Shown: one piece after another, positions 1 to 35,078 of the stretch
How the letters are laid out: each line of letters starts with the position of its first letter
How positions within the stretch are numbered: position 1 is the stretch's first letter
Assembly: GCA_016212295.1 (NCBI GenBank)
Contig: JACRGO010000115.1
Coordinates: forward strand, 1-35,078
Reading direction: 5' to 3'
DNA length: 35,078 nucleotides
Source of the DNA: Nitrospinota bacterium
GTDB lineage: Bacteria > Nitrospinota > Nitrospinia > JACRGO01
The notes under the pieces: model-generated
What the model was told of the DNA's origin: nothing
The model's database searches: none
Seen by the model: the letters and a program-made list of their open reading frames with translations, nothing else
Translations under genes and position numbers: made by a program

Positions 1-84
1 GGCCAAGTGCCTAGCACAGGCTTCGTCTGTAGAAAAATCTTTCTGAAAATCCAATAGGCTCCGCTCTTTGTACGATTTCGCCAT
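1..84 (-). CDS. IS1595-family transposase, N-terminal fragment cut by the window edge
   Basis: The reverse strand from 84 reads 28 codons to the window edge, starting MAKSYKERSLLDFQKDFSTD and continuing EACARHLA. The pattern LLDFQ-x-x-FSTDEAC is the usual start of IS1595-type transposases, where a CxxC zinc ribbon and a DDE-like domain would follow to the left of the window. A modest purine-rich ribosome site (GAGGG) lies about 7 bases before the ATG. Its position at the left boundary of the signalling and magnetosome block is consistent with a mobile-element border. Only the first 28 residues are visible, so the family call rests on this short motif and intactness cannot be judged. Confidence 0.6.
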   Translation of the reverse strand, partial: MAKSYKERSLLDFQKDFSTDEACARHLA

Positions 85-160
85 TGCAATACCCTCTTGC
101 AACAGAGTATATCAAATTAGGAGCTAACTGGATAGGCATATTAAATTATTCTGTTTTTTT

Positions 161-210
161 TTCGTGTCATTTCGTGTATTTCGTGGGCTATCTTTCTTGC
201 ATTTCGTGGT
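161..210. repeat. Family D repeat arm (TTTCGTGTATTTCGTGG words)
   Basis: A one-armed, T-rich copy of the CGTGTATTTCGTG repeat that also occurs as full hairpins at 10301-10360 and 12238-12302. It fills the gap between the transposase fragment and the coiled-coil gene. No gene is seen in 85-219. Confidence 0.7.
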
Positions 211-219
211 TTGTTTTTT

Positions 220-1524
220 TTAAAAATCATTCTCGACCTTCAGATGGCGGCCCTTGAAATTCTGGAGCCTGGATTTTTCAACAAACTTGGCCAGTTCCGC
301 TCCTTGGGATTCCGGGAGATCGGGCGCGGCAACAGTCAAAAGAATTCTGTAATCGTATCTCCCGTCCGTATTCGGCCTGATGTCCCTTACCTCGGCCCGG
401 CCACCAAGAGCGCCGGAATCCGGGAGATGGAACATGACGCCGGGTAAAGTATTGCCTGGCCTCATGGCCTCGTTTCCACGTTTGACAAGAATGCCCAGCT
501 CGGATTCGGTGAGGTCGTACAACAGGCCGGTTTCGATAATCCCCTTCAGCTTTACCTCAATTTGTTGATCCGCGAGGAATACCCTTTGTCCGCCGCGCGC
601 GTCAATACTTTCCCTGGGCGGCAACGCGGGCTTGGCGGGCTTTATAGGCAGCGTGGTGACAGTGGCGACCTTCCGCGGAGGTTCAATCTTTTTTTCCTCC
701 GCCGCAGGAGAAGGAATTTGCTTTTTCAAACGTTCCTGTATGGCCTGCTGCGCCGCCGCTTCCTCGGCCTTGAGTTTTTGTTCAAGCTTTTGTTTTTGGC
801 CTTGGGCCCAGGCCATGAGCTTGCCTTTGAGTTCCTCCTCCTTTTTCTTCAGGCTTAGGAGCATGGACTCTTCCTCGGACTTGTATTTGGCCTTGAGTTC
901 CAACAAGTTTTTTTCCGCTTCCGCCTTAAGTTTTTCCTCGACTTCCTCAATCTCTTTTTTCTTTTGCGCAATTTCCCTTTTCTTTTCTTCCAGGTCCTTG
1001 CCAAGGGCTTGCTCTTCCTTCTGAATCTCCTGTTTTCTTTGCTCCAGATTTTTGGCAAGGGCTTCTTCTTCCTCTTTATACTTGGCGATTACTTCATCCG
1101 GGACTTTCCGGGTCACGCTTTCTTCGGAGGACGGCCCTTCTATATGCGCCTGTTCTTCCAGGAATTGGCTGGCCACCTCAATATCGCTTTCCAAGGCGGG
1201 ACGCTCGAACTCCTTCCAGACCTCATACTCCTTTTTAAGCTCTTCAATGGCCCCGCTAACTTTTTCTATTCTTTTTTGGTAAGAGACCACGGAATTCAGC
1301 TTCTTTTCAGTCTTCAGACACTCCTCTTTTTGCTTTTTCAGGGTCTGCTCCAACTCCCCGGCCTTTGAGCCCAAGGCGGAATAGTCCCATCCCGTGCGGT
1401 CCAGTATTGCATTAAGGGATCTTTGCGATTGCTCCAAGGCGGAGCGCTTTTGGGCGAACTCCTTTTCCTGTTGGAGAAGACGGCTTTCAAGGCTATTAAG
1501 TATTTCTTTGGCGGAAGAACTCAT
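220..1524 (-). CDS. Long coiled-coil protein with C-terminal PilZ-like domain
   Basis: A 434-residue protein. Residues 1-275 are almost entirely charged heptad-like sequence rich in K, E, Q and L (for example EEEEALAKNLEQRKQEIQ), predicting a long coiled coil. A proline/lysine linker (about 280-310) follows, then a compact domain from about 315 to the end. The segment YDLTESELGILV, with the following strands GVMFHLP and AEVRDI, looks like a PilZ fold. The classical RxxxR and D/NxSxxG c-di-GMP motifs are not clear, so binding of c-di-GMP cannot be assumed. No signal peptide or membrane segment is seen, so it is probably cytoplasmic. It is the last gene of the minus-strand signalling block. No good ribosome site precedes the ATG, which lies directly beside a family A repeat arm. 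It could be a scaffold or cytoskeletal protein; the function is not known. Confidence 0.7.
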   Translation of the reverse strand: MSSSAKEILNSLESRLLQQEKEFAQKRSALEQSQRSLNAILDRTGWDYSALGSKAGELEQTLKKQKEECLKTEKKLNSVVSYQKRIEKVSGAIEELKKEYEVWKEFERPALESDIEVASQFLEEQAHIEGPSSEESVTRKVPDEVIAKYKEEEEALAKNLEQRKQEIQKEEQALGKDLEEKKREIAQKKKEIEEVEEKLKAEAEKNLLELKAKYKSEEESMLLSLKKKEEELKGKLMAWAQGQKQKLEQKLKAEEAAAQQAIQERLKKQIPSPAAEEKKIEPPRKVATVTTLPIKPAKPALPPRESIDARGGQRVFLADQQIEVKLKGIIETGLLYDLTESELGILVKRGNEAMRPGNTLPGVMFHLPDSGALGGRAEVRDIRPNTDGRYDYRILLTVAAPDLPESQGAELAKFVEKSRLQNFKGRHLKVENDF

Positions 1525-1530
1525 AAAATC

Positions 1531-1985
1531 AAGTGACTAAAGTTTCAAGTGAACTAAAGTGACTAAAGTTAAGGTGTATCACTTTTTCCCAATGGATGAA
1601 AAAAGGGCCAGCAACTCACCACATTCTGCGTATTCATTTTTAATTTATCCCACGATAACCATTTCATATCTGTAATCACTTCCAACCAATATTGAGTTTC
1701 ACTCGCTTCACTTTCACATATTTTTATCTTATTTTTAAAATCAGCTCTGCTTCTCGCGCGGTTAGCTTCTCTATAATTAGCGCCTACAGAAGTCCCACAC
1801 TTGGTTATCTGATTTTTTAAAACCTTACCTTCCGGAGTATTAGGAAGTTTTGTCGACAACCGTATTATTGCAACCGCGAGTTTTCGTGTCCGTTTTTCAA
1901 GTTCCTTAGAAAAATCTTTATTATCCACTACGTTAATCCACTTATAACTTTAGTCACTTTAGCTCACTTGAAACTTTAGTCACTT
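1531..1985. mobile_element. 455-bp unit: 40-bp inverted repeats enclosing a four-helix-bundle gene
   Basis: The left arm 1531-1570 and right arm 1946-1985 are reverse complements over 40 bases with a single mismatch. Both are made of family A words (AAGTGACTAAAGTTTCAAG). The 375 bases between hold only the four-helix-bundle gene. The same arms occur as gene-free hairpins elsewhere, for example 23862-23977. The structure suggests a mobile or formerly mobile unit, or a processed RNA hairpin with the gene in its loop. No target-site duplication was identified. Confidence 0.6.
1569..1928 (-). CDS. Four-helix-bundle protein (S23/IVP family), frameshifted C-terminus
   Basis: The 119-residue product has the family hallmarks: a first helix with KLAVAIIRLSTKLPNTPEG, then ITKCGTSVGANYREANRARS and FKNKIKICESEASETQYWLEV. 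The family was first noticed in intervening sequences of 23S rRNA and is not a true ribosomal protein; its molecular role is unknown. The start is GTG with no clear ribosome site. The end is odd: after residue ~100 the frame reads VVSCWPFFHPLGKSDTP, whereas one frame over the DNA encodes GELLALFSSIGKK and a stop at 1579-1581, the typical family ending. A one-base deletion near 1612-1630 is the simplest explanation. The gene sits exactly between two 40-bp inverted repeats. The fold should largely survive the altered tail. Confidence 0.8.
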   Translation of the reverse strand: MDNKDFSKELEKRTRKLAVAIIRLSTKLPNTPEGKVLKNQITKCGTSVGANYREANRARSRADFKNKIKICESEASETQYWLEVITDMKWLSWDKLKMNTQNVVSCWPFFHPLGKSDTP

Positions 1986-1994
1986 TCTTTTTAC

Positions 1995-2450
1995 TTAATA
2001 CGCCATTGTTTCCAACTCTATTTTTCCTGTCCCTATATAAAACTTCAGGTTCCTGGGCAAATTTCCTCCTGTTGCCTCCTTATCAATTGCCAAGCCATTG
2101 GCCTGAATGGCCTCCACCGCCGCGTCCCTGATTTTTTTTCCAAAACTGAAAAGAGGATTTGCAGCAACGCCTGCCCCTCCAACAATTTTCACGGACAAGG
2201 ATGAAAGGTCAGCTCCCAATTCCTTCATTTTTTTTAGGAGTACCGGAACTCCGGTTTTTGGGTGAGCCTCCGCCTTGGATTCATCCTTGGATGGAGAAGG
2301 AAGGATGAAGTGGGCCGCGCCTCCAACGTGGTTGGCGCAATCATACACCACCATTGCAATACCCGCCCCGATGGAGCGAACAATTATTACCTCCTTCGGG
2401 TCCTTGCCCGCATGGCACTGTCCTGGTTTCAGTTCGACGTCGTTAGACAT
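1995..2450 (-). CDS. CheD-like protein 1, catalytic cysteine missing
   Basis: The 151 residues align along their length with CheD, the chemoreceptor glutamine deamidase that also binds CheC. The shared segments are the strand-turn before YDCANHVGGAAHFILP, then VPVLLKKMKELGA, VKIVGGAG, FGKKIRDAAVEAI, ATGGN and TGKIELE. In CheD the active site is Thr-Cys-His. Here the aligned residues are Val24, Gly30 and His47, so the nucleophile is absent and deamidation is very unlikely. The fold probably serves as a binding module. It is the first of three such paralogues in the window, each near an HDOD protein and a receiver protein. No strong ribosome site precedes the ATG, which abuts a family B repeat. 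The family assignment is firm; the role in signalling is inference. Confidence 0.85.
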   Translation of the reverse strand: MSNDVELKPGQCHAGKDPKEVIIVRSIGAGIAMVVYDCANHVGGAAHFILPSPSKDESKAEAHPKTGVPVLLKKMKELGADLSSLSVKIVGGAGVAANPLFSFGKKIRDAAVEAIQANGLAIDKEATGGNLPRNLKFYIGTGKIELETMAY

Positions 2451-2472
2451 TGCGTTTACAATTTTAAATGTC

Positions 2473-2592
2473 TTTGATTCAAAATCATTGAAAATTGAAA
2501 ATTGTTAATTTCAAATTGAAAATTTGGAACATTGCATACACGCCTTCTCTATCAATTTGCAATTTTAAATTTGCAATTTACAATTTTCAATG
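2473..2592. repeat. Family B palindromic repeat with loop
   Basis: The left arm CATTGAAAATTGAAAATTG (from 2488) is roughly complementary to the right arm CAATTTGCAATTTTAAATTTG (from 2554). The loop GGAACATTGC...TATCAAT resembles loops of other family B copies at 6068-6188, 7079-7165 and 8661-8764. Confidence 0.75.
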
Positions 2593-2601
2593 TCTCTGGC
2601 A

Positions 2602-2973
2602 TTATTCACCACAGGCTTTCTTACCCTTTTTCTTTGCGGTTGCAACGGATTGCCCAATAATATTACATAGCTGATTACATTCGTCTAAAATTGCATCTAC
2701 CTTGTTTCCTGGAAGTAATTGAGCCTTAATTATAAAACGAAGCCACAAACGAGACTCTCGTAATTCTTTAAGGCAAATGCTCAGTTTATGGCTGAAATCA
2801 GCACGACTTTCAGCCGCGCATCCCTCTTCGTAATTTGGAGACGGAGACGTGCCGCAACGTAACAATTGGCCTCCAATATGAGTTCCTAAACGTGTACTTG
2901 GAAGCGCATCTACAAGCTTTCCTATCCGTACCGCAAAATCCAGCAGTCTATTTGAAAGTTCTTCCGGCGTCAT
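2602..2973 (-). CDS. Four-helix-bundle protein (S23/IVP family)
   Basis: The 123-residue protein shows the family pattern: LLDFAVRIGKLVDALPSTRLG in helix 1, then LLRCGTSPSPNYEEGCAAES, ADFSHKLSICLKELRESRLW and a final helix with DECNQLCNIIGQSVATAKK. It looks intact. It is a different subtype from the copy at 1569-1928 and only distantly similar to it. Family B repeats lie directly on both sides: the full hairpin 2473-2592 on the left and arms from 2981 on the right. No ribosome site is visible before the ATG. It separates CheD-like 1 from HDOD 1, so it probably inserted into the signalling block. Its molecular role is unknown. Confidence 0.85.
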   Translation of the reverse strand: MTPEELSNRLLDFAVRIGKLVDALPSTRLGTHIGGQLLRCGTSPSPNYEEGCAAESRADFSHKLSICLKELRESRLWLRFIIKAQLLPGNKVDAILDECNQLCNIIGQSVATAKKKGKKACGE

Positions 2974-2980
2974 TTTTCAC

Positions 2981-3081
2981 AATCAATTTGCAATTTTAAA
3001 TTTGCAATTTAAAATGCTTTTGACTCAAAAAAATGAAAAACCATTGAAAATTGTCAATTTCAAATTGAAAATTTACAATGC
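2981..3081. repeat. Family B palindromic repeat
   Basis: CAATTTGCAATTTTAAATTTG (2984 onward) is followed by an inverted arm around 3042-3080 (CATTGAAAATTGTCAATTTC). It separates the four-helix-bundle gene from HDOD 1. Confidence 0.7.
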
Positions 3082-3086
3082 CTCTT

Positions 3087-3941
3087 CTACGCAACAAACT
3101 GCTGAACCATATCCTGCGCGGTCAGCACATATTCGGAATAAAGAAGCATGTCTCTTTCGTCAATTTTCAAAAGGGCCATGGCCTTTTCATCTATTGAGTA
3201 ATGCAAACCATCCACGCCAAGTCCAGCCCCCATTCCAAGGCAGACCACGTCGCTTATGTGGATTATGCCGACCAGCTTCTGGTGCTCAACTGGCGCGGAA
3301 CTGGGATTATGGTGGCGTCTGACAGCTTCCACAAGGTCCGCTGGAAAGTTCCACTTCTCGGCTATTTTCCCTCCGATTTCCTGATGGTCGAAGCCCAAGA
3401 CCTCTTTTTCCGCTTGATTGAAATTAATTTTTTTCTCCTTCACCAGCGCCACGATCTCTTCAAAATATGAACCCAGATACCTGGCGCAAATCACTTTTCC
3501 TATATCGTGGATGATTCCCGCAGTGAAGGCCACTTCCTTTAAAGGCTTGGCCTTCAACTCCGCGATGGTCCCGGCCAAAAAGGCGGAAGTAAGCGCGGCT
3601 TCCCATAGTCCGCCAGGACCCATTAAATATTCATCCGTGCCTTTTTTAAGCGTGCCCTGCATTGCGAAGGAGACCACCAGGTTCCGCACGGCCTTCAGCC
3701 CTAGCATGGCAATGGCGTGCTGCGCGGAATCCACTTTTTTCGCCAGCCCGTAATATGGAGAGTTGCAAAGCCGCAGGATGCTGGCTGTCAGGGCCTGGTC
3801 CGCCATGATTATCTCAGCCAAGCTCAAGGCCGAGCTGCCTTCGCTCTCCGCCATATGCAACGCCTTCATTGCAATCGCGGGCAAGGGAGGAAGCTCGTCT
3901 ATGTCATTAACTAAATTTTCCAGGGAAGGCTTTATTGACAT
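3087..3941 (-). CDS. HDOD-domain signalling protein 1
   Basis: The 284-residue protein is one HDOD domain over most of its length. It starts DIDELPPLPAIAMKAL, typical of HDOD, followed by the helical repeat ILRLCNSPYYG and the LGLKAVRNLV segment. HDIGK is retained at about 145-149, with a later RRHHNP. HDOD proteins are HD-superfamily relatives usually considered non-catalytic adaptors in bacterial signal transduction, although an HD pair and later histidines are visible here. A strong AGGAG ribosome site lies 5 bases before the ATG. It is closely similar to HDOD 2 (6216-7070) and less so to HDOD 3 (8776-9633). It ends in VQQFVA, close to VEQFVS of HDOD 2. It is probably cytoplasmic and acts with the neighbouring CheD-like and receiver proteins; no output domain is attached. 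Confidence 0.92.
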   Translation of the reverse strand: MSIKPSLENLVNDIDELPPLPAIAMKALHMAESEGSSALSLAEIIMADQALTASILRLCNSPYYGLAKKVDSAQHAIAMLGLKAVRNLVVSFAMQGTLKKGTDEYLMGPGGLWEAALTSAFLAGTIAELKAKPLKEVAFTAGIIHDIGKVICARYLGSYFEEIVALVKEKKINFNQAEKEVLGFDHQEIGGKIAEKWNFPADLVEAVRRHHNPSSAPVEHQKLVGIIHISDVVCLGMGAGLGVDGLHYSIDEKAMALLKIDERDMLLYSEYVLTAQDMVQQFVA

Positions 3942-3967
3942 GGATGCTCCTAATTAAAAACTCCTGT

Positions 3968-4705
3968 TTAAAAACCATATTGCAAGGCGGCCCTCAAGGT
4001 AAAATCATCACTTACACCGGTAAGTCCGAAAGCGGTTCCCAAGCTGAAGTTAATGTTCCTGGTTACCGCAATATCCAGATTGGGCAGGAGATAGTGGCCC
4101 TGCCTGTTCATAAAGCGCATGTCCCTGGCTTCTCCAAGGGAGCCGTGGAACTCCAGGTTGAAGCCCACCCTGTCGGTTAGCCCGAACATAATGGCGTTGG
4201 CGTAGCCAAGGGTAGGTCCCGCCAGGGGAGTACCGCCGGGCGCGGACAATTCCTTCACTATTATCGGGCCGATAACAATGGAAAACCTTTCAAAATTCTT
4301 TTCAAAAATAGGGCGGAATTCAATGGTGTCCGCGGCGTTCCCGCCTCCGTACATATCCATCTGGTTATTTATTGCCAAGGCAAGTTCAATATTCAATCTG
4401 AAATCCACGAAATATTGGCCCTTTTCAAAAAAGGCAAAATTGAACTCCGTTTTCAGCGCGTTTAATTCGTTTACTTCTCCCGCAAGATAAGCGTAATCGA
4501 AGTAGAGAGACTGGCACCACCATTTCGTGAAGCTATGCTCGATTTCTATCTCGTGCATGAATGGGTTGCCTCCGCTCCTGTCGCCTTCCGGCCCTTGGAT
4601 ATAGTCGAAATTGTAGGTAGCCACCGTCTGCCCCAAATCCGGAAGATCATAGGTGTATAGTTTCAGGTGCCCCGCCTCCACGGAAGATACGGCCAGAAAA
4701 AGCAC
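3968..4705 (-). CDS. Outer-membrane beta-barrel-like protein; start disrupted by a one-base shift
   Basis: The open frame, with a GTG at 4705, gives 245 residues rich in alternating strand-like sequence with many aromatics, ending in LQYGF. A C-terminal phenylalanine is typical of outer-membrane barrels. The N-terminus reads VLFLAVSSVEA, the end of a signal peptide with an A-type cleavage site. The expected beginning is present one frame away: an ATG at 4755-4757 with GGGAG before it gives MK- and then stops, but removing one base yields MKIKKLSGKTLSITG running into the open frame. So either one base was inserted near 4748-4754, or translation starts at a rare codon such as ATT. It lies between receiver 1 and HDOD 1. 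The family is not recognised; the barrel topology is inference. Confidence 0.65.
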   Translation of the reverse strand: MLFLAVSSVEAGHLKLYTYDLPDLGQTVATYNFDYIQGPEGDRSGGNPFMHEIEIEHSFTKWWCQSLYFDYAYLAGEVNELNALKTEFNFAFFEKGQYFVDFRLNIELALAINNQMDMYGGGNAADTIEFRPIFEKNFERFSIVIGPIIVKELSAPGGTPLAGPTLGYANAIMFGLTDRVGFNLEFHGSLGEARDMRFMNRQGHYLLPNLDIAVTRNINFSLGTAFGLTGVSDDFTLRAALQYGF

Positions 4706-4810
4706 CAGAATTCCAGTGATTGATAATGTTTTTCCCGATAATTTCTTAATCTTTCATCTTCTCCCAAAAATTACAATGGCCAGTGGCTAATGACTTCGCA
4801 CAACGGGCGT

Positions 4811-4851
4811 AAATTTTCAATTTACAATTGTCAATTTTAAATTTGCAATTT
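4811..4851. repeat. Family B repeat, single arm
   Basis: AAATTTTCAATTTACAATTG and the following TTTAAATTTGCAATTT are family B words without a clear partner arm. They lie just downstream of receiver gene 1. Confidence 0.6.
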
Positions 4852-4866
4852 CCTTCTTTATCGGCA

Positions 4867-5409
4867 TTACAGCCCCTTGATCTTTATGCATTTATTCTCC
4901 CGCAACTGCCGGGCACGCTCCAAGGCAGCCTTAATACGTTCCGCTTCCTTCTGAATCGTCTCCAGCAGATTTTCAGCGCCTACCTTGTCAAAAAGTTCCG
5001 CCATGAGTTCATTAAGCTTCCATGCCTCATCGAATTTCTCCTTGAGCCTCAGCATACTGCGTACCCTGGCCATCAGGGCCAATTGGTCGCAAGGCTTGAC
5101 AATATATTCGTCAGCTCCTGATTCCGTCAGTCCTCTCTCGATGCTTTCACTTTCCGGCAAGGCGGAAAGAATTATAATGGGAATAAAGGAATCCTTTTCT
5201 ATTTCCCTGATTCGCCGGATGGCCTCAAACCCGTCCATTTCCGGCATCATCAGGTCCATGAGGATCAGATCAAAGGATTCTTTTTTGACCTTTTCCACCG
5301 CATCTTTTCCGTTGAACACGCACACGGTTTCATGCCCGGCTGATTCCATATATCTCTGGACTATTTCATTAAAGTCCACTTCATCATCGACTATCAGTAT
5401 CCTTGCCAT
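4867..5409 (-). CDS. Stand-alone response regulator 1 (receiver plus helical tail)
   Basis: The 180 residues open with a canonical receiver domain: MARILIVDDE with the acidic pair at 8-9, phospho-acceptor Asp52 in LILMDLMMPEMDG, a Ser in IIILSA and the conserved Lys in YIVKPCD. After about residue 125 there is a charged helical tail, probably a coiled coil, without a DNA-binding or enzymatic domain. It would relay phosphorylation by protein contacts. A good AAGGAG site sits 5 bases before the ATG. It belongs to a set of three paralogous receivers (also 7194-7829 and 7988-8620), each near an HDOD and a CheD-like gene. Its tail is shorter than and unlike the other two. No histidine kinase is present in the window, so its phosphodonor must be encoded elsewhere. 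Confidence 0.93.
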   Translation of the reverse strand: MARILIVDDEVDFNEIVQRYMESAGHETVCVFNGKDAVEKVKKESFDLILMDLMMPEMDGFEAIRRIREIEKDSFIPIIILSALPESESIERGLTESGADEYIVKPCDQLALMARVRSMLRLKEKFDEAWKLNELMAELFDKVGAENLLETIQKEAERIKAALERARQLRENKCIKIKGL

Positions 5410-5425
5410 GAATTCTCCTTAGCTG

Positions 5426-5539
5426 AGTGACTAAAGTGAGCTAAAGTTTCAAGTGCTTAAAGTTGTTGAAGTTTTTTTTATTAAAAAGAAACCTACAAAA
5501 ACTTTAGTCACTTTAGTTCACTTGACACTTTAGTCACTT
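5426..5539. repeat. Family A hairpin repeat
   Basis: The left arm AGTGACTAAAGTGAGCTAAA (5426 on) and right arm ending at 5539 (ACTTTAGTCACTT) are imperfect reverse complements around a roughly 35-base loop that begins GTTGTTGAAG. It lies between CheD-like 2 and receiver 1. Confidence 0.8.
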
Positions 5540-5554
5540 GTTTTTAGACTTTAG

Positions 5555-6013
5555 TCAATACGTCACCGTCTGAAGCGCCACTTTTCCTGTGCCAATGGAA
5601 AACTTCACGCTTCTTTTGTGGCTGCCTCCGGTATCCTCCTTGGCCAGGGTCAACCCCACCTCTTTTAGGGCCGCCACCGTAGCGTCTCTGTTTTTTCTGC
5701 CAAAACTTAAAATCGTGGGAGCGTTATGGAGATCCGCTCCTCCGATCATTTTCACGGACAGAGAGGCCGTGTCCGCTCCCAGTTCCTTCATCTTTTTCAG
5801 GAGATTGGGCAAGCCGGCTCCAGGAAAGGTGTCCGCCTTGGAAGTATCTTGGGGCGGCATGGAGATAGTAAACAGGCCCGCGCCCCCGACGCGGTTTTTT
5901 TCGTCATACAAAAGAAGCGCAATACCAACGCCCACGGAATGAATGACGATATCATCCGTTGGAGTCTTGTCGGCAATGCAACGACCGGGTTGTAAAACTA
6001 TTTCTTTATTCAT
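5555..6013 (-). CDS. CheD-like protein 2, whole catalytic triad missing
   Basis: The 152-residue paralogue of CheD-like 1 has the same layout: YDEKNRVGGAG after the first strands, LPNLLKKMKELGAD, VKMIGGAD, FGRKNRDATVAALKEVGL, EDTGG and TGKVALQ. At the positions of the CheD Thr-Cys-His active site it has Ile24, Gly30 and Leu47. All three catalytic residues are lost while the fold residues are kept, which argues for selection as a non-enzymatic binding protein. It starts at ATG 6013 with only a weak GAAG site. It lies downstream of HDOD 2 and upstream of receiver 1, flanked by repeats on both sides. Possible partners are the HDOD or receiver proteins, or a CheC-like protein or chemoreceptors encoded elsewhere. 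Confidence 0.85.
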   Translation of the reverse strand: MNKEIVLQPGRCIADKTPTDDIVIHSVGVGIALLLYDEKNRVGGAGLFTISMPPQDTSKADTFPGAGLPNLLKKMKELGADTASLSVKMIGGADLHNAPTILSFGRKNRDATVAALKEVGLTLAKEDTGGSHKRSVKFSIGTGKVALQTVTY

Positions 6014-6016
6014 GGC

Positions 6017-6188
6017 TTCATCAATTCACAATTTTAAATTTGCAATTTGCAATTTTAAATGCCTTGATTCAAAATCATTGAAAATTGAAAATTGTTAATT
6101 TTAAATTGAAAATTTTAAACATTGAAACATTGCCGCAAGCTGGCTTCATCAATTTACAATTTCAAATTTGCAATTTTCAATTTGAAAT
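6017..6188. repeat. Two adjacent family B repeats
   Basis: A single arm (6023-6060, CAATTCACAATTTTAAATTTG) is followed by a full hairpin 6068-6188. The loop 6118-6152 (AAACATTGAAACATTGCCGC onward) is nearly identical to the loop of the copy at 7079-7165, so HDOD 2 is bracketed by two copies of the same element. Confidence 0.8.
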
Positions 6189-6215
6189 GCTTCGGTTTTC
6201 TCCGCCTCCTCCTCT

Positions 6216-7070
6216 TCACGAAACAAATTGCTCCACTGTCTCCTGCATGCCCAGCACATACTCGAAGTAACTTTCCATGTCCGCTTCCGTGATGCTCAGC
6301 AGCTTAACGGCGTGTTCGTCCATGGGATAATTCAGCCCGTCTCCTCCTATCCCGATCCCCATGCTCAGGCAAATCACGTCGCTGATGTGGATAATGCTGA
6401 CAAGTTTTTGGTGTTCTGCGGGAGCAAAGCCGGGCGAATGATGATGCCTTACTGATTCCACCAGGTCCTCTGGAAATTTCCATTTTTCCGCTATTTTTCC
6501 CCCTATTTCCGCATGGTCAAACCCAATCACCTCTGTTTCGGCCTTGTTGAAGTTGATTTTTTTGTCGTTCACCATATCTACAATCTCATCAAAAAAAGAA
6601 ATCAGGTGCTTGCTGAGCACCACCTTTCCAATATCGTGAATAATGCCGGCGGTAAAGGCTATGTCCTTTAAAGGGCCGGTCTTGTCACGAGCGATCCTGC
6701 CGGCCAGAAAAGCGGAGTTGACGGCGCTCCTCCAAAGGTCGCCTGGACCCAGCAGATATCCATCCGTCCCTTTTTCCAGCTTGTCCTGGACAGCGAAGGA
6801 GACCACCATGTTCCGGATGGCGCTGAACCCCACCAATGCAATGCCTTGCTGCACGGAATCAACCTTCTGGGGTATCCCGTAGTAGGCGGAGTTGCAGAGC
6901 TTCAGCACATTGGCGGTAAGGCCCTGGTCCGTGCGGATTATTTCCGCCAATTCGGACGCGGAACTGCCGTCGCTGCGGACTATTTCCAGGGCCTTCATTG
7001 CCGCCGCGGGCAAGGAAGGAAGCTCGTCGATGTCCCTTACCACTGTATCAAGAGAAAGCTTTTCAGACAT
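6216..7070 (-). CDS. HDOD-domain signalling protein 2
   Basis: A 284-residue HDOD protein, close to HDOD 1 in sequence and length. It begins MSEKLSLDTVVRDIDELPSLP, keeps the CNSAYYG and VGFSAIRNMVVSF segments, GIIHDIGK in the middle and VRHHHSP towards the end, and finishes VEQFVS. I chose the ATG at 7070; the frame is open further upstream to 7163, but those extra residues are translated family B repeat and not part of the domain. There is little ribosome-site signal before 7070. The gene lies between receiver 2 upstream and CheD-like 2 downstream. As in HDOD 1, the HD pair is present but the protein carries no output domain, so it is probably an adaptor. Its partners are inferred from position only. 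Confidence 0.92.
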   Translation of the reverse strand: MSEKLSLDTVVRDIDELPSLPAAAMKALEIVRSDGSSASELAEIIRTDQGLTANVLKLCNSAYYGIPQKVDSVQQGIALVGFSAIRNMVVSFAVQDKLEKGTDGYLLGPGDLWRSAVNSAFLAGRIARDKTGPLKDIAFTAGIIHDIGKVVLSKHLISFFDEIVDMVNDKKINFNKAETEVIGFDHAEIGGKIAEKWKFPEDLVESVRHHHSPGFAPAEHQKLVSIIHISDVICLSMGIGIGGDGLNYPMDEHAVKLLSITEADMESYFEYVLGMQETVEQFVS

Positions 7071-7078
7071 ATAAGAAC

Positions 7079-7165
7079 CATTGAAAATTGAAAATTTTAA
7101 ACATCGAAACATTGCTTGCAAGCTGGCTTCATCAATTTGCAATTTAAAATTTGCAATTTTCAATG
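7079..7165. repeat. Family B hairpin repeat
   Basis: Arms ATTGAAAATTGAAAATTT and CAATTTAAAATTTGCAATTT enclose the loop 7099-7135 (AACATCGAAACATTGCTTGC onward), which matches loop 6118-6152 almost base for base. It sits in the leader of HDOD 2. Confidence 0.8.
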
Positions 7166-7193
7166 CCTTTGACTTCAGACTTCAGACGGCTCT

Positions 7194-7829
7194 TCAAAAT
7201 TCCTCCATCTTCACGTATCTCTTCCTGTAAATCCGGCGGAAATTATCCATTATGTCTATCATCTTCCTGGTTTCCTCCCGTGCGCCCAAGGCAAGACCCA
7301 GGTTAACGGAATCAAATTTTTCCGGCGCGTCCAGCATGCGCTTCAATGCGTTCTCGACACTGGACATAGGCCCTTCCATATTGCCCAGGCATTCGGTCCC
7401 CATCTGGGTAAAGATATCTTCCAGCAGTTCCTTGAGTTCCCTGACGTCATCGAACTCAGCCTTCAGCCGCAGCATGCTCCTGACCCGCGCCATAAGGGAC
7501 AGTCTGTTAAAGGGCTTTGTGATATATTCGTCCGCGCCTGATTCCACCAATCCCTTTTCGATGCCTTGACTTTCCGCCGTGCCGGTAAGAATGATAATGG
7601 GAACAAAAGAGTCCTTTAAAATTTCCCGGATTTTCCTGATGGCCTCAAGCCCGTCCATCCCGGGCATCATCAGGTCCATGAGGATGAGGTCAAAGTGTTC
7701 CTTCCTGGCTTTTTCAACGGCCTCCCTGCCATCAAAGGCCATGTCAGTCTCGTATCCGGAAAATTTCAGTTGGTCCTGAATGGCTTGATTTAATTCCTTT
7801 TCATCATCAACGACAAGTATTTTTCCCAT
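7194..7829 (-). CDS. Stand-alone response regulator 2 with long helical C-terminus
   Basis: The 211-residue protein has a receiver at 1-122: acidic pair 8-9, Asp52 in LILMDLMMPGMDG, Thr in IIILTGT, Lys in YITKPFN. The remaining ~85 residues are helical. In them, LGNMEGPM and the closing RRIYRKRYVKMEEF are shared in pattern with receiver 3 (LGNMRDPL and SQIHRKRYTKVQEL). This tail resembles the dimerisation helices of histidine kinases with the phosphorylatable histidine replaced; that is inference. A strong AAGGAG lies 5 bases before the ATG. It follows receiver 3 and precedes HDOD 2. No output domain is present. It probably works through contacts with partner proteins after phosphorylation by a kinase encoded elsewhere. 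Confidence 0.93.
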   Translation of the reverse strand: MGKILVVDDEKELNQAIQDQLKFSGYETDMAFDGREAVEKARKEHFDLILMDLMMPGMDGLEAIRKIREILKDSFVPIIILTGTAESQGIEKGLVESGADEYITKPFNRLSLMARVRSMLRLKAEFDDVRELKELLEDIFTQMGTECLGNMEGPMSSVENALKRMLDAPEKFDSVNLGLALGAREETRKMIDIMDNFRRIYRKRYVKMEEF

Positions 7830-7843
7830 GGTTTCTCCTTAAC

Positions 7844-7989
7844 AAAGTGACTAAAGTGAGCTAAAGTTTCAAGTGAACTATAGTTGCGGTGGAAAAGCAA
7901 TTTTCTATTTTAAACTTTAGTCACTTTGGTTCACTTGACACTTTAGTCACTTTAGTTCACTTTAGTTCACTTGACACTTTAGTCACTTT
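7844..7989. repeat. Family A hairpin repeat with duplicated right arm
   Basis: The left arm AAAGTGACTAAAGTGAGCTA is complementary to right-arm words ACTTTAGTCACTTTGGTTCA. The right side carries an extra copy of the words, reaching the stop codon of receiver 3. The loop begins GTTGCGGTGGAAAAGC, matching loops in the copies at 17061 and 23862. Confidence 0.8.
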
Positions 7990-8620
7990 ACAACTCCTGG
8001 ACCTTCGTATATCTTTTTCTGTGGATTTGGCTGATGTTCTCAACAATTTCCTCTATCTTTTTCACTTCCCGGCGCATGGAGGCCAGTCCGGCTGAATCAG
8101 GTCCATGACAGCCATTAACGCCACCCAGGGCCTTATTGAGGCGGTCCAGCGGATCTCTCATGTTGCCCAGGCCCTGGGTCACCAGTTTTTTTATTTTGCT
8201 GTTAAAAACCTCAAGAGTTTCCTTTGCCGTCTGGAGTTCGTCGTATTTTTCCTTTAGTCTTAACATGCTGCGGACCCGGGCCTGAAGGGCCGAGCGCTCA
8301 AAAGGCTTATGTAGAAACTCGTCCGCGCCGGCTTCCAGCCATCCCATATCCAAGGTTTCCGTTTCCTCCAGGGTGGATACAATAATTATGGGAATAAAGG
8401 AATCTTGTGTTATTTCCCTGATTTTTTTCGTTGCCTCAAATCCGTCCATTTCCGGCATCTCTATATCCATGAGAATCAGGTCAAATTGCTCCTTTTGAAT
8501 TTTTTTCACCGCCTCCAGACCGTTAAAGACGCCGATGGCTTCATGCCCGATGGCCTTCACGTCCTTTTGCATTCCAAGGTTCATGATTTTGCTGTCATCA
8601 ACGATCAGAATCCTCGCCAT
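7988..8620 (-). CDS. Stand-alone response regulator 3 with long helical C-terminus
   Basis: The 210 residues include a receiver domain: MARILIVDDS with the acidic pair at 8-9, Asp52 in LILMDIEMPEMDG, Ser in IIIVSTL, Lys in FLHKPFE. The helical tail (about 125-210) carries GLGNMRDPLDRLNKAL and ends SQIHRKRYTKVQEL, matching the tail pattern of receiver 2. An AGGAAG ribosome site lies 7 bases before the ATG. It is transcribed after HDOD 3 and before receiver 2. The tail has no recognisable enzymatic or DNA-binding domain. The three receivers are more alike in their first 120 residues than in their tails, consistent with duplication and then diversification of partner choice. Confidence 0.93.
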   Translation of the reverse strand: MARILIVDDSKIMNLGMQKDVKAIGHEAIGVFNGLEAVKKIQKEQFDLILMDIEMPEMDGFEATKKIREITQDSFIPIIIVSTLEETETLDMGWLEAGADEFLHKPFERSALQARVRSMLRLKEKYDELQTAKETLEVFNSKIKKLVTQGLGNMRDPLDRLNKALGGVNGCHGPDSAGLASMRREVKKIEEIVENISQIHRKRYTKVQEL

Positions 8621-8660
8621 GAAAAATCTTCCTGAAAAATAGAGGCTATCGGAAAATCAT

Positions 8661-8764
8661 TCTAAATTGAAAATTGAAAATTGCAAATTGATAAAGCAAG
8701 CTTACGGCAATGTTCCATTGTTTAAAATTTTCAATTTAAAATTAACAATTTTCAATTTTCAATG
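8661..8764. repeat. Family B hairpin repeat (inverted copy)
   Basis: Arms AAATTGAAAATTGAAAATTG and CAATTTTCAATTTTCAATG enclose a loop that, read on the minus strand, gives GGAACATTGCCGTAAGCTTG. This matches the loops at 6118 and 7099 in the opposite orientation. Confidence 0.8.
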
Positions 8765-8775
8765 CCTTTCATTAA

Positions 8776-9633
8776 TCAATTCGTGGAGCTATGCGCCACG
8801 AAATCCTCGATATCCTTCATGCCGGTTTGAAGGTCCAGGATATATTGGTCCAGTTCCGTTTCATTAATGTGCAACACGGCCAGGGCGCTTTCGTCCAATT
8901 CGTAGCTTAGTCCGTCCCCTCCGACCCCTACTCCACAGTTGATGGCTATAATATCCGCCACATGTACTATGGCGGCAAGTTTTTTTCCTATAAGGCTCTT
9001 TCCTGGTTCGTGATGGCATTTGATGGCGTCAACCAAGTCCGCTGGAAATCCCCACTTTTTGGCAAGCTTTCCTCCTGCTTCGGCATGGTCCATTCCAAAT
9101 ATCCTTTTTTCCGCCTCGTTAAAAGCGATATTTTCGGCCTTGACCAGAGACTTGGCCTGATTGAAGGAAGACAACAGAAAACGGCTCAACAGAATCCTGC
9201 CGATGTCATGAACCATGCCGGCGGTAAAGGCGGTATCAACAAGGGTCCTGTCCTTTTTTTTCGCTATGCGGGACGCGATGGCGCCGACGGCGACGCCATG
9301 CCGCCATAATTCCCCTTTATTCATCAGATAGCCGTCAAATGCCTTGTTCATGGATTTCGACAGCTCCGTTGAGAGGGCGATATTCCTTATGCACTGAAAG
9401 CCAAGGAGCGCAACCGCGTGCTTGACGGACGCCACCTTGGTGGTAAGACCGTAAAAAGGGGAATTTACAAGCCTGATGACCTTGGCCGTAAGCCCCTGGT
9501 CCATGCCGATGACCTTTGCCAGGTCATCTCCCGAGGACTTTTCCGTCTCCGTCATTTGCATCAGCTTTACGGCTGAGGACGGCAGACTCTTAATTTCCTC
9601 GGTGGATTCTATTATTTTATCGATTTCATGCAT
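8776..9633 (-). CDS. HDOD-domain signalling protein 3
   Basis: A 285-residue HDOD protein starting MHEIDKIIESTEEIKSLPSS. I chose the ATG at 9633 because AGGAG lies 5 bases upstream; the longer open frame to 9768 only translates a family C repeat. Domain landmarks are VIRLVNSPFYGL, LLGFQCIRNIALS, GMVHDIGR in the middle and IKCHHEPGKS near the end. It is more divergent from HDOD 1 and 2 than they are from each other, and carries HDIGR instead of HDIGK. It lies between CheD-like 3 upstream and receiver 3 downstream, forming the third CheD/HDOD/receiver set. The protein is probably cytoplasmic and non-catalytic. Confidence 0.92.
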   Translation of the reverse strand: MHEIDKIIESTEEIKSLPSSAVKLMQMTETEKSSGDDLAKVIGMDQGLTAKVIRLVNSPFYGLTTKVASVKHAVALLGFQCIRNIALSTELSKSMNKAFDGYLMNKGELWRHGVAVGAIASRIAKKKDRTLVDTAFTAGMVHDIGRILLSRFLLSSFNQAKSLVKAENIAFNEAEKRIFGMDHAEAGGKLAKKWGFPADLVDAIKCHHEPGKSLIGKKLAAIVHVADIIAINCGVGVGGDGLSYELDESALAVLHINETELDQYILDLQTGMKDIEDFVAHSSTN

Positions 9634-9670
9634 GACAACTCCTGAACATAGGGCTTCGCCCCAAGTGTAA

Positions 9671-9775
9671 GAGGGAAGAGTGGAATGATGGAATGTTGGA
9701 AGATTGGGGTTAAAACAAAGTGGTCCATCTTTCCATCTTTCCACCATTCCAATATTCCATTCTTCCACTCTTCCT
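9671..9775. repeat. Family C hairpin repeat
   Basis: The left arm GGAATGATGGAATGTTGGAA and right arm CCATCTTTCCACCATTCC are reverse-complementary in pattern, around a loop with GGTTAAAACAAAG. It lies between CheD-like 3 and HDOD 3. Confidence 0.8.
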
Positions 9776-9781
9776 ATACCT

Positions 9782-10234
9782 TCATTTAGCGATATTTTCT
9801 ATTGTCAGTTTCCCGGTCTTGATATCAAACCGCACGTTTCTTTTATGCGACCCGCCGGTGTCCTCCCCGGCGATGGCCAGCCCCAACTCTCCCAAGACCT
9901 CCCTGGCCTTGGCCACGTTCCTCTTGCCTATGCTGAAGACGCCGGAGGCGATCAAGCAGGAAGCGCCGACGAGTTTCGCCGCTATCCGGTCCTTGGCGGC
10001 CCCTTGCTCTATCAACAGATTGAGCAGCCTTGGAATAGCCGTGGCGGCGAACTGAAGTCCTTCTTCATGTCCTGGAGGCGCCTGTGGCAGCATGATATAG
10101 GCCATCGCGCCAACCGCATTGGTGGGATCGTGCATGGCCACCACAAGGCTCCCGCAAAGGTCCTTCGCGATAATTGTGTCGCCTTCGTCCCTGGATACGT
10201 GAAGCTCTCCTGGATTGATGTTGATTTCAGGCAT
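9782..10234 (-). CDS. CheD-like protein 3, catalytic triad replaced
   Basis: This 150-residue protein is closest of the three to classical CheD: HDPTNAVGAMAYIMLP, IPRLLNLLIEQGA, AKLVGAS, IGKRNVAKAREVLGELGL, EDTGGSHKRNVRFDI and TGKL. Yet the residues at the Thr-Cys-His catalytic positions are Ala23, Ser29 and Tyr46. A serine in place of the nucleophile is not known to support the CheD reaction, and the histidine is also gone. I chose the ATG at 10234 because GAGG lies 6 bases before it; a TTG at 10246 would add four residues. It is the first gene of the signalling block in the direction of transcription. A role as a binding module is inferred from conservation of the fold. Confidence 0.87.
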   Translation of the reverse strand: MPEININPGELHVSRDEGDTIIAKDLCGSLVVAMHDPTNAVGAMAYIMLPQAPPGHEEGLQFAATAIPRLLNLLIEQGAAKDRIAAKLVGASCLIASGVFSIGKRNVAKAREVLGELGLAIAGEDTGGSHKRNVRFDIKTGKLTIENIAK

Positions 10235-10300
10235 ATAAATCCTCAAAAAATTCTATCCAAAAATATTTGAAATTTCTAAAAACTTAAACCAAACAAAATC

Positions 10301-10360
10301 ACCACGAAATACACGAAAGGGATACATTCTTTTTTTCGTGTATTTCGTGTGTTTCGTGGT
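10301..10360. repeat. Family D hairpin repeat
   Basis: ACCACGAAATACACGAAA is reverse-complementary to TTTCGTGTATTTCGTG...TTTCGTGGT. The loop GGGATACATTC matches, inverted, the loop of the copy at 12238-12302. The 635-base gap 10235-10870 holds this repeat, a tiny plus-strand gene pair and another AT-rich hairpin. Confidence 0.8.
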
Positions 10361-10405
10361 CATGTCTTGTATTTGGGTTTTAAGTTGTAAGAGACGAATT
10401 CTTAG

Positions 10406-10675
10406 AATAAACGGGTAGGTATCTATAAAACCCTTGATACTATTGAAAACCGCCAGGCAAAAGTATATATTGAACGCATAAATACGAAGCAGAAAGAAAA
10501 CACGGCCAAGTATTTGTATGACGTCAGCAAGGGTATTTTGATCATGGTCATGGTCAATGGCCTTCTCAATTACAATAAAGACCTGAATCTTATTAGTATT
10601 GCCATTGGCGGACTTTGCGCGGTAATTTTTTTCATTTGGGCTTATAAAATTGATGGGGGACATATTGATGGATGA
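10406..10675 (+). pseudogene. Small membrane protein, 5' end lacking a normal start codon
   Basis: On the plus strand an open frame of 89 codons after a TAG at 10403-10405 reads ENRQAKVYIERINTKQKENT, then AKYLYDVSKG and two hydrophobic stretches (ILIMVMVNGLLNY and LISIAIGGLCAVIFFIWAY) before a short tail. This is the layout of small two-helix membrane proteins with a charged cytoplasmic N-terminus. There is no ATG or GTG in frame before the first hydrophobic stretch. ATT at 10442 or TTG at 10514 are possible but poor starts, so the gene may be truncated or mutated at its start. It overlaps the next tiny gene by 8 bases, as in an operon. It runs opposite to all its neighbours. No function can be assigned. 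Confidence 0.4.
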
Positions 10676-10763
10676 ATTAACATTTATTTTTTTAATTTTA
10701 TCGATTATAGGTTTCATTGGCATCCTTGTAACTTCCTACAAGCAAAAACACCCGAAAAAATGA
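10668..10763 (+). CDS. 31-residue single-helix membrane protein
   Basis: The frame MDELTFIFLILSIIGFIGIL continues VTSYKQKHPKK and stops at 10761-10763. It is a single hydrophobic helix with a basic tail, so the N-terminus is expected outside. GGGGGA lies 7 bases before the ATG, a good ribosome site. The start overlaps the stop of the preceding two-helix frame by 8 bases, which suggests coupled translation. Small paired membrane proteins of this kind often accompany other genes, but no partner is visible here. It lies between CheD-like 3 and the MamA paralogue on the opposite strand, and may be a leftover of an inserted segment. Confidence 0.45.
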   Translation: MDELTFIFLILSIIGFIGILVTSYKQKHPKK

Positions 10764-10784
10764 TTTAAGCCGATGAGATTAATT

Positions 10785-10866
10785 TTAGATTTGTGATTTT
10801 AGATTTCAGATTTGTGGTAGATTTTTTTATATTTTTCCAATCTGAAATCCGAAATCTAAAATATCT
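10785..10866. repeat. AT-rich hairpin repeat (AGATTTCAGATTT words)
   Basis: TTTTAGATTTCAGATTT on the left pairs with AATCTGAAATCCGAAATC on the right. The loop TTGTGGTAGATTTTTTTATA matches the loop of the family A hairpin at 23862-23977 although the arms differ. Confidence 0.7.
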
Positions 10867-10870
10867 TTTG

Positions 10871-12163
10871 CTAGCTTTCCTCCGCCCCGCACTCGCGCTG
10901 CCCCCTCTTTCCAGCCCGCTGTCTCCACGCATCGAATATTTGCCGGTTGGCGTACACTTCCCGTCCGATCATCAAGAGCACGTAGCCGCCAATAAACAAA
11001 GGCTGGTCCCAACCCAGGAGGTCCCAACACAGCCACAAAAAACCGCCGCCAAGGTCCAGGCCGCCCAGCTTGGCCAGGGACCCATCGCGTTCGCTGAGTC
11101 CCTGTCGAATTCGCAGAAAACCGATGGTGGTTTGAACGGCGGCTCCAAAAATCCCCAAACCCCGCGCCAGTGTGCTCGCCACAGCCGACGACGAATACAG
11201 GTACAGCAAGCCTTGAGTTCCCCAGGCCAAGTCACTCCCAGCATCCATCTTCTGGTCCAGTGTCTCGGACCTTCGCAAATCATCAATCGAGGCAACGATA
11301 AGCCCGGCAGCGCCCGCAACGCCCGCCAATTGCAATCCTGTCAGCAGGCTTGATGTCTGAGGTAGAACCGAAACGGTGTCGGCGATACCCAATGCCACGA
11401 AGGATGGAAACCACAGCCGGGTGCTAAATGAAATTTTCCATTGGATGTCATGGAGCCGGCCTTTATCCGCCAGCGCGGCCGTCTTACCGGCAGTCCATTC
11501 GCCGTCCGCCTGTTCCTGGCTCTCCGGCAGCCAGATCGCTTTTTTGAAACACTTTACGGCTTCTTCTCGGTTTCCCATGCTTTCATGGACAAACCCCAGG
11601 CTGTGCAGGGCCTTGACGGAAGTTGGATTGATTTCAATGGCCTTTTGAAGGCTCTTCACCGCAGCATCCCATTTTTCCTGCCTGTCATAAAAAAGCCCCA
11701 GCCTGAAGTGGGCGGAAAAATTATCCGGGTCCATTTCCAATGCTTTCATGAAGGCGTCGCCTGACTTTTTGAAATCGCCTGCCTCCATGTAAAGCGTCCC
11801 CAGTTTCAACCATGCATTTTCATTTTTACTGTCAAGTTTAGAGAGCGTTTCCAGGGTTTCGATGGCATTTTTTTCCTCACCCTCTATCTGTGAGTAAGCC
11901 ACCCCAAGCCGGTACAGGGCATCGGAATTTTTCGGGCCGGAGTTAACAACTTTTTCCAGATAAGGAACAGACTCCTCGTATCTCCCGTTCTTGTAATGCC
12001 TCATCCCCATCTTCAGTTGATAATCGCGCATGGCGCCGTCTTCAACTGAAACCAGGTCCTTATACGATTCAATAGCGCCTTCAGCGGCCTTCTTCAGCAC
12101 ACTGAATCCCATTCTAAAATAAAAACCGGTTTTTTCAATTATGCTCTGATTTTGCGCGTCCAT
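10871..12163 (-). CDS. MamA paralogue: TPR protein fused to a multi-helix membrane domain
   Basis: The first ~210 of 430 residues are about four-fifths identical by eye to the MamA protein at 19530-20183, including KDLVSVEDGAMRDYQLKMGM, the TPR units RYEESVPYLEKV, NAWLKLGTLYMEAGD, AHFRLGLFYDRQEKW and VKCFKKA. After about residue 215 the sequence changes to a ~215-residue extension with hydrophobic segments near 251-268, 273-293, 313-345, 367-384 and 388-402 and many glycines. MamA is a soluble TPR protein that coats magnetosomes; this copy would carry its own membrane anchor. A weak GAG site precedes the ATG. It follows the kinase gene of the vWA/PP2C/kinase set. The origin by duplication of mamA and fusion to another domain is inferred from the sharp end of similarity. 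Confidence 0.85.
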   Translation of the reverse strand: MDAQNQSIIEKTGFYFRMGFSVLKKAAEGAIESYKDLVSVEDGAMRDYQLKMGMRHYKNGRYEESVPYLEKVVNSGPKNSDALYRLGVAYSQIEGEEKNAIETLETLSKLDSKNENAWLKLGTLYMEAGDFKKSGDAFMKALEMDPDNFSAHFRLGLFYDRQEKWDAAVKSLQKAIEINPTSVKALHSLGFVHESMGNREEAVKCFKKAIWLPESQEQADGEWTAGKTAALADKGRLHDIQWKISFSTRLWFPSFVALGIADTVSVLPQTSSLLTGLQLAGVAGAAGLIVASIDDLRRSETLDQKMDAGSDLAWGTQGLLYLYSSSAVASTLARGLGIFGAAVQTTIGFLRIRQGLSERDGSLAKLGGLDLGGGFLWLCWDLLGWDQPLFIGGYVLLMIGREVYANRQIFDAWRQRAGKRGQRECGAEES

Positions 12164-12237
12164 GGCAATCTCGCTTTATATATCCTTACACGGAATATCT
12201 GAGAGTTCGTCTCTCACAACTTAAAACCCAAGATATG

Positions 12238-12302
12238 CCCACGAAACACACGAAATACACGAAAAAATGTATTCCGTTCGTTTATTTCGTGTGTTTCGTG
12301 GG
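12238..12302. repeat. Family D hairpin repeat
   Basis: CCCACGAAACACACGAAA pairs with TTTCGTGTGTTTCGTGGG around a loop with ATGTATTCCG, the inverse of the loop at 10301-10360. It lies between the MamA paralogue and the kinase gene. Confidence 0.85.
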
Positions 12303-12317
12303 CGATTTGTTTGTAGT

Positions 12318-13268
12318 CTATCTTTTCAAGAAGGAAAACAGCCTTTCCGCCGCCCCAAGCACGCTATCCCAAATGCCTTTACCCGCCTCCGGCGGATTAA
12401 GGGCCTCGGCAAAGCCGAATAAATTGACGGCAAAATCGTCCAGGAACTTCCACTCGCAGCCGTCTTCCGGGTTTTCCGCCATTTCCTCATGAATATCCTG
12501 CCAGATTTCCTGGGAATTCCTGTCAATGTACTGGCTGGGACCTTCCATCAGTTTGAAAATGTCATTTGGTTTTAAATTAAAAGGATTATCCGGATAGGAA
12601 GTCTTGAAATAAAGGTCGATGGCGAAATATACGAAGGCGGCCTGGGTAACGGTCTTGCCGCTCAAATTCTCGAAATTATCGCGCTCCCTTGCCATTGGGA
12701 CCACGCAGCCCCAATATCTTTCATTGACATTGGTATGGACCCCGCGGTTCCTCAGGAAATCAACAAAATCAGTGGAAGCCGGAAGGCAGCTATCTATATC
12801 AATCAGACAACCCCGGGAGGTCCGGCCGTTTTTATCAAACATGACATTTCTGAAATCAAGGTCTGGATACCAATGGTCCATTTCCAGAATGGTCTGCAAG
12901 GCAAAGAAGACAGACCTCAGTATCTCGTGGCAATCTTCCTTTTTAACCTCCTTTATATTTTCAAGGAGAGGCGCCCCTGGGACCATTTCCATGAAGATGT
13001 AATGAGTAAATACGCCTTCCAACTCATAAAACCCATAGACGTCAGGAATATAGACGCACGGTGAATCCAGGGCGCTTAAATCGCAAAGAAGGTCCCGCGA
13101 GTCAGGCTCCCCTTTATGCCGCTTTATGAAAACCTTGCGGTCGATTTCTGGAAATTTTATTCCCTGATAAGAATATTGGCCGAAGTTCTGGCTCTTCCAG
13201 ACAACTTTACCAGGATCAAAATCAACCGTTACAGGCGCTGTTTTATAAAAAAGTTCTATTTTCATCAT
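12318..13268 (-). CDS. Protein-kinase-like protein of a vWA/PP2C/kinase set
   Basis: The 316 residues show a compact protein-kinase-like pattern: Lys49 in KVFIKRHK, a hinge IFMEMVPG near 91-98, a catalytic-loop equivalent PDLDFRNVMFD with Asp136 and Asn141, and IDIDS (157-159) in place of DFG. The glycine loop is poorly defined. This is the form seen in divergent bacterial kinases. Its start ATGATGA overlaps the stop of the PP2C gene by four bases, so the two are translationally coupled. With the vWA gene at 14897-15979 it makes a trio like TerY-P triads, in which a vWA protein, a PP2C phosphatase and a kinase are co-encoded. No membrane segment is seen. The substrate is unknown; magnetosome proteins are possible by context only. 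Confidence 0.78.
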   Translation of the reverse strand: MMKIELFYKTAPVTVDFDPGKVVWKSQNFGQYSYQGIKFPEIDRKVFIKRHKGEPDSRDLLCDLSALDSPCVYIPDVYGFYELEGVFTHYIFMEMVPGAPLLENIKEVKKEDCHEILRSVFFALQTILEMDHWYPDLDFRNVMFDKNGRTSRGCLIDIDSCLPASTDFVDFLRNRGVHTNVNERYWGCVVPMARERDNFENLSGKTVTQAAFVYFAIDLYFKTSYPDNPFNLKPNDIFKLMEGPSQYIDRNSQEIWQDIHEEMAENPEDGCEWKFLDDFAVNLFGFAEALNPPEAGKGIWDSVLGAAERLFSFLKR

Positions 13269-14218
13269 TCCATATACATAAGATAAAGAATCGCCTTATC
13301 GTCTCCTATATTTTTATCGTACCCCTTGGTAAGGAGCTTTCTGAACCTGAGCAGGTTTTCCTTTTTTCCACCGCTCAGCAGATTAAAGGAGAGGTCGTCG
13401 TTAATAAGTTTTACTCCATCCGATTTAGCCACGACAAACTCCACATCCTCGTAGGAGCGTTCCTTATATTTCGGCGCTGGAAAGACCAGCTTCATTTCTT
13501 CTTTCTTGTCGCATGAAATCAATTGGACAAAAAGCCTCTCCCTGTGGCTGTTAAGGCGGCGCATGGAATTTTCCTTGGTCTTTATGGCAACGTCGATATC
13601 GCCGATCTTGACCAGGTCCAGGGAACGGCCCTTGTGTCCGAGGACCCCTGCGCAGAAGGTGGCGGAGAAGTTAAGCAGGTGGCCGGACTTATTATTTTTC
13701 GGGTCATTATATGGCGCCAGGGCCTTTCTTGCCTGTTCCCGGTTTTCTTCCTTGGCTATGAAAAAACCGAATTCCTTTTCCCATGCCTGGGACAACCGCT
13801 TCCATGCGTCGTTGAAAATGGAAACAATCTGGAGAGGAGGGACGCTATCCGCTGAGGAAGCCTTGTCCGCGCCTTCCTCCATCGTAAGCCGTCTTAATAA
13901 AGGAGAAGGCGGGGGAAAGGATGCCTGGTCCTCATCCACGATTTTTTTTGGGGAGCGCCTGCCATTGTTATCAAAAAAATGGTTTTCCAGGCAGCTCTCA
14001 ATGAAGTAATACCCAAGAGAGTTGGCCAGGCAACGGGAAGAAAAAGGTCCTATGCCGGCCTCGTCGCTTGTGCCGTCCGCGAGAAAAAAAATAGCTCCGC
14101 CATCAAGGAAGTGAATGCCGGCGGCGTCCTCGCAAAGCTCGTCTTCCCTGAGCCCATGCCTTCTGCCCCCGGCGAACAGGACCTCGGCGAATAGGTGGTT
14201 AGTGTGCATTGGGAACAT
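13265..14218 (-). CDS. PP2C-like protein phosphatase of the same set
   Basis: The 317-residue product matches PP2C landmarks in order: CEDAAG near residue 29 for the first metal aspartate, FFLADGTSDEAGIGPFSS near 44-61, FSATFCAGVLGHKG, VKIGDIDVAI with the GD motif, VVAKSDGV and a closing GDDKAILYLMY. PP2C enzymes remove phosphate from serine and threonine using two metal ions. An insert of about 80 residues (80-170) containing PPPSPLLRRL separates the early motifs from the rest. Start choice is uncertain: ATG codons at 14218 and 14209 both lack a clear ribosome site and abut a family C repeat. It is coupled to the downstream kinase, which it probably counteracts. Confidence 0.8.
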   Translation of the reverse strand: MFPMHTNHLFAEVLFAGGRRHGLREDELCEDAAGIHFLDGGAIFFLADGTSDEAGIGPFSSRCLANSLGYYFIESCLENHFFDNNGRRSPKKIVDEDQASFPPPSPLLRRLTMEEGADKASSADSVPPLQIVSIFNDAWKRLSQAWEKEFGFFIAKEENREQARKALAPYNDPKNNKSGHLLNFSATFCAGVLGHKGRSLDLVKIGDIDVAIKTKENSMRRLNSHRERLFVQLISCDKKEEMKLVFPAPKYKERSYEDVEFVVAKSDGVKLINDDLSFNLLSGGKKENLLRFRKLLTKGYDKNIGDDKAILYLMYME

Positions 14219-14223
14219 GGTAT

Positions 14224-14870
14224 AGTGGAAGAATGGAATGATGGAACACTGGAATAATGGAATAGTGGGGTTTTCGGTTTTCTGTGGTGTATAATATTTT
14301 TAGTGAGTAGTACATTTTCTCCGTTTTCCTTGAAAATTCTTAATATTTTATGGACCGTAAAAATATTAATAGGGGTTTTAAAAAGCTTCGCGTATGGGAA
14401 GACGCGATTGCCCTTTATGCCTTGGCTTTCAAAACATTTTCCAGTTTCCCATTCGAGCTAAAGAAGATAGCCGGCAACAGCATTGATGCTGCTCACAGCA
14501 TTTCAAGAAACATTGCGGAAGGATTTTGCCGCCGCAGTTTGAAAGAATACTTAAATCATTTAAATATTGCCTTGGGCTCCTGCGGGGAATTCCATTCCTG
14601 TTACCTAAGTTTTAAAAAAGCCGACCAAATAACCACAGAAGAATTCGAAAAATTAGACCAGCTTCATTATAAAGTTGAGAATGAACTCCTTAAACTGATT
14701 GAATCCCTGCAAAAGAAACAACAAAACGGAAAATGGGAAGAAAATTTTTATTCCAAATCCCAAAAAACCTGATCCGCCATCACGCTTTCCAATCTTCCAT
14801 TATTCCATCATTCCAATCTTCCATTATTCCAATCTTCCATTATTCCAATCTTCCATCATTCCACTATTCC
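14224..14870. mobile_element. Family C inverted arms enclosing a plus-strand four-helix-bundle gene
   Basis: The left arm 14224-14270 (GGAAGAATGGAATGATGGAA) and right arm 14783-14870 (TTCCATTATTCCATCATTCC, expanded by tandem copies) are inverted relative to one another. The gene between runs opposite to its neighbours. This matches the arrangement at 1531-1985 but with different arm sequence. It splits the vWA gene from its PP2C partner. Confidence 0.55.
14350..14772 (+). CDS. Four-helix-bundle protein (S23/IVP family)
   Basis: The 140-residue product begins MDRKNINRGFKKLRVWEDAI and has the family core: FSSFPFELKKIAGNSIDAAHSI, SRNIAEGFCRRSLKEYLNHLNIALGSCGEF and a final helix around KLDQLHYKVENELLKLIESL. 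The motif SRNIAEG and LKEYL..LNIALGS are very typical. It is intact and of normal length, with a lysine-rich tail after residue 115. It is one of few plus-strand genes and lies within family C inverted repeats between the vWA and PP2C genes. The start at 14350 follows an AT-rich stretch with no strong ribosome site. The molecular role is unknown. Confidence 0.88.
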   Translation: MDRKNINRGFKKLRVWEDAIALYALAFKTFSSFPFELKKIAGNSIDAAHSISRNIAEGFCRRSLKEYLNHLNIALGSCGEFHSCYLSFKKADQITTEEFEKLDQLHYKVENELLKLIESLQKKQQNGKWEENFYSKSQKT

Positions 14871-14896
14871 TTCTTTTTTTTTCATCATTCCAATCT

Positions 14897-15979
14897 TCAT
14901 ATATCCCTAGGCAAGCAATGCCCGCAAAATCCAGACGCGCCGGAAGACATGCGGAAGAGTCCACGCAGCTTATGGTATTCCTCCATGCAGTTGATGAGAA
15001 ATGCCCCCTTGGCGCCATGCTTTGGGCAGGCGCAGGCGATTCCCTTCATCTCCGCGTATCCAGGACTGTCTTTCTTGCCGAAAAAGGCGGTCATGAGTAC
15101 GGAGGTTTCATCCTTGTCAAAGGGATTTTCTATATCAGAGTCGGTTGGATAATTGTGCGCTCCGTCTGAATAGATCAGACAACGGATGTTCGGAGCGTTC
15201 ACGGATTCCCCTTCAGGGGTCAAACAGACGTCCTCAACGGGCCGGATGTTGGAAGGTCCGCCTGATTCCGATAAATCGCCATTCAGGCACGCCTCTTTAA
15301 TTTTATGCGCGAATTCCAATCCGGCCGTGATATTCGTATAAAACTTGGTGTTGTCCTTTCCAAGGAAGACTTCCTTGATAATGCCGCTTGGAATATACGC
15401 TTGATGTTTTCTCATGGCGTCAAAGATATAATCGGAAAATTCCCTGGGAGAGGCGAACTCATTTCCGATCTGCTCCACGCTCTTGATAAAATTTTTTCCC
15501 TGTGGGTCTTTTAAAAAATCTGCCTCCTTATTGAACCCGCACAACGCTATAAAGGCGCGTTTTTTTCCGTAATCCGCCATGTGCTCCACAAGGTCCCATA
15601 TACCGCGGGCAACGTTCCCGGCCACGAGTTTCATCTTCGTGACCCGCTGGCCCTCGATTGGATAATCCTCCATTGAACCAGAGGTGTCGCACATCAATAT
15701 TCCAAGGCCTATTTCAAGCTGCTCCACCGCGGGTTCCGCCGGCGTTTCCTTTTTTTGAGGAGAGGCATGCGCCTCTGGGGCCTTCGCCTCTTCCGCAACA
15801 GTTTTTTCAAGAAGGTCCTCAACGCGGACATTTATTCTTTCCAGGAGGATCATGGAGTCAATACAGCTATCGCTTTCGCAAAAAGAACCGGCCCTGGTTG
15901 CCTCGGCGTCGGTATATTTTTTCCCGCACTCAGGACACTGAAAGCCGTGTTTCTCAATTTTGTTTACTGTAGTAGGCAC
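14897..15979 (-). CDS. von Willebrand A (TerY-like) protein with zinc ribbon
   Basis: The 360 residues begin with a likely zinc ribbon (Cys15-x2-Cys18, then Cys34 and Cys39). A proline/glutamate linker follows, then a vWA domain from about 88. The metal-dependent adhesion site DTSGSM is at 98-103. Later landmarks are FIALCGFN, TNITAGLEFA with the MIDAS threonine, and CLIYSDGAHNYP. A second Cys-rich end (ACACPKHG and CGHCLP) suggests another metal site. The start is GTG with GGAG six bases before. vWA proteins of this sort are co-encoded with a PP2C phosphatase and a kinase in TerY-P triads, and those partners follow at 14218 and 13268, separated only by the inserted four-helix-bundle gene. 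It probably assembles a phosphorylation-controlled complex; its link to magnetosomes is by position. Confidence 0.82.
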   Translation of the reverse strand: MPTTVNKIEKHGFQCPECGKKYTDAEATRAGSFCESDSCIDSMILLERINVRVEDLLEKTVAEEAKAPEAHASPQKKETPAEPAVEQLEIGLGILMCDTSGSMEDYPIEGQRVTKMKLVAGNVARGIWDLVEHMADYGKKRAFIALCGFNKEADFLKDPQGKNFIKSVEQIGNEFASPREFSDYIFDAMRKHQAYIPSGIIKEVFLGKDNTKFYTNITAGLEFAHKIKEACLNGDLSESGGPSNIRPVEDVCLTPEGESVNAPNIRCLIYSDGAHNYPTDSDIENPFDKDETSVLMTAFFGKKDSPGYAEMKGIACACPKHGAKGAFLINCMEEYHKLRGLFRMSSGASGFCGHCLPRDI

Positions 15980-16003
15980 TGGTTTCTCCAGAATTAATAA
16001 TAA

Positions 16004-16070
16004 AAAGTTTCAAGTGAGCTATCGTGCCTTAACTTTAGCCATTTTAAACTTTAGCTCACTTTAGTCGCTT
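16004..16070. repeat. Degenerate family A repeat
   Basis: AAGTTTCAAGTGAGCTATCG on the left and AAACTTTAGCTCACTTTAG on the right are family A words in inverted order. The copy is short and decayed. It lies between the vWA gene and the small Gly-rich gene. Confidence 0.65.
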
Positions 16071-16073
16071 ATT

Positions 16074-16430
16074 TTACCCGTCTTTCCTTCTCATGCTGCT
16101 CGCAATGGCCTTATACCCAGTATAGGCGATCAGGCCGCCAAGGACAGGCCCGGCCGCGATAACGGCAAGGGTCCCGACAGCGGCGGCTTCACAGCCGATT
16201 GCAGCCACGGTAGCGGCCACGCCGGTGAAATATGCCGCCAGTCCACCGGCCGCGCAGGATCCAGCGGCGGCAATGCCCGCCCCGGAGGTGGCAACGCCGC
16301 CTGCTATCACTCCGGCGGTTGTGGATAAAACAGCGGCGGCGTTGTCATCACTGCCTTTTTCCTCTTCCGTTTCCTCTTCTTCTCCCAATTCCAGCTCCAA
16401 CTCTTCCTTGCTGCTTTTTTTCTTTGCCAT
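16074..16430 (-). CDS. Gly/Ala-rich membrane protein, copy 2
   Basis: The 118 residues comprise a charged N-terminus (EELELELGEEEETEEEKG) followed by a hydrophobic region from about 32 to 108 built of small residues, with repeats such as GVIAGGVATSGAGIAAAG and GCEAAAVGTLAVIAAGPVLG. A basic end RRKDG closes it. The pattern predicts two or three tightly packed glycine-zipper helices. The hydrophobic half is closely similar to the protein at 16686-17009, so the two are tandem duplicates with different soluble heads. GGGG lies 4 bases before the ATG. The leader contains a palindrome shared with the leader of the mamF-like gene. The family is not recognised. Gly-rich membrane proteins occur among magnetosome proteins (for example MamD and Mms6), but no specific match is claimed. 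Confidence 0.7.
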   Translation of the reverse strand: MAKKKSSKEELELELGEEEETEEEKGSDDNAAAVLSTTAGVIAGGVATSGAGIAAAGSCAAGGLAAYFTGVAATVAAIGCEAAAVGTLAVIAAGPVLGGLIAYTGYKAIASSMRRKDG

Positions 16431-16464
16431 AAACCCCGCTTATAAAAAATTGGTAATTGGTTTT

Positions 16465-16557
16465 TAATAACTCCGCCATTCATGGCGGAGAACAGAAACA
16501 ACTACAAGGGCTTTAGCCATGATTTACCTATCCGGGCGCCATATCAGGGCTAAAGCC
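16465..16557. repeat. Palindromic leader element, copy 1
   Basis: CTCCGCCATTCATGGCGGAG is a near-perfect hairpin. It is followed by GGCTTTAGCCATGATTT and, at the far end, TCAGGGCTAAAGCCTT, which pairs with it. The same three blocks in the same order occur at 24595-24714. The copy lies 35 bases before the start of the downstream minus-strand gene. Confidence 0.75.
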
Positions 16558-16685
16558 TTGCTGAGTCTGTCCGCGGACCCCAGCCTGAAGGCTGAAGTTA
16601 ATAACTGTCCATGTTGGGGCGCGATGCATCGTGCCCCTGCTGTTCCATGCTTACCTGTCTGCCGTGCCACAGGGGTGAACTGTTG
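16558..16685. repeat. Cluster of short perfect palindromes
   Basis: GTCCGCGGAC, CAGCCTGAAGGCTG and GGGGCGCGATGCATCGTGCC form compact hairpins in a row. They resemble REP-type intergenic palindromes. No gene is seen. Confidence 0.55.
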
Positions 16686-17009
16686 TTATTTATCTTTTCT
16701 TGCAGCGTCTCTAATGATCTTATATCCGCAATATGCGATAAGACCTCCTAAAACAGGACCGGCCGCGACCACCGCAAGAGTGCCGACAGCGGCGGCTTCA
16801 CAGCCGATTGCGCCTATTATGGCGCCCAGACCTGTCCCATACGCTGCCAGTCCGCCGGCGGCCGCTCCGCCGGCGATGGAAATAGCCGGGCCGGCTGTAA
16901 CAACGCCTCCTGCTATTACTCCGACCGTGCCGGCCAAAACCGCGCCGGCGTCATTAGGTTCTCTTCCTTCCGTCCTTCCTTCCTTCATGTCGTGCTCCAC
17001 TTTTTCCAT
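16686..17009 (-). CDS. Gly/Ala-rich membrane protein, copy 1
   Basis: I start this at ATG 17009 (107 residues) because GGAGGAGG lies 8 bases upstream; the open frame extends to 17054 but without support. The head is short and charged (MEKVEHDMKEGRTEGREP). The rest is small-residue hydrophobic sequence: AGTVGVIAGGVVTAGPAISIAGG, GLGAIIGAIGCEAAAVG and AAGPVLGGLIAYCGYK, ending in basic residues. From GVIAGG onward it is clearly paralogous to the protein at 16074-16430. It directly follows mamB in the direction of transcription. Expected location is a membrane, possibly the magnetosome membrane. No known family was recognised. Confidence 0.7.
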   Translation of the reverse strand: MEKVEHDMKEGRTEGREPNDAGAVLAGTVGVIAGGVVTAGPAISIAGGAAAGGLAAYGTGLGAIIGAIGCEAAAVGTLAVVAAGPVLGGLIAYCGYKIIRDAARKDK

Positions 17010-17060
17010 AATGCATACCTCCTCCTTATTATTATGGGACACAGATAAACACATCAGTTT

Positions 17061-17145
17061 AAAGTGACTAAAGTGTCGAGTGAACTAAAGTTGCTGTAGA
17101 AAAACAATTTTTAACTTTAGTCACTTTAGTTCACTTTAGGCACTT
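17061..17145. repeat. Family A hairpin repeat
   Basis: The left arm AAAGTGACTAAAGTGTCGAG and right arm AACTTTAGTCACTTTAGTTC are imperfectly complementary. The loop begins GTTGCTGTAGAAAAAC, close to the loops at 7844 and 23862. It sits directly after mamB. Confidence 0.85.
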
Positions 17146-17147
17146 GT

Positions 17148-18122
17148 TTATTGAACATCCATTTCACGTTTAGCGGGCCGCTGCCAGCCCTTGAATCTTT
17201 TTCCCAAAAAGGACAACACCTTTTTTTTCTCCCGCGCTTCCTGCTGAATGTATGGCGCAAGGCATACGTGCAGATCTTCCTCGTTGAGATTCTCCATCTC
17301 CTCAGCCACCTTTTCCCGGATAATTTCCTTGATTTTGTCCCCTTCACTGACAGTCAATCCCGCATCGATTGCGCACTCCAGATCAACGATCATATTTTCC
17401 CCGCCAGACCTGGCCCTGAGGTTAGTAACGTCGCGCACTTCCGGAATCCGCAAGGCGGCCTGGTAAATTTTTTTCAATTCGTCCAGGTCCGGCGAGGAGT
17501 CCATCAGTCCCTTGATAGCCTCCCAATTCAATTCAAGGCCGATTTTAAGAACCACGAGAGCGACGCAGATGGCGGCCAGGGCATCGCATACAGGATAACC
17601 AATCAAGGCGCCGATGAGCCCTATAAGGACCCCAACCGAGGAAAAAGCGTCCGACCGGTTGTCCCACGCATTGGCCATGATGGACGGGCTGTTCAACTCC
17701 TTGCCGACGCAGCTCTGATAACGGTAAATCAATTCGTTGACCGAGATTGATACAATGGCTCCCAGGAGGGCGATTGCCTTCGGCGGCTCTATATTGCCGG
17801 CCATAATCGACTTCAGGGCGTTCACCAGGATTTCCAGGCCGCCAATTATGAGGAGCAGGCCGATAAGGGAAGACGCGAAATATTGCACCTTGCCGTGGCC
17901 GTAAGGGTGGCATTTGTCCTTGGGCCTGGAGGATATTTTCAGGCTAGTCATGGTGATGATGTTGGCTATGATGTCCGCCGCGGAATGCGCCGCGTCAGCC
18001 ACAAGGGCCGCGCTGCCGCTCAAAAACGCGAGGCTTCCCTTGAAGAGCACTAGCCAGGCATTAATCCCGGTGGCCAGCCAGACAACCTCGTGCCTGCAAT
18101 CCTCGCAATATTCGTATTTCAT
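17148..18122 (-). CDS. mamB: Magnetosome cation-diffusion-facilitator MamB
   Basis: The 324-residue protein begins MKYEYCEDCRHEVVWLATGI, the CxxC-containing start typical of MamB. It continues as a CDF transporter: GSAALVADAAHSAADIIAN with His46 and Asp50, PYGHGKVQY, and NSPSIMANAWDNRSDAF with Asp154 and Asp158 as the second half of the transport site. The cytosolic C-terminal domain follows (IPEVRDVTNLRARSGGENMI). The last ~40 residues are a basic tail longer than usual. MamB moves iron into the vesicle together with MamM and also initiates magnetosome membrane formation. It is the last recognised mam gene of the cluster in transcription order, after mamR. Family A repeats lie just beyond its stop. 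Confidence 0.96.
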   Translation of the reverse strand: MKYEYCEDCRHEVVWLATGINAWLVLFKGSLAFLSGSAALVADAAHSAADIIANIITMTSLKISSRPKDKCHPYGHGKVQYFASSLIGLLLIIGGLEILVNALKSIMAGNIEPPKAIALLGAIVSISVNELIYRYQSCVGKELNSPSIMANAWDNRSDAFSSVGVLIGLIGALIGYPVCDALAAICVALVVLKIGLELNWEAIKGLMDSSPDLDELKKIYQAALRIPEVRDVTNLRARSGGENMIVDLECAIDAGLTVSEGDKIKEIIREKVAEEMENLNEEDLHVCLAPYIQQEAREKKKVLSFLGKRFKGWQRPAKREMDVQ

Positions 18123-18174
18123 TGACCGTTATTTGTTTAATTGTATTGAACCACTAATTTTTTTTAAAATCATT

Positions 18175-18429
18175 TCAATTCCCGCTTAAATAATCCAGCA
18201 GGCTTTTTCCCGGTATTCTGTACTGGCCGTTAAGTTTCCTGGCCTGGATTTTCCCGGACTTGATCAAGCGGATTACCTCTTCCCTGCTGATGCTAAGCGC
18301 CTTGGACGCTTCTTCCGTGTCGTAGATCCTGGCGCCGTGGATTTCCTGGGTTCCAAGCAATCTAGCCACTTCCATCCCCAGCACCAGGGTGGAAAAGATC
18401 GCGCTCACTCTGAGTATAATCGGCCACAT
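18175..18429 (-). CDS. mamR: MamR-like protein: membrane helix plus excisionase-type helix-turn-helix
   Basis: About 84 residues. The N-terminus WPIILRVSAIFSTLVLGMEV is hydrophobic. Then IYDTEEASKALSISREEVIRL and IKSGKIQARKLNGQYRIPG form a winged helix-turn-helix of the excisionase/MerR type. MamR of magnetotactic bacteria is a small protein annotated with this fold and lies between mamQ and mamB, exactly as here; it affects crystal size and number. I used ATG at 18429; a GTG at 18438 is also possible and neither has a good ribosome site. Whether it binds DNA is unclear because of the membrane-like N-terminus. The symbol rests on fold plus position. Confidence 0.75.
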   Translation of the reverse strand: MWPIILRVSAIFSTLVLGMEVARLLGTQEIHGARIYDTEEASKALSISREEVIRLIKSGKIQARKLNGQYRIPGKSLLDYLSGN

Positions 18430-18524
18430 AAAAAACACATTTCAGATTTCAAATTTGAAATTTCAGATTTTGGATTTTGGAATCAAGGAACCACGAGGCT
18501 TTTCCCGCCATGCCATCCTCCACG

Positions 18525-18595
18525 TCATTCCAATCTTCCATCATTCCATTTTCTCTTCTTCCACCCTTCCAATCTTCCTGCATTCAAATATTCCC
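18525..18595. repeat. Family C repeat, single arm
   Basis: TCATTCCAATCTTCCATCAT words run across the gap between mamR and mamQ, next to an AT-rich hairpin (TTCAGATTTCAAATTTGAAA, 18440-18460). No opposite arm is evident. Confidence 0.65.
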
Positions 18596-18612
18596 TTCTT
18601 TCTCCTTTGCCT

Positions 18613-19371
18613 CTATTTTTCCGGGACAAGCTTTTTAAACGCATTCGGATGGACCAACGGGTTTCCCTTAAGCCCGTCCTCAACCGTGAAATACTCTTGC
18701 ACACTGAAACGGAAAAGCATGGCTACCCAAGCCCATGGGACCGTGGTGATCTTGTTGTTATAAATTCTGACGCTTTCGTTGCGTTCCGCTCTTCGCGTGG
18801 CTATCCTGTTTTCCGTCTCCACCAGTTTGTCGATCAATGTCCGGTAAACCTCGTTGGCCTTGAGGTCAGGATACCTTTCCACAACCGCCATGAGCTGGGA
18901 CATGGTCTTTTGAAGTCCATTAATGTCCAAAGGATTGACAGCGGCTTCAGCGGCGGGTCCTCCCTCCGTCTTGCCGACCACCGCCTGGGCGTCCTTCAAG
19001 CTGTTTCGCATCTTCGTGACATGTTCAAATACCTCTCTCTCAAAGGCGGCGTAATCCAGCACCAGGTTCACCAGGTTGTTGAAGAGGTTCTGCCGCCTCT
19101 GGAGTTCCGCCTGGACATGTCCAGTGTCGGATTCTATTTTTTGCTCCAGCGTGGCAAAACTGTTATAACTATGGACGATGATCCCCAAAAGGACGATAAC
19201 CGCCGCAATGGAGACAATGACAATCGACGCCGGCCTCTTCAGGTTTAACAGAAGAGGCTTTTTTTCCTTTTCATCCAAATCGTCCGCGTAAAGCTTGCGT
19301 ATGGTATCGTTCATGGAATAACCATCCGAGCCAGATACTTTTATTCTTGGTTCAGTCTTTTCACTTGGCAT
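18613..19371 (-). CDS. mamQ: Magnetosome protein MamQ (LemA family)
   Basis: The 252 residues have a charged N-terminus of about 47 residues, one transmembrane helix (ASIVIVSIAAVIVLLGIIV) and then the LemA domain: HSYNSFATLEQKIESD, LQRRQNLFNNLVNLV, LMAVVERYPDLKANEVY, LIDKLVETENRIATRRAERN and VRIYNNKI. MamQ is needed for magnetosome membrane formation in model organisms. AAGGAG lies 5 bases before the ATG. It follows mamA and precedes mamR, the same order as in the mamAB operon of Pseudomonadota. The N-terminal cytoplasmic part is longer than in many LemA proteins. The call as MamQ rather than a generic LemA protein rests on the neighbourhood. Confidence 0.93.
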   Translation of the reverse strand: MPSEKTEPRIKVSGSDGYSMNDTIRKLYADDLDEKEKKPLLLNLKRPASIVIVSIAAVIVLLGIIVHSYNSFATLEQKIESDTGHVQAELQRRQNLFNNLVNLVLDYAAFEREVFEHVTKMRNSLKDAQAVVGKTEGGPAAEAAVNPLDINGLQKTMSQLMAVVERYPDLKANEVYRTLIDKLVETENRIATRRAERNESVRIYNNKITTVPWAWVAMLFRFSVQEYFTVEDGLKGNPLVHPNAFKKLVPEK

Positions 19372-19389
19372 AAGTTCTCCTTAAGAAAA

Positions 19390-19520
19390 CATGGAATAGT
19401 AGCGTATTGGAATAATGGAATGTTGGAATATTGTAATGATGCTCAAAAAAATTCTCCATCATTCCGCCTTTTTCATCATTCCACTATTCCTCTTCATCCT
19501 TCCAATCTTCCATCATTCCG
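19390..19520. repeat. Family C hairpin repeat
   Basis: GGAATAATGGAATGTTGGAA pairs with the words TCATTCCACTATTCC on the right. The loop GATGCTCAAAAAAATTCTCC resembles loops at 22846 and 28440. It separates mamA from mamQ. Confidence 0.8.
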
Positions 19521-19529
19521 TTGTTTTCT

Positions 19530-20183
19530 CTACTTCTTCCTCTCTTCCAGTTCCAACGCCCTTTTGAAGCATTTCACGGCTTCCTTCCTGTTGCCAAGGC
19601 TTTCATAGACAAACCCAAGACTGTGGTGGGCCTTGCCGGAAGTGGGGTTTATTTCAATGGCCTTCTGAAGGCTCTTCACAGCATCGTCCCACTTTTCCTG
19701 TCTGTCATAAAAAAGCCCCAGCCTGAAGTGGACTGTAAAATTTTCAGGGTCCATTTCCAGCGCCTTCCTGAAGGCGTCGCCGGACTTTTTGAAGTCGCCT
19801 GTCTCCATGCAGAGCATCCCAAGTTTTAACCATGCCTTCTCATTTTTCTTGTCAAGCTTGGTCAGCATTTCCATGGCCTTGATGGCGTTTTTTTCCTCAC
19901 CCTCTATATTGGAGTAAGCCACTCCTAGCCTATACAGGACGTCGGAATTTTTCGGGTCGGAGTTGGCCACTTTTTCCAGATAAGGGACCGCCTCCTCGTA
20001 TCTGCCGCTCTTGTAATGCCTCATTCCCATCTTCAGTTGATAATCACGCATGGCTCCTTCTTCCACGGAAACCAGGTCCTTATACGATTCAATGGCGCCT
20101 TCAGCGACCTTTTTCAGCACGTTGAATCCCATCCTGCAATAAAAACCTGTTCTCTCAAAAATATTCTGGCTTTGCGTTTCCAT
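19530..20183 (-). CDS. mamA: Magnetosome TPR protein MamA
   Basis: I start at ATG 20183, with AAGGAG six bases before, giving 217 residues, the length known for MamA in Magnetospirillum. The protein is built of TPR units: RYEEAVPYLEKVANSDPKNS, LYRLGVAYSNIEG, AWLKLGMLCMETGD, VHFRLGLFYDRQEKW and AHHSLGFVYESLGNR. MamA self-assembles into a coat on the cytoplasmic face of magnetosomes and serves as a docking platform. It lies between mamP and mamQ, as in the mamAB operon. A near copy forms the N-terminal half of the protein at 10871-12163, showing a recent duplication. Confidence 0.95.
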   Translation of the reverse strand: METQSQNIFERTGFYCRMGFNVLKKVAEGAIESYKDLVSVEEGAMRDYQLKMGMRHYKSGRYEEAVPYLEKVANSDPKNSDVLYRLGVAYSNIEGEEKNAIKAMEMLTKLDKKNEKAWLKLGMLCMETGDFKKSGDAFRKALEMDPENFTVHFRLGLFYDRQEKWDDAVKSLQKAIEINPTSGKAHHSLGFVYESLGNRKEAVKCFKRALELEERKK

Positions 20184-20217
20184 TACAATCTCCTTTATAA
20201 AAATTAAAAAAAACAGC

Positions 20218-20278
20218 GACAAGTGACGAGTGACCAGTGACAAGAGGTTTTAAACTCGTTACTCGTCACTCGTTACTG
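20218..20278. repeat. Hairpin repeat of GTGACGAGTGAC words
   Basis: ACAAGTGACGAGTGACCAGT pairs with ACTCGTTACTCGTCACTCGT. It is a single copy in this window with its own arm sequence, lying between mamP and mamA. Confidence 0.75.
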
Positions 20279-21004
20279 CTTTATCAATCCATGGCACGAA
20301 AAACAATCCTTTCCCCAGTCCCTGTGTGGAGGCACGGCGCCTACAGGAATAGGCGGCGGAGGCAGAATAATAGCGCCGGGATCCGGACTCAATTCGCCTG
20401 TGGTTCCGATGGAGTGGCAATCCGTGCATGGTCCTCTATATGGATGAGGAGCAATGGAACCCGCTGGGACCATTGGCGCCGATTCCATTTGGGCAATGCC
20501 CAGGATATCCGCCTGGAGAACCAACTTCGTTAACACCCGTTTACGGTCAACCGTTACTTCCACTGACTTCCTGTCCTTGACCGCCATTGTGCATTCCCTG
20601 AACTCCTTGAGATCGCGCACCGGCCTTCTGTTGATTTCCACCACTATGTCTCCCGCCATGAAGCCGGACGTTGCCGCAGCAAGGGTCACTTCGTCAAGCA
20701 GCACCCCCTTGATATCCGGGGGAAGCTTCAATTTTTTTATAAGCTCCGTGGTGATGCAAATGGCTTCCATTCCCGCCCAATGTCCCTCTTGAAGCTTCAA
20801 GGGCTTAGCGGGGCCTGGATTGGGTCCCGCTGTTTGCAGCGCCGCCACCATTGCCTGTGGATTTCGCGCGGGGACAGCATAGGCGCCTCTCTCCGCCTCC
20901 GGCTCGGATTCCCATTTTCCCGCGATATCAAAGACCGCCAGAAAAATCACGACGAGGACCACAAGCAGCCCTAGGGGAAGTATGTTTTGGCTAAGTTTTT
21001 TCAT
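20273..21004 (-). CDS. mamP: Magnetosome protein MamP (PDZ and two magnetochrome haem motifs)
   Basis: The 243 residues have an N-terminal membrane anchor (LPLGLLVVLVVIFLAVF), a PDZ-like domain at about 75-165 (LLDEVTLAAATSGFMAGDIV) and two CXXCH haem-binding motifs, CTDCH at 193-197 and CFSCH at 234-238. Each is preceded by the proline- and histidine-containing stretch of magnetochrome domains (for example PPHRDWG). MamP is a c-type cytochrome proposed to oxidise ferrous iron so that mixed-valence magnetite can form. The ATG follows the mamO stop after two bases, so translation is coupled. The order mamO-mamP-mamA is conserved with Pseudomonadota. Confidence 0.95.
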   Translation of the reverse strand: MKKLSQNILPLGLLVVLVVIFLAVFDIAGKWESEPEAERGAYAVPARNPQAMVAALQTAGPNPGPAKPLKLQEGHWAGMEAICITTELIKKLKLPPDIKGVLLDEVTLAAATSGFMAGDIVVEINRRPVRDLKEFRECTMAVKDRKSVEVTVDRKRVLTKLVLQADILGIAQMESAPMVPAGSIAPHPYRGPCTDCHSIGTTGELSPDPGAIILPPPPIPVGAVPPHRDWGKDCFSCHGLIKQ

Positions 21005-21006
21005 AA

Positions 21007-22815
21007 TTACAACAAAGTCAACTTCAATGCTATTGCGTACATGACCACCATGACAGACGCCTTAAGATATTTAAGAGGAAGCCTTTCCGTCATGTACGCG
21101 CCAACGGTGCTTCCAAAAAACGCGCCTGGAATTATAAAGAGCGACACAAAAAAGGGCATGGTGAAATCGTATGACCCTATCGCGGTCCCATGAACCATTG
21201 AAACGACTGAGCCGAAGATAGCGCAATAAAAGGCCATGGCTGAGGAATTGGCTATGGCGCTTCTGATAGGTATGTTCAAATGCCACTTCTGAAGAGGGAC
21301 CTCCACCACTCCGCCTGAAATGCCCAAGGCCCCTGCCACTAGCCCCATTGGGAGCCCGTACCAGATATTCGCAAGCCGGAAATTTGTGTCCCTTGGGGCG
21401 TCTTTTCTCAGATAACTGAAGTCCGTGAATTGTCTCCAGAACCCGATTTTCCTGGCTGCCTTTGTAATTACCACTTTTTCCTTTTTCGATTCCCCGCCTT
21501 GGATTCCCGCCAGCTCCAGCAGGATGTTAGTTCCGGAATAGATTGCAAAAATGGCAAGAAGTATCTTTATATAAGCCAAGTTTGTGTAAGATCCTCCGAC
21601 ATAGCCAATGGAAAATCCCAAAATAGCAGTGGGAACCAGCCTTTTCACCAAGTCCCATTTGATCAATCCAGCCAAGTGATAACGGCGTGAAGAAACGAAG
21701 TATATAAAGATATTAGTCAAATAGGCCACCGGGCGTATAAGGGTCATCCCGTACTCAAAATAAAGAACGAGGCCGGACACTTTTATAATGCCGCCGCCGG
21801 AGGTCAACATTCCCCCTCCCAGGCCGGAAAAAAATCCTATCAGGATCAGGCCAAGAATGTCCCAAAGGTGAAATCCAAAAAGCGCCAGCTTAGGATGGTA
21901 TCCAGCGACAGGGATGAATTGGCCGACAGCGGCCTTGATTCCACGAGCCACAGGCAAGGCGCTGGCCCCGGCGGGATCAAATCCTTGCGGCAAGCTAAGA
22001 ACATCTGAAAAGGCGTCCACTGTCTCGGCAATTGGAATGCAATAATGATAAACAGCCCGCGCTGTCCCGGTTTCCTTTTGCGCAGCGATATTGATTCCGA
22101 TGATCCTGCCGGAGACATTCACAAGCGGTCCGCCGGAATACGCCCCCGCGACGTTTGCGTCCGTCTTGTAGGCCGGATAGGCCCTGCCTCCGATAGTAAC
22201 GGTGGCGGGTGGTCCTACAATCCTGCCCGGCGCAATCAGGAGTTGCGACGTCTCTGATTTTCCAATGGCGAAGACCGGGTCTCCTGGTGAAACCGACCCG
22301 GTAAGAGCGGTCAACAAATAGGGAAAGGCCTTGGTGCTTATCGCCTTCAGCAGGGCGACGTTCAGCGTGGCGTCAACCTTCATTATTTCCAGGGGCAACT
22401 TGACTATGATGCTGTTCACGGAAAGCTGAATAAAGAGCTTGCCTGCCCCTGATACGAAATGCCGGTTTGTAAGCACATAACCGTCCGGGTGAATAATGGC
22501 CCCGGAACCCAGAAATTTCCGTCCGGTAGGGGCAACGTCCTCGAAAATTCCAACAACCGCGTTTTCCACAATGGGGCTCAACTGGCCGGCAATTGCTGGC
22601 GCGTTGGCTATGTTGATAAAGTCAGCCGGAAAATTACGGACTGTGTCCTTGATCCCTTTTTCAAGGAATTCCGGAATTTCCATTTTCTTTTCATAGTCAA
22701 TACCAAGGACCCACCCAAAGGAAATAAGGACCATGAGCAGGATGAGCCAGACCCACGCGCGCCACTCCGACTTGCAGAAAGGGGCCGGTTTATATTTTGA
22801 TTTGAAGATGCTCAT
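21007..22815 (-). CDS. mamO: Magnetosome protein MamO (degenerate trypsin-like domain plus TauE/SafE transporter)
   Basis: The 602 residues contain an N-terminal helix (VWLILLMVLISFGWVLG), a trypsin-like domain to about 275 and a C-terminal TauE/SafE-type region of about eight helices (GLILIGFFSGLGGGMLTSGG and GLVAGALGISGGVVEVPLQK are its repeated signature). In the protease domain His119 is present in LTNRHF and Ser227 in AYSGGPL, but the expected catalytic Asp is Asn152 in DATLNVALLK. MamO of model organisms is an inactive protease that binds metal and promotes magnetite nucleation; here the triad is also broken, but at a different position. No clear ribosome site precedes the ATG. It lies between mamM and mamP. 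Confidence 0.95.
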   Translation of the reverse strand: MSIFKSKYKPAPFCKSEWRAWVWLILLMVLISFGWVLGIDYEKKMEIPEFLEKGIKDTVRNFPADFINIANAPAIAGQLSPIVENAVVGIFEDVAPTGRKFLGSGAIIHPDGYVLTNRHFVSGAGKLFIQLSVNSIIVKLPLEIMKVDATLNVALLKAISTKAFPYLLTALTGSVSPGDPVFAIGKSETSQLLIAPGRIVGPPATVTIGGRAYPAYKTDANVAGAYSGGPLVNVSGRIIGINIAAQKETGTARAVYHYCIPIAETVDAFSDVLSLPQGFDPAGASALPVARGIKAAVGQFIPVAGYHPKLALFGFHLWDILGLILIGFFSGLGGGMLTSGGGIIKVSGLVLYFEYGMTLIRPVAYLTNIFIYFVSSRRYHLAGLIKWDLVKRLVPTAILGFSIGYVGGSYTNLAYIKILLAIFAIYSGTNILLELAGIQGGESKKEKVVITKAARKIGFWRQFTDFSYLRKDAPRDTNFRLANIWYGLPMGLVAGALGISGGVVEVPLQKWHLNIPIRSAIANSSAMAFYCAIFGSVVSMVHGTAIGSYDFTMPFFVSLFIIPGAFFGSTVGAYMTERLPLKYLKASVMVVMYAIALKLTLL

Positions 22816-22845
22816 AACTTAATCGTACGTGCCGTATTTGATTTG

Positions 22846-22949
22846 TGGAACATTGGAACAATGGAATGATGGAATAGCGCTAAAAAAGAATCTCCACTAT
22901 TCCGCCTATCTTCCATCCTTCCGCCTTTTTCCATTCTTCCAACATTCCA
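22846..22949. repeat. Family C hairpin repeat
   Basis: GGAACATTGGAACAATGGAA pairs with CCATTCTTCCAACATTCC. The loop has GCGCTAAAAAAGAATCTCCA. It separates mamM from mamO. Confidence 0.8.
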
Positions 22950-22958
22950 GCGCTTCTC

Positions 22959-23837
22959 TTAAACCACCACTCCTCTAAACTCCGCCTTCACATCTCTCAC
23001 GTGGCCAACTAAACCCTTGATTTTTTTCTCCACTGTTTCTGAAACTGTCCTGGCCTCCTGAATGGTCAGGTTTGGGTCAACCCCGATCACTATATTCAGA
23101 AAATAATGGGAGCCGACTCTTCTGGATTTGATTTCATAAACTCCCATTACCCCTTCGATCTGCTTGGCCAGCCTCTGAGCAAACTGGACCTGCCCCTCCG
23201 GCATTGCGGAATCCATAAGGCCTTTTATGGACTCTATAAAGGTCCCTAATCCAAGGTAAAAAAGATGCAGGCATTCTATAATCGCTATGTAAGTGTCCAT
23301 TGGAATGCCTGGAAAAAAATGCTCGTAAGCCACGCCCGCCCCGACTATCAGAGAGGAAAAGGCGTCGGCTTCGGTATGGTGGGAGAGGAGCTGCACCATG
23401 GGCGAAGGGATTTCCCGGTCCACGCACTTGGTGAAACGATAAAGTTTGTAATTGGCAAGGGTTGCAATGAGGGCCACGAAGATGGAAATGCCATGTGGAA
23501 TGTTATGTTCCTCTTCCCCAAGGATATCCAAGGTGTGAAAGAAAAGGAAAACAGTGAGGCCCATGAAGACAATACTGGCGGCCAGGGACAAGAGGAATTC
23601 GATCTTTCCATGGCCGTAATGGTGCGCCTTGTCCGCGGGTTTTTGGGAAATCTTCATGCCCGTGATGATAAGAATGGACGTGAACATGTCCTTCGTGGAA
23701 TAAAGTGAATCCACCATAAGGGCCTTGCTGCCCGCCACGTAGCCGACCACGAATTTGGCCACGGCGAAAATCCCGCTCGCTAGCAAACCGATCCAGCCCA
23801 CTCTTCTGGAACAGGGAATACATTCCTGGTATCTCAT
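22959..23837 (-). CDS. mamM: Magnetosome cation-diffusion-facilitator MamM
   Basis: I start at ATG 23837 because MRYQECIPCSRRVGWIGL then lines up with the usual MamM beginning; a TTG at 23849 would add four residues. The 292 residues form a CDF transporter: ALMVDSLYSTKDMF with Tyr46 and Asp50, HYGHGKIEF, and LSHHTEADAFS with His154 and Asp158. The tyrosine in place of the first metal ligand is characteristic of MamM and distinguishes it from MamB (His46). The cytosolic domain carries VYEIKSRRVGSHYFLNIVIG. MamM transports iron into the vesicle and stabilises MamB. It is followed by mamO and preceded by mamL. Confidence 0.95.
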   Translation of the reverse strand: MRYQECIPCSRRVGWIGLLASGIFAVAKFVVGYVAGSKALMVDSLYSTKDMFTSILIITGMKISQKPADKAHHYGHGKIEFLLSLAASIVFMGLTVFLFFHTLDILGEEEHNIPHGISIFVALIATLANYKLYRFTKCVDREIPSPMVQLLSHHTEADAFSSLIVGAGVAYEHFFPGIPMDTYIAIIECLHLFYLGLGTFIESIKGLMDSAMPEGQVQFAQRLAKQIEGVMGVYEIKSRRVGSHYFLNIVIGVDPNLTIQEARTVSETVEKKIKGLVGHVRDVKAEFRGVVV

Positions 23838-23861
23838 AAGGTTTTGCAAAAGTTAGAAAAC

Positions 23862-23977
23862 AAGTGACTAAAGTTTCAAGTGAGCTAAAGTGAACTAAAG
23901 TTGTGGTAGATTTTTTATAAAAAAAATAACCTCCGCAACTTTAGTTCACTTTAGCTCACTTGAAACTTTAGTCACTT
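23862..23977. repeat. Family A hairpin with perfect 42-bp arms
   Basis: The left arm 23862-23903 and right arm 23936-23977 are exact reverse complements over 42 bases. The 32-base loop TGGTAGATTTTTTATAAAAA onward is itself partly self-complementary, so almost the whole 116 bases could form one hairpin. It lies between mamL and mamM. Confidence 0.9.
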
Positions 23978-23988
23978 TTCTTTAGTTC

Positions 23989-24204
23989 CTACTCCTCGTT
24001 CCTCTTCTTCTCTCTTCTATTCCTTAGCAACATGTTAAACGTGGCAAGGGCATAGCCAAGCAGGGCCGAGGAGGCAACCAGCACGATAATCGGCATCCGG
24101 ACCGCTGGGCCGAAAACAAAGCGGACCCACACAGGATCCATGTTTTGCGTGGCGAATATCACCAGAAAAATGGCGCTGAATAAGTATAGAAAAACCTTGA
24201 ACAT
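23989..24204 (-). CDS. mamL: Magnetosome membrane protein MamL
   Basis: The 71 residues have two transmembrane helices (VFLYLFSAIFLVIFATQN and MPIIVLVASSALLGYALATF) joined by WVRFVFGPAV, and end in the basic tail RNRREKKRNEE. Length, topology, the RFGP-like loop and the positively charged C-terminus fit MamL, a small protein required for early magnetosome membrane formation. Its architecture also resembles LapA-type proteins, so similarity alone would not be decisive, but position between the mamF-like gene and mamM supports MamL. AAGGA four bases before the ATG overlaps the stop region of the preceding gene, so translation is probably coupled. Confidence 0.85.
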   Translation of the reverse strand: MFKVFLYLFSAIFLVIFATQNMDPVWVRFVFGPAVRMPIIVLVASSALLGYALATFNMLLRNRREKKRNEE

Positions 24205-24211
24205 GGCGTCC

Positions 24212-24565
24212 TTACAGGTTTTCCGCCCAGTTTCCGATCACAGGGAATTTCCAGGATTTATTCGCCAGCACCTGTAAAATACCCACCAGGGACAATAAAA
24301 TGCAGATAATAAATGAGACGGTAAAAAACAGATGTCCTAACACAGGGATGAACAGTGTGAAAATCGCCGCCACTTCCCACATCCATATAACCAGACCCTG
24401 CTTGGCGTGAAACCGGACAAACTCCTCTTTCCGGTTCAGGACCAACGGGACAAGGCAGAGGATGCCCAGATAACTGCACAGGGCCACAAACTTGCCGCAA
24501 GATGGTTTATCTTGTCCGTTCCTTGCACTCGCTCCAGTTCCTTCCGTTTTTGCCTTAACCGCCAT
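24212..24565 (-). CDS. mamF: MamF/MmsF-like magnetosome membrane protein
   Basis: The 117 residues carry three transmembrane helices (FVALCSYLGILCLVPLVL, MWEVAAIFTLFIPVLGHLFF, IICILLSLVGILQVL). The stretch RKEEFVRFHAKQGLVIWMW is the hallmark of the MamF/MmsF/DUF4870 group. In model organisms MamF and MmsF influence crystal size and maturation. The N-terminus is hydrophilic and basic. GGAGGAGGG sits four bases before the ATG. It is cotranscribed with mamL, with a 7-base gap. The two family members cannot be told apart from this sequence, so the symbol means MamF-type. The leader holds the second copy of a palindrome also found before the gene at 16074-16430. Confidence 0.88.
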   Translation of the reverse strand: MAVKAKTEGTGASARNGQDKPSCGKFVALCSYLGILCLVPLVLNRKEEFVRFHAKQGLVIWMWEVAAIFTLFIPVLGHLFFTVSFIICILLSLVGILQVLANKSWKFPVIGNWAENL

Positions 24566-24594
24566 TTTTCCCTCCTCCTGTATTAATTGTTTGG

Positions 24595-24714
24595 TAATAA
24601 CTCCGCCATTTATGGCGGAGAAAATAGAAATAAATACCCGGCTTTAGCCATGATTTTCCTGCCTGTGCGCCGGTGCGCAGACACGCAAATATCTATTCAG
24701 GGCTAAAGCCTTAT
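24595..24714. repeat. Palindromic leader element, copy 2
   Basis: CTCCGCCATTTATGGCGGAG, then GGCTTTAGCCATGATTTT and TCAGGGCTAAAGCCTT occur in the same order as at 16465-16557, with a GTGCGCCGGTGCGCAG hairpin between. It ends about 30 bases before the mamF-like gene. A single family A arm follows at 24744-24783. Confidence 0.75.
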
Positions 24715-24788
24715 ATCGCAAATTTGAAAATACATAAATTAATAACTTTAAACTTTAGTCCACTTGAAACTTTAGTTCACTTTCTTCT

Positions 24789-25568
24789 CTACGCCATAGC
24801 GGGCCTTCTCACCACCGGCCTTCTCCTTGGCGCTGGCTTTGCCTCGGCCTTTTTCCTGGCCGCTGAAGGCGCCTCGCTTTTCTTCTTTTCCAATGCCTCC
24901 ATTTGCTGAATCACCCTCTGCAATTCAGCAATTTTATCGAGCGAGGCCTCGGATTTTTTCACTACCCTGGATTCGTAAATTATCTTTCCGGCCTTTGTCT
25001 GCAGCGGAGTAAGCTCATCCTTTCTGATGCCCACAATACATAGCGCCCCGTTTACAACCGAAGCCGCTCCACCTGCCACCGCAGAGCATACTCCTGCCGC
25101 GCCTTTGCCTAAATTGCCGGCAACGGAAGACACCTTCGCGGCGCCGGAGAAAATGGCCTCTCCGCCCTCCTCGAAGACCCCGGCCGCCTTAAATACCACG
25201 CTCTCTGTAACCTGATAAGCCTTCTTAAAAATCTCAGATGTACCATCCGCTGTTTTCTTGGCCGCCCCTGTTGCAGCGCCGGCCGCCTTACGTAACATGC
25301 CCCCTAAATCCAATTTCGCGAAAAAGCCCGCTTCCTTTTCGTATGTCTTCTTTTCAGCGGCCTCCTTTTTCCTCTCCTTTGGACCGGCGGCGGATTTCCT
25401 TGAGGTGACTTTTTTAGGTATTGCTTTTGGCTCGGCCTTTGCCTCCTCTTTCTTCAGGACGGTTTCCTTTTCCACCTCGATTTCCTTCTCGGTGATTGCC
25501 TCGGAGACTATTTGAAGAATCTTCTTTTCAGGAGTCTCTCCGGTTACTCCATTTTTTTCTTCTCCCAT
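24789..25568 (-). CDS. Lys/Ala-rich protein with a Gly/Ala hydrophobic segment, between mamE and mamF
   Basis: The 259 residues comprise a Lys/Glu-rich N-terminus (1-80), an Ala/Gly-rich middle (92-180) with hydrophobic GNLGKGAAGVCSAVAGGAAS and VVNGALCIVGI, a helical segment ASLDKIAELQRVIQQMEALE, and a strongly basic Arg/Pro tail (RRRPVVRRP). GGAGGAG lies about 6 bases before the ATG. I do not recognise a family. Its place directly after mamE is where mamJ lies in Magnetospirillum, but MamJ is acidic whereas this is basic. The basic ends could contact nucleic acid, acidic proteins or the mineral. It may peripherally insert in or span the magnetosome membrane; this is inference from composition. 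Confidence 0.75.
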   Translation of the reverse strand: MGEEKNGVTGETPEKKILQIVSEAITEKEIEVEKETVLKKEEAKAEPKAIPKKVTSRKSAAGPKERKKEAAEKKTYEKEAGFFAKLDLGGMLRKAAGAATGAAKKTADGTSEIFKKAYQVTESVVFKAAGVFEEGGEAIFSGAAKVSSVAGNLGKGAAGVCSAVAGGAASVVNGALCIVGIRKDELTPLQTKAGKIIYESRVVKKSEASLDKIAELQRVIQQMEALEKKKSEAPSAARKKAEAKPAPRRRPVVRRPAMA

Positions 25569-25618
25569 GCCATCTCCTCCTCAAAAAAAAAGTTACAAAT
25601 TAAAATCAGGAATTCAGA

Positions 25619-25975
25619 AAACCCGGAATGATGAAAGGTTGGAATGCTGGAACATTGGAACATTGGAATAATGGAATGTTGGAAGATTGCTAAAATAATA
25701 ATTTTCCATCCTTCCGCCTGTTTCCATCCTTCCGCTCTTCCATCTTTCAGCAATTCTCGGTGAAAAAACGAGATTGCCACGGCGCTGAAAGGCGCGCCTC
25801 GCAATGACATCACGAAAACCATTTTTGTCATTGCGAGCGAAGCGAAGCAATCTCAAGCCCATGCCAATTCACCGAGAATTGCTGATCCTTCTTTCCTCTT
25901 CCATCCATCCGCCTTTTTCCATTTTTCCAACATTCCACTATTCCATTTTTCCAGCCGGCTTCTCCTCCATTCCAC
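25619..25975. repeat. Family C repeat split by a second palindrome
   Basis: Family C arms run from 25619 to 25746 and again from 25886 to 25960. The gap is filled by the 137-bp palindrome at 25748-25884, as if it had inserted into the right arm. The 406-base gap 25569-25975 holds only these repeats and no gene. Confidence 0.7.
25748..25884. repeat. Palindrome with 17-bp perfect outer arms
   Basis: CAGCAATTCTCGGTGAA (25748-25764) and TTCACCGAGAATTGCTG (25868-25884) are exact reverse complements. Inside are GAGATTGC/GCAATCTC and CTCGCAATGACA/TGTCATTGCGAG pairs. This GAGATTGC...TCGCAATGAC design is a common type of dispersed bacterial palindrome. Confidence 0.85.
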
Positions 25976-27886
25976 TCATTTCATAGACAAATACAGGTTC
26001 CTGCCGCCTCTCCTCACTTGCACCATGATACCCTTGGTGAGGTCAGCCGTGTTGATGGCCTCCTGGAACGAGACGCCGTCCGTGACCGGCATCCGGTTGA
26101 CCGAGGTAATGATATCATTTGCCTGAAGGCCGGCATCGGCCGCCGGTGTAAGGCCCTCCACTTCCGCTACAATCATTCCTTGTTGCCCGCCCATGCCGAT
26201 CTGCGCGGCCTTTTTCGGCGTTAATGGGGAAAGCTCCATCCCTATCCACTCAAATTCAGTGGGGATATTTTTCCCAGGGGCAGGCTTTGGCAGGATTTCC
26301 GCTATATTTTGCGGCTGCGGAATTAAAAGAACGTTTACGTCCATTCTCTCCCCGTTTCTGTATATGGAAACCCTGGCCTCTTTGCCTGAGCCTATTTTTG
26401 AAGTGAGATTGACGAGTTCAATTGGATCTTTCACCCACTGCCCGTCTATTTTAAAGATGATATCGCCTGGCGCGATGCCGGCGGCCAGGGCCGGCGCGCT
26501 TGGAAATACTTCGTTGACAAGGACGCCGTCAATAACCGGAGAATTGAACTGTTGGGCCAGCACTGGATCGAGTTGCTGGACGTCCACTCCCAACCAGGCC
26601 CTGTTCGCGGAATTTCCCGGAGCGGCGCCCTGCTGTTGCGGAACGGCGATGCCCAACCCGGTAACGACATTGCCGCTGGTCCCGCCAACAGGGGGCGTCT
26701 GTCCAAGCACCGCGTGGCAACGGTCGCATCTGCCCCAATCCGGATGTGGAGGAGGGGCCTTGAATGCGGCGGCTGGAATGGCAGGCGCTATTTTAGTTGG
26801 GAGAAGGGCGACGTTTTGCCCGGCGCCGTTACCACCGCCGGCCACGGCATTTCCCTTTGTCTCAGGCGGTTCGGGCAGTTCCACAACGGTTTGCACAAAG
26901 ACCTTGGCCTTGTTGATGGGAACAGCGAACCCAACTCCTGCGAAAGCGCCGGAGGAGGTGTATATGGCGGTATTGACGCCTATGACCTCGCCGCTCATGT
27001 TCACAAGCGGCCCTCCAGAATTTCCCTGGTTGATGGGTGTGTCCGTCTGGATAAAATCCGAGTGGCTGACCCCGTCAATTACAACCGACTGGCGGAGGTT
27101 TGAAATGATCCCGGCTGTAACGGTCTGGTCCAGTCCCCATGGCGAACCAACGGCCATTGCGTAATCACCCACAAAAACCAAGTCGCTGTTCCCAAGCGGG
27201 GCAGGGGTCAATCCTTTTGCGCCTTCCAGCCTGATAAGGGCCAGATCATTTTGCGGGTCTTCGCTGACCACTATACCGGTATACTTGGAGGCCCCAGCGG
27301 CGTCAAAAACCGTGGCCTCGATATTCCTGGCCTTTTCTATGACGTGATAGTTAGTGAGGACATAGCCGCTTGGGTGGACCACTATTCCAGAGCCGATGCC
27401 TTTATACTCAGGCCCTGTGAAGGGGTCGGCGAATTTTAATCCTCCTGTATCAGGCGTTGGAGCAGGTGGAACAACAGCGGCGTTATTGGGTCCAGTGGCG
27501 GCTGGCGGCGTTGGCGTTGGCGGCGCAGGCTGCTGGGCCGCGCCTGTAGGGATAGAGACCCTCATTGAGCTGATATTCACCACCGACGGCTTGATGGCCT
27601 CGGCTATTGCGCGTATTGGGCTTACATCTCCAGCAGTTGGGGGCAGGGCCACTGTGACCCCTCCCTTCAATGAGCTTTCCAGTTGTTTTTTATTGCCTTG
27701 GAAAATTTCCGCCCTGGTCTCCCGTCTATCGTCCAGCTTGCTGGTCTTTAGGCCCTTTGAAGAGGAATTCTGGTAGAACCAGACGCCCCATGCAACGGCG
27801 ACAATCACCAGAGACGCGAAGAGTATACCCCAAATATAAGGCTTGTAGTCCATCCCGCAAGAAAGATTTTCTTTTTTCCCCGCCAC
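25976..27886 (-). CDS. mamE: Magnetosome serine protease MamE (trypsin, one magnetochrome motif, two PDZ)
   Basis: The 636 residues have a membrane anchor (IWGILFASLVIVAVAWGVWF), a proline-rich linker, a trypsin-like domain with intact triad His181 (TNYHVIE), Asp214 (NDLALIRL) and Ser290 (GNSGGPL), one CXXCH haem motif (CDRCH, 387-391, in the magnetochrome context PPPHPDWG) and two PDZ domains (about 430-525 and 545-636). MamE of Magnetospirillum typically has two CXXCH motifs; only one is seen here. MamE processes itself, MamO and MamP and switches on crystal growth. The start is GTG with GGAGG seven bases before. It follows mamI, as in other clusters. Confidence 0.97.
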   Translation of the reverse strand: MAGKKENLSCGMDYKPYIWGILFASLVIVAVAWGVWFYQNSSSKGLKTSKLDDRRETRAEIFQGNKKQLESSLKGGVTVALPPTAGDVSPIRAIAEAIKPSVVNISSMRVSIPTGAAQQPAPPTPTPPAATGPNNAAVVPPAPTPDTGGLKFADPFTGPEYKGIGSGIVVHPSGYVLTNYHVIEKARNIEATVFDAAGASKYTGIVVSEDPQNDLALIRLEGAKGLTPAPLGNSDLVFVGDYAMAVGSPWGLDQTVTAGIISNLRQSVVIDGVSHSDFIQTDTPINQGNSGGPLVNMSGEVIGVNTAIYTSSGAFAGVGFAVPINKAKVFVQTVVELPEPPETKGNAVAGGGNGAGQNVALLPTKIAPAIPAAAFKAPPPHPDWGRCDRCHAVLGQTPPVGGTSGNVVTGLGIAVPQQQGAAPGNSANRAWLGVDVQQLDPVLAQQFNSPVIDGVLVNEVFPSAPALAAGIAPGDIIFKIDGQWVKDPIELVNLTSKIGSGKEARVSIYRNGERMDVNVLLIPQPQNIAEILPKPAPGKNIPTEFEWIGMELSPLTPKKAAQIGMGGQQGMIVAEVEGLTPAADAGLQANDIITSVNRMPVTDGVSFQEAINTADLTKGIMVQVRRGGRNLYLSMK

Positions 27887-27917
27887 TTATATTCCTCCTT
27901 CATTTATAAACAAGTTT

Positions 27918-28185
27918 AAAGTGACTAAAGTGAGCTAAAGTTAAAACAAAAAAATGCTTTTTCACCACTATACGCCAGGCTCGCTTTACACTTTAGCCGC
28001 ATCAAATCCGAACTGAAAAAGCTTATAAAACCACGGATTGCACCTATTACATGGCGCGGCTTCGCCGCAACCAAAAGAGAAATAAAATTCCAAATGACAA
28101 AATCCAAATTTCAAACCAAATCCAAATGGCTCAATGTCAAAAGTTTTGAACTTTGGCATTTGAACTTCGGCATTTGGAATTTTGT
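27918..28185. repeat. Decayed family A repeat, short hairpin and AT-rich inverted repeat
   Basis: The 306-base gap between mamE and mamI holds a family A left arm (27918-27942) with a decayed partner near 27979-27998, a compact GCGGCTTCGCCGC hairpin at about 28054-28066, and inverted CCAAATTTCAAACC / TTTGGCATTTG words from about 28090 to 28185. No gene is seen. Confidence 0.65.
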
Positions 28186-28193
28186 TTTCCCTT

Positions 28194-28406
28194 TCATTCT
28201 TCCTCTTCCAGGTTCTTTTCTATTTGGTCGTCGGTTTGGGATTCTTCCCTGACCATGCTGATGCCGGCGGCCAGCGCTACAAGGCCGCCGACAACCAAAA
28301 GAATAGGAACCAATCCCCGGAAAACCTCGGCCACGGACCACCACCATACCGAAATGCCCCAAATTCCTAAAACTATTGCGATGCTTCCTCCAATGATACT
28401 TGGCAT
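28194..28406 (-). CDS. mamI: Magnetosome membrane protein MamI
   Basis: The 70 residues match MamI in length and layout: MPSIIGGSIAIVLGIWGISV as first helix, the conserved WWWSV, and a second helix GLVPILLVVGGLVALAAGIS, then a charged tail ending in glutamates. MamI is needed for magnetosome membrane biogenesis and has been linked to magnetite nucleation. GGAGG lies 4 bases before the ATG. It is transcribed after mamK and before mamE. MamI also resembles MamL in topology, but the WWWS motif distinguishes it. The acidic end QIEKNLEEEE could interact with iron or basic partners; that is inference. Confidence 0.93.
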   Translation of the reverse strand: MPSIIGGSIAIVLGIWGISVWWWSVAEVFRGLVPILLVVGGLVALAAGISMVREESQTDDQIEKNLEEEE

Positions 28407-28439
28407 ACTACCTCCCTTTGTTAATTGGTATTTAAATAC

Positions 28440-28539
28440 GGAATAATGAAAACATGGAACATTGGAATAATGGAAAGGTGCATAAAAAAATCCTCATCAT
28501 TCCATTTTTTCCCATCATTCCACCCTTGCCAATATTCCG
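28440..28539. repeat. Family C hairpin repeat
   Basis: GGAACATTGGAATAATGGAA is complementary in pattern to CCATCATTCCACCCTTGCCA. The loop GGTGCATAAAAAAATCCTCA resembles the loops at 19390 and 22846. It lies between mamK and mamI. Confidence 0.75.
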
Positions 28540-28542
28540 GTT

Positions 28543-29670
28543 TTAGTGAAGCATCCTCTCCATCTCTTCCCAATATTCCGGAGGAATGTCCATTCCAAAC
28601 TTTAACGCCCCTTCGGTCCCCAGAAAAATCGGGTCCTCCACCACCGACACCCGGCTGGGACCCATGTCACTTAAGGAATTCTGGATATATTCTCCCAGAC
28701 CGGGAATCTGGCTCATTCCACCGGCCAGAATGATATTGTTCCTGACCTTTTCCTGAAAATCCGGATCGAAGGTGGCTATTTCATCCCTGATTCCGTTCAT
28801 GATATCCGAAAGGATGATGGAGGTAGCCCTCTGCAATTCGGGGCCAACCTCGTGCGCTAAATGCTTGCCGTTAACCGCGAGCTCAACGATGACGGATTGT
28901 TCCCTGTCCGTTATTTCGGCATATTCTTCCTTGATTCTCTTCACAATCGCCCTGGTAAACAGGGTTTCGGGGAACTTGTCCGACAACAGACGGAGAAGTT
29001 GGTCATCCACGTAATTTCCGGCCATGCTTATGGACCTCAAGTCCTCGACCTTGGGAATAGACCCGCTCAAGCGGCAAATATCCGAGGTCCCCCCTCCGAT
29101 ATCCACGACCAGGCAATTTTGAAGCATATCCAGTCCGTAAGCCACGGAAAAAGGTTCAGGAATGACCAGGACATTGGCGAAATACTGCCTGAGCATTCTC
29201 ATCAAAAGTTTTTTATATGGCTTTACCCCCTGGGCGGGCGCGCCCACCACGCAGTAAATGTCGCCTTCCGGGGGATTGGTGGAGTCAATAAGATGCTTGA
29301 CCAGAATGTTGGCGGCTTCCTCGCATCTCGGCGCCCCTTCCCTGATAACGCCGTGGTCTAGGGGGTACACTATTTCAAGGGCGAGCCTGTTGTTCAAGGC
29401 TTCCTGGCCTATCATCACCCCCACCCCAAGCGTCTTGGCGCTGATGACGTCCTTGGGCCAACCCACCACGCTTTCCTCGTAAGCGCGCGCATCCCAGCTA
29501 GTTACTATGGAACTACGCACGGTGCCCAGGTCCAGTCCTACAAAATGAGGTCCCTTGCCTGACACCGAGGCGACCTTTTCAGGCTTTGGAGCGGCCGCCG
29601 CTGGCCTCCCCGCATGTTTTCCTCTGAGCGCCTTTCCCCTTTTTCCGGCGATCTTTTTTTTCAGCCCCAT
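28543..29670 (-). CDS. mamK: Magnetosome actin-like filament protein MamK
   Basis: The 375 residues carry an actin-like ATPase fold: phosphate-1 FVGLDLGTVRSSI (GLDLGT at 45-50), VVDIGGGTSDI (phosphate-2, about 188-198) and IILAGGMSQIPG (adenosine motif, about 323-334). The MreB/ParM-like helices DDQLLRLLSDKFPETLFTR and VKRIKEEYAEI lie between. MamK forms filaments that position and segregate the magnetosome chain. About 40 extra residues at the N-terminus are highly basic (LKKKIAGKRGKALRGKHAGR), not part of the actin fold and longer than expected for MamK. GGGAGGG lies four bases before the ATG. It follows two acidic-protein genes and precedes mamI. Confidence 0.96.
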   Translation of the reverse strand: MGLKKKIAGKRGKALRGKHAGRPAAAAPKPEKVASVSGKGPHFVGLDLGTVRSSIVTSWDARAYEESVVGWPKDVISAKTLGVGVMIGQEALNNRLALEIVYPLDHGVIREGAPRCEEAANILVKHLIDSTNPPEGDIYCVVGAPAQGVKPYKKLLMRMLRQYFANVLVIPEPFSVAYGLDMLQNCLVVDIGGGTSDICRLSGSIPKVEDLRSISMAGNYVDDQLLRLLSDKFPETLFTRAIVKRIKEEYAEITDREQSVIVELAVNGKHLAHEVGPELQRATSIILSDIMNGIRDEIATFDPDFQEKVRNNIILAGGMSQIPGLGEYIQNSLSDMGPSRVSVVEDPIFLGTEGALKFGMDIPPEYWEEMERMLH

Positions 29671-29717
29671 AATACCCTCCCCATAAAGTGGTTAACGAAA
29701 TTTCCGTTTTCTAAAGC

Positions 29718-30248
29718 TCAATCTTCCTTTTCTTCCAAGGCTTCTTCCTGAATGTCCTCAACTTTTTCCTCGATCTCGATCATTTGATCCAGGGCCTCCA
29801 GTAAGGGACCCATCTCCGAATTATATTCTTTTATCTCCGGGTGGTCCTTTAATGTAAAGTAAAAAAGGGTCCCCAGTTCCGCCATTTTCCTCAAAAGCTC
29901 TTTTTTAATTTCATCCGGGGCCGTATCCAGGAGTTTTTTCAAGGTCACGGAATCGCCTGCGTCAGTATCCGGTTCCACTCCTCTCGTTTCAAGGTTTGCC
30001 TTAATTCGCTCCGCCATTACTTTCAAGTAGCCTCTTCCCACGGACGCAACCTCAACTGGAAGCTGAAAAAGCTTTTTCATGGAGAACTCTCGGTCCTCTT
30101 GCTCCCGCTCCTCATCTTCCACTGAATCGTCCTTATCTATTTCCCCGTCTCCTTGCTCCTCGTTTGCTTCACCCTTTTCCTGAAAGGGGTTCTCAGGGGT
30201 TTCGTCCTCGCCGGTCAATTTTTTCAGATCGTCACAAAGTGCATCCAT
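29718..30248 (-). CDS. Acidic protein 2 with helical C-terminal domain, just upstream of mamK
   Basis: The 176 residues begin with a very acidic region (EIDKDDSVEDEEREQEDREF). The rest is helical: KKLFQLPVEVASVGRGYLKV, LKKLLDTAPDEIKKELLRKM, AELGTLFYFTLKDHPEI and an acidic end. From EFSMKK onward it is paralogous to the end of the protein at 30360-31265. I do not recognise a known family. Acidic proteins encoded next to mamK recall MamJ, which links magnetosomes to the MamK filament. The matching basic N-terminus on MamK makes an electrostatic partnership plausible; that is inference. The ribosome site is weak (AAAGG). Confidence 0.75.
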   Translation of the reverse strand: MDALCDDLKKLTGEDETPENPFQEKGEANEEQGDGEIDKDDSVEDEEREQEDREFSMKKLFQLPVEVASVGRGYLKVMAERIKANLETRGVEPDTDAGDSVTLKKLLDTAPDEIKKELLRKMAELGTLFYFTLKDHPEIKEYNSEMGPLLEALDQMIEIEEKVEDIQEEALEEKED

Positions 30249-30268
30249 GTCATTAAAGCCTTTCTATT

Positions 30269-30353
30269 GAACACAGATGACGCAGATGAACACAGATTTT
30301 AGAATTATTTAAAAAAATCTTAATCTGCGCCAATCTGTGGAAATCCGTGTCCC
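30269..30353. repeat. Hairpin repeat of ACACAGATGACGCAGAT words
   Basis: GAACACAGATGACGCAGATG pairs with TCTGCGCCAATCTGTGG and ATCCGTGTCCC. It is the only copy of this arm type in the window and separates the two acidic-protein genes. Confidence 0.75.
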
Positions 30354-30359
30354 ATTAAA

Positions 30360-31265
30360 TTATTTCATTTCACTGGAAATCAAGTGATCTAGGTCCTTTA
30401 GTATCGGAACGATTTTCTCAATGGTCTTAGGGTGGTCCTTGGCGATAAGGTAGAATACCGCCCCGAACTCCGCGAATTTGTTCAGGATTTTTTTTCTTTT
30501 TTCCACCGGCGCGGACTCCAGAATTTCCTTCAGCCTTCTGAAGTCGTCCAGCACCTGAATTTCGTCTCTTTTTCCCTTTTTAAACTCCCTTCTTTTAGGC
30601 GATCCAAAAACCGCTTGGCTCAGGGAGGAAAGCCCGGAGCTAATAACATCAAAAGGCAGGGATATCATCTTGAAAATCGAGAATTCATGGTTTTCTTCTT
30701 TCCTGCTCCTTTTCACGGGTTGTTCTTCTTCCTCAACCCCTTCATCCACCTGCTCCTCCTCTTCTTCTGCCTGTTCATCCTCCCCGGCGTCCGCCTCTTC
30801 CAAATCTTCCTTTTCTTCCAATACATCTTCTTCCATTTCTTCCACGTCTTCTTCCAACCATTCTTCAGCGCCGGATTCCTCAAGCGTTTCTTTTGCCGCA
30901 GGTTCCTTGGCGGGACGTGTCCTGGAAACCAGGATTTCCCGCACCAGAGCGTTCCGTACTGGGGCTATTGTCTTCACGCCCTCCTTTTTTTTCTCCTTTG
31001 AAGACGCAACGGGACCGGACGCGTATTTATTTTTCATTAAATCCAGGTGGCGTTGTATCATTTGGGAGGAAGCGGGGCTTTTCGAGGGTGTTAAAGATGG
31101 ACTAGCTGCGGATTGGGTTTTGCATGCGGTTCTTGGAGCGGCGGAGGTTGTAGCGTATTTGATGGGTTTTGGACCTTTTTGTTTTTCGGTGATTGAAAAA
31201 CGAAGATTGGCCGCAGTCTCTCTTTTTTGACGGGCCTTTTCAAAATATTCCAAGGTTAACGACAT
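30360..31265 (-). CDS. Acidic protein 1 with basic N-terminus, first gene of the magnetosome block
   Basis: The 301 residues fall into three parts: a basic, Ser/Thr/Pro/Lys-rich N-terminus (1-120), an extremely acidic run (about 128-182, mostly E and D), and a helical domain (193-301) with EFSIFKMISLPFDVISSGLS and LKEILESAPVEKRKKILNKFAE then FGAVFYLIAKDHPK. The last part is paralogous to residues 54-160 of the protein at 29718-30248. No membrane segment or known family is recognised. The composition, an acidic linker between two ends, resembles MamJ in kind but not in sequence. GGGAGGAG lies four bases before the ATG. As the first minus-strand gene after a 526-base gap, it probably opens the operon. 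Confidence 0.78.
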   Translation of the reverse strand: MSLTLEYFEKARQKRETAANLRFSITEKQKGPKPIKYATTSAAPRTACKTQSAASPSLTPSKSPASSQMIQRHLDLMKNKYASGPVASSKEKKKEGVKTIAPVRNALVREILVSRTRPAKEPAAKETLEESGAEEWLEEDVEEMEEDVLEEKEDLEEADAGEDEQAEEEEEQVDEGVEEEEQPVKRSRKEENHEFSIFKMISLPFDVISSGLSSLSQAVFGSPKRREFKKGKRDEIQVLDDFRRLKEILESAPVEKRKKILNKFAEFGAVFYLIAKDHPKTIEKIVPILKDLDHLISSEMK

Positions 31266-31316
31266 TTTTCTCCTCCCTTAATTTTATGCTTGAATTTACA
31301 CCGAAATTAGGAAAAT

Positions 31317-31345
31317 AGTATACAACAACAACAACAACAACTAGG
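31317..31345 (-). promoter_or_regulatory. Candidate promoter of the magnetosome operon next to a (CAA)6 run
   Basis: On the minus strand TATACT (31317-31322) is a good -10 box, about 50 bases before the first gene. The bases upstream are six TTG triplets (CAA 31323-31340 on the plus strand) followed by CCCTAG, so no strong -35 is present at normal spacing. A change in triplet number would change the spacing. Start-site evidence is lacking. Confidence 0.35.
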
Positions 31346-31443
31346 GAAAAAAAATATTTTCTTCCCTGGGCTTTTTCAGCTATTTTTTGACAGGATAGAC
31401 AGGATTTTGTAACCGTTCACGGTTTCAGGTTTAGGGTTCCTGG

Positions 31444-31712
31444 TTTGTAACTACTCAGGTGGATAGTCTGTAGGTATTTAGGTGGATAGGGAGGAAGAAA
31501 CATGCGAGATCACACAAAACTCAGAGCATTTGAACTGGCCGATATCGCGTTTGCATCTCTAAGGGAGTTGCACTATCGGTTCGGCTTGTCGAAACGTTCA
31601 GAATATTTTGATGAAATCAAAAACAGGAGAGACCGAAAAAGTGTTGGGGTCCTTGATTCGTTCTTTGCGCAGTCCTAATAGACTAAGTCTAAACAACCTG
31701 AGTAGTTACAAA
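31444..31712. mobile_element. 269-bp unit with perfect 17-bp inverted ends
   Basis: TTTGTAACTACTCAGGT (31444-31460) and ACCTGAGTAGTTACAAA (31696-31712) are exact reverse complements. They bracket a shortened four-helix-bundle gene. The layout parallels the units at 1531-1985 and 14224-14870, again with different end sequence. Confidence 0.65.
31502..31678 (+). pseudogene. Four-helix-bundle gene with internal deletion
   Basis: A 58-codon frame starts MRDHTKLRAFELAD, a very typical beginning of four-helix-bundle (S23/IVP) proteins, and jumps directly to IAFASLRELHYRFGLSKRSE, which belongs to the third helix region of such proteins. About half of a normal ~115-residue protein is missing in between, so an in-frame internal deletion is likely. 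The final residues (RKSVGVLDSFFAQS) are normal in character for the tail. GGAGG lies 7 bases before the ATG. It is enclosed by 17-bp perfect inverted repeats. A reduced protein could still be made but would not form four helices. Confidence 0.7.
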
Positions 31713-31722
31713 ACATTTAGTC

Positions 31723-31751
31723 TTGCATTTTTAGCGCTTATAAACTAAAAT
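31723..31751 (+). promoter_or_regulatory. Candidate promoter of the abiE operon
   Basis: TTGCAT (31723-31728) and TAAAAT (31746-31751) are separated by 17 bases, 42 bases before abiEi. An imperfect palindrome GACATTATTGTC (31765-31776) lies between promoter and gene; antitoxins of this family repress their own operon at inverted repeats, so it is a candidate operator. Confidence 0.5.
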
Positions 31752-31792
31752 GTTTCCCAAAACGGACATTATTGTCTCTTTAACGAAACAGT

Positions 31793-32410
31793 ATGCAGAT
31801 CATTGAATTCCAAAGGCGGTTATCAAACTACCCTGTATTCTCCTTGCGGGATATAAAAAAGATTATCCCGGATTTTTCTTACCGGCAGCTTGACCGCTGG
31901 GAAAAAAGGGGATATTTAAGAAAGCTCAAGCAGGAGTATTACTGCTTGGCGGAGCGGGAAACAACCCAAAGTTTCCTTCTTTATACAGCTAATAAAATAT
32001 ACAGCCCCTCATATATTTCCCTCGAAAAGGCCCTAAAATTCTATGGGTTTATCCCAGAGGAGATTTTTCAAATCACCTCCGTAAGCGCCAAAAAAACGGC
32101 GAATTTCCTTACCTCCGTCGGCGATTTCAGCTATCGCCATATTAAACCCTCTCTTTTTTTTGGCTACAGACTTTTGGACTTCGGTAAGCAAAAAATACTC
32201 ATGGCTGAACCTGAAAAGGCGGTTTTGGACTATCTTTATTTGCATCCAAGGCTCAGGACAGCCGATGACTTCCTGGAAATGAGGATGAATCGCAAGGAAT
32301 TCTCAGGGCAAATTGATTGCGAAAAATTCAAAAACTACCTTGCGGCCTTTCAAAACAAGTCTCTTGCCCGCCGGGTGGAAATATTTTTAAGCGCAATCCA
32401 AAATGATTAA
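31793..32410 (+). CDS. abiEi: AbiEi-type antitoxin / autorepressor
   Basis: The 205 residues begin with a winged-helix-like segment (FSLRDIKKIIPDFSYRQLDR, then WEKRGYLRKLKQEYYCL). The AbiEi core follows: TANKIYSPSYISLEKALKFYG, ITSVSAKKTANF and AEPEKAVLDYLYLHP. AbiEi antitoxins neutralise the AbiEii nucleotidyltransferase toxin without direct stable binding (type IV systems) and autoregulate transcription. The gene overlaps abiEii by 8 bases, typical of the pair. The ATG has no clear ribosome site, but a promoter-like TTGCAT-17-TAAAAT lies upstream. The plus-strand pair marks the end of the magnetosome region and may stabilise the island. Confidence 0.9.
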   Translation: MQIIEFQRRLSNYPVFSLRDIKKIIPDFSYRQLDRWEKRGYLRKLKQEYYCLAERETTQSFLLYTANKIYSPSYISLEKALKFYGFIPEEIFQITSVSAKKTANFLTSVGDFSYRHIKPSLFFGYRLLDFGKQKILMAEPEKAVLDYLYLHPRLRTADDFLEMRMNRKEFSGQIDCEKFKNYLAAFQNKSLARRVEIFLSAIQND

Positions 32411-33179
32411 TCTCAGTCAAATCCTGGCTCAATACCCAGCGCGCTTACATATCCATCAGGAGAGCATTCTCAAGGAGTATTTGCAGTGCAAGATTTTAAA
32501 CAGCATTTTTAACAGCCAGCACGCGAACAAGTTGGCTTTTCTTGGGGGCACGGCATTGCGCATTATTTACGGGAGCACGAGATTTTCCGAGGATTTGGAT
32601 TTTGACAATTTTGCTTTGAGCGAGGCTGAATTTAACGAGTTGGGCAAGATTATAAAAGCCGACCTAGAATTGGAAGGATTGAATGTCGAGATTAATACCG
32701 TGACACAAAATGCCTATCGCCTGAAAATCAGGATTCCAAAATTGCTTTTTGACTCAGGTATTTCCTCATTTGTTGGCCAGAAAATTTTGATACAAGTAGA
32801 CACGGTTCCACAACATTTTGATTACACTTTGGAAAAGCCGTTTTTAAACAAGTTTGAGATTTTCACGCAGATTAATGCCGTGCCGAAAGACTTACTTTTG
32901 TCCCAAAAAATCCATGCATCGGTAAACCGCAAGCGCATTATGGGGCGGGATTTCTTTGATGTGGTTTTTTTGTGCGGGATAGGCGCCAAACCCGATTTTG
33001 CTTATTTGGAAAAAAACTTGAAGATCAAGAATCAGGCGGAACTCAAAAGCCACCTCCTCAAAAAAACGAAAAAACTCGACTTTGAGGCTTTATCAAAGGA
33101 CGTCGAACCCCTTCTGTTTGATTCGCGAGACAAGAAAAAAGTCTTGCTCTTTCGCGATTTTGTGAAGCAGAATTTTTAA
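32403..33179 (+). CDS. abiEii: AbiEii-type nucleotidyltransferase toxin
   Basis: The 258 residues carry the nucleotidyltransferase signature FLGGTALRIIYGSTRFSEDL followed by DFD, with the metal-binding aspartates in SEDLDFD. Later landmarks are KILIQVDTVP and PKDLLLSQKIHASVNRKRIM then GRDFFDV, typical of AbiEii/AbiGii proteins. The toxin transfers nucleotides to an RNA target (tRNA in studied members) and stops growth; abortive phage infection is one outcome. Length is close to shorter AbiEii family members. The ATG lies inside the end of abiEi, so translation is coupled. All key residues are visible and the gene looks intact. Confidence 0.9.
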   Translation: MINLSQILAQYPARLHIHQESILKEYLQCKILNSIFNSQHANKLAFLGGTALRIIYGSTRFSEDLDFDNFALSEAEFNELGKIIKADLELEGLNVEINTVTQNAYRLKIRIPKLLFDSGISSFVGQKILIQVDTVPQHFDYTLEKPFLNKFEIFTQINAVPKDLLLSQKIHASVNRKRIMGRDFFDVVFLCGIGAKPDFAYLEKNLKIKNQAELKSHLLKKTKKLDFEALSKDVEPLLFDSRDKKKVLLFRDFVKQNF

Positions 33180-33269
33180 TTTACCCGATATATAGCCAAC
33201 GCTTTTTCAAAAGCGGCGCAATTTGCAATTTGCCATTTCAATTTTTCAATTTAAAATGGCTTATATACT

Positions 33270-34676
33270 GAGCCTCTTGCAAAAGTCTTGGTGAATTAAG
33301 AAAAGCGGGCTGAGAGCAGCGTTTTTTTTGGGTTTCCCTCTGTTGAGAAGGAATTTTACCGCTGTTTTCTGTAATTCTCCAAATTTATTTGGATCTTGGG
33401 CATACCACCCCCTTCGGGTAGTTGTGCATTCAAAATTGTCGAGAACTCAGCCGCCGGCTACTTTGAGCAATTGGTCCGCAAACAGGGCAACAACGCCAAA
33501 CATGAGATGCTGAAAAACCTTGGCGGCCCCTTTGACCATAACGTTACGGCCGCCGAAACTGTCCTTCAGGCTGCTGTTGAAGCGTTCGGCCGCAGTGCGT
33601 TCATTATAGCGCGCCGCCTCGTGGGGAGCCATTGGCGCTGTTTCCCTGCTCCTGGGATTCCTGTCAATAATAGGCACATGGCCCAGTTCTCTGCTGGCTT
33701 CCCATATCGGCTTTGCATCATAGGCCGCATCCATAAGATCGTAGCAATACGTGATCTTGCCGCTCGTCATTTTCATGAGGGGAATGGCTGCCTGGCTGTC
33801 GTGAAGCGACGCTGACGTCAGGATCGCGCTAATGGGCAATCCACAGTCATTAACATCCACATGCAGTTTATAGCCGTTCCAGGTTTCGGCAAAACCCTTG
33901 GCGTTTTTCTTGGCGCCCCGGTCACATGCCGTGGGCAGTTCCGCAAGAGAATCTTCCAAGGGCTGTCCTAATTGCACGTCCAGACGCTTTGCGGGAACAG
34001 CTTCTCTTTCTTCTCCCTTGGCCGGACGCCCTTTCTTTTTTTGAACCTTGAGCCTTTTGGGCTTCCTGGCCGGTTTCTCTCTGCCCTGGATGGCGGTGGA
34101 ATCACGGCTGATATGCCCAATCAATTCCGGGCTCATGTGCTCTTTTACCAGGGCGTCATGGACCAGCTTGCCCAAACCGCTTGCGGCAAACTCGGCAAAG
34201 GCCCGTGAGAATGTCGCTTCGGACGGAACATCGCTGCATCGAGAAAAACCGCAGATGCTTCGCAGATTCGGCGTTGTGCGCAACGCGTGAATCAAAGAAC
34301 TGGTATGAGGGTATTTGTATACAGCCTTGGCGACATAAGACCGGGCTATGGCCTCACGTTCCTTGATCTTCCGCCCAAACCGCTATGTGGCAACGCTTTT
34401 GGGCACATACTTTTCGACTAGGGTGAGTTCAAGTATCTTGACCAGCCGCTTCTCCCAATCGGTCAAGGGAGAAGACAAACACTCGTCGAGATGGGGAAAC
34501 AAACTCCGCTGTACTCTCCGTATCAACCATGATATCCTTTTCTTGAGCTTCATGGGTATCCTCCGTTATTGTGGTTCTTGCAAACTTACAATAACATGGA
34601 ACTACCCATGATGCTCAACCTTTAGGTACGGAACAAGGAATTTTTTTTGCCCACTTATGACTTTTGCAAGAGGCTC
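33270..34676. mobile_element. Complete 1407-bp insertion sequence of the IS4/IS5 superfamily
   Basis: The ends GAGCCTCTTGCAAAAGTC (33270-33287, and inverted at 34659-34676) are perfect 18-bp terminal repeats. TACT flanks both sides (33266-33269 and 34677-34680), a likely 4-bp target duplication. The single transposase gene is on the minus strand. The element lies just downstream of the AbiE pair and to one side of an interleaved palindrome. Confidence 0.88.
33447..34553 (-). pseudogene. DDE transposase interrupted by an in-frame amber codon
   Basis: Reading from ATG 34553 gives MKLKKRISWLIRRVQRSLFP and on to a TAG at codon 57 (34383-34385), after which the same frame continues RFGRKIKEREAIARSYVAKA to the stop at 33447, 368 residues in all. 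The later part has the DDE layout: SRDSTAIQGREKP for the first Asp, YDLMDAAYDAKPI for the second, and ERTAAERFNSSLKDSFGG for the Glu. A DUF772-like N-terminal part precedes. The amber codon probably replaced a Tyr or Trp codon by one base change. Internal starts could still give a shortened protein from about 34295, but it would lack the N-terminal DNA-binding part. The element is therefore probably inactive on its own. Confidence 0.85.
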
Positions 34677-34874
34677 TACTTACTCGCCTATTCTGAGAAT
34701 TTATCTCGCACATTTCATTTCGGCAATGAGCCAAAAATATTTGAAATTTCAAAAAGGCGGCTAAATGTGAATCGTTTTATGGCAAAAAGAGATAATTTTT
34801 CGGAATAGGCGAGTAAGTATCTCCAACCGTGAAAAAACATTGCGCCTTTTTTGAAAATTTCAAATATTTTTGGC
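34677..34874. repeat. Two interleaved inverted repeats
   Basis: Arm A 34677-34693 (TACTTACTCGCCTATTC) pairs perfectly with A' 34803-34819. Arm B 34730-34759 (GCCAAAAATATTTGAAATTT onward) pairs with B' 34843-34874 with two small gaps. The order A-B-A'-B' cannot form two nested hairpins at once. No gene is seen in 34677-35059. Confidence 0.75.
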
Positions 34875-35059
34875 TATGTTTTACCAGTAAAACTTTAAAA
34901 TTCCGGCACAGCCCGTCTTCTGGATTTTTTTGTTTGATGCGCATTGGTTTTAAATTGCAGGGCCCGCGCGCTACCGGCTATTGCAACACTTGTAGATAGA
35001 AAAAGCCACGCGAGGTAAGCTACGTTCTTCGTATTGTGCCACAACACAAGGAGAACGAC

Positions 35060-35078
35060 ATGGCTTACACACGCGTGA
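35060..35078 (+). CDS. Start of a gene cut by the right window edge
   Basis: ATG at 35060 is preceded by AAGGAG with a 6-base spacer, a strong ribosome site, and reads MAYTRV before the window ends. The preceding sequence holds GCAACACTTGTAGATAG and a TGTGCCACAACAC near-palindrome, which could be the end of another mobile element. Some transposases begin with similar residues, but six codons are too few for a call. Confidence 0.4.

Follow-up and report, generated by a model that had tools for sequence, protein, structure and literature searches.

The STRR heptamers of cyanobacteria are intergenic, degenerate 7-bp tandem words. In two Xanthomonas genomes, arrays of the GGGAATC heptamer were reported to occur as inverted pairs 70 and 75 times, and that survey noted no general association with mobile elements (PMC4692102). 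In a further heptamer survey no mechanism was evident (PMC4679880). The intervening sequence (IVS) of the Coxiella 23S rRNA (S23p/IVP ORF, ~430 nt, 28-bp stem) has tandem GACAGAT heptamers ahead of its ORF and was called a selfish element (PMC4990558). The homing of DGRs needs a DNA hairpin or cruciform, for which the structure of the stem and not its sequence counts (PMC3240598). In the literature searched, which left most subscription journals outside, no paper linking heptamer repeats to helix-bundle genes was found.

The window, by which the whole analysed stretch of 35,078 nt is meant, is part of a Nitrospinota bacterium assembly (GCA_016212295.1, contig JACRGO010000115.1). The original prediction, made from its letters, was that a four-helix-bundle gene lies alone between inverted repeats matching over 39 of 40 bases and that the same words form gene-free hairpins at 5426, 7844, 17061 and 23862. 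Both parts were borne out, the first by re-alignment and profile searches and the second at the positions given in Table 1, two of the hairpins being delimited more narrowly (7841-7967 and 17071-17145) than in the table. The core arms 1531-1570 and 1946-1985 pair in 39 of 40 bases, and the extended arms are 47 nt each with a spacing of 373 nt. The single ORF between them is the helix-bundle gene, with profile matches to PF05635 (E=4.5e-19, 69 bits vs the cut-off of 33.8) and TIGR02436 (1.5e-22, 79.8 vs the cut-off of 24), and no transposase of known family is present inside. The flank inverted-repeat score of the element was 42, whereas the maximum of 5,000 Markov shuffles was 22.5. Chance or a terminator hairpin as the source of the arms was ruled out by these shuffles and by the gene controls described below.

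A frameshift affects the C-terminal region of the window gene, so that the end typical of the family is read in another frame, up to 1579. The paralogue L012 is likewise broken, by two in-frame stops, and the window copy is thus probably a recent relic. When the orthologous site was sought by blastn in the same-genus genome G001, the coding DNA was mostly too diverged and the matches were largely repeats. The Rfam search of the window gave no match to any structured RNA family. Since the element sits between protein genes and not in an rRNA gene, the definition of an IVS does not cover it, although by analogy it may work like a general form of one.

The coordinates of this element and of the other elements and hairpins of the window are presented in Table 1. 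The hairpins of positions 1-9768 lie between duplicated chemotaxis-type genes (CheD, HDOD, response regulators). Two neighbouring small paralogues (D15 repeat, 16074-16430 and 16686-17054) are 75% identical and had no match in Pfam/NCBIfam searches. Positions 34677-34875 hold a pair of inverted repeats interleaved with each other (TACTTACTCGCCTATTC..., AGCCAAAAATATTTGAAATTT...); both occur again in L008 and contain no word arrays; TACTYACTCG-like hairpins were seen in L022, L031 and L040.

Table 1. Helix-bundle genes, their arms and gene-free hairpins located in the window.
Feature	Position	Strand	Basis and remarks
Left arm (3' arm of the minus-strand gene)	1525..1571	+	words ACTAAAGT/CAAGTGA; 94% complementary to 1945-1991
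Four-helix-bundle gene (23S rRNA IVP / TIGR02436), C-terminal part out of frame	1569..1928	-	PF05635, TIGR02436, predicted four helices
Right arm (5' arm of the gene)	1945..1991	-	pairing with 1525-1571
AAATTG-word hairpin, one side of second gene	2486..2592		hairpin search
Second helix-bundle gene, different word family (AAATTG)	2602..2973	-	PF05635 E=7.5e-15; own arms
AAATTG-word hairpin, other side of second gene	2985..3073		hairpin search
Gene-free hairpin, ACTAAAGT words	5426..5538		homologues in same-genus G001, 75-83% identity
Gene-free hairpin, ACTAAAGT words	7841..7989		hairpin search
Gene-free hairpin, TGGAAT words	9674..9774		hairpin search
Gene-free hairpin, 9-bp CACGAAAxA words (word length of GxxExxY-type elements)	12230..12311		hairpin search
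Third element, 5' arm, 8-bp words TGGAATxx	14208..14268	+	arms 75-86% complementary
Third helix-bundle gene, antisense to both neighbours	14350..14772	+	PF05635; TIGR02436 3.3e-18
Third element, 3' arm	14789..14875	-	pairing of arms
Gene-free hairpin, ACTAAAGT words	17061..17145		hairpin search
Gene-free hairpin, TGGAAT words	19384..19529		hairpin search
Gene-free hairpin, ACTAAAGT words	23857..23982		60-nt arms, 88% complementary, 6-nt loop

The window's genome has 20 PF05635 places, and nearly every intact one lies between its own inverted arms. The arm words differ by element family (TTAGCGG, CACGGTTTACGG, GTCATTG, ATTACGA, CAAATTA, CATCGAAC, TGGAATxx and others). One flank score was applied to all genes, with a threshold of 14 in the window's genome and of 18 across phyla; the controls of the window's genome were drawn from 358 kb of its contigs, and gene starts and control ORFs were called with simple rules. 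The arms were much more frequent at helix-bundle genes than at other genes, as expected from the link that had been predicted: the threshold was reached by 11/12 helix-bundle genes and 15/322 other genes of the window's genome (Fisher p=7e-13). As hairpins are so common, the control genes include some true positives. The high-scoring controls L030 (TPR/SH3), L039 (CNNM) and L023 (EutN) are ordinary genes, and L030 is flanked left and right by distinct gene-free hairpins that belong to a single family. The arm pattern at helix-bundle genes was found again in relatives of the same class. In 77 loci of a public genome collection, covering Planctomycetota, Omnitrophota, Bacteroidota, Atribacterota, Clostridia, Desulfobacterota, candidate-phyla-radiation bacteria and others, the score was at least 18 at 47, compared with 22 of 340 neighbouring genes (p=5e-25); about a quarter of the IVP genes of this set had weak or absent arms. 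Arms were present at every one of the 12 plasmid copies studied, of which 11 are cyanobacterial and the other is from Riemerella, and those of the cyanobacterial plasmids were mostly STRR-like heptamers.

The unit determined from these loci consists of an arm, a single helix-bundle (IVP/S23) gene and the inverted arm, is about 420-600 bp long (427-599 bp between the 10th and 90th percentiles) and has arms built of 7-8-bp word arrays. Among the 83 IVP elements scoring at least 18, the best arm period was 7 in 62 and 8 in 17. The arms start at a median of 18 bp ahead of the start codon and about 0 bp past the stop codon, and the units are inserted in intergenic sites and operon junctions. G exceeded C in the 5' arm of 62 elements vs 11 with the opposite bias, a polarity not seen in the gene-free hairpins of the window's genome (35 vs 42). 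Both neighbours run in the direction of the helix-bundle gene in 48 cases and against it in 2, which suggests expression by host read-through. Antisense elements exist nevertheless, at 14350-14772 in the window and on plasmids (L228 and L230).

In the 358 kb of the window's genome, 77 of the 208 intergenic regions exceeded the 99% null for a hairpin, corresponding to ~215 per Mb, and period 7 was the commonest among them. The arms of all 14 own elements studied recurred in this sample, in a mean of 8.8 bins vs 1.4-1.5 for the arms of other genomes. The word families are genome-specific, and the gene-free hairpins belong to the element families. Gene-free hairpins are more numerous than gene-bearing ones, and hairpin movement might therefore be independent of the protein.

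The mobility suggested in the original prediction was supported by filled and empty sites of homologous elements. When Trichormus variabilis plasmid C is compared with the plasmids L240-L242 (Microchaete, Nostoc linckia and Nostoc carneum), its L236 element, with CAGAATTCAGAAGTCAG arm words, stands out as an insertion of 423 bp between flanks that are ~98% identical. The insertion duplicated 5 bp of the target, GTAAT. A search of the empty sites for arm remnants found none and the site was uninterrupted; sites that lack the gene can thus lack the arms as well, the whole unit being missing in these Nostocales plasmids. In Brasilonema (L251), a gene-free hairpin of the same words occupies the same place. 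Homologues of the L236 element were found in other operons (L252, L253), and positions 1445-1863 of L236 correspond to 1001-1419 of L253, the homology stopping at the arm ends. In the case of L234 and L255, a second insertion of ~500 bp with 96% identical flanks was located where a stop and a start codon overlap; its 3-bp repeat is ambiguous. The elements of L231 and L229 replace a short stretch without duplicating the target. Overall, target duplication was clear once (5 bp) and ambiguous once (3 bp), with small replacements elsewhere. Presence and absence at orthologous sites (L236/L240-L242, L234/L255) and relocated homologues (L236/L253), the marks of a transposable element, were observed with homologues of the window element. 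Because the whole unit is absent at sites with ~98% identical flanks and a gene-free hairpin takes the same site elsewhere, the gene and arms of these homologous elements are one mobile unit.

Paralogues at unrelated loci of the window's genome have their words in common (L009/L012, L005/L016, L003/L004). At a Chryseobacterium junction, the whole arm-gene-arm element was matched in one piece in 34 of the 118 genomes searched. Several relatives carry a gene-free hairpin of other words there, two of them with flanks 92-96% identical, and others have gene relics; two have another ORF. The latter ORF (L226, L227) is unrelated and membrane-protein-like, and in L227 it follows a remnant of the helix-bundle start. 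At a Flavobacterium junction (L292-L311), the place of the element can also be taken by gene-free hairpins from at least 2 word families, by C-first hairpins or by Y1-type transposase genes. These Y1 (RAYT-like) transposase genes are flanked by palindromes. In Anabaena sp. 90 (L233), a helix-bundle element is located between cas6 and cas4 of type I-D CRISPR plasmids; a plasmid 99% identical to it (L254) has a different hairpin (GTAGGTTGGGTT...) at the cas6-cas4 junction.

The model of the window protein consists of four helices (pLDDT 89). Its structure matches were the S23 structures 2rld (BT_0352, Z 18.9) and 2gsc (XCC0516 of Xanthomonas, Z 17.4), followed by the Avd chains of DGRs (Z 14.3-13.6) and by unrelated bundles at 12.3 and below. 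The paralogue L001 matched PHROG 3206 ('Avd protein of DGR', E=1.4e-10). An anti-phage defence function was dropped after the PADLOC search gave no match for the helix-bundle gene, as was a phage origin after tblastn of a paralogue against a phage collection gave nothing. The dN/dS of relocated gene copies was 0.08-0.15, which corresponds to purifying selection. Of 24 PDDEXK_3 (GxxExxY) genes, 18 were found between inverted arms of this design, the search covering loci L257-L286 from 13 genomes (L262, L275 and L280 being from the window's genome). Their arm words are 8-10 bp long, e.g. CACGGATTA and CAGGATAAT, and the 7-bp best period of 62/83 IVP elements was detected in 0/18 GxxExxY elements. 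Word length tracks the protein family, so the protein and the words appear to belong together. Selection and word length argue that the protein matters to the element, and of the two roles initially proposed for it, cargo or partner, that of a partner is favoured and that of cargo less so.

The explanation that we consider likely is that the window copy is a member of a large class of small hairpin-armed mobile elements, the spread of which proceeds by protein-promoted copying of the hairpin. The Avd-like protein would be expressed mostly from host read-through and would bind hairpins that carry the words of its own family, probably while their DNA is extruded or single-stranded at replication. 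The bound protein would promote the copying of the hairpin into a new site via host polymerases and repair. The gene-free hairpins would be non-autonomous derivatives, either moved in trans or remnants of an internal loss, and the likeness of the two arms would be maintained by hairpin-templated correction or turnover. It is rather unlikely that the word hairpins spread alone, by replication slippage and hairpin template switching or by a Y1/RAYT or other transposase in trans, with the helix-bundle genes riding in the loop. Helix-bundle genes occur in the loop again and again in very many phyla and keep a dN/dS of ~0.1 after relocation, and the covariation of word length with the enclosed protein family is difficult to reconcile with passengers, although the density of hairpin-bearing intergenic regions given above and the swapping of different-word hairpins and Y1-type transposase genes at the one Flavobacterium site would be expected from hairpins of this kind. 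Y1 transposases are also common in these genomes. However, no Y1 transposase was detected by search in the helix-bundle-carrying draft genomes G044, G047, G048, G056 and G057, of which G047 and G044 are element-rich, whereas others have both; dependence on a Y1/RAYT transposase thus does not appear to be universal, although a draft assembly may miss such genes.

The strong co-orientation with host genes could also mean that the arms act in RNA, with RNase III excising the loop as in 23S rRNA and the element spreading via an RNA intermediate and a reverse transcriptase (RT). The rRNA IVS has the same protein and stem-ORF-stem design, with heptamers in Coxiella (PMC4990558), and its fold is shared by Avd, the partner protein of DGRs. 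A stem acting as sense RNA would be expected to have an excess of sense G.U pairs, but this was absent (158 vs 192 in the reverse asymmetry), and a number of elements, such as 14350-14772 and L228, run against both of their neighbours. In the RVT_1 search of 60 draft genomes, no match was detected in the element-rich G040, G044, G053 and G059; the sole match of the window's genome is on another contig (C142) and so not adjacent to the window element. Since several element-rich genomes have no detected RT, an RT in trans appears not to be required, with the same reservation about draft assemblies, and the RNA route as a whole is considered improbable. Since there was no G.U excess and several element-rich genomes had no detected RT or Y1, a DNA-hairpin route with host polymerases, the hairpin being recognised by the Avd-like protein, is favoured but unproven. 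The operon-junction position and co-orientation might further be read as a host regulatory cassette, in which the arms would serve for attenuation or termination and the protein would be a regulator of the adjacent operon that the host has domesticated. This is very improbable: the precise presence and absence at identical sites largely refutes it, copies are relocated, the neighbouring genes are unrelated and the arms differ per element family.

The copied-hairpin element preferred here resembles the described systems in part. As in the 23S rRNA IVS of Coxiella and Leptospira, an IVP-family ORF is enclosed by terminal inverted repeats or a stem; in contrast to it, the present elements lie between protein genes or in operons, are multi-copy, vary in presence and absence and have gene-free relatives. 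The intergenic, degenerate 7-bp tandem words are shared with STRR, with the GGGAATC-type heptamers of Xanthomonas and Nostoc and with the TAACTGA heptamers, but no link to a gene or mobile element was made in the published GGGAATC-type (PMC4692102) and further heptamer (PMC4679880) reports. The Avd accessory protein of DGRs shares the fold of the helix-bundle protein, whereas the distribution of RT matches described above differs from the DGR arrangement. MITEs and insertion sequences likewise have inverted terminal arms, target duplication (one case here) and short gene-free forms; unlike them, the present unit has no known transposase, and its arms are word arrays instead of a fixed terminal sequence.

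The rRNA IVS appears to be the subset of these elements that went into rRNA genes. We give an even chance to the broader proposal of a new class of mobile DNA, in which word-array hairpins would be moved without a known transposase or RT, the IVP (as a non-enzymatic hairpin binder) or PDDEXK_3 would be the sole encoded factor, the protein family would set the word length (7-8 vs 8-10 bp), heptamers would be fossils of such elements and the rRNA IVS would be the subset inserted in rRNA. The model yields testable predictions on the recognition of hairpins by the Avd-like protein. It also predicts a class of mobile elements in many phyla that standard annotation would miss because there is neither a transposase nor a conserved terminal sequence. 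A common origin of heptamer repeats and rRNA intervening sequences is likely, which bears on the old puzzles of the spread of intergenic heptamers in cyanobacteria and others, the role of the widespread S23/IVP genes and the source of the 23S rRNA IVS.

Follow-up and report, generated by a model that had tools for sequence, protein, structure and literature searches.

A signalling block on a Nitrospinota contig joins three genes each for CheD-fold proteins, HDOD proteins and phosphorylatable receivers, all on the minus strand at 1995-10234 of the window (the whole stretch analysed, 35,078 nucleotides). We read it as three diverged CheD-HDOD-receiver modules, kin to the cheD-hdod-cheY unit found in chemotaxis operons. 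HDOD would substitute for CheC in these modules, and CheD would act by binding only. We give this reading a probability of about 0.45.

By Pfam, set 3 comprises CheD3 (9782..10234, in a CheD match at 9782-10246, E 2.1e-23), HDOD3 (8776..9633, in a match at 8776-9768, E 1.2e-57) and REC3 (7988..8620, E 9e-24). Set 2 holds REC2 (7194..7829), HDOD2 (6216..7070, in a match at 6216-7163) and CheD2 (5555..6013, E 9.4e-18); set 1 holds REC1 (4867..5409), HDOD1 (3087..3941) and CheD1 (1995..2450, E 2.5e-15). E-values span 7e-60 to 2e-55 for the HDOD proteins and 9e-24 to 5e-28 for the receivers (Response_reg). The likely real starts of CheD3 (ATG 10234), HDOD3 (ATG 9633) and HDOD2 (ATG 7070) were chosen for a better ribosome site or a position outside repeats. 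The initial annotation described a repeated 3 x 3 block. Three members of each family are indeed present, but the layouts are unlike: set 3 runs CheD-HDOD-REC and sets 2 and 1 run REC-HDOD-CheD, with set 1 interrupted by a 245-aa ORF (3968..4705, minus strand; no Pfam family above cut-off) and a four-helix 23S_rRNA_IVP gene (2602..2973, minus strand; Pfam E 7.5e-15).

The window CheDs score 57, 65 and 83 bits against PF03975 (cut-off 25 bits) and 71-98 bits against the NCBIfam CheD equivalog, below its 240-bit cut-off. Their Thr-Cys-His positions, which we take to be the catalytic triad of CheD, read V-G-H in CheD1, I-G-L in CheD2 and A-S-Y in CheD3 when aligned to T. maritima CheD (2f9z_C; 4.6e-22 for CheD3). 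The catalytic Cys of CheD glutamine deamidases, kept in 145 of the 161 CheDs that we surveyed, is replaced by Gly, Gly and Ser. CheD2, in which all three residues are replaced, is predicted to adopt the fold of 2f9z_C (TM 0.87, rmsd 2.1). The profiles, alignment and model bear out the original observation of a CheD fold without its nucleophile, including the residues first given for the three positions. We refer to CheDs that lack the Cys as dead and to those that keep it as live.

It is very unlikely that these proteins still hydrolyse an amide or ester through another residue. In CheD3 the nucleophile is replaced by Ser, with a Cys at the second residue before it; CheD1 and CheD2 have a common Cys at position 12; and in several dead CheDs from elsewhere a Cys precedes the His by four residues. 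All of these would suit such activity. However, 11 of the 12 dead CheDs linked to HDOD have Gly in place of the nucleophile, no one alternative Cys recurs in all of them, and the His is lost from CheD2 and CheD3. At the level of sequence, the role first proposed for the dead CheDs, binding rather than catalysis, is supported.

The HDOD proteins score 188-202 bits against PF08668 (cut-off 22.9). Their HD metal site (H...HD...D) is complete in HDOD3; HDOD1 has Ala and HDOD2 has Ser in place of the first His. D8, D9, D52 and K105, presumably the acidic pocket, phospho-acceptor Asp and Lys, are invariant in REC1-3. These are not bare CheYs, which corrects the earlier description as stand-alone receivers: each extends C-terminally into a tail of about 55-90 aa (shorter in REC1), which in a model of REC2 (pLDDT 78) is helical, with helices at 109-142, 148-167 and 174-210. 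The best receiver scores of REC1-3 are PleD- and MtrA-type, not CheY.

The initial annotation saw independent loss of the Cys in three paralogues. We rejected three losses as the simplest account because the window CheDs form one group in the careful CheD tree (support 93/92, with bootstraps here and in the careful HDOD tree not fully settled). CheD3 lies near the base of a larger, quick tree, without firm placement. The trees favor a single loss that predates the split into three window copies. The CheD and HDOD trees are concordant, both giving ((1,2),3), and by these topologies sets 1 and 2 are duplicated as blocks.

Copies of the ACTTTAGTCACTTTAG repeat lie at the outer end of set 1 (1937..1991), between sets 1 and 2 (5483..5546) and between sets 2 and 3 (7904..7991). 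As duplication joints they were rejected: contig C148 carries copies as well, as do the gaps among the magnetosome genes, and the set-bounding repeats therefore belong to an interspersed family. Repeat families around the sets and an IVP gene inside set 1 are what one might expect of functionless, decaying paralogues spread by repeat-mediated duplication. We consider such decay highly improbable, since none of the nine frames is broken and each still scores strongly for its family, although copies are 30-65% identical, and dead CheD-HDOD pairs persist in 7/7 genomes examined of two other phyla.

The case for a CheD-HDOD partnership comes from a survey of 163 CheD rows. Its genomes were picked as relatives and supplemented by a domain-wide sample, and its search profiles were made from the window CheDs and, in part, from dead CheDs. 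Dropping L124 (two pieces of one broken CheD) gave 161 CheDs; a short fragment (G107:C323) was left out. An HDOD gene lies within 300 bp of 11/16 dead versus 20/145 live CheDs, counts that are not independent because three f78 genomes came from a targeted search of their phylum. Set 1, whose HDOD is 586 bp from CheD, is unlinked at this limit and linked at 700 bp.

With a live CheD, CheD-HDOD-receiver proved to be a recurring gene order of chemotaxis operons, found across phyla in 13 families. In all 20 live HDOD-linked cases CheD immediately precedes HDOD on one strand, and a receiver-bearing ORF comes right after HDOD in 16 of them (13 receiver, 3 CheB). Set 3 matches this cheD-hdod-cheY order; sets 1 and 2 reverse it. 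A live CheD is also naturally fused to HDOD (L221:13836-15212; 459 aa, an upper bound like all lengths outside the window, where frames were read stop to stop).

Dead CheDs lie directly upstream of HDOD in two other phyla, in 2/2 and 5/5 genomes examined. The initial annotation had set absence of such neighbors from other genomes as the finding that would count against it, and on CheD and HDOD it held. No receiver lies within 3 kb of the dead pairs outside the window (9/9), so receiver control is not general. The dead pairs of the two other phyla have no che genes alongside. Cys loss also occurs without HDOD, since three of the four dead CheDs lacking an HDOD link are in or near che clusters. 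Tests corrected for relatedness found neither Cys loss nor the Met-Phe pair discussed below significantly associated with HDOD linkage, with only four independent pairs on supported branches and hence no power.

Searches for further relatives widened this picture little. Query A1 found no relative among 158 contig stretches. Query A5 returned five loci, of which the four surveyed have live CheDs and the fifth, L027, matches a contig of G011 whose CheD is live. None of the other 76 genomes of the phylum gave a CheD scoring near the window group. In the phylum of G335, CheD occurs in 9/74 genomes and none scores like the dead group; apart from those of G335 and G198, these loci are outside the survey.

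A single clade of all HDOD-linked CheDs, live and dead, was rejected (AU p about 1e-57); the trees therefore give no support for deriving the dead modules from che cassettes, and the CheD-HDOD pairing may have arisen more than once. For the dead HDOD-linked CheDs, one origin versus two gave AU p 0.345. A quick HDOD tree placed all 12 dead-linked HDODs together with four unlinked f78 HDODs (SH-aLRT 90); the careful tree kept the window and f159 together (74/90), with f78 now falling among its own HDODs. The HDOD trees omit L084 (two halves of one split HDOD) and domains below 150 aa.

Yuan et al. tied a Met-Phe pair in CheD to CheC binding (PMC3513319). The pair is present in 37/46 live CheC-linked CheDs and in none of the live (0/20) or dead (0/12) HDOD-linked ones; the window CheDs have V-A, L-H and L-I there. 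CheC lies within 7 kb of 2/32 HDOD-linked CheDs versus 47/129 others, and none was found in the window.

Alternatively, the dead CheDs could compete in trans with the cell's live CheDs at its chemoreceptor arrays, HDOD and receiver setting their level or location with no direct CheD-HDOD complex. The host genome does encode three further CheDs that keep the Cys (two are CheD-receiver fusions and two adjoin CheA or CheB), and CheD1 retains the His and most fold motifs. We nevertheless find such competition unlikely: the coupling of dead CheD to HDOD is tight across three phyla, a live fusion of the two exists, and dead HDOD-linked modules sit outside che clusters (CheA or CheC within 7 kb in 0/11).

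The location of the block invites another explanation, a magnetosome-specific system coupling magnetosome state or positioning to taxis. The block begins about 0.6 kb downstream of a MamA-like TPR gene (10871..12163, minus strand; 161 bits to NCBIfam MamA, whose cut-off is 200 bits). It shares its strand with the magnetosome cluster (17148..29670, minus strand; MamB, MamQ, MamA, MamP, MamO-TauE-like, MamM, MamE-like and MamK), and both triads and magnetochrome matches are absent from the sister genome G001 (99% complete). Against this, the seven other genomes with dead pairs gave no magnetochrome match (nor did the search controls), the phylum's two other magnetochrome-bearing genomes, G051 and G056, gave no CheD match, and one genome amounts to one co-location. 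The block's genes were not found to be co-present with magnetosome clusters across genomes. We regard a magnetosome-specific role as quite unlikely, and the link first suggested does not extend beyond co-location.

Returning to diverged cheD-hdod-cheY-like modules, we propose that those of the window descend from, or share an ancestor with, the unit of chemotaxis operons. HDOD would fill the position of Bacillus and Thermotoga CheC, as a CheD partner whose hold depends on a phosphorylated receiver. In the window branch the module would have moved out of the chemotaxis operon and its CheD would have been stripped of the nucleophile, in the simplest case by a single event ahead of triplication, so that only a binding function would remain. 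An upstream kinase would phosphorylate the receiver, which would act on HDOD, and HDOD would bind or release the dead CheD; free CheD would then sit on a helix of its target that carries glutamine, with no deamidation following. Genomics supports the CheD-HDOD partnership. We infer direct binding between the window proteins, its control by the receivers, a kinase upstream, and a target among chemoreceptors or a magnetosome protein. The recurrence of dead CheD with HDOD in two other phyla suggests that binding alone can be enough for CheD to function.

A bolder version, which we hold to be doubtful, is a CheA-independent partner switch outside chemotaxis in at least three phyla, with a pseudo-deamidase as output and HDOD as its phosphorylation-tuned anchor, here tripled beside a magnetosome cluster. 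If true, HDOD domains, for which no mechanism is settled, would in general serve CheD as partners much as CheC does. The conserved, once fused partnership offers this widespread domain a concrete, testable partner. CheD without its nucleophile, kept with HDOD in three phyla, is also a natural experiment on a standing chemotaxis question, namely whether the importance of CheD lies in its enzyme activity or in its binding.

The closest known systems share parts of this arrangement. Searches on CheD-HDOD pairing, inactive CheD and CheD with magnetosomes gave no description of the pair in literature that lay largely outside subscription papers, where no paper contained both CheD and HDOD. The initial view that no such system had been described has to be qualified on two counts. 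Live CheD-HDOD-receiver units are common in che operons, as our survey found; they share three families with the window and their order with set 3, but keep the Cys and His of CheD, usually have cheB or cheA near, and have receivers mostly of about 130-160 aa, where the window has dead CheDs, no che genes and tailed receivers. An HD-domain gene had also been noted in the group-alpha che clusters of Geobacter (PMC2577667). Its product, like the HDOD proteins here, is a stand-alone HD-domain protein encoded in a cluster of chemotaxis type; the likeness is by description only, the available text naming neither HDOD nor a CheD pairing. Two HDOD proteins without known enzymatic activity, SadB (PMC6543031) and PSPTO_4229 (PMC11813219), act on motility according to the available portions of these papers. 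SadB differs in its added YbaK-like domain and reported c-di-GMP binding; neither report mentions a CheD partner in its accessible part, and that on SadB describes the mechanistic role of HDOD as not established. The CheC-CheD-CheY-P adaptation system of B. subtilis and T. maritima (2f9z) resembles the window in its CheD fold (TM 0.87) and in having a receiver in the unit. There, too, CheD matters more by binding than by catalysis: in B. subtilis its binding role is major and its deamidase activity minor, and CheY-P raises the CheC-CheD affinity about sevenfold (PMC3513319). The window differs in having HDOD in place of CheC, in the loss of the Cys and the Met-Phe pair, and in lacking an adjoining CheA.

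We take the catalytic triad of CheD to be Thr-Cys-His. When aligned to the T. maritima CheD structure (2f9z_C), the three CheD-like proteins of the window (CheD1, CheD2 and CheD3, numbered like the HDOD and receiver of each set) contain Gly, Gly and Ser at the Cys position, and the Thr and His positions are occupied by Val and His in CheD1, Ile and Leu in CheD2, and Ala and Tyr in CheD3. CheD3 matches 2f9z_C at 4.6e-22, and an AlphaFold2 model of CheD2 (pLDDT 82) has a TM score of 0.87 to it. The initial annotation's description of a replaced triad in a preserved CheD fold is borne out, and the window CheDs are, judging by sequence, catalytically dead. Three other CheDs in the window genome, on contigs C12, C125 and C148, all have the Cys and His; the C12 protein adjoins CheA and the C148 protein adjoins CheB.

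The genome comprises 237 contigs (3.74 Mb), and the window is its contig C70. All three sets lie on the minus strand in the transcription order CheD3, HDOD3, REC3, REC2, HDOD2, CheD2, REC1, a 245-aa ORF, HDOD1, a 23S_rRNA_IVP gene and CheD1. Three such four-helix 23S_rRNA_IVP genes occur within 13 kb (1569-1928, 2602-2973 and 14350-14772), one of them inside set 1. Interspersed AT-rich repeats of the CAATTTGCAATTT type occur in most intergenic gaps of the block (2438-8787), and the first possible start of HDOD2 falls inside one.

Sets 1 and 2 share 51% (CheD), 65% (HDOD) and 53% (receiver) identity, compared to 30-31%, 41% and 48-50% with set 3. The HDOD tree (100/97 and 100/99) and a careful CheD tree (93/92 and 100/100) both give ((1,2),3); a larger, quicker CheD tree left CheD3 unplaced. 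The DNA upstream of CheD1 and CheD2 is 84% alike across 85 nt. Based on these identities, trees and upstream similarity, sets 1 and 2 duplicated as blocks. The initial annotation envisaged three independent losses of the Cys; a single loss predating all three copies explains the careful tree more simply.

We took CheD neighbourhoods from a domain-wide genome sample, yielding 161 usable CheDs. The Cys is kept in 145 ("live") and missing in 16 ("dead"). An HDOD gene lies on the same strand within 700 bp of 12 of the 16 dead CheDs (11 at 300 bp): the three window copies, four from family f159, whose two genomes carry two apiece, and five of family f78. Cys-less CheD co-occurs with HDOD elsewhere, in 2/2 available genomes of the f159 phylum and 5/5 of the f78 phylum, each phylum being represented by few genomes. 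A Cys sits four residues ahead of the catalytic-position His in L101, in L102 and in the dead CheDs of f78; it is absent from the window copies and is a possible alternative nucleophile. Four dead CheDs lack HDOD, one adjoining CheB in the sister genome G001. Two close CheDs beside CheB in this genus read LGSG (L112, G001 contig C247) and LGSC (L115, window genome contig C148), indicating from sequence a recent Cys loss within a chemotaxis cluster.

HDOD also adjoins 20 of the 145 live CheDs, with CheD upstream in 20/20. In 16 of these, as in window set 3, HDOD is followed by a receiver-bearing ORF (a receiver in 13, CheB in 3). CheA or CheC lies within 7 kb of 12/20 live HDOD-linked CheDs versus 0/11 dead ones. 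One genome encodes a natural live CheD-HDOD fusion of 459 aa (L221:13836-15212). It lies just upstream of genes resembling, by inspection, flagellar rod flgB and flgC. Nine surveyed ORFs, including L141, L123 and L162, are CheD-receiver fusions, two of them in the window genome.

Yuan et al. (PMC3513319) report that the Met-Phe of the CheC interface is conserved where a species has CheC and not where CheC is absent, that CheD binding is of major and deamidase activity of minor importance, and that CheC-CheD affinity rises more than sevenfold with CheY-P. In our survey, Met-Phe is present in 37/46 live CheC-linked CheDs, 14/80 live CheDs with neither neighbour, and none of the 20 live (2 also with CheC) or 12 dead HDOD-linked CheDs. 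CheC lies within 7 kb of 2/32 HDOD-linked versus 47/129 other CheDs. Shared ancestry is a genuine caveat here: after correction for it, supported branches offered just 4 independent contrasts, and nothing was significant. HDOD may replace CheC as the partner of CheD.

The window receivers (4867-5409, 7194-7829 and 7988-8620) keep D8, D9, D52 and K105 and are therefore phosphorylatable in principle. Each has a C-terminal tail, helical in the REC2 model. That model contains three long C-terminal helices, and among the PDB entries that match it over most of the chain are PorX and EutV, which likewise combine a receiver with helices. The HD residues are kept in HDOD3 and the four f159 partners (last position Asp or Asn); the first His is lost in HDOD1 and HDOD2, and most of the site in all five f78 partners. 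The whole unit tends to lose catalytic residues while retaining its pairing.

Upstream of the block lies a MamA-like TPR gene (10871-12163; 161 bits, under the family's 200-bit cut-off). Weakly kinase-like and PP2C-like genes (12318-14218), possibly a phosphorylation pair, separate it from MamB, MamQ, MamA, MamP, MamM and MamK; this cluster also encodes MamO-TauE-like and MamE-like proteins, named from domain content. Nitrospinota magnetosome clusters are already known (PMC7602337, PMC9376291), and the available portions of both reports do not mention chemotaxis genes. A search of the phylum's 77 genomes found magnetochrome in 3: the window genome, G051 and G056. Neither G051 nor G056 gave a CheD match, G001 yielded neither magnetochrome nor triads, and seven other genomes with the dead pair gave no magnetochrome match in a search with no positive control among its genomes. 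Of the proposed magnetosome connection, the adjacency in the window stands; co-location in this one genome is its sole support.

We conclude that the CheD-HDOD arrangement is real and recurrent. Genomic evidence supports the pairing well; how the unit works is something we infer. The dead-CheD branch is new within the literature searched, and represents a variant of CheD signalling rather than a categorically new system.
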